41,684 nt of DNA from an uncultured Eubacteriales bacterium (GTDB taxonomy: Bacteria > Bacillota > Clostridia > Lachnospirales > Lachnospiraceae). The stretch is taken from positions 1 to 41,684 of the forward strand of contig ONBN01000036.1 of the NCBI GenBank assembly GCA_900316115.1. The letters are read 5' to 3'. Positions 1 to 41,684 of this stretch are shown here, one piece after another; the stretch's first letter is position 1; every line of letters starts with the position of its first letter. The notes under the pieces were generated by a model that did not search any database, was not told the DNA's origin, and saw nothing but the letters and a program-made list of their open reading frames with translations. The translations under genes and the position numbers were made by a program.

Positions 1-279
1 CCTCGCCGTGTTGGTAACACACGACGAAAGCGATGGTCTGCATATCTTTCAGTATTTTTTATTCGCAATTTTTGTTGGAAAGATAAGCGACACTACGCAT
101 TCGCGTTCTTATGTCTTACATTCTTCCAATTAATAATTAAAGTGTTTTTTGTCTATTTATAGATTTTATCAATATATTGTGGTACACTGACTATAAGAAA
201 ACAACATCCACAGCTGTTCCCTGCTCTCCTGTTGTCAGCCGGACAGCTGCCAAAACCAACAGAAAGTCAGGTTTCTATC
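1..279. other. Upstream intergenic stretch
   Basis: No convincing coding region is visible in the first 279 bases. The stretch is AT-rich from about base 115 and holds the likely promoter of the first gene. Bases 211-220 and 241-249 (CAGCTGTTCC / GGACAGCTG) can pair into a stem with one bulge in the 5' leader of that gene. I cannot tell whether the first 60 bases are the end of a gene lying outside the window. Confidence 0.4.
180..188 (+). promoter_or_regulatory. Candidate extended -10 promoter for the aminotransferase gene
   Basis: TGG followed by TACACT matches an extended -10 element (TGn plus a -10 hexamer). No good -35 hexamer lies 16-18 bases upstream, which is tolerated for extended -10 promoters. 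It would give a leader of about 85 nt before the ATG at 280. Confidence 0.35.
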
Positions 280-1446
280 ATGACAGACAGAATTTATTTT
301 GATCAGGCAAGCACCTCTTTTCCCAAGGCTCCCGGTGTTGCAAAGGCCATGTACGATTACCTTACAAACCTGGGGATCAATGTGAACAGAGGCTGCTATG
401 AGGACGCCTATGCAGCAGAAGAAACGGTTTTTAATACCAGAAGGCTGCTGGCACAGCTTTTTCATTTTCCCCAGGCCAAGAATGTGATCTTTACAGGCAA
501 TATCACCCAAAGCCTGAACATGCTTTTAAAGGGATTGCTGCGCCCAGGCGATCATGTTCTTGTATCCTCCATGGAGCATAATGCAGTGATGCGTCCCCTT
601 GTTCAGCTTTCCAGAACCGGCATTACCTTTGACCGGATCCCATGTAACCAGGACGGCACCATGATCCTGGAAAAAGTGGAGTCCATGATCACGCCTTCCA
701 CAAAGGCGATCATTACTTTACATGCCTCCAATGTATGCGGCACTCACATGCCTCTTGCAGAACTTGGGGATATCTGCCACAGACATCATCTTTTCTTTCT
801 TGTGGATACAGCCCAGACTGCAGGTATTTTTCCACTGGATATGGAGAAATTACATATTGACGGCCTTGCTTTTACCGGGCATAAAGGCCTTCGTGGTCCC
901 CAGGGTACCGGTGGCTTTCTTGTCTCCGATCAATTATCTGACCAGATGGAGCCTCTGATCTCCGGCGGCACAGGCAGTGTTTCCCATACAGAAGAAGTTC
1001 CTGCCTTTCTGCCGGACCGTTTTGAGCCAGGTACCCCCAACCTTCCCGGTATTTTCGGCCTGCACGCAGCGCTTGAGAGCCTTACCTCCTCTTCCATGGA
1101 GCAGATCCGTACAAAAGAACTTTCTCTTACCGGATATTTTCTTGAAAAGCTTATGGAACTGGATCCTTTTGAAAAGCATATCCGGATCATTGGAAAAAGG
1201 GATCTGTCCATGCGAAGCGCTGTGGTTTCCATCCAGACTCTGGATGAAGATATGGCCTCTGTAGCCTGGCACCTTGATAATGATCATCACATTATGACAA
1301 GAGTAGGGCTTCACTGTGCTCCAAATGCCCACAAAACCCTGGGAACTTATCCATCCGGCACCATCCGTTTTTCCTTTGGTTCGGAAAATACAAAGGATGA
1401 AATCCACTTCTGCATAAGGGCGCTGAAAGAGATCCTTGATCTTTAA
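280..1446 (+). CDS. Cysteine desulfurase-like class V aminotransferase
   Basis: This 388-residue fold-type I PLP enzyme belongs to the class V aminotransferase / cysteine desulfurase family, which moves sulfur (or selenium) from cysteine to an acceptor via an enzyme persulfide. The PLP lysine is in [15 protein letters not shown]. The C-terminal [13 protein letters not shown] holds the candidate persulfide cysteine, and SGTIRFSFG is the usual C-terminal family block. I chose the ATG at 280 because the protein then begins with the family-typical [17 protein letters not shown]; an in-frame TTG at 232 would add 16 unconserved residues. No scaffold iscU/sufU is adjacent, so general Fe-S assembly is unlikely. 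The sequence resembles the EF2568-type subgroup that travels with selenium metabolism, and the next gene, a LysR regulator 21 bp downstream, is consistent with that. The substrate is inferred. Confidence 0.8.
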
Positions 1447-1467
1447 GGCTTCCCGGAAAGGACACCT

Positions 1468-2373
1468 ATGGAATTTAAACAGCTGGAAGCCTTTGTGGCA
1501 GTGGTTGAATACAACAGCTTTTCAGAAGCAGCCAAACATCTTTATCTGACCCAGCCAACCATCAGTTCCCACATCCGTTCCCTGGAACAGGAGCTGAACT
1601 CCAAACTGATCCTCCGTACTACCAAAAAGCTTACGGTGACAGCCCGGGGGCAGCAGCTTTACGATTGTGCTGTAAATATGCTGAATATGCGAAATACCCT
1701 GGTGGATGAATTTACAGGCAGTGATAAAAAGATCATTGATCTTGGGGTTTCCACCATTCCCTCTTCTTACCTTTTGCCAGAGCTTCTGGGCACTTTCAGC
1801 AGACAGTCCCCCAATATTTATTTTCATGCCTGGCAGTCTGACAGTCAGGGTGTGATCCTCAGAGTACTGGACGGCAGCATAGATCTTGGCCTTGTAGGCA
1901 GCCAAAGCGAGGAAAAGGACTGCCAGTTTATCCCTTTCTGTCATGACAAGCTGGTACTGGCTACCCCTGTAACGCCCTATTTTTTAAAAATGCAGGAGCA
2001 GGGTGCACAGCTTACCGATTTTCTGGATCAGCCATTTATCATGAGGGAAAAGGGTTCAGGGACCAAGAAAGAACTGGATCGTTACCTGGAAGATCAGGGG
2101 ATCAGCCAGTCTTCCCTGAATATTGTGGCACGGATGAATGATCTGGAAGCAGTACGAAGATCCATTGTGCAGGGCATCGGGATTTCCGTGCTTTCCTACC
2201 GTTCTGCCAAAGATCTGGCAGATTCCAGACAGATGCTGCTTTTCCCTCTGGATAAGGGTTCTTCTGTGCGTACCTTTTATATTGTATATAATAAAAACCG
2301 GATACTGAAAAATCATGTAAAACAGTTTATCCATTTTACAGAAAGCTTCTACCAGAATCCGGAAAAACTTTAA
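1468..2373 (+). CDS. LysR-family transcriptional regulator (selenium-associated type likely)
   Basis: This is a 301-residue LysR protein. The N-terminal winged helix-turn-helix covers about residues 1-60 (FKQLEAFVAVVEYNSFSEAA, LTQPTISSHI), followed by a linker helix and a periplasmic-binding-protein-like effector domain (about 90-295). AAGGA sits 8 bases before the ATG, and the gene is only 21 bp behind the cysteine-desulfurase-like gene, so the two are probably co-transcribed. The opening residues closely resemble the LysR subgroup annotated as 'selenium metabolism-associated'; that is recall of the family, not a search result. LysR genes more often lie divergent from their target, so a same-strand position suggests it controls its own transcript or a distant locus. 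The effector is unknown. Confidence 0.85.
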   Translation: MEFKQLEAFVAVVEYNSFSEAAKHLYLTQPTISSHIRSLEQELNSKLILRTTKKLTVTARGQQLYDCAVNMLNMRNTLVDEFTGSDKKIIDLGVSTIPSSYLLPELLGTFSRQSPNIYFHAWQSDSQGVILRVLDGSIDLGLVGSQSEEKDCQFIPFCHDKLVLATPVTPYFLKMQEQGAQLTDFLDQPFIMREKGSGTKKELDRYLEDQGISQSSLNIVARMNDLEAVRRSIVQGIGISVLSYRSAKDLADSRQMLLFPLDKGSSVRTFYIVYNKNRILKNHVKQFIHFTESFYQNPEKL

Positions 2374-2398
2374 AAATCAGCAATACGAGGATAATATC

Positions 2399-3922
2399 TT
2401 GGAAAAAGAACGAATTTATCTGGCCATTGACCTGAAATCCTTCTACGCTTCTGTAGAATGTGTAGAGCGTAAACTGGATCCTCTTACCACCAATCTTGTG
2501 GTAGCGGATGCCAGCCGTACATCCAAAACCATCTGCCTTGCCGTCTCCCCTGCTTTAAAATCTTTTGGCATTCCGGGACGCCCAAGGCTTTTTCAGGTGG
2601 AACAAAAAGTACAGGCTGTAAATGCTTCCAAAGTGCTTCATGCACCAGGGCACAGATTTTCCGGACAAGCGACAGATCTGCAGGGTCTTGAAGATCCGTC
2701 CAATGCTCTGGCCTATATTACAGCTGTACCCAGGATGGCCCTTTATATGGAATACAGTGCCAGGATCTATGGCATTTACCTGAAATATATTGCCCCTGAG
2801 GATATCCATGTTTATTCCATTGATGAAGTTTTCATGGATGTAACCGGCTATCTGGATACCTACCGCATGACTCCTCATCAGCTGGCTATCACCATGATCC
2901 GGGAAGTTCTCCGTGAAACAGGGATCACGGCTACTGCAGGGATCGGCACCAATCTTTATCTTGCCAAGATCGCCATGGACATTGTAGCCAAGCATGTTCC
3001 GGCTGACAGCGATGGTGTGCGGATCGCAGAGCTGGACGAATTAAGCTACCGCAGGCTTTTGTGGAACCACACCCCTCTTACTGATTTCTGGCGTGTGGGA
3101 AGAGGCTATGCAAAAAGGCTGGCTTCTGTAGGGATTTATACAATGGGTGATATTGCCCGCTGTTCCATGGGTTCTTCTGCAGATTACTATAATGAAGATC
3201 TTTTATACGATCTTTTCGGTGTAAATGCAGAACTTCTCATAGACCATGCCTGGGGCTGGGAACCAGTGGAGATCTCCCATATCAAAAATTACCAGCCTGA
3301 GAACAACAGTCTTGGCTCCGGCCAGGTACTTTCCTGTGCTTATACCTGCCAGCAGGCAAGGCTGGTTGCCTGGGAAATGACCGATCAGCTGGTGCTGGAT
3401 CTGGTTGACAAAAAGCTGGTAACAAATCAGATCGTGCTTACCATTGGCTACGATATAGATAATTTAACAGATCCGAAAAAAGCCTCCGCATATAAAGGTC
3501 CTGTTACCACAGACCATTATGGGCGCCAGGTGCCAAAACCCGCTCATGGCTCCATCAGCCTGCCAGCACCTTCCTCTTCCTCTAGCCAGATCCTGAAAGC
3601 AGCCATGGAACTATATGATTCCATTGTGGATCCCTCGCTTCTGGTACGAAGGATCAATGTAACTGCAGGACACGTTTTTCCTGAGGATACCATTCCTGTT
3701 TCCACATCCTTCCAGCAGCTGGATCTTTTTACAGACTACAGTGCTTTGGAGAAACAGGAAAAAGAGAAAAAACAAGCTCTTGAAAAAGAAAAAAAGCTCC
3801 AGCACGCTGTGCTGGATATTAAGAAAAAATATGGAAAAAATGCGATCCTGAAAGGGGCAAACCTGCAGGACCATGCCACTGCAAAGAACAGAAATTCCCA
3901 GATTGGAGGTCATAAAGCATGA
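2399..3922 (+). CDS. Y-family DNA polymerase (UmuC/UvrX-like)
   Basis: This 507-residue protein is a translesion DNA polymerase of the Y family. AIDLKSFYASVEC near residue 9 carries the first metal-binding aspartate and the steric-gate region. YSIDEVFMDVTGY (about 138-150) carries the catalytic Asp-Glu pair. A helix-hairpin-helix/thumb segment follows (about 225-255), then the little-finger domain. The last ~70 residues are a Lys/Glu-rich, probably coiled tail absent from standard DinB. The start is a TTG at 2399, with GAGGA 8 bases upstream and no better ATG. Its 3' end overlaps the YolD-like gene by an ATGA, the same pairing as uvrX-yolD and yqjW-yqjX in Bacillus, so this is the UvrX-like branch rather than housekeeping DinB. 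I saw no clear LexA box upstream; expression may depend on the preceding LysR transcript. Confidence 0.87.
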   Translation: MEKERIYLAIDLKSFYASVECVERKLDPLTTNLVVADASRTSKTICLAVSPALKSFGIPGRPRLFQVEQKVQAVNASKVLHAPGHRFSGQATDLQGLEDPSNALAYITAVPRMALYMEYSARIYGIYLKYIAPEDIHVYSIDEVFMDVTGYLDTYRMTPHQLAITMIREVLRETGITATAGIGTNLYLAKIAMDIVAKHVPADSDGVRIAELDELSYRRLLWNHTPLTDFWRVGRGYAKRLASVGIYTMGDIARCSMGSSADYYNEDLLYDLFGVNAELLIDHAWGWEPVEISHIKNYQPENNSLGSGQVLSCAYTCQQARLVAWEMTDQLVLDLVDKKLVTNQIVLTIGYDIDNLTDPKKASAYKGPVTTDHYGRQVPKPAHGSISLPAPSSSSSQILKAAMELYDSIVDPSLLVRRINVTAGHVFPEDTIPVSTSFQQLDLFTDYSALEKQEKEKKQALEKEKKLQHAVLDIKKKYGKNAILKGANLQDHATAKNRNSQIGGHKA

Positions 3923-4179
3923 ACAGACCTTATAAGAAACCGAACAGTAAAGTATCTGCCCTTGAAAAATACGGGGATATTATTGATCTTCCCCATCATC
4001 AGTCCTCCACAAGGCCACATATGGAGCTTTCTGCCAGAGCTGCACAGTTTTCTCCATTTGCAGCCCTGACAGGATACGAAGACACCCTCCAGGAAGAGGC
4101 TAAAAACCTTCATTATTCCAAAACTGTCTCTGTGGCACAGCCGGAAGCTCCTGATCCGGAGGATCTTTTTAATTCATGA
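3919..4179 (+). CDS. YolD-like small protein
   Basis: This 86-residue protein starts within the stop codon of the polymerase gene (ATGA overlap), so translation is coupled. It carries the sequence DIIDLPHHQSSTRPHMELSA and then RAAQFSPFAALTGYEDT, a block I recognise from YolD-like proteins of Firmicutes and their plasmids and phages. YolD proteins are encoded next to UvrX-type Y-family polymerases in Bacillus, and the same pair is seen here. It has no signal peptide or membrane segment. A direct role as polymerase partner or regulator is inferred from this pairing; the molecular function is unknown. It converges on the ABC ATPase gene 13 bp away with no obvious terminator between. Confidence 0.7.
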   Translation: MNRPYKKPNSKVSALEKYGDIIDLPHHQSSTRPHMELSARAAQFSPFAALTGYEDTLQEEAKNLHYSKTVSVAQPEAPDPEDLFNS

Positions 4180-4192
4180 TCATCATTTGGCA

Positions 4193-4951
4193 TCACAGAA
4201 CAGAATCGATCAGTCTTTTTGTATATTCCTGACTGGGATGATTGATGATCTGATCCGGTGTTCCATATTCTACAGCCTTTCCCTGATGCATCACCAATAC
4301 CCTGTCACAGAACGCCTGCACCAGTGCCAGATCATGACTGATAAAAAGAAAGGAAAGCTCCTCCTGCTGCTTCAATTGCTTCAAAAGCTCCAGGATCTGC
4401 TTCTGCACAGTCACATCCAGTGCACTTGTGGCCTCATCACAGATCAAAATAGATGGATTCACAGCCAATGCCCTTGCGATAGCGGCTCTCTGGCACTGTC
4501 CACCGCTGACCTGATGAGGATACCGATTGGCATATTCCGAATCCAGTCCACATTTTTTCAGCAGGTTTTCCACCTTTTTTCCAGTTTCTTTTCTGCTTAT
4601 CCCCAGGTTTCTCAAACTTTCCCCAATACCGTCCCCAAGTGTGCGCCTTGGGTCAAAGCTTTCCGCCGGCATTTGAAAAACCATCTGCAGATCCTGATAA
4701 ACAGCCAGTAATTCTTTTCCTTTTACATGGGTAATATCTTTTCCCCTTAGATAAATATGACCTTCCGTTACTGGCGCAAGCCTGGTAAGAAGCCTTGCCA
4801 GCGTACTTTTCCCTGACCCGGATTCTCCTACGATCCCCAGATTTTCCCCTTCTGACAGTTCAAAACTGATATCCTCCACTGCAGTCATATTTTTTTTACC
4901 TGAAGGGAATACTTTTTTCAGGTGCTCTGCCTTTAATATAATCTCTGCCAC
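4193..4951 (-). CDS. ABC importer ATPase (NikE/OppF/DppF type)
   Basis: This 252-residue ATP-binding subunit is the second ATPase of a nickel/peptide-type importer. Walker A is GESGSGKST (about residues 41-49), the signature is VSGGQCQRAAIARAL, and Walker B is ILICDEATSALD, followed by the switch histidine in LFISHDL. At 252 residues it lacks the long C-terminal Cys-rich oligopeptide extension of full OppF, as is common in NikE. Its start lies 3 bp behind the stop of the partner ATPase, so both are made from one transcript. It should sit on the cytoplasmic face and energise uptake by the two permeases at 7.4-9.2 kb. It is the last gene of the operon; I see no strong terminator before the convergent gene. 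The substrate cannot be read from the ATPase. Confidence 0.88.
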   Translation of the reverse strand: MAEIILKAEHLKKVFPSGKKNMTAVEDISFELSEGENLGIVGESGSGKSTLARLLTRLAPVTEGHIYLRGKDITHVKGKELLAVYQDLQMVFQMPAESFDPRRTLGDGIGESLRNLGISRKETGKKVENLLKKCGLDSEYANRYPHQVSGGQCQRAAIARALAVNPSILICDEATSALDVTVQKQILELLKQLKQQEELSFLFISHDLALVQAFCDRVLVMHQGKAVEYGTPDQIINHPSQEYTKRLIDSVL

Positions 4952-4954
4952 TTC

Positions 4955-5755
4955 TTATCCCTCCAGTTTCTTAGTCCGCTTCAGGTGGAGCACGGAATCC
5001 ATCAGCCTTCTGGTATAAGGATCCTCAGGATGATCCAGCACATCTGATGCTTTTCCATATGCCTTTACCTGTCCATTCTGAAGCACAAGGATCCTGTCCG
5101 CCATATGACGCACCACTCCCAGATTATGGGTTACAAGGATCATGGCAGTATGATATTCCTCTCGCATAAGAAGAAGTTCTTCCACTACCCGTTTCTGTAC
5201 GGTTACATCCAGCGCACTGGTAGGCTCATCTGCAAGAAGAAGCCCCGGATGAAGAAGCATTGCCATGCAGATTCCCACCCTCTGGTTCATTCCACCGGAA
5301 AGCTGAAAAGAATAACTTTTCAGAACCCGCTCCCAGTCCTGTAATCCTATCTTTTCCATGATCCTGCCCGCTCGTTGGTACACTTCCTTTTTGGATACCT
5401 TTTCATGGGCAGCCACTGCATCCCGGATCTGTGCACCTACTGTCCGCACCGGACAAAGGGAAGCTTTGCAGTCCTGAAATACCACACCGATTTCTTTTCC
5501 CAGATAGGGTCTTAACTCCTTCTGGCTCATGTCCGTCAGATTTTTTCCTTTAAACCATATATCTCCCTGTGTCACCAGTCCTTCTTCTCCCAGAAGTCCC
5601 ATGATTGCTTTGATAATGGTACTTTTCCCTGATCCGGACTCTCCTACAATCCCAAGGATCTCACCTGGTTTTACTTCAAAACTTACATCCTGTACTACCG
5701 GTTCACCGTTATAGCACACAGTCATATGTTCTGCCTCAAAAAATGAAGCTGTCAT
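4955..5755 (-). CDS. ABC importer ATPase (NikD/OppD/DppD type)
   Basis: This 266-residue ATPase is the first of the nickel/peptide-type pair. It carries Walker A GESGSGKSTIIK (about residues 36-47), the Q-loop region GVVFQDC, the signature LSGGMNQRVGI, Walker B LLLADEPTSALD and the H-loop LVTHNLG. The SGGMNQR form of the signature is characteristic of the OppD/NikD branch, while the neighbour has SGGQCQR. The short C-terminus (ending about 20 residues after PYTRRLMDSVL) lacks the Cys-rich extension of long OppD proteins. GGAG lies 8 bases before the ATG. It follows the substrate-binding-protein gene by 15 bp and precedes the second ATPase by 3 bp. Confidence 0.88.
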   Translation of the reverse strand: MTASFFEAEHMTVCYNGEPVVQDVSFEVKPGEILGIVGESGSGKSTIIKAIMGLLGEEGLVTQGDIWFKGKNLTDMSQKELRPYLGKEIGVVFQDCKASLCPVRTVGAQIRDAVAAHEKVSKKEVYQRAGRIMEKIGLQDWERVLKSYSFQLSGGMNQRVGICMAMLLHPGLLLADEPTSALDVTVQKRVVEELLLMREEYHTAMILVTHNLGVVRHMADRILVLQNGQVKAYGKASDVLDHPEDPYTRRLMDSVLHLKRTKKLEG

Positions 5756-5770
5756 ACTCTGATCTCCTTT

Positions 5771-7300
5771 TTATTCCACTTTAAGATCAGCTGTGATCTC
5801 ATAATAGTCACAGGGATGAGCCTCAATTCCTGTCACGTTTGCCTTTGTAACAATTCCCATATTCAGATGGGAAACAAAGAAATATCCATCATCATCCAGG
5901 ATCTTCTGCTGAAGCTGTACTGCCAGATTTCCCCGCTCATCCTTGTCAAAGGTCTGATGCAGCTGCTCTACCAGCTTTGTAACCTCTTCATTTTCATAAT
6001 GTCCGAAATTCTTCGGTCCTGTTACCGTACTTGTGAAAAAGTATTCTGGATCGCCGGTAGGTGCTGTGGTAAGGGAGCTTAAATATACGTCAAAATCCCC
6101 GTTTTCCGCATAAGTCCTGTGATCAGAAGTATTATTGATCTGCACATCAATGCCTATCTCTTTTAAAGTTGCCTGTGCATACTCTGCAAGCTTTGGCTGC
6201 TCCAGTCTGGTAGGATAGGTCAGCCACCGGATGGTCAGCTTCTGCCCATCTTTATCTGCATATCCATCCCCATCCGTATCTGTCCATCCAGCTTTTTTAA
6301 GAAGTTCTTTGGCTCCTTCAGGATCATAAGAAACTGTCTCCACTGCATCATTTCCATAAGAATAACTGCTTGGAAAAGCACCTTTTGCCGGCACTCCCCT
6401 GCCCTCCATGATCACAGAGCAGAAGCCCTCTTTATCAATCCCCATCTCTATAGCCTTTCGCACATTCTGATCCTGAACGATTGGTGAATCCATGTTAAAC
6501 TGGCCGAAAAAGCACCGGCTGGTAGCACAGGAATTGATGGTATAATCTGAATTATCGAAAAGAGAATAATTGTCATACTGAAGTCCGTAGGTTCCCTGGA
6601 TATCTCCTGTCTGAAGTGCTGCTGTAAGAGCGCTTCCATCTGCAAAGGACTTCACTGTAACTGCATCCACATTCACTTCCCCGCCCCAATAATCTTCATT
6701 TTTTTCCAGATCAATCTGGGAAGGCGTTACATTCACAGCTATGTAAGGGCCGGTTCCTGCCACATTGGCAGATCCTCCTTTCCCCTGGATCCCATAGTCC
6801 ATATCAATAATGGCTCCGTAAGGATCTGCCAGATAGTTTATGATCGCAGGACAGGGCTGCTGTGTATTGATGATCAGTGTCTGTCCTTCTGCCTCCATAT
6901 GATCGATCTGCAGATCAGATGGCGCCCGGTCATGGACAGCCACCAGATCTTCCAGACATTCCTTTACAGCCTGTGCATCCATGGTGCGTCCGCTGGAAAA
7001 TTTCACTCCATCCCGCAGGGTGATCTTTACAGTTGTATCATCTACAAATTCGTAATCCGTTGCCAGCCATGGCTGGATCTCCATATTATCATCATATTTG
7101 AACAGAGTTTCTCCTACTCCATAGCGAATGGTACTCCATCCGGAATAATTGCTGTGTGGATTCAGTCCTGCTGTTCCCATTTCTTCACTGTATGCTGTGG
7201 TTCCATAGGTAAAGCTGCTCTCCCATGCAGATACAGGTAAAGTCATTCCAGCCATAAGCATAAATCCTGTAAAAAGCGCTGCCAATACTCTTTTCTTCAT
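5771..7300 (-). CDS. Family 5 solute-binding protein of the nickel/peptide-type importer
   Basis: This 509-residue extracytoplasmic solute-binding protein captures the ligand for the importer. It starts with a secretion signal (MKKRVLAALFTGFMLMAGM, then a predicted cleavage after PVSA) and continues with SBP family 5 blocks: YGVGETLFKYD, WLATDYEFVDDTTVKITLRD, GTGPYIAV and VRKAIEMGIDKEGF. Oddly, there is no cysteine at the cleavage site, so it should not be a lipoprotein, although Gram-positive binding proteins usually are. I chose the ATG at 7300 (GAGGG 8 bases upstream) over an upstream in-frame start because the signal peptide begins there. It lies between the permease and ATPase genes, in a complete five-gene importer. 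Sequence features lean towards nickel/metal-complex or short-peptide binding; the ligand is not determined. Confidence 0.85.
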   Translation of the reverse strand: MKKRVLAALFTGFMLMAGMTLPVSAWESSFTYGTTAYSEEMGTAGLNPHSNYSGWSTIRYGVGETLFKYDDNMEIQPWLATDYEFVDDTTVKITLRDGVKFSSGRTMDAQAVKECLEDLVAVHDRAPSDLQIDHMEAEGQTLIINTQQPCPAIINYLADPYGAIIDMDYGIQGKGGSANVAGTGPYIAVNVTPSQIDLEKNEDYWGGEVNVDAVTVKSFADGSALTAALQTGDIQGTYGLQYDNYSLFDNSDYTINSCATSRCFFGQFNMDSPIVQDQNVRKAIEMGIDKEGFCSVIMEGRGVPAKGAFPSSYSYGNDAVETVSYDPEGAKELLKKAGWTDTDGDGYADKDGQKLTIRWLTYPTRLEQPKLAEYAQATLKEIGIDVQINNTSDHRTYAENGDFDVYLSSLTTAPTGDPEYFFTSTVTGPKNFGHYENEEVTKLVEQLHQTFDKDERGNLAVQLQQKILDDDGYFFVSHLNMGIVTKANVTGIEAHPCDYYEITADLKVE

Positions 7301-7368
7301 GTTGTTATCCCTCTCTTTCGTTTGTTGTTCATTGATACCAGGATTCAAATACCCCGGCTATGATACCT

Positions 7369-7384
7369 GCAGGTTGTAACCTGC
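7369..7384 (-). promoter_or_regulatory. Intercistronic hairpin before the solute-binding-protein gene
   Basis: GCAGGTT-GT-AACCTGC is a 7-bp inverted repeat with a 2-base centre in the ~98-bp gap between permease and binding-protein genes. Two TGATACC copies lie beside it. There is no T-run, so it is not a normal terminator. A role as mRNA-processing/stabilising hairpin, which would raise binding-protein levels over permeases, or as an operator is inference. Confidence 0.35.
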
Positions 7385-7398
7385 TTTGTACTCTCATA

Positions 7399-8250
7399 TT
7401 ATTTATTTTTCGGATCCAGATAGTCCCGTAACGTGTCCCCGAAAAGATTAAAGATCATTACTGAAATGAAAATGGCTCCTCCAGGTGCCAGCACCATCCA
7501 TGGGGCGATCTGAAGCATACTTCTGCCGTCATTAATCATACTTCCCCACTCTGCTGCCGGAGGTTGTACACCCAGCCCCAGAAAAGAAAGACCTGCCAGT
7601 TCCATCATCATAGTGCCTATATCCAGCACAGCCGTTACCAGAATTGGTCCTGCAATATTAGGTAAAATATGCTTCCACAGGATCTTCGATGTGCTGCTTC
7701 CGCTCATTTTTGCAGCCATCACATAAGTAGAATCCTTCTGTACCAGAGTCAGCCCTCTGGCCAGCCTGGCAAATTTGGGCCATCCGATCATAGCCAAAGC
7801 GATCACTGCATTTGCCATGCCTCCCCCAAGAACTCCTGCCACTGCAAGGGCGAAAACAAGGCTTGGAAACGCCAGGAAAAGATCGGAAATACGCATAAGC
7901 ACTGTATCAGCCTTTCCACCATACCACCCGCAGATCAGCCCCAGTACAGTTCCTGTTACAGTCACAATAGCAACCAGCAAAAGTGTTGCATAAATACTGG
8001 CTGTACTTCCTGCCAGGATCCTTGAAAACAGATCCCTGCCAAAACGGTCTGTACCCAGAAGATGCTCCCCTCCCGGCGGCTTCTGCGCCTGCAGAAGATC
8101 CTGGGCATAAGGATCAAAAGGACAAATCTTCTGGGCAAAGGCTGCAATCAGCAATATCGCAAGCACAAGTATGGAAAAGAACAGTAGCTTTCCACGGGTA
8201 TGGTCTTTTCGCACTTTTTGCCTGCGGACACTTATCTTATGCTTATTCAT
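7399..8250 (-). CDS. ABC importer permease (NikC/OppC/DppC type)
   Basis: This 283-residue membrane permease is one half of the translocation channel. A transmembrane segment at about residues 22-42 is followed by the family block LLGTDRFGRDLFSRIL, a cluster of further helices, the EAA-type loop with GSSTSKILWKHILPN contacting the ATPase, and the C-terminal block FNLFGDTLRDYLDPK. Its length is normal for the family, unlike the enlarged OppC encoded at 36.7-38.1 kb. Its start overlaps the stop of the partner permease by 4 bp (ATGA), showing translational coupling. It belongs to the same operon as the binding protein and two ATPases downstream. Confidence 0.9.
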   Translation of the reverse strand: MNKHKISVRRQKVRKDHTRGKLLFFSILVLAILLIAAFAQKICPFDPYAQDLLQAQKPPGGEHLLGTDRFGRDLFSRILAGSTASIYATLLLVAIVTVTGTVLGLICGWYGGKADTVLMRISDLFLAFPSLVFALAVAGVLGGGMANAVIALAMIGWPKFARLARGLTLVQKDSTYVMAAKMSGSSTSKILWKHILPNIAGPILVTAVLDIGTMMMELAGLSFLGLGVQPPAAEWGSMINDGRSMLQIAPWMVLAPGGAIFISVMIFNLFGDTLRDYLDPKNK

Positions 8251-9191
8251 GCCTGATCACCTCCTAACCTTACCCTTGGATCCAGATAGTGATACAAGAT
8301 ATCCGTGATCAGGTTCAGCACCACATAAATAACTGCCATCCACGCCACATAGGCCTGAATAATAGGATAATCCCGCATATTAATGGCATCCACAGCCATT
8401 TTTCCAACTCCGTCCCACATAAAAATGGTTTCTACAATGGCTGTACCGCCAAGCAGGCTTCCGATAGACAGTGACAAAAGGGTAAGGATCGTAAGCATGG
8501 AAGCTTTCATCACGTTTTTCCAGATGATCACCCTGCCTCTGATCCCTCTGGCCCTGGCTCCTTTTACATACTCCTGATTCAACTCCTCAAGTACAGCAGC
8601 CCTGATCTGTCTTGTATATTTGGATGCCATGGAAATGGCCAGGGTAAGAGTTGGCAGGATGAGACTGACTGCTGTATTTTCTGTAGTGATCACAGGCAGC
8701 CAGCCCAGCTGTATGGAAAAGAAATACATCAACACCAGTGCAGCCAGGAAATTTGGCATGGAATTACCGATAAAGCTGAAAAACCGGATCAGATAATCAT
8801 TCCACCGGTTATGTTTTACTGCTGAAAGGATCCCCAGTGGAATGGATATTGCCATGGTAAGCACAAGAGAGGAAAACGTAAGCAGCAAAGTAGCCGGAAG
8901 CTTTTCCACAAAGGTATCGTATACATCTCTTTTTGACACATAGCTGATCCCCATATCTCCGGTGATCATTCCTGCAAACCATTTTCCATACTGCACCAGG
9001 AATGGCTGATCCAATCCATACTCTGCCCTGGTCTGATCCAGCACTTCCTGTGAAACTGCTGCCCCTGCATTTTCATACATATAGGTGACTGCATCCCCCC
9101 CTGCCAGACGCATCATGGCAAAGGACAAAAAAGTGATCCCGATCAAAATCGGAATCAGCTGAATTAATCTTTTAAAAATATACCTGATCAT
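8247..9191 (-). CDS. ABC importer permease (NikB/OppB/DppB type)
   Basis: This 314-residue permease begins MIRYIFKRLIQLIPILIGIT, the classic OppB/NikB opening with the first membrane helix, followed by the block AEYGLDQPFLVQYGKW, further helices, the EAA loop ARARGIRGRVIIWKNVMKAS, and the ending ITDILYHYLDPRVRLG. I chose the ATG at 9191 (GGAG upstream), since residues before it are unconserved. It is the first gene of the five-gene importer operon, and the strong terminator at 9272-9302 separates it from the upstream LysR gene. Its own promoter must therefore lie in the ~80 bp between, where I found no strong consensus. Confidence 0.9.
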   Translation of the reverse strand: MIRYIFKRLIQLIPILIGITFLSFAMMRLAGGDAVTYMYENAGAAVSQEVLDQTRAEYGLDQPFLVQYGKWFAGMITGDMGISYVSKRDVYDTFVEKLPATLLLTFSSLVLTMAISIPLGILSAVKHNRWNDYLIRFFSFIGNSMPNFLAALVLMYFFSIQLGWLPVITTENTAVSLILPTLTLAISMASKYTRQIRAAVLEELNQEYVKGARARGIRGRVIIWKNVMKASMLTILTLLSLSIGSLLGGTAIVETIFMWDGVGKMAVDAINMRDYPIIQAYVAWMAVIYVVLNLITDILYHYLDPRVRLGGDQA

Positions 9192-9271
9192 AAATTCTCC
9201 ATAACTGTGTATTCTCCTCACAGTCACACTTCTCCTTTTTTCGACAGATACAGTTTAACAAATACACAAAA

Positions 9272-9302
9272 GGCACACAACCCCAGGGGAGGGTTCTGTG
9301 CC
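9272..9302 (-). terminator. Rho-independent terminator after the LysR gene
   Basis: Reading the minus strand, GGCACA-ga-ACCC pairs with GGGT-tg-TGTGCC around a short GC loop and is followed by TTTTGTGTATTTGTT. It ends the transcript of the LysR gene and the fusion gene, so the importer operon downstream needs its own promoter or readthrough. Confidence 0.7.
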
Positions 9303-9348
9303 ATTCTTAATCTGCATATATTTCAGATTTTTGGAATAGGTCAGTATA

Positions 9349-10272
9349 TCAGGCATCTATGCTGCTGCCTGGAAGCCGGCTTTTTAAGAAAGCAAGAAAT
9401 TCTTCCACACTTTCATCTAAGGCTTCCTTTTTGTGATGGATATATCCGAAAATAACCTTTCCATCCCCCATATCCAGTGGAATCCCAGGTATGGAGCCTT
9501 CTTTATTTTCGGAAAGATAGCTTCCGCTGATATTGGCAACCTTACTGTTTTTCAGCATTTTTTCCATGATATAATCGCTGTTGGTAAGTACGGAAATATC
9601 CAGATCCTTCCACTGGAAATCTTCCTTTCGCACAACTCCTATATCGAAAAACTCATCCTGATAATTCTGTATAAAGCGAATCCCTTCCAGGTCTTCAAGA
9701 CCTGCTTTTTCCTTTCCGGAAGTATATAATTCTGCAAGTTTTCCAGAATAAAGCATGGCATCCGTTTCATACATAGGAACAAATTCCATTTTATTTTTAA
9801 CCAGTTCGTGGAGAAAATTTTCTTTCTGTGTACTTAAAATATACACAAATCCAATGTCATCCAGATAGTCCCTTACACGTTCCATCACGCTTCCCACGCC
9901 TGCTGTAGTCAACTGAAAATGGTAATTTTTCTCACTGGTTTCGTTATAAAAATCCACAAACTGGCTGGCAAACCAGGAGCTTGGATTCATGGAAATACGG
10001 ATCCACTTTGTCATATTGCTGGCTGCCATATTCTCCAGCACATCGATCTCATTGGTGATCTTGCTGGCATACCTGTATACCTGCTGCCCACCGGAAGTCA
10101 GGCGTATCCCCCTTGGAAGCCGCTGGAAAAGCTGCATTCCCAACGTATCCTCCAAAAGCCGGATCACCTTGCTTACACTTGACTGAGTAGTATACAGTAC
10201 CTTTGCGGCCTCGCTAAAAGAGCCTGTTTTTGCACATACAGTAAAATACTGCAGTTGTTTAATATCTATCAT
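9349..10272 (-). CDS. LysR-family transcriptional regulator
   Basis: This 307-residue LysR protein has an N-terminal winged helix-turn-helix (DIKQLQYFTVCAKTGSFSEA, TTQSSVSKVIRLLEDTLGMQ), the usual linker helix to about residue 90, and a substrate-binding effector domain. It starts 2 bp behind the stop of the methyltransferase-deacylase fusion, so the two are co-transcribed. Its likely targets are the fusion gene and the nickel/peptide-type importer that follows it; this rests on position only. The effector domain is weakly conserved compared with the other two LysR proteins in the window, so the ligand cannot be guessed. Confidence 0.85.
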   Translation of the reverse strand: MIDIKQLQYFTVCAKTGSFSEAAKVLYTTQSSVSKVIRLLEDTLGMQLFQRLPRGIRLTSGGQQVYRYASKITNEIDVLENMAASNMTKWIRISMNPSSWFASQFVDFYNETSEKNYHFQLTTAGVGSVMERVRDYLDDIGFVYILSTQKENFLHELVKNKMEFVPMYETDAMLYSGKLAELYTSGKEKAGLEDLEGIRFIQNYQDEFFDIGVVRKEDFQWKDLDISVLTNSDYIMEKMLKNSKVANISGSYLSENKEGSIPGIPLDMGDGKVIFGYIHHKKEALDESVEEFLAFLKSRLPGSSIDA

Positions 10273-10274
10273 CT

Positions 10275-12740
10275 TTACACCTTTTTATATGCACAGATTG
10301 CAAACATGGGAGTAGGATTGTAGAACTCATCTTTCTCCAGATATATCCTGGAACTGATATTCAGATCAATGGAAAACCCGGATGCATCCAGCCTGCCAAG
10401 AGTCTCCACATCCCATGCAGGACGGCTGTAGGAGCTGATAGGCAGCTGCCTTTTTATGTCCTCACATTCCTGCATCAGACTGTCTCCCAGCTGGTGGTGG
10501 GCATGGTTTTCCGGCAGATTTTCCGTATCTGCAAAATCACTCATTCCATAGTTGGCATCAAAGTTCAAAAGGATTCCGCCTGGCTTTAATACACGGAGCC
10601 ATTCCTTATAAGCCATTGCAGCGTCCGGAAGGGTCCAGGTCAGATTTCTTGAGATCACCAGATCAAATTCCTGGTCAGAAAAGGCTGGATGCTCTGCATC
10701 CATGACCTGGAAAGTACAGCTCACCCCTTCTTCTTTTGCCAGTTCTTTCGCTCCTGCGATCATGTCCGGTGTCAGATCAATTCCGGTTACTGTGTGGCCT
10801 TCTTTCGCAAGAAGTACAGAGAAAAATCCTGCTCCGCAGCCCACATCCAGGATCTTTAATTTTCCTTCTTTCTCTGGCATATATCTGTGGATCTCTTTCA
10901 TCCATCTTACAGCCAGAGGACTATGAAGCTCGTCTCTTCGCTGTTTCAGGAAACTGTCACTGCGCTTTGTCCAGTAAGAAGCGATCTTCTCTTTTCGGTC
11001 ATCTTCCTCATAGCTGATCCGACCGTAAGCGATCATCGGGCCGTCCTGCAGCACCTGCAGGGAACGTGTCTGATACAAGATCACACCGTCATTGTATGCA
11101 ACACAGCATTCCAGTTCTTTGCCCTCATAATCACGTACATATCCCAGCACATCTCCGGATTCAAACAGATCTCCTGCTCTTTTTTCCGGATACCAGAATC
11201 CCATATTAGAGGAAGCCTGATACTGTACATCTGTTACATTCAGCGGATAATATTTACGATAGCTTTTATGTCCATCATAAATCCCCAGATACCTTAAAAT
11301 GGTACGCACATCCCGCTTCATGGAACGTACTTCTTCTGTATCCCAGCTTCCCATACCGCCTCTTTCCAGAAGCACACTTGGGATCCCCTGGGAGGCTGCA
11401 TAGTTGTAAGCCCCTCCGGACGCTACACCTGACTGTACCATATAAGGCACATCTACCTGCTGGGCCATATGTCTGGAAATTTCCACAGTCCTTGCATCTG
11501 CACGGCCTGCATAATACACATATGGAGTCAATTCCTCATAGTCATCCCCACTGTGCAGATCAATATAATAATCTGCTCTCCCCAGCAGTTCCTTTACCAT
11601 AAAATGTGCCAGCCGCTCCAGCTTTTCTCCAGCTTCTTTTCCAGGAAAAAGCCGGTTCAGATTACGGCCGTCTGCCATTCCTGCACTGCCTTTTCTGGCT
11701 TCAAAATCCTCTCTGCTGACAGCTTTCACAAGGATCACTGTACCAGACATTTTCTCTGCTTTCAGATCCTCTGCCAGTTCTACCGCTGACTGGATCCCTA
11801 CATACTCTCCAGGATGGATCCCTGCTGTGATCAACACGGTTTTCCCTGGCTTTTCCCCACGGATCACTGCCACAGGAAGAGAAAATTCTCCATCACCAAG
11901 GCTTAAAAAGCCCTGTTCCCGCTGTCCTGGCTGTATCGTCATATCGCCTAAAGTATAGCTTCCCCATGACTCTTTTTTTACAGCCTGTACCATAAACATA
12001 GGCGTTGATCCGTAATTCAGTTTTTCTTCTGTACTCCACACCCTTTCCCATACCTGGGTATCGGTTTTAACGGAAACTCCAAGGTCTGTCAGAACCTTTT
12101 CATCCCATGCAGGGCGAAGCTTCCCGGACAATGGAACCTGTCTGGCGATTTCTTCCATACGGTCAATATCCGTGCAAAGATAATGGTCATCCAGGCTTTC
12201 CTTTTCTACATTTTCCCTGTCTTTTTCATAGGCCTGACGCTTTTCCTCATCATACAGATATCCGTACCAGTTGGCATCAAAATTCAGAAGCTTTCCGCCT
12301 GGTCTGAGTACACGGATCCACTCCTGGTAAGCCTTCACAGGATCTGGCAGATTCCAGGTCAGATTCCTGGTGATCACCACATCAAAGGTATTATCCTGAA
12401 AGTCCAGGGCCTGTGCATCCATCCGATAAAAAATCACATGATCCTTCTTTTTTCCAAGGTACTTTTCCACATTCTCTTTGGCCTTTTCCAGCATTCCCTC
12501 TGTATAATCCACAGCATCCACATAATAGCCCTCTCCTGCCAGGATCACAGGGAAAAATCCAGGTCCTGTGCCAATATCCAGGATCCGCAGATTCTCCCTG
12601 GCCTTCTGTGGAAATTCATTTTTCAAAAGAGTGAGCCAGGCTTCCTTTTGTGTGCCCAGCAGTTCTTTTTCATTTACCTCAGAGTACCCTTCCGTCCGTG
12701 TACTCCAGTAATCCCCAATCTCTTTCATCAGTTCTTTCAA
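10275..12740 (-). CDS. Methyltransferase - AstE/aspartoacylase-type deacylase - methyltransferase fusion
   Basis: This 821-residue cytosolic protein has three enzyme domains. Residues ~1-255 form a class I SAM methyltransferase (motif I LDIGTGPGFF, post-I VDAVDY, then TRNLTWNLPDP). Residues ~256-590 form a zinc carboxypeptidase-like deacylase of the succinylglutamate desuccinylase/aspartoacylase family: zinc ligands in GIHPGEY and DLHSGD, substrate arginines in DGRNLNRLFPG, catalytic glutamate in LLERGG. Residues ~600-821 form a second methyltransferase (LDVGCGAGFF, SRNLTWTLPDA). The two methyltransferases are clear paralogues, with shared RNLTW.LPD, PGG.LLNFDAN and RPAWD blocks. The start is TTG at 12740 with GGAGG 8 bases upstream. 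It shares a transcript with the LysR gene and lies upstream of a Nik/Opp importer. Likely role: processing or modifying an N-acyl or carboxylated small molecule, possibly a metal ligand. The substrate is unknown. Confidence 0.85.
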   Translation of the reverse strand: MKELMKEIGDYWSTRTEGYSEVNEKELLGTQKEAWLTLLKNEFPQKARENLRILDIGTGPGFFPVILAGEGYYVDAVDYTEGMLEKAKENVEKYLGKKKDHVIFYRMDAQALDFQDNTFDVVITRNLTWNLPDPVKAYQEWIRVLRPGGKLLNFDANWYGYLYDEEKRQAYEKDRENVEKESLDDHYLCTDIDRMEEIARQVPLSGKLRPAWDEKVLTDLGVSVKTDTQVWERVWSTEEKLNYGSTPMFMVQAVKKESWGSYTLGDMTIQPGQREQGFLSLGDGEFSLPVAVIRGEKPGKTVLITAGIHPGEYVGIQSAVELAEDLKAEKMSGTVILVKAVSREDFEARKGSAGMADGRNLNRLFPGKEAGEKLERLAHFMVKELLGRADYYIDLHSGDDYEELTPYVYYAGRADARTVEISRHMAQQVDVPYMVQSGVASGGAYNYAASQGIPSVLLERGGMGSWDTEEVRSMKRDVRTILRYLGIYDGHKSYRKYYPLNVTDVQYQASSNMGFWYPEKRAGDLFESGDVLGYVRDYEGKELECCVAYNDGVILYQTRSLQVLQDGPMIAYGRISYEEDDRKEKIASYWTKRSDSFLKQRRDELHSPLAVRWMKEIHRYMPEKEGKLKILDVGCGAGFFSVLLAKEGHTVTGIDLTPDMIAGAKELAKEEGVSCTFQVMDAEHPAFSDQEFDLVISRNLTWTLPDAAMAYKEWLRVLKPGGILLNFDANYGMSDFADTENLPENHAHHQLGDSLMQECEDIKRQLPISSYSRPAWDVETLGRLDASGFSIDLNISSRIYLEKDEFYNPTPMFAICAYKKV

Positions 12741-12782
12741 CTGTATTTCCTCCGCATTTATCTGTCATAAAAATCTGTTAAA

Positions 12783-12811
12783 ATTTTATCAAAACAGTAC
12801 AAATCCTGCAA
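12783..12811 (-). promoter_or_regulatory. Promoter of the methyltransferase-deacylase fusion gene
   Basis: On the minus strand TTGCAG (12811-12806) and TAAAAT (12788-12783) are separated by 17 bases, a good sigma-A spacing. The predicted start is about 35 nt before the TTG start codon. A GC palindrome abuts the -35. Confidence 0.55.
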
Positions 12812-12826
12812 GCCCCCCTGGGGGAT
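12811..12826. promoter_or_regulatory. GC palindrome resembling a CsoR/RcnR-type operator
   Basis: AGCCCCCCTGGGGGAT is a near-perfect palindrome of C and G tracts flanked by A/T, the general form of CsoR/RcnR-family metal-sensor operators. It abuts the -35 of the fusion-gene promoter and lies 16 bp upstream of the riboswitch promoter -35. No CsoR/RcnR gene is in the window. It could also be a simple GC hairpin. Confidence 0.35.
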
Positions 12827-12841
12827 AAAACAAATTTGGTA

Positions 12842-12870
12842 TTTACAAGTTTTTTATCCTGCTGTATAAT
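12842..12870 (+). promoter_or_regulatory. Promoter of the riboswitch-antiporter transcript
   Basis: TTTACA (12842-12847) and a perfect TATAAT (12865-12870) are separated by 17 bases. The predicted start at about 12877 falls on the first bases of the fluoride aptamer, as expected for riboswitch transcripts. Confidence 0.75.
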
Positions 12871-12874
12871 TGGC

Positions 12875-12933
12875 TTCGGGAATGAAGTTCTCCCATGGAT
12901 TACCTAAACCGCTTTTTAAGCTGATGACTTCTG
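12875..12933 (+). promoter_or_regulatory. Fluoride riboswitch (crcB motif) aptamer
   Basis: The stretch has the conserved crcB-motif layout: a 5' G-rich arm with the AUGA segment (GGGAATGAAG), its pairing partner CTCCC, the conserved AAACCGC joining region, and the 3' core GCTGATGACTTC. These match the fluoride-binding pseudoknot aptamer known from bacteria and archaea. It lies directly downstream of a consensus promoter and upstream of a cation/proton antiporter, one of the gene classes known to be under fluoride riboswitch control. The 3' core is also the 5' arm of the terminator that follows, so fluoride binding should prevent termination. Confidence 0.85.
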
Positions 12934-12965
12934 TGATCTTTGTCACAGGGGCACCAGCTTTTTTT
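12919..12965 (+). terminator. Riboswitch-controlled intrinsic terminator
   Basis: AGCTGATG (12919-12926) pairs with CACCAGCT (12952-12959), with an inner stem CTGTGA/TCACAG, followed by seven T residues ending at 12965. The 5' arm contains the GCTGATGAC core of the fluoride aptamer, so aptamer and terminator are mutually exclusive: an ON switch. Confidence 0.75.
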
Positions 12966-13013
12966 GTGCCAGTGCCGGGATCAACCAATATTATTTTTTA
13001 GGAGGATTTACTT

Positions 13014-14213
13014 ATGTTGACTTCACTTGCATTTATTTTTCTACTGGGACTGGCAATGGCTGCCAGCTGCCAGCTTCTTCACCTGCCAAGGATCATCGGC
13101 ATGTTGATAACCGGTATCCTGCTTGGCCCCTGTGTTCTAAACCTGCTGGATTCATCTATTTTGTCCATCAGCGCACAGCTGCGCCAGATGGCACTGATCA
13201 TAATTTTGCTGAAAGCAGGGCTTTCCCTGAATCTTTCAGATCTGAAAAAAGTAGGACGTCCTGCAATTATGATGTCCTTTGTCCCTGCCAGCTTTGAGAT
13301 TCTTGCCTTTTTCCTTTTTGCCCCTAGCATACTGGGGATCACAAGGATTGAGGCTGCTGTTATGGGCGCAGTCCTTGGTGCTGTATCTCCTGCAGTTGTT
13401 ATTCCACGGATGGTCCAGCTGATGGAAGAAGGATACGGAACCAAGAAAAGTATTCCCCAGCTGATCATGGCAGGTGCATCCTGTGACGATATTTTTGTGA
13501 TCGTGCTTTTTTCCACCTTTGTTACCATGGCCCAGGGCGGAAGCGCACATGTAATGGATTTTGTAAACATTCCTGTTTCCATTATCCTTGGAGTACTCCT
13601 TGGTGCAGCCTTTGGCTTATGCGTCAGTCTTTTCTTTGAAACCGCCTATGCCCACAAGCATCTTGTGCGTAACAGTATGAAAGTGATCATTGTCCTTGGC
13701 CTTTCTTTTCTGCTCATGTCTATAGAAACATGGCTGAAGGGAACCGTTTCTGTTTCCGGACTTCTGGCTGTTGTCAGTATGGCCTGCGTAATCAAGCTGA
13801 AATCAGCTCCCTGTGTTTCCCGCCGTCTTTCCGAAAAATTTGGAAAGCTTTGGCTTGCTGCAGAAGTGATACTTTTCGTGCTTGTAGGTGCTGCTGTGGA
13901 TATCCGCTATACTCTGAACGCAGGTCTGCCTGCAGTGCTTATGATCCTTCTGGCACTTCTGATCCGCAGTCTTGGGGTATCTCTCTGCCTGGCAGGCACA
14001 CAGCTTTCTTTAAAAGAACGGCTTTTCTGTATCATCGCATACCTGCCCAAAGCCACTGTACAGGCAGCTATCGGATCCGTACCAATGGCCATGGGACTGC
14101 CTTGCGGACAGCTGGTTTTATCTGTAGCTGTCCTTGCAATCCTGATCACAGCCCCCTTAGGCGCCATTGGTATGGACCTTACTTATAAAAAATGTCTGAC
14201 TGTTCAAAAATAG
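13014..14213 (+). CDS. Cation:proton antiporter (CPA family) under fluoride control
   Basis: This 399-residue integral membrane protein of the monovalent cation:proton antiporter superfamily has about 11-12 hydrophobic segments spread over its length. Family blocks include LHLPRIIGMLITGILLGP (about 22-39), a helix with GAVLGAVSPAVVIPRM, and MAGASCDDIFVIVLF, whose neighbouring aspartates match the ion-binding Asp pair of the transport core. It lacks the C-terminal TrkA/RCK domain of full KefB/KefC. AGGAGG precedes the ATG. Because it is preceded by a fluoride aptamer and terminator, its job is probably fluoride tolerance, through ion or pH homeostasis or possibly direct export. Antiporters of this kind are a known class of fluoride-riboswitch targets, but the transported ion is not established here. 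No crcB/fluc or clcF gene is visible nearby. Confidence 0.88.
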   Translation: MLTSLAFIFLLGLAMAASCQLLHLPRIIGMLITGILLGPCVLNLLDSSILSISAQLRQMALIIILLKAGLSLNLSDLKKVGRPAIMMSFVPASFEILAFFLFAPSILGITRIEAAVMGAVLGAVSPAVVIPRMVQLMEEGYGTKKSIPQLIMAGASCDDIFVIVLFSTFVTMAQGGSAHVMDFVNIPVSIILGVLLGAAFGLCVSLFFETAYAHKHLVRNSMKVIIVLGLSFLLMSIETWLKGTVSVSGLLAVVSMACVIKLKSAPCVSRRLSEKFGKLWLAAEVILFVLVGAAVDIRYTLNAGLPAVLMILLALLIRSLGVSLCLAGTQLSLKERLFCIIAYLPKATVQAAIGSVPMAMGLPCGQLVLSVAVLAILITAPLGAIGMDLTYKKCLTVQK

Positions 14214-14260
14214 TCTCAAAAATAGCATGCCGAAAAATAATATGACCACTCAAAAATAAT

Positions 14261-14289
14261 TTGCTGAAATTCACAAAATATGGTATACT
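14261..14289 (+). promoter_or_regulatory. Promoter of the DtxR-like regulator
   Basis: TTGCTG (14261-14266) and TATACT (14284-14289) are separated by 17 bases. The leader to the GTG start at 14414 is about 118 nt; I found no known riboswitch in it. Confidence 0.6.
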
Positions 14290-14413
14290 GTACAAGATAT
14301 GTAACTACTTGCATCACCAACTGTCTGCAGCAGATAATACCCCGTTTTCACAGGTTCCTTATCATTCGCTGTACCAGGGGTATCAAAGCTATATAAAGTT
14401 GAGGTGAAACATC

Positions 14414-14785
14414 GTGAAATCTAATGAATCCGCAGAGAATTATCTGGAAACCATACTGATTCTCAGTAAGAAGAAACCTGTTGTACGTTCCGTAGACATC
14501 GCAGAAGAGCTGGGCTTTAAGAAATCCAGTGTCAGCGTTGCCATGAAGAACCTTCGTGAAAAGAACCACATCACAGTGACTCCTGAAGGGTACATCTATC
14601 TTACAGAATCCGGTCAGCAGATCGCTGATATGATCTATGAGCGTCATCAGTTCCTTTCCGCATGGCTGATCAGCCTTGGGGTCAATCCTGATACAGCTAC
14701 TTCAGACGCATGCCGGATCGAGCATGTGATCAGTCCGGAGAGCTTTGAGGCTGTCAAGAAGCATCTTGCTCCGGAAATGCAGTAA
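14414..14785 (+). CDS. DtxR/MntR-family metal-dependent regulator, short form
   Basis: This 123-residue protein opens SNESAENYLETILIL, the standard first helix of DtxR/MntR/IdeR regulators, then a winged helix-turn-helix (VRSVDIAEELGFKKSSVSVA) and the start of the dimerisation/metal domain (GQQIADMIYERHQFLSAWLI, DACRIEHVIS). The Glu/His positions in ERHQF and CRIEH are those that bind metal in this family. It has no SH3-like third domain, like MntR. The start is a GTG with GAGGTG 7 bases upstream. It has its own promoter and terminator, so it is monocistronic. Its targets are not evident; neither neighbour is an obvious Mn/Fe transporter, though the Nik-type importer lies 5 kb away. Confidence 0.82.
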   Translation: MKSNESAENYLETILILSKKKPVVRSVDIAEELGFKKSSVSVAMKNLREKNHITVTPEGYIYLTESGQQIADMIYERHQFLSAWLISLGVNPDTATSDACRIEHVISPESFEAVKKHLAPEMQ

Positions 14786-14803
14786 TTTCTTTTTCCAAAA
14801 GCA

Positions 14804-14848
14804 AGGGTGTCCTTTCCCTGCTGCCTGGCAGGATGGACACCCTATTTT
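14804..14848 (+). terminator. Terminator after the DtxR-like gene
   Basis: AGGGTGTCC (from 14804) pairs with GGACACCCT, with an inner CTGCC/GGCAG stem, followed by ATTTTTG. It may also help to stop the convergent glgB transcript. Confidence 0.8.
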
Positions 14849-14908
14849 TGTATCTTCTTATATTTTTATGTCACCTATATGATACTTGCCACGTAATATT
14901 CACCATAT

Positions 14909-16696
14909 TTATTCCGCTTTTTTCACATAGAAAACAGCAGAAAACGGTGATAATTTCAATACATTCTCCCCTTCCGGAAGAACCTTGTCTTTCTTTGTGT
15001 ATTTCCTGTTTCCACCATAAGCTTCCATATCACTCGCCATCAGAAGACTATATCCTTCTTCAAGCTGGATCTGATATTCCTGGGTCTGATCTGAGAAATT
15101 AAACAGTGCCAGAACTGTTTCTTCTTCGCTTCTTCTCTCAAATACATACACACATTTTTCTTCCTGGTGACAATCAATCCACTGGAAACCTTCCCTTTCA
15201 AAATCATGTTTGTACAGTGCAGGATGCTCCATATAACAATGATTCAGTTCCTTCATAAACTTATAAAATTTCTCATGGATCGGGAAATCAAGCAGCATCC
15301 AGTCCAGATCTCCTGCCTCGCTCCATTCTTTTAACTGGGCCAGCTCATTGCCCATAAAGTTCAGCTTCAGTCCCGGATGTGCATACATATACATGTAAAA
15401 AGCACGAGCCTGCGGGAATTTCCCGTCATATCCACCATTCATCTTCTGTGCAATGGTAGCCTTTCCATGGACAACCTCATCATGGGATAACGGCAGAAGA
15501 TATTTCTCATTGTAGAAGTACATCATGGAAAAAGTAAGCTTGTGGTATCTCTCCTTGCGCTGTTCAGGGGATGACTGGAAATAAGAAAGAGTGTCGTTCA
15601 TCCATCCCAGATCCCACTTGTAATCAAACCCAAGTCCTCCTTCGGAAACCGGCTTTGTGACACCCTGATAAGGTGTGGAATCCTCTGCAAACAGCATTGC
15701 ATCCGGTACCCGTTCCTTCAGGCCCTGGTTCATGGTCTTTAAGAACTTAAGGGCTGATAAATTCTCCCCACGGTTGCTGTCTCCCTGCCAGTAGATCAGA
15801 TTGCCCACTGCATCCATACGCAGTCCGTCAAAATGGAATTCCTGCAGCCAATACAGGGCACAGGACTGTAAAAAGCTGTAGACCTCACCTCTGGAATGCA
15901 TGAAATTACAGCTTCCCCACTCGTTACGTCCTACTGCAATATTAGGATATTCATATAAAGCTGTTCCATCATAATTTGCAAGTGCAAAATCATTGATTGC
16001 AAAGTGCACAGGTACAAAATCCAGGATCACACCGATCTCATTTTTATGACACTGATCTATAAAATACTTCAGATCCTCCGGCTTTCCATAGCGTGAAGTC
16101 GGACTGAAATATCCTGTTCCCTGATAACCCCAGGATTCATCACAGGGATATTCGCAAAGAGGCATTACCTCTATATAATTGTATCCATTTTCCTTAAGAT
16201 AGGGAATGATCAGTCCTGCCATCTCCCGGTAGGTATACCATCTTTCACCAATGCCTTCTTCCGGGCATTTCCAGGATCCGAAATGCATTTCATAAATGTT
16301 GACAGGCTTATCCTTCCTGTCCTTGCCGTTCTTCTGCCACTCTTTATCCTGGAATTTGTAATCCTTGGATGTCCAGGTAACAGAGGCTGTCCCAGGCCTT
16401 AATTCGGAATAAAAAGCATAAGGATCTGCGTGATCCATAAATGAACCGTCATTTTTGTAAATCCGGTATTTGTACATCTGTCCAGCAGCTGCTCCCGGAA
16501 TATCGCATTCCCAGAAATTCCCATCATAAATACGGTTCATTGGTGTTTCTGTCCATCCATTAAACTCTCCGATCACGCTTACATGATTGGCTGCAGGGGC
16601 GAATGTACGGAAGGTTACTCCCTTTTCCCATACATGTGCTCCCAGAAATTCGTATGCCTGAAATTCTTTTCCAATATAAAAATTATAAAAATCCAT
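14909..16696 (-). CDS. glgB: 1,4-alpha-glucan branching enzyme
   Basis: This 595-residue GH13 enzyme introduces alpha-1,6 branches into glycogen. An N-terminal CBM48-type beta domain (VTFRTFAPAANHVSVIGEFN) is followed by the (beta/alpha)8 barrel. The barrel carries GYQGTGYFSPTSRYG, the nucleophile in DGLRMDAVGNL, the acid/base glutamate in LFAEDSTPY, and the transition-state aspartate in PLSHDEVVHGK. A short beta domain ends the protein. The ATG at 16696 follows GGAGGG and is preferred over an upstream in-frame start. Other glg genes are not adjacent, so it is an isolated glycogen gene. It is divergent from a TetR regulator; their ~137-bp spacer holds repeated GGTTATC elements that may govern both. 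Confidence 0.93.
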   Translation of the reverse strand: MDFYNFYIGKEFQAYEFLGAHVWEKGVTFRTFAPAANHVSVIGEFNGWTETPMNRIYDGNFWECDIPGAAAGQMYKYRIYKNDGSFMDHADPYAFYSELRPGTASVTWTSKDYKFQDKEWQKNGKDRKDKPVNIYEMHFGSWKCPEEGIGERWYTYREMAGLIIPYLKENGYNYIEVMPLCEYPCDESWGYQGTGYFSPTSRYGKPEDLKYFIDQCHKNEIGVILDFVPVHFAINDFALANYDGTALYEYPNIAVGRNEWGSCNFMHSRGEVYSFLQSCALYWLQEFHFDGLRMDAVGNLIYWQGDSNRGENLSALKFLKTMNQGLKERVPDAMLFAEDSTPYQGVTKPVSEGGLGFDYKWDLGWMNDTLSYFQSSPEQRKERYHKLTFSMMYFYNEKYLLPLSHDEVVHGKATIAQKMNGGYDGKFPQARAFYMYMYAHPGLKLNFMGNELAQLKEWSEAGDLDWMLLDFPIHEKFYKFMKELNHCYMEHPALYKHDFEREGFQWIDCHQEEKCVYVFERRSEEETVLALFNFSDQTQEYQIQLEEGYSLLMASDMEAYGGNRKYTKKDKVLPEGENVLKLSPFSAVFYVKKAE

Positions 16697-16723
16697 AGAT
16701 CCCTCCATCAAAACCGACACCAG

Positions 16724-16751
16724 TTGTTTTTTTTCGATTTTAGTGTATAAT
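16724..16751 (+). promoter_or_regulatory. Promoter of the TetR-family gene
   Basis: TTGTTT (16724-16729) and a perfect TATAAT (16746-16751) are separated by 16 bases. The predicted start falls at the first GGTTATC repeat. Confidence 0.55.
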
Positions 16752-16757
16752 AAAAAA

Positions 16758-16805
16758 GGTTATCTATCCACCAACAATCCGAAAAAAATGTAGGTTATCC
16801 AACCA
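16758..16805. repeat. Paired GGTTATC elements, candidate operator
   Basis: GGTTATC occurs at 16758-16764 and 16793-16799. Both are followed by CC-rich arms (TATCCACC, and CAACC, giving GGTTATCCAACC with matching GGTT/AACC ends). They lie between the divergent glgB and TetR genes, just downstream of the TetR promoter, a usual place for autoregulation. Protein binding is inferred. Confidence 0.35.
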
Positions 16806-16833
16806 ATTTTAAAAATCGTCGGGAGGCTGCTTT

Positions 16834-17418
16834 ATGGATATACGAATTGAAAAGACAAAACAGAGCATTATCAATGCTTTTATTGAGATCCGGTCACATA
16901 AAGAAGTAGAGCGTATAACAGTAAAAGAATTGTGTGAAGAAGCCAGGATCAACAAATCTACTTTTTATGCTCATTATAAGGATATCTATGACCTTTCCGA
17001 CCAGCTGGAAACCCAGCTTGTGGATTCCATTATGGAAAACTTCAGTCATCCGGAAAATCTGCTGCAGGATCCTGCTGACTTTACAAAAGAAATCTTCATG
17101 GGATACATGTCCAAGGACACCCTGATCCGTACTCTTTTTTCCGGAAGCCGCAGCAAATATCTTGTCCAGAAAATGGAGGCAGCGTTGAAAACCCTGGTTT
17201 TTTCCGCTTATCCGGACTATCGTGAGGATCCCCAGTTGAATATTATGCTGTCCTATATTCTCTATGGCAGTTATTATGCTTTTTATGAAAACCGCAGCTA
17301 CGGAGATGCTTCTGTGATCAGTTCCATCTCCCAGTTCACTGCCCGGCTTTTGCCTGCATTTACGCAGATGAACCATCCTATCCTGGATCCGGAACCCTTC
17401 AGAAAACAATGCAAATGA
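16834..17418 (+). CDS. TetR/AcrR-family transcriptional regulator
   Basis: This 194-residue protein has a TetR-type N-terminal DNA-binding domain: TKQSIINAFIEIRSHKEVER, ITVKELCEEARINKSTFYAH and YKDIYDLSDQLE, with recognition helix NKSTFYAHY. The C-terminal ligand domain is all-helical and resembles the TetR subgroup with a YxxxG(S)YYAFYE segment. GGGAGG precedes the ATG. The gene is monocistronic with a strong terminator. It is divergent from glgB, so glgB and its own gene are possible targets. The ligand is unknown. Confidence 0.85.
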   Translation: MDIRIEKTKQSIINAFIEIRSHKEVERITVKELCEEARINKSTFYAHYKDIYDLSDQLETQLVDSIMENFSHPENLLQDPADFTKEIFMGYMSKDTLIRTLFSGSRSKYLVQKMEAALKTLVFSAYPDYREDPQLNIMLSYILYGSYYAFYENRSYGDASVISSISQFTARLLPAFTQMNHPILDPEPFRKQCK

Positions 17419-17468
17419 CCTTGTGCTGATCGTCCTGTGGTCACTGGCTTCTTTTGAAAATGAAAGTC

Positions 17469-17517
17469 AAAAGCAGGAGGAAATTTCTCTTAATGGGAAA
17501 TTTTCTCCTGCTTTTTT
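17469..17517 (+). terminator. Terminator after the TetR-family gene
   Basis: AAAGCAGGAGGAAATTTC pairs with GAAATTTTCTCCTGCTTT around a short loop and ends in a T-run. An A-run on its 5' side makes it usable from both directions, so it can also end the convergent Rpn-gene transcript. Confidence 0.85.
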
Positions 17518-17524
17518 CTCGATA

Positions 17525-18340
17525 TCAAACAGGCTGAACAATTGTTATTGCTCGCCGAACCTGCTCTACTGACAATTTGGTAGTCCTTGAAATCTTATCA
17601 AGATCATGCTCGCCCTCTGACCATAAGTTCAGGGCTATATCCATTCTTGCCTTAATATCTGCGTCACCACGCTCTCTGTCTACAATTTTCTGCATTGTTT
17701 CACACATTTCAGCCACTCCTTTCGGTTCTTCTTTAAAATACCTGACTCTTTCTGCAATCTTAGGATTATGCATCTCATGATAATCTTTACAGTTAAAATC
17801 ATGCATCAGCCATCCAATTTCATCATTTCCTCTATAAGCGCCATTTACATAAACAATGTGTGCTTTGTCTCCAAACAATTTTCCTGTTTCCTGAACAGTT
17901 CTTTCTACTGTATATACCGGAAGACCTCCTTTCAAAACATCATTAGCTGTAATAAATATAATGTATGTCTCCGGCATTTCTACATATTTTTCTCCTGATG
18001 TGGTAAGCCTTGAATCAAATAATGCACTATTAAGTCTGGCACGTTCAGGAACTGCCCCACTATCATTCTGCTGCACTTCAATATCATATTGCTTTCCTGT
18101 GGCATCATTAGCATAAATATCAAGTCTCACAGACCGTCCAAACAAATTTCCTATTGTTACCTGTGTAACAGCTTTTGTCACAGATAAATCATTTCTCTTT
18201 AATATTATTTTTAGAAGTTCTTCTGTACATTCAAGATCACCTGAAAAGACCTGTGTCATAAAAGTATCATCCATTAATGTAAATTTATTAATGACATCCA
18301 TACGCTCCATATTCTTTTGTTCCAGATTTAACACTTGCAT
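17525..18340 (-). CDS. Rpn-family PD-(D/E)XK nuclease-like protein
   Basis: This 271-residue protein belongs to the Rpn / 'PD-(D/E)XK nuclease family transposase' group. The core motif is visible: aspartate in RLDIYANDATGKQ followed by the ExQ motif in YDIEVQQND. The preceding N-terminal block NKFTLMDDTFMTQVFSGDLE is typical of the Firmicutes branch, and YIIFITANDV closes the nuclease core. The C-terminal ~60 residues (MDIALNLWSEGEHDLDKISR) are helical and form the usual helix-turn-helix-like tail. AAGGTGAG precedes the ATG. Members are multicopy in Lachnospiraceae genomes. E. coli Rpn proteins promote RecA-independent recombination and cut DNA. I see no terminal inverted repeats or target duplication, so I do not call an insertion sequence. 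Confidence 0.8.
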   Translation of the reverse strand: MQVLNLEQKNMERMDVINKFTLMDDTFMTQVFSGDLECTEELLKIILKRNDLSVTKAVTQVTIGNLFGRSVRLDIYANDATGKQYDIEVQQNDSGAVPERARLNSALFDSRLTTSGEKYVEMPETYIIFITANDVLKGGLPVYTVERTVQETGKLFGDKAHIVYVNGAYRGNDEIGWLMHDFNCKDYHEMHNPKIAERVRYFKEEPKGVAEMCETMQKIVDRERGDADIKARMDIALNLWSEGEHDLDKISRTTKLSVEQVRRAITIVQPV

Positions 18341-18451
18341 TTTCTCACCTTCTTTTCTACATTATACTTGCTATTGTTTTTTTCTACAACTAAATTTACT
18401 CATTCCTTCTCGAAAATCCTACTCTCTCAATTTTTAAGGGTAATCAATTTC

Positions 18452-18496
18452 AAAAAAAGAGAAATATCTACTTTTCAAGATATTCCTCTCTTTTTA
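18452..18496. terminator. Bidirectional terminator downstream of the fum genes
   Basis: AAAAAGAG-AAATATCT pairs with AGATATT-CCTCTCTTTTT around a short loop, with A/T runs on both sides. It ends the long fumarate operon about 90 nt after fumB. Upstream of the Rpn gene (same strand) it insulates that gene. Confidence 0.75.
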
Positions 18497-18584
18497 TTTC
18501 ATTATCTATATTATTCAGTTGTGTCGAACAATTTCTTCAGAAGTCCACCATACTCAAAAAGCAAGATTTTTCCCATATCACAGA

Positions 18585-19145
18585 TTATTCGTGCTCTTTC
18601 AGATACTGTGCACGGCCTTCTTCATAAAGGTTGTTGCCTTCGCAGTCGATGATGACTACAAGAGGCATATCCTCTACATAAAGCTTTCTGAGAGCCTCTG
18701 CGCCAAGATCCTCATATGCGATCAGTTCTGCTTTCTTGATACATCTGGAAAGCAGTGCACCTGCGCCACCGATAGCTCCGAAATAAACACCTGAGTATTT
18801 CTTCATCGCTTCCACAACCTCTGGAAGGCGGGCACCTTTTCCGATCATTCCTCTTGCACCAACAGACATCATAGTAGGTGCATAAGCATCCATACGTCCG
18901 CTGGTTGTGGGGCCTGCAGATCCGATCACTTTTCCTGGTTTTGCAGGGGTAGGTCCAACATAATAAATGGTGGCATCTGTAGGATCAAATGGGATCTTTT
19001 CTCCCTTTGCCAGAGCCTCACACATTCTTTTGTGTCCTGCATCCCTGGATGTATAAATGGTTCCTGTAAGCAGTACCTGATCTCCTGCATGAAGTGTTTT
19101 TGCCAGCTCCTCAGTAAGAGGCAGTGTAATATGTCTTCTCTCCAT
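18585..19145 (-). CDS. fumB: Class I fumarate hydratase, beta (C-terminal) subunit
   Basis: This 186-residue protein is the beta subunit of the two-subunit, oxygen-sensitive [4Fe-4S] class I fumarase/tartrate dehydratase family. It interconverts malate and fumarate together with the alpha subunit encoded immediately upstream. Diagnostic blocks are DQVLLTGTIYTSRDAGHKRM near the N-terminus, GSAGPTTSGRMDAYAP, and GARGMIGKG. Its ATG directly follows the alpha subunit's stop with no spacer, so translation is coupled. Tartrate dehydratase (TtdB) is the main alternative; the neighbouring fumarate reductase and malate dehydrogenase make fumarase far more likely. It is the last gene of the hdr-flx-frd-fum operon. 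The symbol denotes the beta subunit, not E. coli FumB. Confidence 0.9.
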   Translation of the reverse strand: MERRHITLPLTEELAKTLHAGDQVLLTGTIYTSRDAGHKRMCEALAKGEKIPFDPTDATIYYVGPTPAKPGKVIGSAGPTTSGRMDAYAPTMMSVGARGMIGKGARLPEVVEAMKKYSGVYFGAIGGAGALLSRCIKKAELIAYEDLGAEALRKLYVEDMPLVVIIDCEGNNLYEEGRAQYLKEHE

Positions 19146-19988
19146 TTAAATCACCTCCGTTTTATGACGGGTCACATGGCAGTTAATATTTACTGCACAA
19201 GGCATTCCGGCAATATGAGTAGGCATTGTCTCAATGTTCAGTCCAATGGCTGTAGTCTTTCCGCCAAAGCCCTGTGGTCCGATTCCCAGCTTGTTGACCT
19301 TTTCCAGCATTTCTTTTTCAAGGTCTGCATAGAATGGATCCGGATTCTCAGAATCGATAGGACGCATCAGTGCTTTTTTTGCAAGAAGTGCACATTTATC
19401 AAAAGTACCACCAATACCTACACCAACAACCATAGGCGGACACGGATTAGGGCCTGCAGTCTCTACTGCTTCCAGGATGAAATCCTTGATCCCCTGAAGT
19501 CCTGCTGAAGGCTTGAACATACGGATCATACTCATGTTCTCGCTTCCAAAACCTTTAGGGCCTACAGTGATCTTAATATTTTCACCAGGTACGATCTCTG
19601 TGTAAAGCATAGCCGGTGTATTGTCTCCTGTATTTCCTCTGCGGACAGGATCCTTTACAACGGATTTTCTCAGATATCCATTGGTATAACCTCTACGGAC
19701 ACCCTCATCAACTGCCTCACGAAGATCTCCTCCTGTGATATGTACGTCCTGACCGATTTCCAGGAACACACATGCCATTCCTGTATCCTGGCAGATCGGC
19801 ACACATTCACTGTCAGCGATCTCGTAATTCTGGATGATGTCATCCAGAACGCCTTTTGCGATCTCTCCGTCTTCACATGCACGGCAATTCTTGATCGCAC
19901 ACTTTACGTCTTCCGGAAGATGCTCATTTGCCTGGATGCAAAGCTTTTCAACTACGTCTGTGATCTGGCTTGCTAAAATCTCACGCAT
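19146..19988 (-). CDS. fumA: Class I fumarate hydratase, alpha (N-terminal) subunit
   Basis: This 280-residue alpha subunit holds the catalytic [4Fe-4S] cluster of class I fumarase. Cluster-ligand candidates are in [31 protein letters not shown] and the C-terminal [22 protein letters not shown] is a further family block. The ATG at 19988 has AGGAG 10 bases upstream; an in-frame GTG at 19997 would leave no room for the ribosome site. It lies 74 bp behind frdA and abuts the beta-subunit gene. Its place between malate dehydrogenase and fumarate reductase indicates it works in the reductive direction, dehydrating malate to fumarate for reduction to succinate. The symbol denotes the alpha subunit. 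Confidence 0.9.
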
Positions 19989-20062
19989 ACTACTCACTCT
20001 CCTGTTTTTTATTTATCGAAACTGCTCAGTACCCTTGTGGGATACTGCCTGCTGAATACTTA

Positions 20063-21685
20063 TTATTTATCAAAACTGTCAACAGTTCCTTCGTGTCTTG
20101 CATATTTTGGAAGAAGCAGCGGAGAAACGTCCTCAGAATGAAGTCCTGCTTTTTCCAGTTCTTCTGCATAAGCCTGTACATGATCAAGGTTCATCTTTCC
20201 AAGAGTGATCTCTTTTACTCTTGCAGCTGCAGCCTTACCTGCATCACGGCCGAATACGATAACATCCAGAAGGGAATTGCCCATCAGACGGTTACGTCCA
20301 TGGATTCCTCCAACAGCCTCTCCTGCAACAAGCAGGTTCGGGATTACCTTTGTAAATCCGTCTCCGCCGATCTCCAGACCACCGTTCTGATAATGCAGGG
20401 TAGGATATACAAGGATTGGAAGCTTTCTCATATCGATTCCATAATTCATGTACATACGAAGCATTGCAGGAATTCTCTTTTCAATGGTTCCTGCACCACT
20501 CATTTCCTCGATCATTGGAGTATCCAGCCATACACCGGTTCCGATAGGAGTTTTTACTCCTTTTCCTCTTTCTGTACACTCACGGATAATGGATGCAGCA
20601 GCTACGTCACGGGTTTCCAGCGGATGCATGAATGCTTCACCATCTACGTTTACAAGCATTGCTCCAATAGAACGTACCTTCTCGGTAACAAGTGCACCAA
20701 AGATCTGTGAAGGATAAGCAACACCTGTAGGATGATACTGAATCGTATCCTGATACAGAAGCGGTGCTCCGGCACGATATCCAAGTACAAGTCCGTCAGC
20801 AGTTGCTCCATAATGGTTGGATGTAGGGAATCCCTGATAATGCATACGTCCTGCACCACCTGTAGCAATGATCACTGTCTTTGCACGGGCTACCATGTAA
20901 TCTCCTGTCTCCATGTTCAGAAGAACTGCACCTGCAACCTGTCCCTTATCGTCTTTGATCAGCTCTACTGCAGAAGTAAATTCTACAACCGGGATCTGAC
21001 GGTTGATCACCTCATCACGAAGGGTACGCATGATCTCTGCTCCTGAATAATCCTTGCAGGCATGCATTCTCTTTCTGGAAGTTCCGCCACCATGAGTTGT
21101 TACCATATTTCCTTCTGCATCTTTATCAAACATAACACCAAGATCATTCAGCCACTGAATTGCATCTGGTGCTTCCATAACCAGCTTTTTCAGAAGTTCC
21201 GGTCTTGCTGCAAAATGTCCGCCACCGAAAGCATCCAGATAATGCTGTACCGGTGAATCGTTTTCTTTATCTGCTGCCTGGATACCGCCCTCTGCCATCA
21301 TGGTATTGGCATCACCGATACGCAGCTTTGTAACGATCATAACCTTTGCACCGGCCTCATGAGCTTCAATGGCTGCAGAAGATCCTGCACCGCCGCCGCC
21401 GATCACCAGTACGTCTACGTCATAATCTACTTTGTCAAGATCTACTTTATCCTTCAGCAGACGGCTGTTGGAATGAAGAAGATGTGTCAGCTCCTTGGGA
21501 GCCTTCTGTCCTTTATTTGGTCCGATCTTAATCTCGGCAAATGCCTCTTCCCTGTAATCCGGATGAAAAGCCTTCAAAAGAGTGTCCTTCTCTTCAGCTG
21601 TCATTCTTCTAGGCTCCATGCCAATTCGTGAAGGTCTTGTTGCCTCCACTTTTTTCACGGATTCCATCATTTCTGGTGTAAACAT
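20063..21685 (-). CDS. frdA: Soluble fumarate reductase flavoprotein subunit (FrdA/TfrA-like)
   Basis: This 540-residue flavoprotein of the fumarate reductase/succinate dehydrogenase family has a non-standard ~85-residue N-terminal extension before the FAD dinucleotide fold (DVLVIGGGGAGSS, 91-103). Active-site blocks are present: HPTG (318-321), ETRDVAAASI with R359, HYQNGG with H431, and NRLMGNSLLD with R466. The histidine that binds FAD covalently in membrane FrdA/SdhA is replaced by asparagine (GDANTMMAEGG, N127), so FAD should be non-covalent. The C-terminus stops ~70 residues after the FAD domain, without the long helical domain of quinol-linked enzymes. AAGGAGG precedes the ATG, 12 bp behind frdB. 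No membrane anchor gene is present. It probably reduces fumarate in the cytosol with electrons from FrdB. L-aspartate oxidase is the main alternative and does not fit the neighbours. Confidence 0.88.
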   Translation of the reverse strand: MFTPEMMESVKKVEATRPSRIGMEPRRMTAEEKDTLLKAFHPDYREEAFAEIKIGPNKGQKAPKELTHLLHSNSRLLKDKVDLDKVDYDVDVLVIGGGGAGSSAAIEAHEAGAKVMIVTKLRIGDANTMMAEGGIQAADKENDSPVQHYLDAFGGGHFAARPELLKKLVMEAPDAIQWLNDLGVMFDKDAEGNMVTTHGGGTSRKRMHACKDYSGAEIMRTLRDEVINRQIPVVEFTSAVELIKDDKGQVAGAVLLNMETGDYMVARAKTVIIATGGAGRMHYQGFPTSNHYGATADGLVLGYRAGAPLLYQDTIQYHPTGVAYPSQIFGALVTEKVRSIGAMLVNVDGEAFMHPLETRDVAAASIIRECTERGKGVKTPIGTGVWLDTPMIEEMSGAGTIEKRIPAMLRMYMNYGIDMRKLPILVYPTLHYQNGGLEIGGDGFTKVIPNLLVAGEAVGGIHGRNRLMGNSLLDVIVFGRDAGKAAAARVKEITLGKMNLDHVQAYAEELEKAGLHSEDVSPLLLPKYARHEGTVDSFDK

Positions 21686-21697
21686 GGCTTCTCCTCC

Positions 21698-22372
21698 TTA
21701 TTTCTCAATCTCTCTATGGTTGTAAAGTTCTTCCATTTCCGTGATAGGCTTCTGCATGATCTGCTCGATCAGCTCGTCATATGCTCCCTCATGGATCTCT
21801 TCTACACGTTTAGCCAGATGCTCACTCTTTGGTGCGATATACTTTCCAGTAAGACGTCTTGCCAGAAGGCCAACCATCGGGTGGGAAATCTCTGCAGGGC
21901 AGCGTACTGTACAGCAGCCGCATGCGATACAGTCAAAGGATTCCTCTGCACATTTTTCAAATTCTCCACGCTGTGCATAAGCGATATACTGCATAACATT
22001 CAGATTCTGTGTACATGCTTTTGTGCAGGCATTACATCCGATACAGCTGTAGATCTCTGGATAAAGTTCCATCATGATACGCTGCTTTGGACGGATCTCA
22101 TCGATCTCATAAGTTCTCTTGTCTGTTGGGAAGAATGGGATGCTTGCCACATACATACCTTCCTGTACCTGTGTCTGACAGGCAAGACAGGTTTTCAGTT
22201 CATTTTTTCCTTTGATCCTGTACATGGTTGCACAGGCGCCGCAGAAACCATGACGGCATCCGCAGCCTCTTTTTAAGGTATAACCTGCATATTCCATAGC
22301 GGTCATGATCGTAAGATCAGCAGGTACTGTGTATTTTTTTCCAAAGAAATATACATTTACCATATTTTCCAT
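21698..22372 (-). CDS. frdB: Fumarate reductase iron-sulfur subunit (FrdB, HdrC-like C-terminus)
   Basis: This 224-residue electron-transfer subunit has an N-terminal [2Fe-2S] ferredoxin fold (C37, C39, C44, C47, then C62 and C65 as ligand candidates). A C-terminal domain holds two four-cysteine motifs: C110-C113-C116-C120 (CIGCNACTKAC) and C138-C141-C144-C148 (CIACGCCTVRC). Classical FrdB has one [2Fe-2S], one [4Fe-4S] and one [3Fe-4S] cluster; two complete [4Fe-4S] motifs instead resemble HdrC and the middle part of methanogen TfrB. The TfrB CCG domain is not fused here but is encoded separately by hdrB. I chose the ATG at 22372 (AAGGA upstream) because the ferredoxin domain starts there. 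A 128-bp spacer separates it from flxA, and frdA follows by 12 bp. Confidence 0.86.
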   Translation of the reverse strand: MENMVNVYFFGKKYTVPADLTIMTAMEYAGYTLKRGCGCRHGFCGACATMYRIKGKNELKTCLACQTQVQEGMYVASIPFFPTDKRTYEIDEIRPKQRIMMELYPEIYSCIGCNACTKACTQNLNVMQYIAYAQRGEFEKCAEESFDCIACGCCTVRCPAEISHPMVGLLARRLTGKYIAPKSEHLAKRVEEIHEGAYDELIEQIMQKPITEMEELYNHREIEK

Positions 22373-22445
22373 GTTATTTGATCCTTTCTTGTAGTAGGTA
22401 ATCGCAGTGTTAAGCTCGATTCCGCTTTGCTTCATCTCGCTGTTT

Positions 22446-22459
22446 TCGTGCAAGCACGA
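22446..22459 (-). promoter_or_regulatory. Small hairpin in the flxA-frdB spacer
   Basis: TCGTGC-AA-GCACGA is a 6-bp perfect inverted repeat in the only sizeable gap (128 bp) inside the hdr-flx-frd-fum gene train. It has no T-run. It may mark an mRNA processing point or simply the join between the flx-hdr and frd-fum modules. Confidence 0.3.
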
Positions 22460-22500
22460 CACAGCTCATGTCTGTTCCTGTGTGCACTGCTCATTGCTTA

Positions 22501-23355
22501 TCAATACTCATCAGGTAACTCATCAATCTCATCCAGTCGGAAGACCGGTCCGTCCTTGCACACATATTTGGAACCAATATTGCAGCGTCCGCACTTACCG
22601 ATTCCGCATTTCATACGAAGTTCCAGTGTGGTATAAACCTGTGATCTTGAAAAGCCCAGTTCTTCCAGTCCCTGAAGAACAAACTTGATCATGATCGGCG
22701 GTCCGCACACCAATGCAACTTTATTTGTATCAAATCCGATTTCTTTCAGATAGCTTGGAACAAAGCCTACATGTCCGTCCCAGCCCTCCTGCTCACGGTC
22801 AATGGTAAGATATACATTTACATCTTTCGCTTTCATCCATACATTCTGGATCTCTTTCAGCTTAACCAGATCATCTGCGGAACGGGAACCGTACAGAATA
22901 TCCACAGTTCCATAATCCTCACGATTGTCCAGCACATAATTGATTACAGAACGAAGAGGTGCCAGACCGATACCTCCGGCGATAAACAGAAGATTCTTTC
23001 CTTTCAGCTTATCCTCTACCGGAAAATGATTTCCATAAGGCCCACGCACTGTGATCTCATCCCCAACCTGCAAGCTGTGCAGATAAGAAGTCAGCTCTCC
23101 GCATCTTTTAATACTAAATTCCTGATATTCTTTATTCGTAGGGGAAGATGTAATGGAAAACATTCCTTCACTGACTCCAGGTGCGCAAAGCATTGCACAC
23201 TGTCCAGGCATATGCTCAAAAAGCTTTCCTCCATCCGGTGCATTTACACAAAAGGTTTTTACATCCGGAGTTTCCTCATTAATGCTGGTGATAACTCCTA
23301 CCTTTGGGATCAGAGTATCCAGTTTGTAGTTTTTATGGCAGGTACATTCACTCAT
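22501..23355 (-). CDS. flxA: FlxA-like NAD(P)H:acceptor oxidoreductase (FAD, [2Fe-2S])
   Basis: This 284-residue protein of the ferredoxin-NADP reductase superfamily resembles FlxA, AsrB and PyrK. The FAD-binding beta barrel is followed by IKRCGELTSYLHSLQVGDEI, the NAD(P)-binding half begins LFIAGGIGLAPLRSVI, and GPPIMIKFVLQGLEELG is the later NAD-domain block. A C-terminal four-cysteine motif at C250, C255, C258 and C266 fits a PyrK-type [2Fe-2S] cluster. In the known FlxABCD-HdrABC complex this subunit is the NADH entry point. Its ATG overlaps the stop of flxB (ATGA), so synthesis is coupled. Here it should take electrons from NADH and pass them through FlxB/FlxC/FlxD to HdrA. The cofactor preference (NADH over NADPH) is inferred from the family. 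Confidence 0.87.
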   Translation of the reverse strand: MSECTCHKNYKLDTLIPKVGVITSINEETPDVKTFCVNAPDGGKLFEHMPGQCAMLCAPGVSEGMFSITSSPTNKEYQEFSIKRCGELTSYLHSLQVGDEITVRGPYGNHFPVEDKLKGKNLLFIAGGIGLAPLRSVINYVLDNREDYGTVDILYGSRSADDLVKLKEIQNVWMKAKDVNVYLTIDREQEGWDGHVGFVPSYLKEIGFDTNKVALVCGPPIMIKFVLQGLEELGFSRSQVYTTLELRMKCGIGKCGRCNIGSKYVCKDGPVFRLDEIDELPDEY

Positions 23356-24395
23356 GCTTTTTCTCCTCCCTGCTTTTCAAAGGCTTTGATCACCTTTACA
23401 ATATTTAATGCTTCCGGACATTTCTCTACGCAGCGTCCGCATCCTACACAGGAATACATGCCGTCGTTATTTGCCGGGAAATAAACCAGCTTATGCATAA
23501 ATCTCTGACGGAATCTCTGCAGCTGTGTTGTACGGTTATTACCGCCGGCCATCAGCGTGAAATCAGAATACATGCAGGAATCCCAGCAGCGATAACGCTT
23601 TACGCCGTGGCCTGTATCATAATCTTTAATGTCATAACACTGGCAGGTAGGACATACAAAAGTACAGGTACCACATGCCAGACATGGTTTATAAAGCTCG
23701 TTCCATACAGGAGAATTGAATCTTTCTTCTGTAGCATCTCCATTCCATCCTTCCAGGGAAAGATGTGTATACGGAAGCTTTTCGATAATGGAACGGATGG
23801 TTTCTTTTTCCTTTGAAACAGCCTCTTCATCTGCTGCATCTGCATCCTGAAGAAGTTCTTTTACGCTGTCAGTAAGAGCATTTCCTTTTTCTGTAAGAGT
23901 TTTCCAGAAAAGATCCTCACCGATCATCCATACAGCCACATCAGCTGTCGGCTCTGCTGCATCTGTTCCGAAGATCTTGCAGAAGCAGGACTCTTCCGGC
24001 TCATGACATGCCATGGCAACGATAGTTCCGTGCTCTCTTCTTGCAGCATAGAAAGTATCTACAGGCTCTGTAAGAAATACTTTATCAAGAACCTCTACAC
24101 CTTTCACATCACAGGCTTTCATTCCAAATACTACAAATGGATGCTCTCTTAATGCTTCCGGCTCTACGGACAGCTTTTTGCCGTCACGTACACAGGTATA
24201 TAAGGTTTCACTCTGTGGGAAAAATGCATCTTTTCCGGATTTTACGGTTTTTAAGGTTGTAAGGTCAACATCTACATCTTCTGTCCACAAAGCAAAATTT
24301 GTCTGCTCTGCCTTTTTTACAGGAAGGATCAGATCCTGTTTTTCTGAAATCATCTGGAATAATGCCTTCAGATTTTCTTTTTTTATCTTGTACAT
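23352..24395 (-). CDS. flxB: FlxB-like 4Fe-4S dicluster protein
   Basis: This 347-residue iron-sulfur protein resembles FlxB, AsrA (anaerobic sulfite reductase subunit A) and the beta subunit of sulfhydrogenases. The N-terminal ~215 residues have no cysteine motifs beyond an isolated CHEPEESCFC. The C-terminal part holds two ferredoxin motifs, CLACGTCTFVCPTCQCYD and CVGCGRCVEKCPEAL. This fits two [4Fe-4S] clusters wiring the FAD subunit to the rest of the complex. The gene starts 4 bp behind flxC and overlaps flxA. In sulfite and sulfur reductases the same pair of proteins (AsrA/AsrB) feeds electrons from NADH, but no catalytic AsrC-type subunit is present here. Confidence 0.85.
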   Translation of the reverse strand: MYKIKKENLKALFQMISEKQDLILPVKKAEQTNFALWTEDVDVDLTTLKTVKSGKDAFFPQSETLYTCVRDGKKLSVEPEALREHPFVVFGMKACDVKGVEVLDKVFLTEPVDTFYAARREHGTIVAMACHEPEESCFCKIFGTDAAEPTADVAVWMIGEDLFWKTLTEKGNALTDSVKELLQDADAADEEAVSKEKETIRSIIEKLPYTHLSLEGWNGDATEERFNSPVWNELYKPCLACGTCTFVCPTCQCYDIKDYDTGHGVKRYRCWDSCMYSDFTLMAGGNNRTTQLQRFRQRFMHKLVYFPANNDGMYSCVGCGRCVEKCPEALNIVKVIKAFEKQGGEKA

Positions 24396-24398
24396 ACA

Positions 24399-25373
24399 TT
24401 ATCCCCTTTCTGCCACAATGCCAGGCTCCACATCATCAAATGTAAAGCTTGTAAGCGGGCCTTTTGATTCAGCATCTGCGCCTGCCTGATATTCCCCATA
24501 GAACTGGTCGATATCTTTGATGAATTTACGGTTGAAAAGATGAAGCGGAATACCCTGGGGGCACACACGGCTGCACTCTCCACAGTCTGTACATCTTCCT
24601 GCTACATGGAATGCACGGATGATGTGGAACATCTTTTCTTCAAAATCATCAACATTGGCTTTCTGGGCGCTGTCAAATTTGGTACTGTCAAAAACACATC
24701 TGCGGCAGCTGCATGCAGGACAGGCATTCCGGCAGGCATTGCAGCGGATACATTTGCTCAGTTCTTTCTGGAAAAATTCAAATCTTTCCTTTGGAGACAT
24801 TGCTTCGATCTGTTCTACTTCTGCAAAACGGTCAGCATCCTTTGTATCCTTGGACTCGCCGATGATCTCATCATAGATCATATGCTCTTTGCCCTTACAT
24901 ACATGGCATCTTTCCAGCATTGCATCTTTATAGGCAGCGGTTTTATTTCCGTAAATTGTTTCTATTTCAAGGTTCTCACACTCATCTGTGATCTCTGCCC
25001 CAGTAATCTTCTGGATTCCCTTGATTCCCATTTTGCGAAGCTTTTCCACATCCAGCTTGCCTTTGCAGCCTACACCGATAATATAGGCTTTTTCACGGTC
25101 TACCCTGTGTTCTTTGATCAGCTGGTTAAAGCTGTATGTATCACACGGTTTCAGACAGACAAGGGTTTTGCCCTCCAGCTTGGAAGCTTCGATCATCATC
25201 TTGCTTAAGTTTGCTCCGCAAAAGCCGTTGTAAACAAATTCATCCAGGCTTTCCGGTGTTTCAAAATATGCTGCTTCAGGATTGTAAGGCAGGTCTCCGG
25301 CTCTCCAGCCAAGAACACGGGCTACCGTTTTATCTGCCAGCAGTTCTTTTGCACGGCTAATCAGTTCCTGCAT
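24399..25373 (-). CDS. flxC: FlxC-like FrhB/4Fe-4S protein
   Basis: This 324-residue protein has an N-terminal segment resembling the coenzyme F420 hydrogenase/dehydrogenase beta (FrhB) domain (FCGANLSKMMIEASKLEGKT, LKPCDTYSFNQLIKE, IIGVGCKGKLDVEKLRKMGI). A four-cysteine cluster region begins at CHVCKG. The C-terminal ferredoxin motifs are CIRCNACRNACPACSCRRC and CTDCGECSRVCPQGIPLHLF. It matches FlxC of FlxABCD-HdrABC loci in order and architecture. It overlaps the end of flxD by 13 bp. F420 is not expected in this organism, so the FrhB-like part probably holds a flavin or only structural cysteines; this is inference. Its role is electron transfer between FlxB and FlxD/HdrA. Confidence 0.82.
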   Translation of the reverse strand: MQELISRAKELLADKTVARVLGWRAGDLPYNPEAAYFETPESLDEFVYNGFCGANLSKMMIEASKLEGKTLVCLKPCDTYSFNQLIKEHRVDREKAYIIGVGCKGKLDVEKLRKMGIKGIQKITGAEITDECENLEIETIYGNKTAAYKDAMLERCHVCKGKEHMIYDEIIGESKDTKDADRFAEVEQIEAMSPKERFEFFQKELSKCIRCNACRNACPACSCRRCVFDSTKFDSAQKANVDDFEEKMFHIIRAFHVAGRCTDCGECSRVCPQGIPLHLFNRKFIKDIDQFYGEYQAGADAESKGPLTSFTFDDVEPGIVAERG

Positions 25374-25804
25374 CTTATATCCTCCAATCTTACATTCTTA
25401 CCAAGAGAATGGATCTTTTCCACAAACTCATTCATGGTCTGGGAGAATTTAACACCTTCTGCTGCAGATACCCATTCCACACGGGTACGTCCGTTTTCCA
25501 CGCCAATATAGTCAAGCATGGAGAACAGAAGTGTCATCCTTCTTCTTGCATAATAGTTTCCGGTTGTATAATGGCAGTCTCCCGGGTGGCATCCACAAAG
25601 GATCACTCCGTCTGCCCCTCTTTCAAAAGCACGGAGGATAAACATTGGATTCACACGGCAGGAACATGGAACACGGATGATCTTTACATCTGCCGGATAA
25701 ACCAGACGGCTGCTTCCTGCCAGGTCTGCACCTGCATAACTGCACCAGTTGCAGCAGAACGCTACGATTTTAGGCCTGAATTCTTCTTTTGCTTCTATCG
25801 ACAT
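25361..25804 (-). CDS. flxD: FlxD/MvhD-like [2Fe-2S] adaptor of HdrA
   Basis: This 147-residue protein is of the MvhD/FlxD family, which links an electron-input module to HdrA. The conserved cysteine blocks are AFCCNWCSYAGADLAG, RVPCSCRVNPMFILRAFERG and GVILCGCHPGDCHY, supporting one [2Fe-2S] cluster. I chose the ATG at 25804 because GGAGG lies 11 bases upstream and the family alignment starts there; in-frame codons further up would add 33 unconserved residues. Its start overlaps the stop of the hdrA reading frame by 10 bp, which shows that hdrA and flxD were selected as a coupled pair and that the intact hdrA frame is the one ending at 25795. In methanogens MvhD passes electrons to the bifurcating flavin of HdrA. 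Confidence 0.88.
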   Translation of the reverse strand: MSIEAKEEFRPKIVAFCCNWCSYAGADLAGSSRLVYPADVKIIRVPCSCRVNPMFILRAFERGADGVILCGCHPGDCHYTTGNYYARRRMTLLFSMLDYIGVENGRTRVEWVSAAEGVKFSQTMNEFVEKIHSLGKNVRLEDIRCRN

Positions 25805-26103
25805 ATTGCATCTACCTCCGCTATGATCTGTCTGTTGGAGAATCCCTGGAGATCCATTGCTCCGGACGGACAGGTAACTGTACATGCACCACAGCCCTGG
25901 CAAAGTGCGTTATTCACAACTGCCACACGCCTTGTCTCACGTACTCCATGGTCATTTACCTGTACATCCTCATAGGAGATCGCTCCATATGGGCATACAT
26001 TCATACACTGGGAACATCCGTTACATGCAAGAGGATCTGCTTTTGCTGTACATGGGTTTGTAGTCAGCTTGTTCCGGAATATCCTTTGGTCCCTGGCATA
26101 CAC
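25795..26103 (-). pseudogene. hdrA: C-terminal ferredoxin part of hdrA, out of frame with the rest
   Basis: These 102 codons encode the normal HdrA C-terminus: two ferredoxin motifs CNGCSQCMNVCPYGAI and CQGCGACTVTCPSGAM, then the ending GFSNRQIIAEVDAI. The authentic portion probably begins at KLTTNPCTAKADPLAC (about 26071 downwards); the residues before it are the N-terminal hdrA coding sequence read in another frame. No ribosome site precedes the ATG at 26103, so independent translation is unlikely. It overlaps flxD by 10 bp at its stop. With the N-terminal fragment it would make a full-length HdrA if about 60 missing bases (length 2 mod 3) were restored. Confidence 0.75.
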
Positions 26104-27727
26104 CGGACAGGAAAATACCTGCGGTTGGTGATTCTACAGGACGAAGCTTTGCATGTGCTTCTGTAAGGAAATTATTTGTATCAATACTTGCAGTAAGCAT
26201 GGTTGCGATCTTACGTACATCTTTGTTTGGCTCAATGGCAGCTGCAAGAACAACCATATCTGCCTCCATCAGGATCTGTTTGTTGTCCAGAAGATCTGAT
26301 GCCTGTACCATTAAAGTTCCATCCGGCTGAGGAATTACCTTTCCAACCTGGCCTTTAATGTAGTTTACTCCATACTCTTCTACGGCTCTCCGGTAAAACT
26401 CATCAAAGTTCTTTCCAGGAGTACGTACATCAATATAAAATACGGTTACATTTGTATCCGGGTATTTATCCCTGATCAGCATTGCATGCTTTGCAGTATA
26501 CATGCAGCAGATCTTGGAACAGTAGCTTTTTCCTCTGTTATCAGAGCAGCGGCTTCCCACACACTGTACAAACACAATGTTCTTTGGTGCTTTTCCATCG
26601 GAAAGGCGCTCCAGATGACCCTTTGTAGGTCCTGCTGCATTCATCAGACGCTCCAGTTCCAGGGATGTGATCACATCCTTGCTCTGGCTGTAAGCATATT
26701 CATCATATTTATCAAGCTTGATCACATCAAAACCGGTTGCCACAACAATGGCTCCGTATTTCTTTGTTATGATCTCGTCCTGCTGTTCATAATCAATGGC
26801 TCCTGCTGCACAGTTCTTAGCGCAGGCACCGCATTTACCGGTTTTGAACTTGATACAGTTCACACGGTCGATCACAGGTACATTAGGAATGGCCTGTGCA
26901 AAAGGAATATAGATAGCACTGCGGTTGTTCAGTCCACGGTTAAATTCATTCGGGATCTTCTTGGACGGACATTTCTGGGAACATACACCACAGCCTGTAC
27001 ACTTGCTCATATCTACGCTTCTGGCTTTTTTACGGATATCTACTGTAAAATCGCCTACAAAGCCGCTGACCTTCTCTACTTCACTGTATGTATAGATGTT
27101 GATCTTCTCATGAGCTGCTGCTTCTACCATCTTAGGGGTAAGGATACATGCGGAGCAGTCCAGGGTAGGGAAGGTTTTGTCCAGCTGGGACATTCTTCCA
27201 CCAATACTTGGAAGCTTTTCCACAATATCCACTTCGTATCCTGCATCTGCAATATCAAGTGCAGACTGGATACCGGCAATACCACCGCCGATCACCAGGG
27301 CTCTTTTTGTAACCTGGCTCTCTCCCGGCTGAAGAGGCGCATCCAGATTTACTTTTGCAATAGCTGCTCTTGCAAGGATCACAGCCTTCTTGGTTGCTTC
27401 CTCCATGTCTTTATGGATCCAGGAGCAGTGCTCACGGATATTTGCGATCTCTACCATGTATGGGTTCAGGCCGGCCTTTTCCGCAGCTTTACGGAAAGTA
27501 GCCTCATGCATACGTGGGGAACAGGAACATACTACAACTCCTGTAAGATGTTTCTCTTTGATGGCATTAATGATCTTGGACTGTCCGGCCTCTGAACACA
27601 TATACTGGTAATCTTCTGCATGAACAACACCAGGCTCCATTTTTGCCATTTCAACTACTTTTTTTACATCTACTGTGGCTGCGATATTGGTACCACAGTG
27701 ACATACAAATACACCTATTCTCTGCAC
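26021..27727 (-). CDS. hdrA: HdrA, flavin and first Fe-S part; truncated by frameshift
   Basis: This 568-residue reading frame (GTG start at 27727, AGGAGG 10 bases upstream) covers most of HdrA, the FAD subunit that performs electron bifurcation in heterodisulfide-reductase complexes. Visible parts are the N-terminal VFVCHCGTNIA block and CSCSPRMHEATF, the FAD fold at LVIGGGIAGIQSALD, the cysteine block TLDCSACILTPKM, an inserted ferredoxin domain (CTGCGVCSQKCP, CGACAKNCAAGAI) and the terminal block SGVCQGPKDIPE. After DIPE the normal helical linker is missing and the frame runs into ten-odd unrelated residues and a stop at 26021. The C-terminal ferredoxin domain follows in another frame. So hdrA is split near 26071 by a likely deletion or an assembly error. 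It starts 7 bp behind hdrC. Confidence 0.88.
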   Translation of the reverse strand: MQRIGVFVCHCGTNIAATVDVKKVVEMAKMEPGVVHAEDYQYMCSEAGQSKIINAIKEKHLTGVVVCSCSPRMHEATFRKAAEKAGLNPYMVEIANIREHCSWIHKDMEEATKKAVILARAAIAKVNLDAPLQPGESQVTKRALVIGGGIAGIQSALDIADAGYEVDIVEKLPSIGGRMSQLDKTFPTLDCSACILTPKMVEAAAHEKINIYTYSEVEKVSGFVGDFTVDIRKKARSVDMSKCTGCGVCSQKCPSKKIPNEFNRGLNNRSAIYIPFAQAIPNVPVIDRVNCIKFKTGKCGACAKNCAAGAIDYEQQDEIITKKYGAIVVATGFDVIKLDKYDEYAYSQSKDVITSLELERLMNAAGPTKGHLERLSDGKAPKNIVFVQCVGSRCSDNRGKSYCSKICCMYTAKHAMLIRDKYPDTNVTVFYIDVRTPGKNFDEFYRRAVEEYGVNYIKGQVGKVIPQPDGTLMVQASDLLDNKQILMEADMVVLAAAIEPNKDVRKIATMLTASIDTNNFLTEAHAKLRPVESPTAGIFLSGVCQGPKDIPEQADYKPMYSKSRSSCM

Positions 27728-27734
27728 CAGTCTC

Positions 27735-28139
27735 TCACCTCCTGTATCTTCTGAATGCACTGACTAACAGCTGCTGAGGCGTTTCATCATCGATCAGTTC
27801 CGGGATCTCATCTGCTTTCAGATAATTCTGTCCCTTTTCCCTGATCACGATCTGTCTTGCAGCATCGATCAGTTTTCCTGGTTTTACATCTCTTGGGCAA
27901 CGCTCCACACATGCAAAGCAGGAAAGACATTTCCACAGGGATTTTGACTGGGCAAGTGCCTCAATATCCCCATTCTGTACATAGGATACAAACTGATGCG
28001 GCTTGATATCCATCTCATTAAATGCCGGACAGGTTGCAGAGCATTTGCCGCATTTCATACATTTCAGAGGATTTACTCCTGAGATCTCTTTGATCCGTTC
28101 TGCAGCATTTGCAGTATTTCCATATGTATAAGCACTCAT
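27735..28139 (-). CDS. hdrC: HdrC, 4Fe-4S subunit of heterodisulfide-reductase-like complex
   Basis: This 134-residue protein has two four-cysteine ferredoxin motifs, CMKCGKCSATCPAF and CLSCFACVERCPRD, with the HdrC-typical FNEMDIKPHQFVSYVQNGD between them. HdrC carries electrons between the HdrA flavin and the HdrB active-site clusters. Its ATG overlaps the last base of the hdrB stop (TAATG) and it is followed 7 bp later by hdrA, the order hdrB-hdrC-hdrA. No fusion to HdrB is seen, unlike HdrD-type proteins. Confidence 0.9.
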   Translation of the reverse strand: MSAYTYGNTANAAERIKEISGVNPLKCMKCGKCSATCPAFNEMDIKPHQFVSYVQNGDIEALAQSKSLWKCLSCFACVERCPRDVKPGKLIDAARQIVIREKGQNYLKADEIPELIDDETPQQLLVSAFRRYRR

Positions 28140-28933
28140 TACTCTGCCACCTCCTCTTTCACGCCCAGCGCTTCAGCAAGAAGCTCTGTGAAATAGTATA
28201 CAGGAAGTTTTCCGTTTCCGTTCTTTTTCAGGTTATACATGCAAAGCGGACAGGCCGTGATCAGCATCTCTGCACCAAAACCTTCTGCACTGTCCATGAT
28301 CTTTTTACACATATTCTGTGCCATATCCTTTTCTTTCAGGGAAATATATCCACCGCAGCATTCATTACGGAAAGGATAGATCACCGGCTCACCGCCGATA
28401 GCACGGATAAAATCTTCTATAATGGAAGGATTTTCCGGATTATCAAATCCCAGTATTTTTCCAGGTCTTAACAAAAGGCACCCATAATAAGCACCTATTT
28501 TTCTGCCCTTTAACGGATTTACAACCTTTTCTTTGATCTTATCAAAGCCTACCCTGTCTCTTAATACCTCCAGGTAATGGAGAACGGTTGTTTCTCCTGC
28601 ATAGGGTGTTTCAAATTTCAGGTAATTGTTGGCTCTGGTGCGGATATCCTCCACATTTTGCATATCATCATTGACTCTTTTGATCACATGATGACAGGCG
28701 GAACAGACTGTTACCAGATCCTGGCCTTTTTCCCTGGCCTGCTCCAATGCACGGACAGAAGAAAGCTTTGTGGCAATTTCATCGCTTCCCAGCGGATAAA
28801 CACCGCCGCAGCACTGCCAGTCTTCGATTTCTTCCAGTTCAAATCCAAGCGCCTTGGCAGAAGCCCTGGCATAGGTGTCCAGGTCTTTTGCTTTGTTTTT
28901 CAGGGTACATCCCGGATAATAACTGTACTTCAT
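28139..28933 (-). CDS. hdrB: HdrB, CCG-domain subunit of heterodisulfide-reductase-like complex
   Basis: This 264-residue protein begins YSYYPGCTLKNKAKDLD and contains two CCG domains: the first with CCGGVYPLG and CSACHHVIKR, the second with CCGGYISLKEKDMA and ACPLCMYNLKKN. In methanogen HdrB these cysteines bind two non-cubane [4Fe-4S] clusters that cleave the CoM-S-S-CoB disulfide. Both full CCG motifs are kept here although the organism should lack coenzymes M and B, so the partner is either another disulfide or an electron-transfer role towards FrdB. It is the first gene of the long operon and has its own promoter 43 bp upstream. A generic 'CoB-CoM heterodisulfide reductase' label would mislead about the substrate. 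Confidence 0.9.
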   Translation of the reverse strand: MKYSYYPGCTLKNKAKDLDTYARASAKALGFELEEIEDWQCCGGVYPLGSDEIATKLSSVRALEQAREKGQDLVTVCSACHHVIKRVNDDMQNVEDIRTRANNYLKFETPYAGETTVLHYLEVLRDRVGFDKIKEKVVNPLKGRKIGAYYGCLLLRPGKILGFDNPENPSIIEDFIRAIGGEPVIYPFRNECCGGYISLKEKDMAQNMCKKIMDSAEGFGAEMLITACPLCMYNLKKNGNGKLPVYYFTELLAEALGVKEEVAE

Positions 28934-28975
28934 AATCCTGCTATCCTTTCTTTGTTTCTTAGCATTTTCTATCGT

Positions 28976-29004
28976 TTTATAGCAAATATATTTATATACA
29001 GCAA
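28976..29004 (-). promoter_or_regulatory. Promoter of the hdr-flx-frd-fum operon
   Basis: On the minus strand TTGCTG (29004-28999) and TATAAA (28981-28976) are separated by 17 bases. The predicted leader is about 35 nt. The spacer is an AT palindrome-like stretch. A Rex consensus is not obvious here, in contrast to the mdh promoter. Confidence 0.55.
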
Positions 29005-29075
29005 CCTTTTATCTTGTATTTCAGCTGCTGGTATATTCAGAAATTAATAGGAATCAACACGTTATTTTGTATTTT

Positions 29076-29200
29076 CAAGTCGAGCAGCTGCGAGACTTGG
29101 CGCGTGATTCTGGTCAGCGTAAGCTGACATATTCTTTACAGAATCACTGCGCATCCTCGCGGAGCGTTTATCTCAGTCGGAGATTGGAGACTGAGATAAA
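29076..29200. other. Multi-hairpin intergenic element between mdh and hdrB
   Basis: About 125 bp with little coding potential fold into a series of strong stems. CAAGTC/GACTTG (29076-29099) encloses GCAGCTGC. GCGCGTGATTCTG (29100-29112) pairs with CAGAATCAC-t-GCGC (29139-29152) and encloses an inner hairpin GTCAGC-GTAA-GCTGAC (29113-29128). TTTATCTCAGTC (29167-29178) pairs perfectly with GACTGAGATAAA (29189-29200). With the mdh terminator at 29231-29250 this makes a structured block of ~175 bp. It could be a dispersed palindromic repeat, a small RNA or an mRNA-processing region. I do not recognise a known Rfam family. Confidence 0.55.
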
Positions 29201-29230
29201 ATCAAATCAAAACTATTTTGGACATAATAG

Positions 29231-29250
29231 GGGAGCCGCAAGCGGCTCCC
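29231..29250 (-). terminator. GC-rich hairpin after mdh, likely terminator
   Basis: GGGAGCCG-CAAG-CGGCTCCC is a perfect 8-bp stem (9 bp if the loop is tightened) 15 bp past the mdh stop. On the minus strand it is followed by a T-rich but interrupted tract. Together with the separate hdrB promoter it suggests that mdh is its own transcript. Confidence 0.55.
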
Positions 29251-29265
29251 AATATATACGCAATT

Positions 29266-30213
29266 TTACAGATCGATCTGTGCAATAACATTTTTCAGGG
29301 CGTCAGCACTCTTTCTCAACTGTTCAATTTCATTCTTATTCATACGCATTGGTACTTTTCCCTGGATACCATTAGGTCCTACCAAGGTAAGTGTACTTAA
29401 GCATACGTCTTCAATACCATACTCTCCATGCATCATGGAAGAAACAGTGGTAATAGTATCAGATGCTGCAAGTACCAGATTGACCAGCTTGCATACAGTT
29501 ACAGATACAGCATAGAAAGTAGCCCCTTTCTTTGCAATGATCTGGCCACCGGACTTCTGGACATAATTCAGCATTGCCTCTTTGTCAATTGGCTGGATCT
29601 CTTTTCCAAGCGCTTTCATATTCTCATAATATTCATCTACACTTACACCTGAGATATAAGCGCCTGTCCACGGAATAAAGGAAGTATCCCCATGCTCACC
29701 GAATACATATGCATGGATATTTCCCTGTGCTACCTTGAAATGCTCAGAGATACCGCAGCGAAGACGTGCTGTATCCAGCAGCGTACCGGAACCGATCACC
29801 TGTTTCTCCGGAATACCGGAAATCTTGGTAAATACATAAGTCATAATATCTACCGGATTGCTTACGATAATGTAAATAGCATTAGGTGCTTCCTTTGCGA
29901 TCTTTGGAGCAATGTCTTTCATAATATTTACATTTGTCTGTGTAAGCTCGATCCTGGTCTGTCCTGGCTTTCTGGCAATCCCGGATGTGATGATTACAAT
30001 GTCAGAATCCTTAGCGTCCTCATAATCTCCTGCGATCATGGAAATCGGACTTCTAAAGCAGGTACCCTGAAGGATATCCATCACTTCGCCTTCTACCTTT
30101 TCCTTGTTAATATCGATCATAACGATTTCAGACGCAATCGCCTCACTTGCCAAAGTATAAGCGATGGTAGAACCTACGCTGCCTGCACCAATAATAGTAA
30201 TTTTGCTACTCAT
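29266..30213 (-). CDS. mdh: NAD-dependent malate dehydrogenase (LDH/MDH superfamily)
   Basis: This 315-residue enzyme has the nucleotide fold GAGSVGSTIAYTLAS and an aspartate at the end of strand 2 (MIDIN, D34) that selects NAD. The catalytic residues are R87, D147, R150 and H174 (HGDTSFIPW). The specificity residue, equivalent to LDH position 102, is arginine (R81 in GIARKPGQTR). Arginine there favours the extra carboxylate of oxaloacetate/malate, while lactate dehydrogenases have glutamine (QKPGETR). The call is therefore malate dehydrogenase, reducing oxaloacetate, although automatic pipelines may say L-lactate dehydrogenase. The start is the ATG at 30213 (GGAAGGAA upstream); 23 in-frame codons before it are leader. 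It lies directly upstream of the hdr-flx-frd-fum operon and has its own promoter and terminator. Confidence 0.83.
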   Translation of the reverse strand: MSSKITIIGAGSVGSTIAYTLASEAIASEIVMIDINKEKVEGEVMDILQGTCFRSPISMIAGDYEDAKDSDIVIITSGIARKPGQTRIELTQTNVNIMKDIAPKIAKEAPNAIYIIVSNPVDIMTYVFTKISGIPEKQVIGSGTLLDTARLRCGISEHFKVAQGNIHAYVFGEHGDTSFIPWTGAYISGVSVDEYYENMKALGKEIQPIDKEAMLNYVQKSGGQIIAKKGATFYAVSVTVCKLVNLVLAASDTITTVSSMMHGEYGIEDVCLSTLTLVGPNGIQGKVPMRMNKNEIEQLRKSADALKNVIAQIDL

Positions 30214-30375
30214 AACCCGTTCCTTCCTTCTTCCTCTCGTCTTTTTTTTAACAATTATCTGAATAAAAAAACAGAACCACAACTCTCATCTTCTGCTCTA
30301 CCAATATTTTCATTCAAATACAGGCATATTCCCTCTTCTCCGCATAAATAGAATTCAGTTCAGTTCCGCACTACT

Positions 30376-30404
30376 AAGATACCATAATGATAATATTTTA
30401 ACAA
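30376..30404 (-). promoter_or_regulatory. mdh promoter
   Basis: On the minus strand TTGTTA (30404-30399) and TATCTT (30381-30376) are separated by 17 bases. The -35 is part of the candidate Rex operator. The leader would be about 155 nt to the ATG at 30213. Confidence 0.5.
30387..30404. promoter_or_regulatory. Candidate Rex operator at the mdh promoter
   Basis: On the minus strand this reads TTGTTAAAATATTATCAT, matching the Rex consensus TTGTTAA-N4-TTAACAA at 12 of the 14 specified positions, with one half site perfect. It overlaps the -35, so bound Rex would block transcription. Rex leaves DNA when NADH is high, which fits induction of an NADH-consuming pathway. No rex gene is in the window. 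Confidence 0.5.
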
Positions 30405-30574
30405 GTTTTTTTTTCGTATTTCAAGAATATCAGCATGTTGCACATTTTTTATCGTTAATTTTTATGTGTATTGTATTAAATTAAGAGTTTACGCGCTATT
30501 TTTATAAACATATGTCCAGTTCTATAAAATCTTAAACAGACATGTCACTTTTACGCTTTAAATTTTTACAAAAA

Positions 30575-30665
30575 AAGAACCATTGTGATAAAAAATTATC
30601 ACACAGTCACCCAACACATTCTCTATTACATGCTGCTGAGCAACTGCCAGATCACAATGGTTCTT
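30575..30665 (-). terminator. Long inverted repeat after pepT, probable terminator with alternative fold
   Basis: Fifteen bases at 30651-30665 (minus strand AAGAACCATTGTGAT) pair perfectly with 30575-30589, across a 61-nt loop, and the second arm runs into TTTTTTTG. This is a terminator-like end for pepT. The second arm can instead form a local hairpin TGTGATAA-TTTT-TTATCACA, so two exclusive folds exist. It may be an ordinary terminator with an odd loop or a conditional one. Confidence 0.55.
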
Positions 30666-30676
30666 ATCCTATTATT

Positions 30677-31903
30677 TTATTTCACAGGCTCTGCATACCG
30701 CTTCACGATCCCTTTCAGGATCTCCACCACCAGATCCATGCCCTCTACAGTGATATGCTCACAGGGGCCATGGGCTGCATAGCCGCCGGTACCAAGATTA
30801 GGGCAGGGAAGACCCATGTAGGACAGCCTTGCCCCGTCTGTGCCCCCACGGATGGGTACTGTTACAGGGGACAGACCTGCTTCCTGTGCTGCCTGCTTTG
30901 CATTCTCGATCAGGTGCATACATGGCTCAATTTTTTCTTTCATGTTCCGGTACTGCTCCTTAATAGTCAATGTGACTGTACCGGCACCGTATTTTTCATT
31001 AAGAAGCTTTGCAATATGCTTCATGGTAGAAATCCTTGCTTCAAACAGATGGCTGTCATGGTCACGAATAATGTAAACCATACTTGCCTGTGCAATATCC
31101 CCGTTCAGGTCGCAAAGATGGTAAAAGCCTTCATATTCTTCTGTATACCTTGGTGTCTCCCCTGAAGGAAGCATATTATGAAATTCTACCGCTACCTGTA
31201 CAGCATTCACCAGGGTATTTTTGCTGCTGCCAGGATGCACTGGAAAGCCCTTGATCTGTACCTCTGCACCTGCAGCATTGAAGTTCTCGTATTCCAGTTC
31301 GTTCTCCACACCGCCATCTACAGTATAGGCAAAATCGGCGCCGAAATTCTCTATATCAAAATAATCAGCACCTCTGCCGATCTCTTCATCCGGAGTAAAC
31401 CCAATGCAGATCTTTCCATGGGGGATATCCTCTTTCAGAAGGATCTCTGCCAGAGTCATGATCTCTGCGATCCCGGCCTTGTCATCTCCACCAAGGAGAG
31501 TAGTTCCGTCTGTGGTGATCAGTGTTCTGCCTTTCAGTGAGGAAAGGTGCGGAAAATCAGCCGGATCCAGGAAAAGTCCGCTATTTCCCAGTGCTACCCT
31601 GCTGCCATCATAATCCTCGATGATCTGAGGATTCACACCTTCTCCGGAAAAATCCGGTGCTGTATCCATATGGGCAATAAACCCGATCCCTGGTGCATCC
31701 TCATAACCCTTTGAAGCAGGGATCTCACCATACACATAGCATTTGTCATCTATACGCACATTGCTGATCCCCAGCTCCTGCATTTCCTGAGCCAGCTTGT
31801 TTCCCAGGTCAAACTGTCTCTGAGTGGAAGGTATTGTCTCACTGTTATCATCACTTGTGGTATACACCCTGATATACTTTAAAAAACGCTCATACGCTCT
31901 CAT
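30677..31903 (-). CDS. pepT: Peptidase T (tripeptide aminopeptidase)
   Basis: This 408-residue M20-family zinc aminopeptidase releases N-terminal residues from tripeptides in the cytosol. Motifs in order are GFIAHMDTAPDFSG (first zinc histidine and the following Asp), TLLGGDDKAGIAEIM (bridging aspartate), GFTPDEEIGRGAD (catalytic and metal Glu pair), YTVDGG, and the C-terminal PIRGGTDGARLSYMGLPCPN plus HGPCEHITVEGM. The length is standard. It follows the membrane-protein gene by 27 bp with GGGAGAAG as ribosome site, so the two are co-transcribed. It is close to the opp importer and would complete the use of imported peptides, though it is on a separate transcript. Confidence 0.95.
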   Translation of the reverse strand: MRAYERFLKYIRVYTTSDDNSETIPSTQRQFDLGNKLAQEMQELGISNVRIDDKCYVYGEIPASKGYEDAPGIGFIAHMDTAPDFSGEGVNPQIIEDYDGSRVALGNSGLFLDPADFPHLSSLKGRTLITTDGTTLLGGDDKAGIAEIMTLAEILLKEDIPHGKICIGFTPDEEIGRGADYFDIENFGADFAYTVDGGVENELEYENFNAAGAEVQIKGFPVHPGSSKNTLVNAVQVAVEFHNMLPSGETPRYTEEYEGFYHLCDLNGDIAQASMVYIIRDHDSHLFEARISTMKHIAKLLNEKYGAGTVTLTIKEQYRNMKEKIEPCMHLIENAKQAAQEAGLSPVTVPIRGGTDGARLSYMGLPCPNLGTGGYAAHGPCEHITVEGMDLVVEILKGIVKRYAEPVK

Positions 31904-31930
31904 AATTACTCTTCTCCCTGTTTTGTTTTA

Positions 31931-32680
31931 TCAACTTATTTCCTGTTTTTCTTTATCAACCTCTGCAGCATGCATTTCCTGTTTTGCTTCGCCGTCTGAC
32001 TGTATCCCTTCTGACGCCTGCACGGCATCTGCCTGAGGCTCCCTTTCGCCTTCCGGCTGGATCTCTTCTGATGTATCCTGTGTGTAATCTGCCTGCATCA
32101 TGGCACGTTCACGCAGGCTTTTCTTTGGTGCTGCCGGCTGGGCTGCTGCCTGTCTTCTGGCCTGCTGTCTTTTCTTCATATCCACTGCATAGACACGCTT
32201 AGGATCTTCCTTTGCCAGCTTCCGAAAGCCCCAGGCTCCCCATAAAATAAACAGTGGGATCCCAATTGCTGTAAAAAGCATCCCCAGGCTCATCAGCTTG
32301 GAGAAACAAAGAAAGACTTCCATCAAAGCCTCCACAACCAAAAGCACAAGAGCAATCCGGAGCATCGTAGTCGCCTTGTCTACCCGGTTACTGTACCGTA
32401 CACTGCTGATCCCTGCAAAAACCTCCACAACTGCCAGGATCACAAACAATATGCCTACCAGCCTGAGAAACGGAACCTGCATGTTTGTCTTTTCAAGAAG
32501 CTCCACATATTCCTTGGTTCCTGCGGCTGCCTTAGAGGCGATCACCAGAAAATTGATCCCGTACAGCAAAGTCGATGTAATGGCTGTAAACAAAAGGAAT
32601 CCACCGCCGAATAACAGGCACATCCTGCCGGTTGCAGCTTTCCGCACAGCCTTCTGCTGATCTAATACGTCCATATTCAT
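31931..32680 (-). CDS. Four-helix membrane protein with charged C-terminal tail, unknown function
   Basis: This protein of about 249 residues is not one I recognise. It has four hydrophobic segments: LLFGGGFLLFTAITSTLLYG, LVGILFVILAVVEVFAG, MLRIALVLLVVEALMEVFL and LGMLFTAIGIPLFILWGAWG. A basic stretch follows (KKRQQARRQ), then ~75 residues of Glu/Gln/Ala-rich, probably disordered cytoplasmic tail. The ATG at 32680 best fits the spacing from AAGG; two other in-frame ATGs lie within 12 bases. It has a good promoter (32706-32734) and heads a two-gene transcript with pepT. No enzymatic motif is visible. Confidence 0.7.
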   Translation of the reverse strand: MNMDVLDQQKAVRKAATGRMCLLFGGGFLLFTAITSTLLYGINFLVIASKAAAGTKEYVELLEKTNMQVPFLRLVGILFVILAVVEVFAGISSVRYSNRVDKATTMLRIALVLLVVEALMEVFLCFSKLMSLGMLFTAIGIPLFILWGAWGFRKLAKEDPKRVYAVDMKKRQQARRQAAAQPAAPKKSLRERAMMQADYTQDTSEEIQPEGEREPQADAVQASEGIQSDGEAKQEMHAAEVDKEKQEIS

Positions 32681-32705
32681 TACCATCCTTTCTCATGTTA
32701 AAGGA

Positions 32706-32734
32706 AGTATACCATGCCTCTTAATCCGGGTCAA
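32706..32734 (-). promoter_or_regulatory. Promoter of the membrane protein-pepT transcript
   Basis: On the minus strand TTGACC (32734-32729) and TATACT (32711-32706) are separated by 17 bases. It begins just downstream of the oppA terminator and gives a leader of only about 20 nt. Confidence 0.7.
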
Positions 32735-32742
32735 TGCAGAGC

Positions 32743-32793
32743 AAAAAAACAGGGACAGCCCTGCCACATTTCTGTGATAGAACTGCCCCTGTC
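32743..32793 (-). terminator. Terminator of the opp operon
   Basis: On the minus strand GACAGGGGCAG pairs with CTGTCCCTGT around a ~30-nt loop and is followed by TTTTTTTGC. It lies 35 bp past the oppA stop. Confidence 0.8.
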
Positions 32794-32827
32794 AAAGGCT
32801 TACAAAGCAGATTTCCCAACGGAAAAT

Positions 32828-34501
32828 TTACTCTGCTGTTTTTGATGTGTAACCGAAGAAGAAGTATCCAAGTGGTGTGTAGTACATACCCTGAATGTTC
32901 TCTTTCAGCATGTATGGCTGTGTATAGAAATAGATCGGAGCAAGTACGCTGTCCTGACCAATCAGGATATCCTCTGCCTCATGGAATGCTTTCATACGGT
33001 CTTCCTGTACAGAAGTAGCTTTTGCTTCGTCGATCTTTGCATCATAATCCGGATTGGAGTACTGAGCATCGTTGTTTCCACCGTCTGTGTACCACATATC
33101 CAGGAAAGAGCAAGGATCATTGTAATCTGCGATCCAGCCGTTACGAGCGATCTGGAAATTACCCTGTTTTCTGTTCTCAAGGAATACGTTCCAGTCCTGA
33201 TTGTTCAGTTTAACTGTAACGCCCAGCTGCTCCTGCCACATGTTCTGAAGAGCCTCACCGATCTTCTTGTGGTTGTCAGATGTGTTGTACAGATACTCAA
33301 CAGTCGGGAAGCCTTCGCCGTTGGGATAACCAGCATCTGCAAGAAGCTGACGAGCCTCTTCACAGTTCTTCTCATAATCCTCATCAGAAATGCTGTAGTA
33401 AGAACCACCTACTGTACGGAAGTCATCGCTTCCAACACCAGCTGCATCGTATACACCAGAAGGAACATATCCGTCAGCCGGAACCTCACCAGCCTGGGAA
33501 ACATTCTCTACAATGTAGTTACGGTCAATTGCCAGAGAGAAAGCTTTACGGATGTTAGGATCTTTGAATACCTCATCCTCTGTGTTGAAGCATACATAGT
33601 ATGTTCCAAGGTAGTCAGCAATGTTAAGCTGTCCGTCAGCAAGGTATGTTGGGATCTCATCTACAGGCAGGTTCTCGATGAAATCAAGCTCGCCGTTGTT
33701 GTAACCTTTCAGCATAGCGTTGTTATCATCAAGAAGTGCAAATTTGATGGTATCCGGTCCAAGGTTCTCATAATCATAGTAGTTCTCGTTTTTCTCCATA
33801 AGGATGTAAGCATTGTGGGACCACTCTTTCATCTTGTATGGTCCGTTGCCGATATAAGAATCTACATCATATGTCCAGTCGTCACTTCCCTCAACTTTGT
33901 CCTGACGTACAGGGAATGTTGCCGGGAATGCCATGATCTCCTCGAAATACGGGCAGTCATAGGTCAGGTCGATCTGAAGTGTTTTGTCATCAAGAGCTTT
34001 GATGCCAAGTGTGTCAGGCTCTGCGCTGCCATCAGCAACTGCGTCATAGCCCTGAACCATATCGATCATGTAGCAGTAGTCTGCTGCAGTCTCAGGATTT
34101 GCAAGACGTTTCCAGGAATACTCGAAGTCTCCTGCTGTTACGTCCTGTCCGTCTGACCATTTGATACCGTCACGAAGTGTAACTGTATAAGTCACTGTTC
34201 CATCTTCGTTCTCAGTTTTCTCCCAGGATTCTGCCTGGCCAGGAGCTGTTACAGCATTTCCCTCGCCGTCATCAACCCATTTGATCAGACCTTCAAACAT
34301 GTGGTTACACATGATTGCACCATCCACTGCACTGTTTAATGCAGGGTCGATGGACATTGGCTCGGAAGCGATGCAAAGAGACAGATTGTATCCGTCCTCA
34401 GATGCGGCAGCGTCCTCAGCCATCACTGGTGTGGTAGCAGCCATGCCTACAACCATTGCTGCTGACAGGGCCAGAGACATAAATTTTCTTGCCTTTCTCA
34501 T
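32828..34501 (-). CDS. oppA: Oligopeptide-binding protein (OppA, SBP family 5)
   Basis: This 557-residue binding protein is for peptide import. It begins with a signal peptide (MRKARKFMSLALSAAMVVGM, predicted cleavage after PVMA), then family-5 blocks SEPMSIDPALNSAVDGAIMC, RDGIKWSDGQDVTAGDFEYS, GNGPYKM, KAFSLAIDRNYIVEN and the C-terminal GWIADYNDPCSFLDMW, which is characteristic of OppA peptide binders. As with the other binding protein in the window, there is no lipobox cysteine, so anchoring by lipid is not predicted. AAGGAGG precedes the ATG at 34501. It is the last gene of oppB-C-D-F-A, preceded by a 140-bp spacer with a hairpin, and ends at a strong terminator, an arrangement that would allow its mRNA to outlast the rest. 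Confidence 0.92.
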   Translation of the reverse strand: MRKARKFMSLALSAAMVVGMAATTPVMAEDAAASEDGYNLSLCIASEPMSIDPALNSAVDGAIMCNHMFEGLIKWVDDGEGNAVTAPGQAESWEKTENEDGTVTYTVTLRDGIKWSDGQDVTAGDFEYSWKRLANPETAADYCYMIDMVQGYDAVADGSAEPDTLGIKALDDKTLQIDLTYDCPYFEEIMAFPATFPVRQDKVEGSDDWTYDVDSYIGNGPYKMKEWSHNAYILMEKNENYYDYENLGPDTIKFALLDDNNAMLKGYNNGELDFIENLPVDEIPTYLADGQLNIADYLGTYYVCFNTEDEVFKDPNIRKAFSLAIDRNYIVENVSQAGEVPADGYVPSGVYDAAGVGSDDFRTVGGSYYSISDEDYEKNCEEARQLLADAGYPNGEGFPTVEYLYNTSDNHKKIGEALQNMWQEQLGVTVKLNNQDWNVFLENRKQGNFQIARNGWIADYNDPCSFLDMWYTDGGNNDAQYSNPDYDAKIDEAKATSVQEDRMKAFHEAEDILIGQDSVLAPIYFYTQPYMLKENIQGMYYTPLGYFFFGYTSKTAE

Positions 34502-34589
34502 TACTTTTCCTCCTTTTTTCTTTTTTGTGCTGCATGAGAAACAACACATTTATTAAAGAGGGATCTCTCCCTACAATAACCTATTTGCA

Positions 34590-34620
34590 GGATTGCAAGA
34601 GCACAGCAGCATAGCAATCC
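34590..34620 (-). promoter_or_regulatory. Hairpin in the oppF-oppA spacer
   Basis: GGATTGC (34590-34596) pairs with GCAATCC (34614-34620). No T-run follows. It probably acts as an mRNA-stabilising or partial-attenuation hairpin ahead of oppA; this is inference. Confidence 0.35.
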
Positions 34621-34641
34621 ATGGTATTCATCCTCTATGCC

Positions 34642-35652
34642 TTATTTGTCCAGCATATGGCATGCAGCCCAGTGGCCCGGCTCATGCTCACGGAATACCG
34701 GTGTCTCCATCTTGCACTGCTCTGTAGCATATGGACATCTGGTATGGAAACGGCATCCGCTTGGCGGATTCATAGGACTTGGCACATCCCCTTCCAGAAT
34801 GATCCTCTTCTTGGTACGGCTAAGCTTTGGATCCGGTACCGGCACTGCAGATAACAGTGTCTGTGTGTACGGATGAATAGGATGACGGTTCAGCTCATAG
34901 CTTTCGCCAAGCTCTACCAGGGATCCCAGGTACATAACACCGATCCTGTTGGAAATATGACGTACAACAGAAAGGTCATGGGCAATGAACAGATAAGTAA
35001 GTCCCATCTGCTGCTGCATGTCCTCCAGCATATTTACGATCTGAGACTGAATAGAAACATCCAGTGCGGAGATCGGCTCATCACATACGATAAACTCCGG
35101 CTTAACAGCCAGTGCACGGGCAATTCCCACACGCTGCTGCTGTCCGCCTGAAAACTCATGAGGATAACGGTTTGCATGCTCTGTATTTAATCCAACCTGT
35201 GCAAGCAGCTCCTTGATCATGTCTGCACGGTCTTTCTTATTTGCTGCAAGCTTATGGATATCAATTGCTTCCCCGATGATCTCTCCTACTGTCATACGAG
35301 GATCAAGAGATGCGGATGGATCCTGAAAAATGATCTGCATCTTTCTGCGGTAGGGCAGCATATTCACAGATTTAGCTTTGCCCAGAGGCTGTCCGTCCGG
35401 CCCAAGAGGATTATCATAAATCGCCTGTCCGTCATAAATGATCTTTCCGCCTGTAGGCTCATACAATCTGAGGATGGTTCTTCCAAGAGTAGTTTTCCCA
35501 CATCCGGACTCTCCTACCAGACCCAGTGTTTCTCCTTTTTTGATGAAAAGGGAAACGTCCTGTACAGCCTGCACCCCAGGACCTTTCACTCCCTTGATAG
35601 GAAAATATTTTCGTAAGTTTTGTATTTCAAGGAGTTTCTTTTCTTCTGCCAT
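34642..35652 (-). CDS. oppF: Oligopeptide ABC importer ATPase OppF
   Basis: This 336-residue ATPase has Walker A GESGCGKTTLGR (about 45-56), signature FSGGQQQRVGIARAL, Walker B FIVCDEPISALD and H-loop LFIAHDLSVV. The C-terminal oligopeptide/dipeptide domain (EGDVPSPMNPPSGCRFHTRC) has three cysteines, C-P-Y-x4-C and CHM near the end, that bind an [4Fe-4S] cluster in several Opp/Dpp ATPases. It follows oppD by 1 bp. It pairs with OppD on the cytoplasmic side of the OppBC channel. Confidence 0.93.
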   Translation of the reverse strand: MAEEKKLLEIQNLRKYFPIKGVKGPGVQAVQDVSLFIKKGETLGLVGESGCGKTTLGRTILRLYEPTGGKIIYDGQAIYDNPLGPDGQPLGKAKSVNMLPYRRKMQIIFQDPSASLDPRMTVGEIIGEAIDIHKLAANKKDRADMIKELLAQVGLNTEHANRYPHEFSGGQQQRVGIARALAVKPEFIVCDEPISALDVSIQSQIVNMLEDMQQQMGLTYLFIAHDLSVVRHISNRIGVMYLGSLVELGESYELNRHPIHPYTQTLLSAVPVPDPKLSRTKKRIILEGDVPSPMNPPSGCRFHTRCPYATEQCKMETPVFREHEPGHWAACHMLDK

Positions 35653-35653
35653 T

Positions 35654-36661
35654 TTAATTCTCCTCCTTGTTCATCAGATCTTCTACACACAGCCAGCATG
35701 CAGAACGGTGTTTGTCGCTGATTTCCACGTAAGGAGGCATTTTCTTCAGACAGATTTTCATACATTTCTCACAACGTGGTGCAAAAGGACATCCTTCAGG
35801 AGGATTCAGCATATCCACCGGTGTTCCCTCGATGGGGATCAGTCTCTCATAGCTCTGGGCATCCACACGTGGCATGGAACGGAGAAGTCCTTTGGTATAT
35901 GGATGGGCAGGCTCATAGAAAATATCATCTACAGGTCCCTGCTCAACAATCTTTCCTGCATACATAACAGATACCTTGTCACAGATATCTGCAACAACTC
36001 CCAGGTTATGGGTGATAAAAATAATACCCATGCCCGTCTTCTTCTGAAGGGATTTCATCAGATCCAGGATCTGCGCCTGAATGGTCACATCCAGGGCTGT
36101 GGTAGGTTCATCCGCGATCAGAAGCTGTGGATGACAGATCAGGCCCATGGCGATCATCACCCTCTGGCGCATACCTCCTGAAAACTCATGAGGATATTGC
36201 TTCATACGCTTCTGTACATTGTTGATACCAACCATTTCCATCATTTCCATAGCTCTTTGTTCAGCTTCTTTCCTGCTGATCTTGCTGTCATGAGCACGCA
36301 GGGCCTCCACAAGCTGATCTCCTACTGTATAAACAGGATTCAGGCTTGTCATAGGGTTCTGGAAGATCATGGCGATTTTATTCCCACGATATTCCTGCAT
36401 TTCTTTCTTTGTAAGGGCAAGCATGTCCTTTCCTTCAAAAGTAATGCTTCCGCCAACAACCTTACCTGGTGACTGAAGAAGACCAATAATGGAATAAGCC
36501 TCCTGGCTTTTTCCGGATCCGGACTCTCCAACCACTCCCATAACCTCACCATAATCCAGGTCATAGGAAATACCTCCTACTGCCTTAACCTCACCTGCCG
36601 GTGTAAAGAAGGAGACTTTCAGGTCTTTTACTTCCAATAATTTTTCTTTCTTTTCAGACAT
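35654..36661 (-). CDS. oppD: Oligopeptide ABC importer ATPase OppD
   Basis: This 335-residue ATPase has a Walker A of GESGSGKSQEA, with serine then glutamine where the family has ST at the end of the loop; the P-loop lysine and serine are intact. The signature is FSGGMRQRVMIAMGL, Walker B LLIADEPTTALD, and the H-loop IFITHNLGVV. The C-terminal oligopeptide domain carries GCPFAPRCEKCMKIC and a later Cys, a likely Fe-S site. It starts 15 bp after oppC and abuts oppF. Confidence 0.93.
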   Translation of the reverse strand: MSEKKEKLLEVKDLKVSFFTPAGEVKAVGGISYDLDYGEVMGVVGESGSGKSQEAYSIIGLLQSPGKVVGGSITFEGKDMLALTKKEMQEYRGNKIAMIFQNPMTSLNPVYTVGDQLVEALRAHDSKISRKEAEQRAMEMMEMVGINNVQKRMKQYPHEFSGGMRQRVMIAMGLICHPQLLIADEPTTALDVTIQAQILDLMKSLQKKTGMGIIFITHNLGVVADICDKVSVMYAGKIVEQGPVDDIFYEPAHPYTKGLLRSMPRVDAQSYERLIPIEGTPVDMLNPPEGCPFAPRCEKCMKICLKKMPPYVEISDKHRSACWLCVEDLMNKEEN

Positions 36662-36676
36662 TGTTCTCCTCCTTTC

Positions 36677-38050
36677 TTATTTCTTCAGCTTAGGATCCAA
36701 AGCATCACGCAGGCCGTCACCAAACAGGTTGAAAGCAAGGATCATCACACTAAGGATCACAGAAGGCACGATCAGACGATAGGTATATGTATACATGCCG
36801 CCAAGGGCATCTGTTGCCATGGAACCAAGGCTTGGAAGCGGTGCGGACACACCTACTCCAAGGTAGGACAAAAAGGATTCCAGGAAAATAGCAGACGGAA
36901 TCTGCAGACAGGTGGTAACAACGATCTGCCCGATACAGTTGGGAAGAAGATGACGACGGATAATACGGCCGCCGGATGCTCCCAGTGCCCTTGCTGCTGT
37001 TACGTATTCCTGCTGCTTCAGCTGCAGTACCTGACCACGGATAATACGGCTCATTGTTACCCAGTACAGCATACCGAAAGCGATAAACATGGAAATCAGG
37101 TTTGGTCCCAATACAGACACAAAAGACTTCATAGGACTTTCTCCTGCTGAATTTACATATTCTGTAAGGATTGGTTTCATAGCTGTAGCGATCAGAAGTA
37201 CCACCAGCATTTCAGGCACTGCATAGATCAGTTCTACAATACGCTGCATCACCGCATCTACCTTGCCGCCGCAGTATCCGGAAATCGCACCATAAACTGC
37301 ACCGATCGCCAGCACAAGAAGTGCTGCAAACACACCTACGGACATGGATACTCTGGCTCCGTACATAACACGCACCAGAATGTCACGGCCATACATGTCA
37401 GTTCCAAATACATGTGGAAAAACCTTTTCTCCGGAAGCCTTACGTTCCAGTTCTCTTTGGGAATAACCAAACAGATGCTTTTTGATGCCAAGTTCCTTAC
37501 GGAGTGCATCCTGATCGATCTCTTCTTCACTGTCACTGCCTGAGGAGTTTCCCTTTTTAGCAGCAACCTTTGCCTGGGCACGGATCACAGCTTCGTCCTT
37601 TTTGGTGAATTCCTCCCCCTTGGCTTCAGCCTCTTCTTTAGCCTTGGCGATCATCTCATCCACATCAACCACATCTGTCTTTGTTCTTGAGGCAATCTCT
37701 GCATCCAGCTTCTGCTGGTCTTCCAGGGTATAGTGATAAGGATACAGGTTCTCTGCACCTTTGTTAAATTCGTCATAGCCATATGGAACCAGAACCGGCC
37801 CCAAAAAAGCAAATAAAAACAGCAAAACGATCACACCAAGGGCTACCATGGCTACCACATTCTTTTTCAGTCTGCGCCATGCATCCTTCCAGTAGGATAC
37901 GCTTTTACGATCCTGAATAAAGTCATCCTTCTCTTCTTTGGATGCCTTTGAGAAATCCTCCGGGGAAAGATCGTTTAACAGATTCTCAATATCCGGCTGC
38001 ATACTGACAGGACAGCGCTTCATTTTCTTCTTTTGTTCTGCCACGATCAT
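36677..38050 (-). CDS. oppC: Oligopeptide ABC importer permease OppC with large insertion
   Basis: This 457-residue permease is well above the ~300 residues usual for OppC. The N-terminal ~60 cytoplasmic residues and transmembrane helix 1 (about 64-87) are followed by an inserted hydrophilic segment (about 91-203) rich in Lys, Glu and Ala, including EMIAKAKEEAEAKGEEFTKK and SSGSDSEEEIDQ, probably helical and outside the membrane. The normal sequence then resumes at FGTDMYGRDILVRVMYG (205 onwards), with the EAA loop ARALGASGGRIIRRHLLPN and the ending FNLFGDGLRDALDPK. The insert stands in the first external loop, facing the binding protein. Its ATG overlaps the oppB stop (ATGA). Confidence 0.9.
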   Translation of the reverse strand: MIVAEQKKKMKRCPVSMQPDIENLLNDLSPEDFSKASKEEKDDFIQDRKSVSYWKDAWRRLKKNVVAMVALGVIVLLFLFAFLGPVLVPYGYDEFNKGAENLYPYHYTLEDQQKLDAEIASRTKTDVVDVDEMIAKAKEEAEAKGEEFTKKDEAVIRAQAKVAAKKGNSSGSDSEEEIDQDALRKELGIKKHLFGYSQRELERKASGEKVFPHVFGTDMYGRDILVRVMYGARVSMSVGVFAALLVLAIGAVYGAISGYCGGKVDAVMQRIVELIYAVPEMLVVLLIATAMKPILTEYVNSAGESPMKSFVSVLGPNLISMFIAFGMLYWVTMSRIIRGQVLQLKQQEYVTAARALGASGGRIIRRHLLPNCIGQIVVTTCLQIPSAIFLESFLSYLGVGVSAPLPSLGSMATDALGGMYTYTYRLIVPSVILSVMILAFNLFGDGLRDALDPKLKK

Positions 38051-38991
38051 TCTCCTCCTTTCGTAAGACTGATCCTTGGGTCAGCTACTTTATAAAGAAG
38101 GTCTACCACAAGGTTCATCAAAATAATAAATGCTGCAAGGAAAATCGTTGTACCCATGATCACTGGGTAATCACGGTTCTGGATGGACTGTACAAAATAA
38201 CGTCCAAGTCCCGGAATGGAGAAAACGCTTTCCACTACAAAGCCGCCGCACAGGGTAAATGCTACCTGCGGCCCCAGGTATGTAATAACCGGAATCAGGG
38301 CATTTCTAAGGGCGTGCTTGAAAATGATCTTATTATTCTTAAGGCCCTTTGCCCTTGCAGTCTTGATATATTCCTGGCTGAATGAATCCAGCATGGCTGA
38401 TCTGGTCTGTCTTGCAGTATAGCACATAGGGTAAAATCCAAGTGCAAAGCAGGGAAGTACATATGCCCTCCATCCCTGGGAAGCATCAAAAATCGAAGGG
38501 AACAAGCTTAAAGCGTTTGTTCCTGTAAGTGTAACCAGAAGTACAGATGCCACAACAAAGCTGGGCATAGAGATGCCGAGAGTACAAATAATGCGAAGCA
38601 CACTATCTGTGAATTTGCCTCGTTTAAATGCAGCAAGACATCCGATAGGTACACCTACCAGCACTGCCCAGCACAGAGCAATCGCTCCTACCTTTGCGGA
38701 TACCGGGAACATCTCAGTGATAATGCTGAGAACTGCACGGTTCTTCTGCATTTTCAGTGATACTCCGAAATCACCATGAAGAATATTCTTAAGATACATG
38801 TAAAGCTGAACGTAAACCGGTTTATCAAGACCGTATTTTGCATTCAGAGCCGCAAGAGTTGTCTCAGACGGCGTTTTCTCGCTGAGCCAGGGGCTTCCTG
38901 GTACTGCGTTCATTAAAAGGAAGGTAAGACATGCCACCAGAAAGATGGTCAGTATTGCCATTCCAAGCCTTTTTGCAAAATATTTGCCCAT
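38047..38991 (-). CDS. oppB: Oligopeptide ABC importer permease OppB
   Basis: This 314-residue permease begins with MGKYFAKRLGMAILTIFLVA, followed by the loop LLMNAVPGSPW and AKYGLDKPVYVQLYMYL, further helices, the EAA loop ARAKGLKNNKIIFKHALRNA and the terminal DLLYKVADPRISL. The ATG at 38991 has AAGGAGG upstream; in-frame codons before it are leader. It heads the operon oppB-oppC-oppD-oppF-oppA, driven by the consensus promoter at 39181-39209 after a ~180-nt leader. Confidence 0.93.
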   Translation of the reverse strand: MGKYFAKRLGMAILTIFLVACLTFLLMNAVPGSPWLSEKTPSETTLAALNAKYGLDKPVYVQLYMYLKNILHGDFGVSLKMQKNRAVLSIITEMFPVSAKVGAIALCWAVLVGVPIGCLAAFKRGKFTDSVLRIICTLGISMPSFVVASVLLVTLTGTNALSLFPSIFDASQGWRAYVLPCFALGFYPMCYTARQTRSAMLDSFSQEYIKTARAKGLKNNKIIFKHALRNALIPVITYLGPQVAFTLCGGFVVESVFSIPGLGRYFVQSIQNRDYPVIMGTTIFLAAFIILMNLVVDLLYKVADPRISLTKGGE

Positions 38992-39180
38992 TTTTCCTCC
39001 TTGTTTTCTTTTCCCCTGACACATCCTCCTTGTAAACAAAACAAAAAAAGCCCCCGAAAACTTCTTTTTTCAAAGACCTAATCAATTCTGTTCTACTTCA
39101 TAAGCTCTCTACTATGTCTGTTGGGAAAGTATTGCTCTTTATTTCGGACAGAATTCCCCCCTCCGTCGAAACATGCAGAA

Positions 39181-39209
39181 ATTATAGCATCCTTTTTCGC
39201 TTTAATCAA
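39181..39209 (-). promoter_or_regulatory. Promoter of the opp operon
   Basis: On the minus strand TTGATT (39209-39204) and a perfect TATAAT (39186-39181) are separated by 17 bases. This is the best consensus promoter in the opp region; the start would be at about 39174. Confidence 0.75.
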
Positions 39210-39265
39210 GTAACTTTTCTCATTTCTACACTTTAGCCTGAGACAAAATAAGTTTTGTGCAAAAT

Positions 39266-39281
39266 TCCTGGTATTCCAGGA
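39266..39281. promoter_or_regulatory. Palindrome, candidate LysR operator
   Basis: TCCTGG-TATT-CCAGGA is a perfect 6-bp inverted repeat between the divergent opp and lysR promoters. LysR proteins bind interrupted dyads in such spacers. Binding by the adjacent LysR protein is inferred from position. Confidence 0.4.
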
Positions 39282-39359
39282 CCTCTACAGTTGCAGATTC
39301 CAAAACATCCCACCGTATTTCCTATAACAGCATTTTGTCCTGCATATCTTTGATATTCC

Positions 39360-39388
39360 TTGACATACAGGTCAAAAACCGGCAAAAT
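39360..39388 (+). promoter_or_regulatory. Promoter of the divergent LysR gene
   Basis: A perfect -35 TTGACA (39360-39365) and CAAAAT (39383-39388) are separated by 17 bases. Confidence 0.5.
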
Positions 39389-39404
39389 GATAAGAAAAAG
39401 AACA

Positions 39405-39425
39405 GCTGTGCCGGATGGGCACAGC
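39405..39425 (+). promoter_or_regulatory. Leader hairpin just before the ribosome site of the LysR gene
   Basis: GCTGTGCC-GGATG-GGCACAGC is a perfect 8-bp stem ending 3 bases before AAGGAG, which serves the TTG start at 39444. No T-run follows, so it is not a terminator. It may limit or modulate translation of the regulator. Confidence 0.45.
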
Positions 39426-39443
39426 CAGAAGGAGTCGTGAATC

Positions 39444-40325
39444 TTGGTCAATTTTGATTATTACCGCATTTTCTATTTTGTCTGCCAATACAAGAGTTTT
39501 ACAAAAGCAGCAGAAATCCTGAATAATAATCAGCCCAACATTACCCGCTGCATGAATATCCTGGAGCGTGAACTGAACTGCAAGCTTTTTGTCCGCACCC
39601 ACCGTGGAGTTTCCCTTACTCCGGAGGGTAAGCGCCTGTATGAACATATTTCCGTAGCCTATGAGCAGATTTCCCTTGGAGAAAAGGAGCTTGAAAAAGA
39701 CCGTGGTCTGGAAAGCGGCCTGATCTCTATCGGTGCCAGTGAAACAGCCCTGCGCCTGCTGCTTCTGGATAAGCTGGAATCCTTCCACAAAAAGTACCCT
39801 CATGTACGCCTGCGGATCGCCAACCACTCTACACCAGAGGCTCTTACTGCCCTGGAAAACGGGCTTGTAGATTTTGCAGTAGTTTCCAGCCCTGCACATA
39901 CAAAAAAGCCTCTCCAGAAAACCCTCCTTATGTCCTTTAAGGAGATTCTTCTTGGAGGTCCCAAGTTCGCCCAGGCGGCAAAGACGCCTCTGTGCCTTCA
40001 GGATCTGCGAGATTACCCCTTTATTTCCCTTGGGGGACGCACCTCTACCAGGGAAACCTACATGGAGCTTTTCCTTCAGCGGGGACTTCCCTTCCAGCCG
40101 GATATGGAAGCATCTGCCACTGACCAGATCCTGCCTATGATCATGCATAATCTTGGCATTGGCTTTTTCCCGGAGGTACTAGCACAGGATGCCCTGCGCC
40201 GTGGACAGGTGATCCAGATCCCTCTGGCAGAGGAGCTTCCTGATCGTGATGTCTATCTGGTCCGGGACAGCACCCGGCCCCAGAGTATTGCTGTACGCAA
40301 AATGATCACTGCATTAAAAGAATGA
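39444..40325 (+). CDS. LysR-family transcriptional regulator, divergent from opp
   Basis: This 293-residue LysR protein has the DNA-binding domain NFDYYRIFYFVCQYKSFTKA and NNQPNITRCMNILERELNCK, and an effector domain with GLISIGASETALRLLLLDKL and the later LGIGFFPEVLAQDAL. The start is a TTG with AGAAGGAG 9 bases upstream; there is no ATG or GTG near. It is divergent from the opp operon, the classical LysR arrangement, and a dyad lies between the promoters, so it probably controls oligopeptide uptake. The effector is unknown; a peptide or amino acid would be plausible. Confidence 0.87.
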   Translation: MVNFDYYRIFYFVCQYKSFTKAAEILNNNQPNITRCMNILERELNCKLFVRTHRGVSLTPEGKRLYEHISVAYEQISLGEKELEKDRGLESGLISIGASETALRLLLLDKLESFHKKYPHVRLRIANHSTPEALTALENGLVDFAVVSSPAHTKKPLQKTLLMSFKEILLGGPKFAQAAKTPLCLQDLRDYPFISLGGRTSTRETYMELFLQRGLPFQPDMEASATDQILPMIMHNLGIGFFPEVLAQDALRRGQVIQIPLAEELPDRDVYLVRDSTRPQSIAVRKMITALKE

Positions 40326-40368
40326 TATTTGTAATAAAAGTATGATTTCCACATTTAATCTCTGCCAA

Positions 40369-40400
40369 AAAATAATTCTATATAAAAATAATTCTATATA
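40369..40400. repeat. Tandem 16-bp repeat, two copies
   Basis: AAAATAATTCTATATA occurs twice head to tail in the convergent gap between the LysR gene and the activase gene. It is AT-rich and has no evident function. Confidence 0.6.
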
Positions 40401-40405
40401 GAAAA

Positions 40406-40430
40406 ATGATCCCGCATAATGCAGGATCAT
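40406..40430 (-). terminator. Terminator of the glycyl-radical enzyme operon
   Basis: On the minus strand ATGATCC-T-GCA pairs with TGC-G-GGATCAT around a tight loop and is followed by TTTTTC. The stop codon of the activase gene lies inside the first arm. Confidence 0.75.
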
Positions 40431-41218
40431 CCTCCAATCTGGCAGTCCAGGCCACATACTGCATGGACTGCCTTTTTTAGTGTTTCCATATGCTCCGCAG
40501 ACGGAGGCAGAACCCCGTCCAGGGAATATTCACGGCCAAGGCCGGTATACTTGTCCTGACCCAGCCTGTGGTAAGGAAGCAGATGGATCTTATCCACCCC
40601 TGGAAGGGTTGCCGCAAATCTGGCGATCCCCTGGATCTCTTCCACAGTATCATTAAAGCCTGGGATCACAGGCACACGTATCACAAGACGGGTCATCCCG
40701 GAAAGTGCTGTCTTCCTTGCATTCTCCAACATGCGCTCATTGGATCTGCCGGTAAATGCTTTATGTTTTTCAGGATTGGTGTGCTTAATGTCCATCAGAT
40801 ACAGATCAAGATACGGCAGTACCATCTGGATGTTCTCCCATGGCATACCTGCCATACTTTCTATGGCTGTATTGATCCCTCTTTCTTTGGCACCACGAAG
40901 CAGATCTCTGGCAAATTCCGGCTGGCACAGGCATTCCCCTCCGGAAAGTGTCATACCTCCTCCGGAGCGATAATAATACGCCCGGTCTTTTTCCACCAGC
41001 TGAAGCATTTCTTCCACAGTCACATCCCTGCCGATGATCTTCTCTTCTCCCTGCATGGTCATCTTCTGAATGGCAAATTCCTGGGATTCCGGATTACAGC
41101 ACCATCTGCACCTCAGAATACAGCCCTTTAGAAACAGGATGGTCCGGATCCCCGGTCCGTCATGGATAGAATATCTCTGCACATCAAAAATCCTGCCTGT
41201 TGTTTTCAAGTAATCCAT
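40427..41218 (-). CDS. Glycyl-radical enzyme activating enzyme (radical SAM, PflA type)
   Basis: This 263-residue radical SAM protein installs the glycyl radical on its partner enzyme using SAM and a [4Fe-4S] cluster. The signature cysteines are in GCILRCRWCCNPE (Cys-x3-Cys-x2-Cys), preceded by YSIHDGPGIRTILFLKGC, with SAM-binding blocks TLSGGECLCQPEFA and LMDIKH and the later RVPVIPGFND. It has no ferredoxin-like insertion with extra cysteine clusters after the signature, so it is of the short PFL-activase type rather than the long activases of glycerol dehydratase or benzylsuccinate synthase. The ATG at 41218 has AGGAG 7 bases upstream and lies 16 bp behind its partner gene. Confidence 0.9.
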   Translation of the reverse strand: MDYLKTTGRIFDVQRYSIHDGPGIRTILFLKGCILRCRWCCNPESQEFAIQKMTMQGEEKIIGRDVTVEEMLQLVEKDRAYYYRSGGGMTLSGGECLCQPEFARDLLRGAKERGINTAIESMAGMPWENIQMVLPYLDLYLMDIKHTNPEKHKAFTGRSNERMLENARKTALSGMTRLVIRVPVIPGFNDTVEEIQGIARFAATLPGVDKIHLLPYHRLGQDKYTGLGREYSLDGVLPPSAEHMETLKKAVHAVCGLDCQIGG

Positions 41219-41234
41219 TCTGTTCTCCTGTTCC

Positions 41235-41684
41235 TCAGAATCCCTGCTCTGTTCTCCGGATAATATCATCCTGCAAGGATCTTGACAGTGTGGTAAACAA
41301 AGCACTGTAACCTGCCACACGCACTACCAGATGCTTATAATTCTCCGGATGTGCCTGTGCATCCAGAAGAGTCTCCCTGCTCACTACATTAAACTGCATA
41401 TGCATACCCTTCTGATCGAAAAATGTACGGATCAGTGCCACAAATTTCTCCAGTCCCTCCCTGCCTGACAATGCAGAGGGGTGGAACTTCTGGTTAAACA
41501 ACGTACCATTAGATACAATGAAATGATCAAGCCTGGATACAGAAGTAGCTGCTGCTGTAGGCCCATTCACATCCTTGCCAGCAGATGGAGACACTCCGTC
41601 CGCCACAGGTGTATGGGCATATCTGCCATCCGGGGTAGCCCCTGTCTGTCCTCCCAGCGGAACATTGGCAGATACAGGATAAAG
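41235..41684 (-). CDS. Glycyl-radical enzyme (PFL-like), C-terminal part, cut by the window edge
   Basis: The last 149 residues of a pyruvate formate-lyase-like glycyl-radical enzyme are encoded; the 5' part continues beyond base 41684, with an open frame to the edge. Visible blocks are PVSANVPLGGQTGATPDGR, ADGVSPSAGKDVNGPTAAA, MHMQFNVVSRETLLDAQ and the glycyl-radical loop VVRVAGYSALFTTLS, where the glycine after RVA becomes the radical. The ending DDIIRRTEQGF is common to the PFL2/glycerol-dehydratase-like branch. The cysteine and glutamate residues that would tell PFL from dehydratases lie outside the window, so the substrate cannot be assigned. The dedicated activase follows 16 bp later. 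Confidence 0.88.
   Translation of the reverse strand, partial: LYPVSANVPLGGQTGATPDGRYAHTPVADGVSPSAGKDVNGPTAAATSVSRLDHFIVSNGTLFNQKFHPSALSGREGLEKFVALIRTFFDQKGMHMQFNVVSRETLLDAQAHPENYKHLVVRVAGYSALFTTLSRSLQDDIIRRTEQGF

Follow-up and report, generated by a model that had tools for sequence, protein, structure and literature searches.

In methanogens, TfrAB is a soluble thiol:fumarate reductase tied to an HdrB-like part, and TfrB holds this CCG part within one chain. FlxABCD-HdrABC of Desulfovibrio was reportedly treated by Ramos in 2015, and Koendjbiharie and van Kranenburg are said to have proposed, in a 2019 preprint, a bifurcating Flx-Hdr/fumarate reductase for Pseudoclostridium thermosuccinogenes. 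A paper on the latter bacterium (PMC7282089, BMC Microbiol 2020; here and below, papers with PMC numbers are cited for the available parts of their text) lists a ‘succinate operon’ composed of a fumarate hydratase, Flx-Hdr (seven locus tags) and a fumarate reductase (two tags), and credits the coupling proposal to a 2019 preprint. The bifurcating Flx-Hdr-Frd hypothesis is thus not new, being already in print for P. thermosuccinogenes. In Wolinella succinogenes, succinate oxidation by SdhABE was unmeasurable and CoM/CoB thiol activity was absent, according to the available part of PMC2680327.

Among the major metabolites of the gut is succinate, and at issue is how quinone-less fermenters reduce fumarate and whether energy is saved in the process. 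We analysed a stretch of 41,684 nucleotides, referred to as a whole as the window, which carries a related gene cluster that probably lets a gut bacterium, a relative of Blautia glucerasea, make succinate and save energy together. In the literature within our reach, outside which most subscription papers lay, we found no description of such a system for Lachnospiraceae or Blautia.

Gene content of the locus and the break in hdrA

Among the open reading frames of the window, the genes follow the order hdrB-hdrC-hdrA-flxDCBA-frdB-frdA-fumAB, on the minus strand throughout and with overlaps or short gaps between neighbours, and the gene families assigned by profile scans are consistent with the named genes. 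The gene set, common direction, order and spacing claimed in the preliminary description are therefore all present. The features are as follows.

29266..30213, minus strand: mdh, malate dehydrogenase of the LDH family, located upstream of the operon
29231..29250, minus strand: hairpin 3′ of mdh, possible terminator
28139..28933, minus strand: hdrB, 264 aa; two CCG domains, ten cysteines of two non-cubane clusters
27735..28139, minus strand: hdrC, 134 aa; two [4Fe-4S] sites
26021..27760, minus strand: principal frame of hdrA, shortened in the window to 579 aa; carries the FAD and N-terminal cluster domains
26072..26073, minus strand: hdrA deletion junction; 56 bp missing relative to locus L062, frame shifted
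25795..26103, minus strand: C-terminal ferredoxin domain of hdrA, displaced into a separate frame, 102 aa; two [4Fe-4S]
25361..25804, minus strand: flxD (MvhD/FlpD family), about 147 aa
24399..25373, minus strand: flxC, 324 aa; dicluster ferredoxin protein
23352..24395, minus strand: flxB, 347 aa; sulfhydrogenase-beta-like Fe-S protein
22501..23355, minus strand: flxA, 284 aa; FAD/NAD(P)-binding reductase with a DHODB-type [2Fe-2S] domain
21698..22372, minus strand: frdB, about 224 aa (frame open to 22462); [2Fe-2S] and two [4Fe-4S], with the [3Fe-4S] pattern and CCG domain absent
20063..21685, minus strand: frdA, 540 aa; fumarate-reductase flavoprotein with an N-terminal extension of about 88 residues, Asn127 replacing the FAD-linking His
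19146..19997, minus strand: fumA, class I fumarase alpha
18585..19145, minus strand: fumB, class I fumarase beta

Judging from homology, the true starts are probably 22372 for frdB, 25804 for flxD and 30213 for mdh, and a longer TTG frame of flxD reaching 25903 is probably unused.

flxA–D and hdrA–C lie together in one cluster, but hdrA is split there. Its frame ends after 579 aa, the C-terminal two-[4Fe-4S] domain is found in another frame (25795–26103), and 56 bp are absent at about 26072/26073 in comparison with genome G190; this deletion was overlooked in the preliminary description. An intact HdrA with both ferredoxin domains is not found in the window, and the window's own genome yielded no second HdrA at E<=1e-50. 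Among 60 genomes of the genus, 14 others carry HdrA, and 13 of these have an open frame of 664–687 aa, the fourteenth (G159) having its HdrA pieces on two contigs. The frame is open in G190 and G154, and in G098 HdrA is likewise split. Because the frame is uninterrupted in 13/13 of the other genus copies fetched, we ruled out that HdrA naturally comes in two pieces in this genus; the 56-bp deletion is either a mutation or a misassembly. In the relative L062, the intact HdrA aligns end to end with the methanogen HdrA 5odc_A, across residues 14–670.

The mdh gene, on the same strand, lies upstream of the cluster, as previously described, but it may not share the operon transcript: it is followed by a hairpin lacking a clear T run and is separated from hdrB by 332 bp, so it may form a transcript of its own, and we rejected it as a certain member of the operon. 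Although the best-scoring models for its product are L-lactate dehydrogenases, the specificity-determining position is occupied in 52/52 motif hits (from 108 loci, some genomes being counted twice) by Arg, which we take to mark the malate type in enzymes of the LDH family.

Cofactor sites, membrane anchor and quinone genes

The cofactor sites of the fumarate reductase and its Hdr neighbours are strictly conserved. Asn127 occupies the FAD-linking His column of FrdA, located by alignment to 7d6v_A, and together with six active-site residues is kept in 67/67 aligned sequences. In FrdB, 4 + 8 cluster cysteines are present in 65/65 sequences, with a second [4Fe-4S] pattern instead of [3Fe-4S]; the ten cysteines of HdrB and the eight of HdrC are invariant in 45/45 and 55/55 aligned sequences, respectively. 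In profile scans, neither HdrB nor FrdB passed a curated family cut-off, and FrdB contained no CCG domain. FrdA scored 334 bits against the TfrA model (cut-off 718) and FrdB 38.6 bits against the TfrB model (cut-off 385), the C-terminus of which matched HdrB instead; with both scores below the cut-offs and FrdB lacking a CCG domain, membership in the Tfr family was rejected. Because HdrB scored 144.7 bits against the SdhE model NF042965, below its cut-off of 500, we say only that it works like SdhE, not that it is SdhE. Compared with the PDB, the predicted structure of FrdA (AlphaFold2, 28 rows, pLDDT 75.3) was most like flavoproteins of complex II, best 7d6v_A, and two helices were predicted in the N-terminal extension; the match is uninformative on the partner protein. 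For FrdB (27 rows), the mean pLDDT was 57.7.

Genome-wide counts were made in 27 of the 29 operon-bearing genomes of the family and genus samples (G164 and G194 were left out, as was the fragmentary G159). That no membrane anchor is encoded, as proposed earlier, was upheld: the scanned open reading frames at 17.5–31.9 kb of the window gave no anchor-family match, and Sdh_cyt (PF01127) exceeded its cut-off in 0/27 genomes, including that of the window, with five weak matches below it. This search detected the E. coli and B. subtilis positive controls, and the FrdC/FrdD families were outside it. Membership among the classical quinol:fumarate reductases (Qfr) was rejected on this Sdh_cyt count. 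For the menaquinone route, MenB was found in none of the 27 genomes, and MqnC in none over the cut-off (weak matches in 23), counts that argue against a quinol as the donor as far as gene content can indicate. RnfC exceeded the cut-off in 25/27 genomes (not in G007 and G044), and PEP carboxykinase was matched in all 27, in 24 of them at E<1e-190.

Linkage of frdAB with flx-hdr and the HdrB lineage

How constant is this association? In the family sample of 150 genomes, HdrA was present in 16/16 FrdA-bearing genomes, and two genomes carried HdrA without FrdA. The complete set was found in 25 of the 28 loci fetched from the family and genus, the remaining three ending at contig edges; in 51/51 of those named loci, out of 80, whose upstream stretch reaches 9 kb or more; and in 37/38 loci of the class sample with at least 8.5 kb upstream, the 38th having a different gene order. 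These samples overlap in genomes, and their counts are not additive. The cluster is a fixed unit within its family. Outside the family, the link loosens: in the phylum sample, 19/39 FrdA loci had no hdr gene in the fetched stretch (4 of the 19 have <3.5 kb upstream). When 17 genomes behind such loci were tested, HdrA (E<=1e-40) and HdrB (E<=1e-10) were both missing from four (G504, G279, G588 and G275); four others carried a generic HdrB inside a fetched Flx-Hdr cluster, and one other had no recognisable HdrB. A universal linkage was therefore rejected, and FrdAB can use another donor, given the four genomes that lack both proteins. In four further loci of the phylum sample, frdBA is accompanied by hdrC-hdrB alone, without Flx or HdrA, an arrangement suggesting that FrdAB has HdrBC for its direct partner. 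Thus, the co-occurrence of frdAB with flx-hdr, which the preliminary description proposed to look for, is near-total within the family, among the named loci and in the class sample, and loose in the phylum sample; separation of the two, which it regarded as speaking against the model, was seen in part, outside the family and class samples, whereas inside them the linkage holds.

HdrB follows FrdAB, with one exception. In the HdrB tree, from which no row was removed for length, a branch of length 1.0 and support 100/100 splits 59 FrdAB-linked HdrBs from nine others, none of the latter being from Desulfovibrio, and genomes G460 and G508 carry both kinds. The labels ‘trans’ and ‘generic’ were assigned after gene order and HdrB identity were known, the tree itself being independent of them. 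The exception, L131_1, is one of the nine and is encoded in an FrdAB locus together with another HdrB, one of the linked kind that falls on a long, unsure branch. The SdhE model failed as a divider of the two kinds, being the best model in 8/11 linked and 3/8 generic HdrBs, from scans that covered 11 of the 59 linked and 8 of the 9 other sequences. A few alignment columns also differ between the kinds, for example Thr10/Ser10, Pro47/Ala47 and Val83/Arg83 (56 rows against 8, with L131_0, L131_1, L137_0 and L230_0 left out beforehand), differences on which we base no conclusion.

A possible route of electrons to fumarate, and comparison with known systems

We propose that the intact operon, as found in neighbouring Blautia genomes, probably encodes a soluble electron-bifurcating NADH:ferredoxin/fumarate oxidoreductase. 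The computed basis of this proposal is the gene set, its linkage, the cofactor motifs, the co-segregation of HdrB with FrdAB, and the absence of anchor and menaquinone genes over the cut-offs; complex formation, direction and bifurcation are what we infer. FlxA would accept hydride from NADH, and FlxB/C and FlxD would relay the electrons to HdrA, the flavin of which would split each pair between ferredoxin and HdrC/HdrB, one electron apiece. From there, electrons would pass through FrdB to the FAD of FrdA, where fumarate would be reduced. HdrB would act as a docking relay rather than a disulfide reductase, the role of SdhE in E-type SdhABE. Fumarate would come from PEP carboxykinase, malate dehydrogenase and fumarase, and Rnf would reoxidise ferredoxin. 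The net reaction would be 2 NADH + fumarate + 2 Fd(ox) -> 2 NAD+ + succinate + 2 Fd(red), with an energy, on E0′ values, of about −33 to −53 kJ/mol for ferredoxin at −500 to −400 mV. Soluble, NADH-driven bifurcation through HdrBC, as put forward in the preliminary description, stands as the best-supported reading in view of linkage, motifs and the HdrB tree; the idea itself is not new, and the hdr-less half of the phylum loci (19/39) limits its reach.

Could the same genes work otherwise? A non-bifurcating enzyme, in which Flx-Hdr-Frd passes NADH electrons to fumarate, wastes the potential drop and leaves ferredoxin uninvolved, seems unlikely to us. The ATP yield of B. luti was reckoned with an NADH-dependent fumarate reductase (PMC12773636), Hdr/flox had ‘never been studied biochemically’ as of 2014 (PMC4215793), and the HdrA ferredoxin domain is severed in the window; yet HdrA of L062 retains the whole methanogen layout, the gap of about 350 mV between NADH and fumarate suffices to pay for ferredoxin, and HdrA would be superfluous in a plain NADH enzyme. 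A thiol shuttle like that of methanogen Tfr, with Flx-Hdr reducing a small disulfide and the dithiol feeding FrdAB, is quite improbable: HdrB does retain all ten non-cubane-cluster cysteines, and Tfr does link thiols to fumarate, but FrdB has no CCG domain and falls far short of the TfrB cut-off, the available part of PMC2680327 gives no CoM-SH/CoB-SH activity for SdhABE, and the four loci with HdrBC beside FrdAB in the absence of Flx and HdrA are more easily read as direct contact.

We give slightly less credence still to a free-standing FrdAB that draws on ferredoxin, flavodoxin or another donor while flx-hdr is merely co-regulated. Against it stand the tracking of FrdAB by HdrB and the near-complete linkage among family, named and class loci, despite the four genomes with FrdAB but neither HdrA nor HdrB, and despite a 1,144-aa gene that adjoins frdB in L104 (G504) and L109 (G588), its product in L104 being a biotin/pyruvate-carboxylase-type protein. 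Reverse operation, in which succinate and reduced ferredoxin would yield NADH by electron confurcation, is very improbable. It is suggested by locus L105 (phylum family f59), where frdBA lies beside HdrA-like genes and a putative malic enzyme, 2-oxoacid:ferredoxin oxidoreductase and succinyl-CoA synthetase (labels by eye), as in an oxidative pathway; however, the FAD-linking His is replaced by Asn in every FrdA aligned, enzymes whose FAD is not covalently bound no longer oxidised succinate (PMC2680327, citing other work), and PEP carboxykinase, mdh and fumarase favour the supply of fumarate.

If the bifurcating complex operates as proposed, every succinate would yield reduced ferredoxin for Rnf, and ATP balances that assume a plain NADH enzyme, such as that for B. 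luti (PMC12773636), would be too low in operon-carrying species. Fumarate would join the acceptors of HdrA-based bifurcation, to which E-type fumarate reductases would be tied through the common HdrB/SdhE part. Taking all of this together, we find it an even call whether HdrB/HdrC are a transferable adaptor of the fumarate reductase rather than of Flx-Hdr, FrdA-FrdB-HdrB being a membrane-free E-type (SdhABE-like) enzyme that, by lineage, is plugged into Flx-HdrA or multi-HdrA complexes or occurs with HdrBC alone, and that provides quinone-less gut Lachnospiraceae with a bifurcating succinate route worth about 0.56 additional ATP per succinate via Rnf (at 2 H+/2e− and 3.6 H+/ATP, values from PMC12773636). 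Isolates with the intact operon exist, and the complex is testable now. In B. luti extracts, viologen-driven fumarate reduction was observed and frdAB was highly transcribed (PMC12773636), although this may not be the present operon; the viologen assay is silent on the natural electron donor.

The Blautia operon is a further member of the bifurcating Flx-Hdr-fumarate reductase systems already proposed. By gene content it resembles the succinate operon of P. thermosuccinogenes, which likewise unites fumarase, flx-hdr and a two-gene fumarate reductase under the same proposed ferredoxin coupling and was about 4-fold up at CO2 limitation, not significantly for every subunit (PMC7282089); that organism is, however, a different bacterium and a thermophile, and by locus tags its fumarase lies at the opposite end of the set. 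In Desulfovibrio (PMC4215793), the NADH/Hdr gene set and proposed bifurcation are alike, but the proposed partner is a heterodisulfide such as DsrC, whereas here it is FrdAB with its own HdrB lineage. In tubeworm symbionts (PMC6315080), fumarate reductase genes are also interspersed with flx-hdr and a complex was proposed, although these are gammaproteobacteria with an rTCA cycle and a Tfr-type reductase (tfrAB) accompanied by kor genes. Moorella MetFV-HdrABC-MvhD (PMC5861303) similarly combines HdrABC with NADH and a non-disulfide acceptor, in that case methylene-tetrahydrofolate. Methanogen TfrAB carries in TfrB the CCG part that FrdB lacks. With the E-type 8-methylmenaquinol:fumarate reductase SdhABE of W. 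succinogenes (PMC2680327), the Blautia operon shares the absent FAD-linking His, the second [4Fe-4S] replacing [3Fe-4S] and the ten-cysteine HdrB-like subunit; the Wolinella enzyme differs in being membrane-bound, exported, quinol-driven and encoded by sdhABE alone.

The operon and its damaged hdrA

We found that the operon is real and conserved, and that the gene set and the one-direction order with overlaps or short gaps given in the preliminary description are correct: the intergenic gaps range from -26 to +119 bp (the damaged hdrA excepted), and profile searches back each name. The main piece of HdrA scores 717 bits against profile NF040770, the flxD product is of the FlpD/MvhD family, FlxA carries NAD- and FAD-binding domains and a DHODB [2Fe-2S] domain, FlxB is sulfhydrogenase-beta-like, HdrB has a CCG domain, and fumA and fumB encode class I fumarase alpha and beta. 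All operon genes save hdrA have open frames, and no gene lies between frdA and fumA. The mdh gene is parted from the operon by a hairpin and 332 bp; its product scores as an L-lactate dehydrogenase, and all 52 motif hits obtained from 108 loci have, at the specificity position, the Arg that we take to mark the malate type.

18,585-28,933, minus strand: hdrB, hdrC, hdrA, flxD, flxC, flxB, flxA, frdB, frdA, fumA, fumB
17525-18340: Rpn/PD-(D/E)XK family nuclease gene, directly downstream of fumB
31931-32686, same strand as pepT and upstream of it: protein of 251 aa that contains hydrophobic stretches and matches neither Pfam nor NCBIfam models at the thresholds applied
10275-12740: predicted protein of 821 aa combining methyltransferase domains, in two stretches, with an AstE/AspA-type domain, adjoining an Opp-type transporter
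40427-41606, near the edge of the window: radical SAM gene next to that of a short protein with a glycine-radical domain

Although hdrA is present, it is not intact, which the preliminary description had missed. Compared with G190, a genus relative with a whole hdrA, 56 bp are missing at about 26072/26073, and because this gap shifts the frame, the C-terminal ferredoxin domain (25795-26103) lies in a different frame from the main piece. HdrA is present in 15 of 60 genus genomes: that of the window, 13 in which it is open over 664-687 aa, so that an intact hdrA is the rule, and G159, in which it lies in pieces on two contigs. The 56-bp deletion with its frameshift (26021-26103) is absent from all 13 relatives having a whole gene, and the operon is broken, at hdrA, in the window's own assembly. 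In a genome of another genus (G098, locus L049), HdrA is split too, near residue 200. The gap may be a real deletion or an assembly error; a real deletion may have cost the strain its coupled enzyme.

Linkage of FrdAB with Flx-Hdr

In the family sample of 150 genomes, each of a different genus, FrdA of the operon kind (68-100% identity; next matches at most 42%) occurs in 16, and HdrA in 18, including all 16; the other two carry HdrA of 53-55%. Family and genus together gave 28 fetched stretches. The set is complete in 25 of them, and contig ends interrupt the remaining three; fumAB come next in 21 of the 25, and mdh lies nearby in 19. Among the named loci (the best 80 of at least 582; 72-99% identity), the set is complete in 51 of 51 with at least 9 kb upstream; with shorter flanks, 4 are complete and 25 do not have all of it visible. 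FrdA was found at E<=1e-120 in 54 of 391 genomes of the class, and 53 stretches were fetched from 52 of these. The usual-order set is present in 37 of the 38 that reach 8.5 kb upstream, the 38th (L291) having frdBA first, then hdrB-hdrC-hdrA-flxD-flxC-flxB; 3 of 15 with shorter upstream sequence are complete. These samples, genus included, overlap and their counts are not additive.

In the four relatives inspected, the gene after frdA is antiporter-like (L151:4116-5285; L154:11702-12973; L167:11624-12787; L200:11636-12796). It is a candidate C4-dicarboxylate exporter, and the L151 copy matches PF06826 and the AspT/YidE type TIGR01625 in a profile scan.

The phylum sample of 398 genomes yielded 39 further FrdA loci (53-64% identity) in 38 genomes. 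Their neighbours are a full Flx-Hdr in 1, HdrA-like genes of the multi-HdrA type in 11, HdrBCA-FlxDC downstream in 4 and HdrBC alone in 4; 19 have no hdr gene in the stretch fetched, which extends at most 5 kb downstream and, in L119, L123, L126 and L140, less than 3.5 kb upstream. Across 17 genomes of this group (all but G484), HdrA lies elsewhere in 13; in the other 4, no HdrA was found at E<=1e-40 and no HdrB at E<=1e-10. Separate clusters fetched from 12 of the 13 (not G283) comprise seven flx-hdr sets with the FrdAB-linked HdrB kind (one cut before flxA), four with the other kind and one with no recognisable HdrB. At L118, frdBA adjoins fumAB and a malic enzyme gene, and at L104 a pyruvate-carboxylase-type gene. 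Because of the hdr-less loci and genomes and these varied neighbours, we regard FrdAB as a module that could draw on more than one donor. The predicted co-occurrence of frdAB with flx-hdr thus holds in the family, named and class samples (16/16, 51/51, 37/38) and fails in part of the phylum sample, where alone the regular separation that would speak against the proposed bifurcating enzyme was partly seen.

At L105:7323-15651 (phylum family f59), frdBA is joined to HdrC-HdrB-HdrA and to a protein of 1,092 aa in which ferredoxin and pyridine-nucleotide-redox domains abound; nothing in that region matches flxA or flxB, and the arrangement is possibly another bifurcating form. In two FrdAB loci (L142:3978-4964; L141:3965-4954), a ferredoxin-like protein adjoins frdA. 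A profile scan of the L142 copy shows a domain of the cytochrome b561 type (PF01292), and this protein is a possible membrane anchor or donor.

HdrB lineage and metabolic setting

In a tree of 68 HdrBs, a branch 1.0 long and supported at 100/100 sets 59 linked sequences (those of FrdAB loci and of the seven separate flx-hdr clusters) apart from the other 9. Two genomes (G460, G508) hold both kinds, the linked one beside frdBA and the other in a separate Flx-Hdr set. One exception, L131_1, falls among the 9, yet its FrdAB locus also has a linked-kind HdrB; placement is unsure for L137, L230 and both L131 rows, all of which are long. Because the HdrB kinds part with FrdAB linkage, and because HdrBC alone stands beside frdBA in four loci, the simplest reading of the sequences would be that HdrB contacts FrdB.

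Profile searches of 27 operon-bearing genomes found MenB in none, and neither MqnC (weak matches in 23) nor Sdh_cyt (weak in 5) over cut-off in any, the last in agreement with the claimed absence of a membrane anchor for the fumarate reductase. RnfC exceeded its cut-off in 25 (not G007 or G044). There is therefore no sign in these genomes of a quinol for the classical enzyme, and most have a ferredoxin sink. PEPCK matched in all 27, in 24 at E<1e-190. With E0' of +33 mV for fumarate, -320 mV for NAD and -400 to -500 mV for ferredoxin, we calculate that the NADH-fumarate branch yields 68 kJ/mol and ferredoxin costs 15-35, a net of -53 to -33 kJ/mol. About 0.56 ATP per succinate would be gained via Rnf by our arithmetic, with the ratios assumed in PMC12773636, namely 2 H+ for every 2 e- passing through Rnf and 3.6 H+ for each ATP.

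Comparison with known systems

An operon of this kind, with Flx-Hdr and fumarate reductase, has been proposed in print before. Meyer, in 2014, reportedly connected fumarate reduction with Hdr-Flox and Rnf in D. alaskensis. The fumarate reductase of that organism is held to use menaquinol (PMC4215793), a Kor-Tfr-Flx-Hdr complex is proposed for tubeworm symbionts (PMC6315080), and the same gene set is named in Pseudoclostridium thermosuccinogenes, where a 2019 preprint proposing electron bifurcation is cited and induction was about 4-fold at low CO2, not significant for all subunits (PMC7282089). For B. luti, a viologen assay showing fumarate reductase activity and abundant frdAB transcript are described and an NADH-dependent fumarate reductase is modelled, and neither 'heterodisulfide' nor 'Hdr' appears in the main text (PMC12773636). 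No description of the operon in Lachnospiraceae was found in the literature searched, which mostly excludes subscription journals. The docking model seems plausible from sequence and partly new.

Six FrdA residues that we take to belong to the active site (His318, Thr320, Glu335, Arg338, His431, Arg466) are kept in 67 of 67 sequences, and the column that presumably holds the FAD-linking His, set by alignment to 7d6v_A, is Asn127 in all 67. All 65 FrdB sequences have the [2Fe-2S] cysteines 69, 74, 77 and 95, together with two complete [4Fe-4S] sets; ten cysteines of HdrB are kept in 45 of 45, and eight of HdrC in 55 of 55. The best NCBIfam match of HdrB is SdhE (144.7 bits; HdrB model, 138.6), far below both cut-offs. 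The SdhE model was rejected as a mark of FrdAB-linked HdrBs, the match being no cleaner for these than for others.

According to PMC2680327, the E-type SdhABE of Wolinella lacks the FAD-His, contains a second [4Fe-4S] and includes SdhE, a subunit with 10 cysteines that is related to HdrB. The enzyme reduces fumarate and oxidises neither succinate, even in a variant given the His, nor CoM/CoB thiols. FrdAB-HdrB shares with SdhABE the missing FAD-His, the second [4Fe-4S] and the ten-cysteine HdrB/SdhE subunit. Without classing it as SdhABE, we suggest by analogy that the FrdAB-HdrB of the operon would work like SdhABE.
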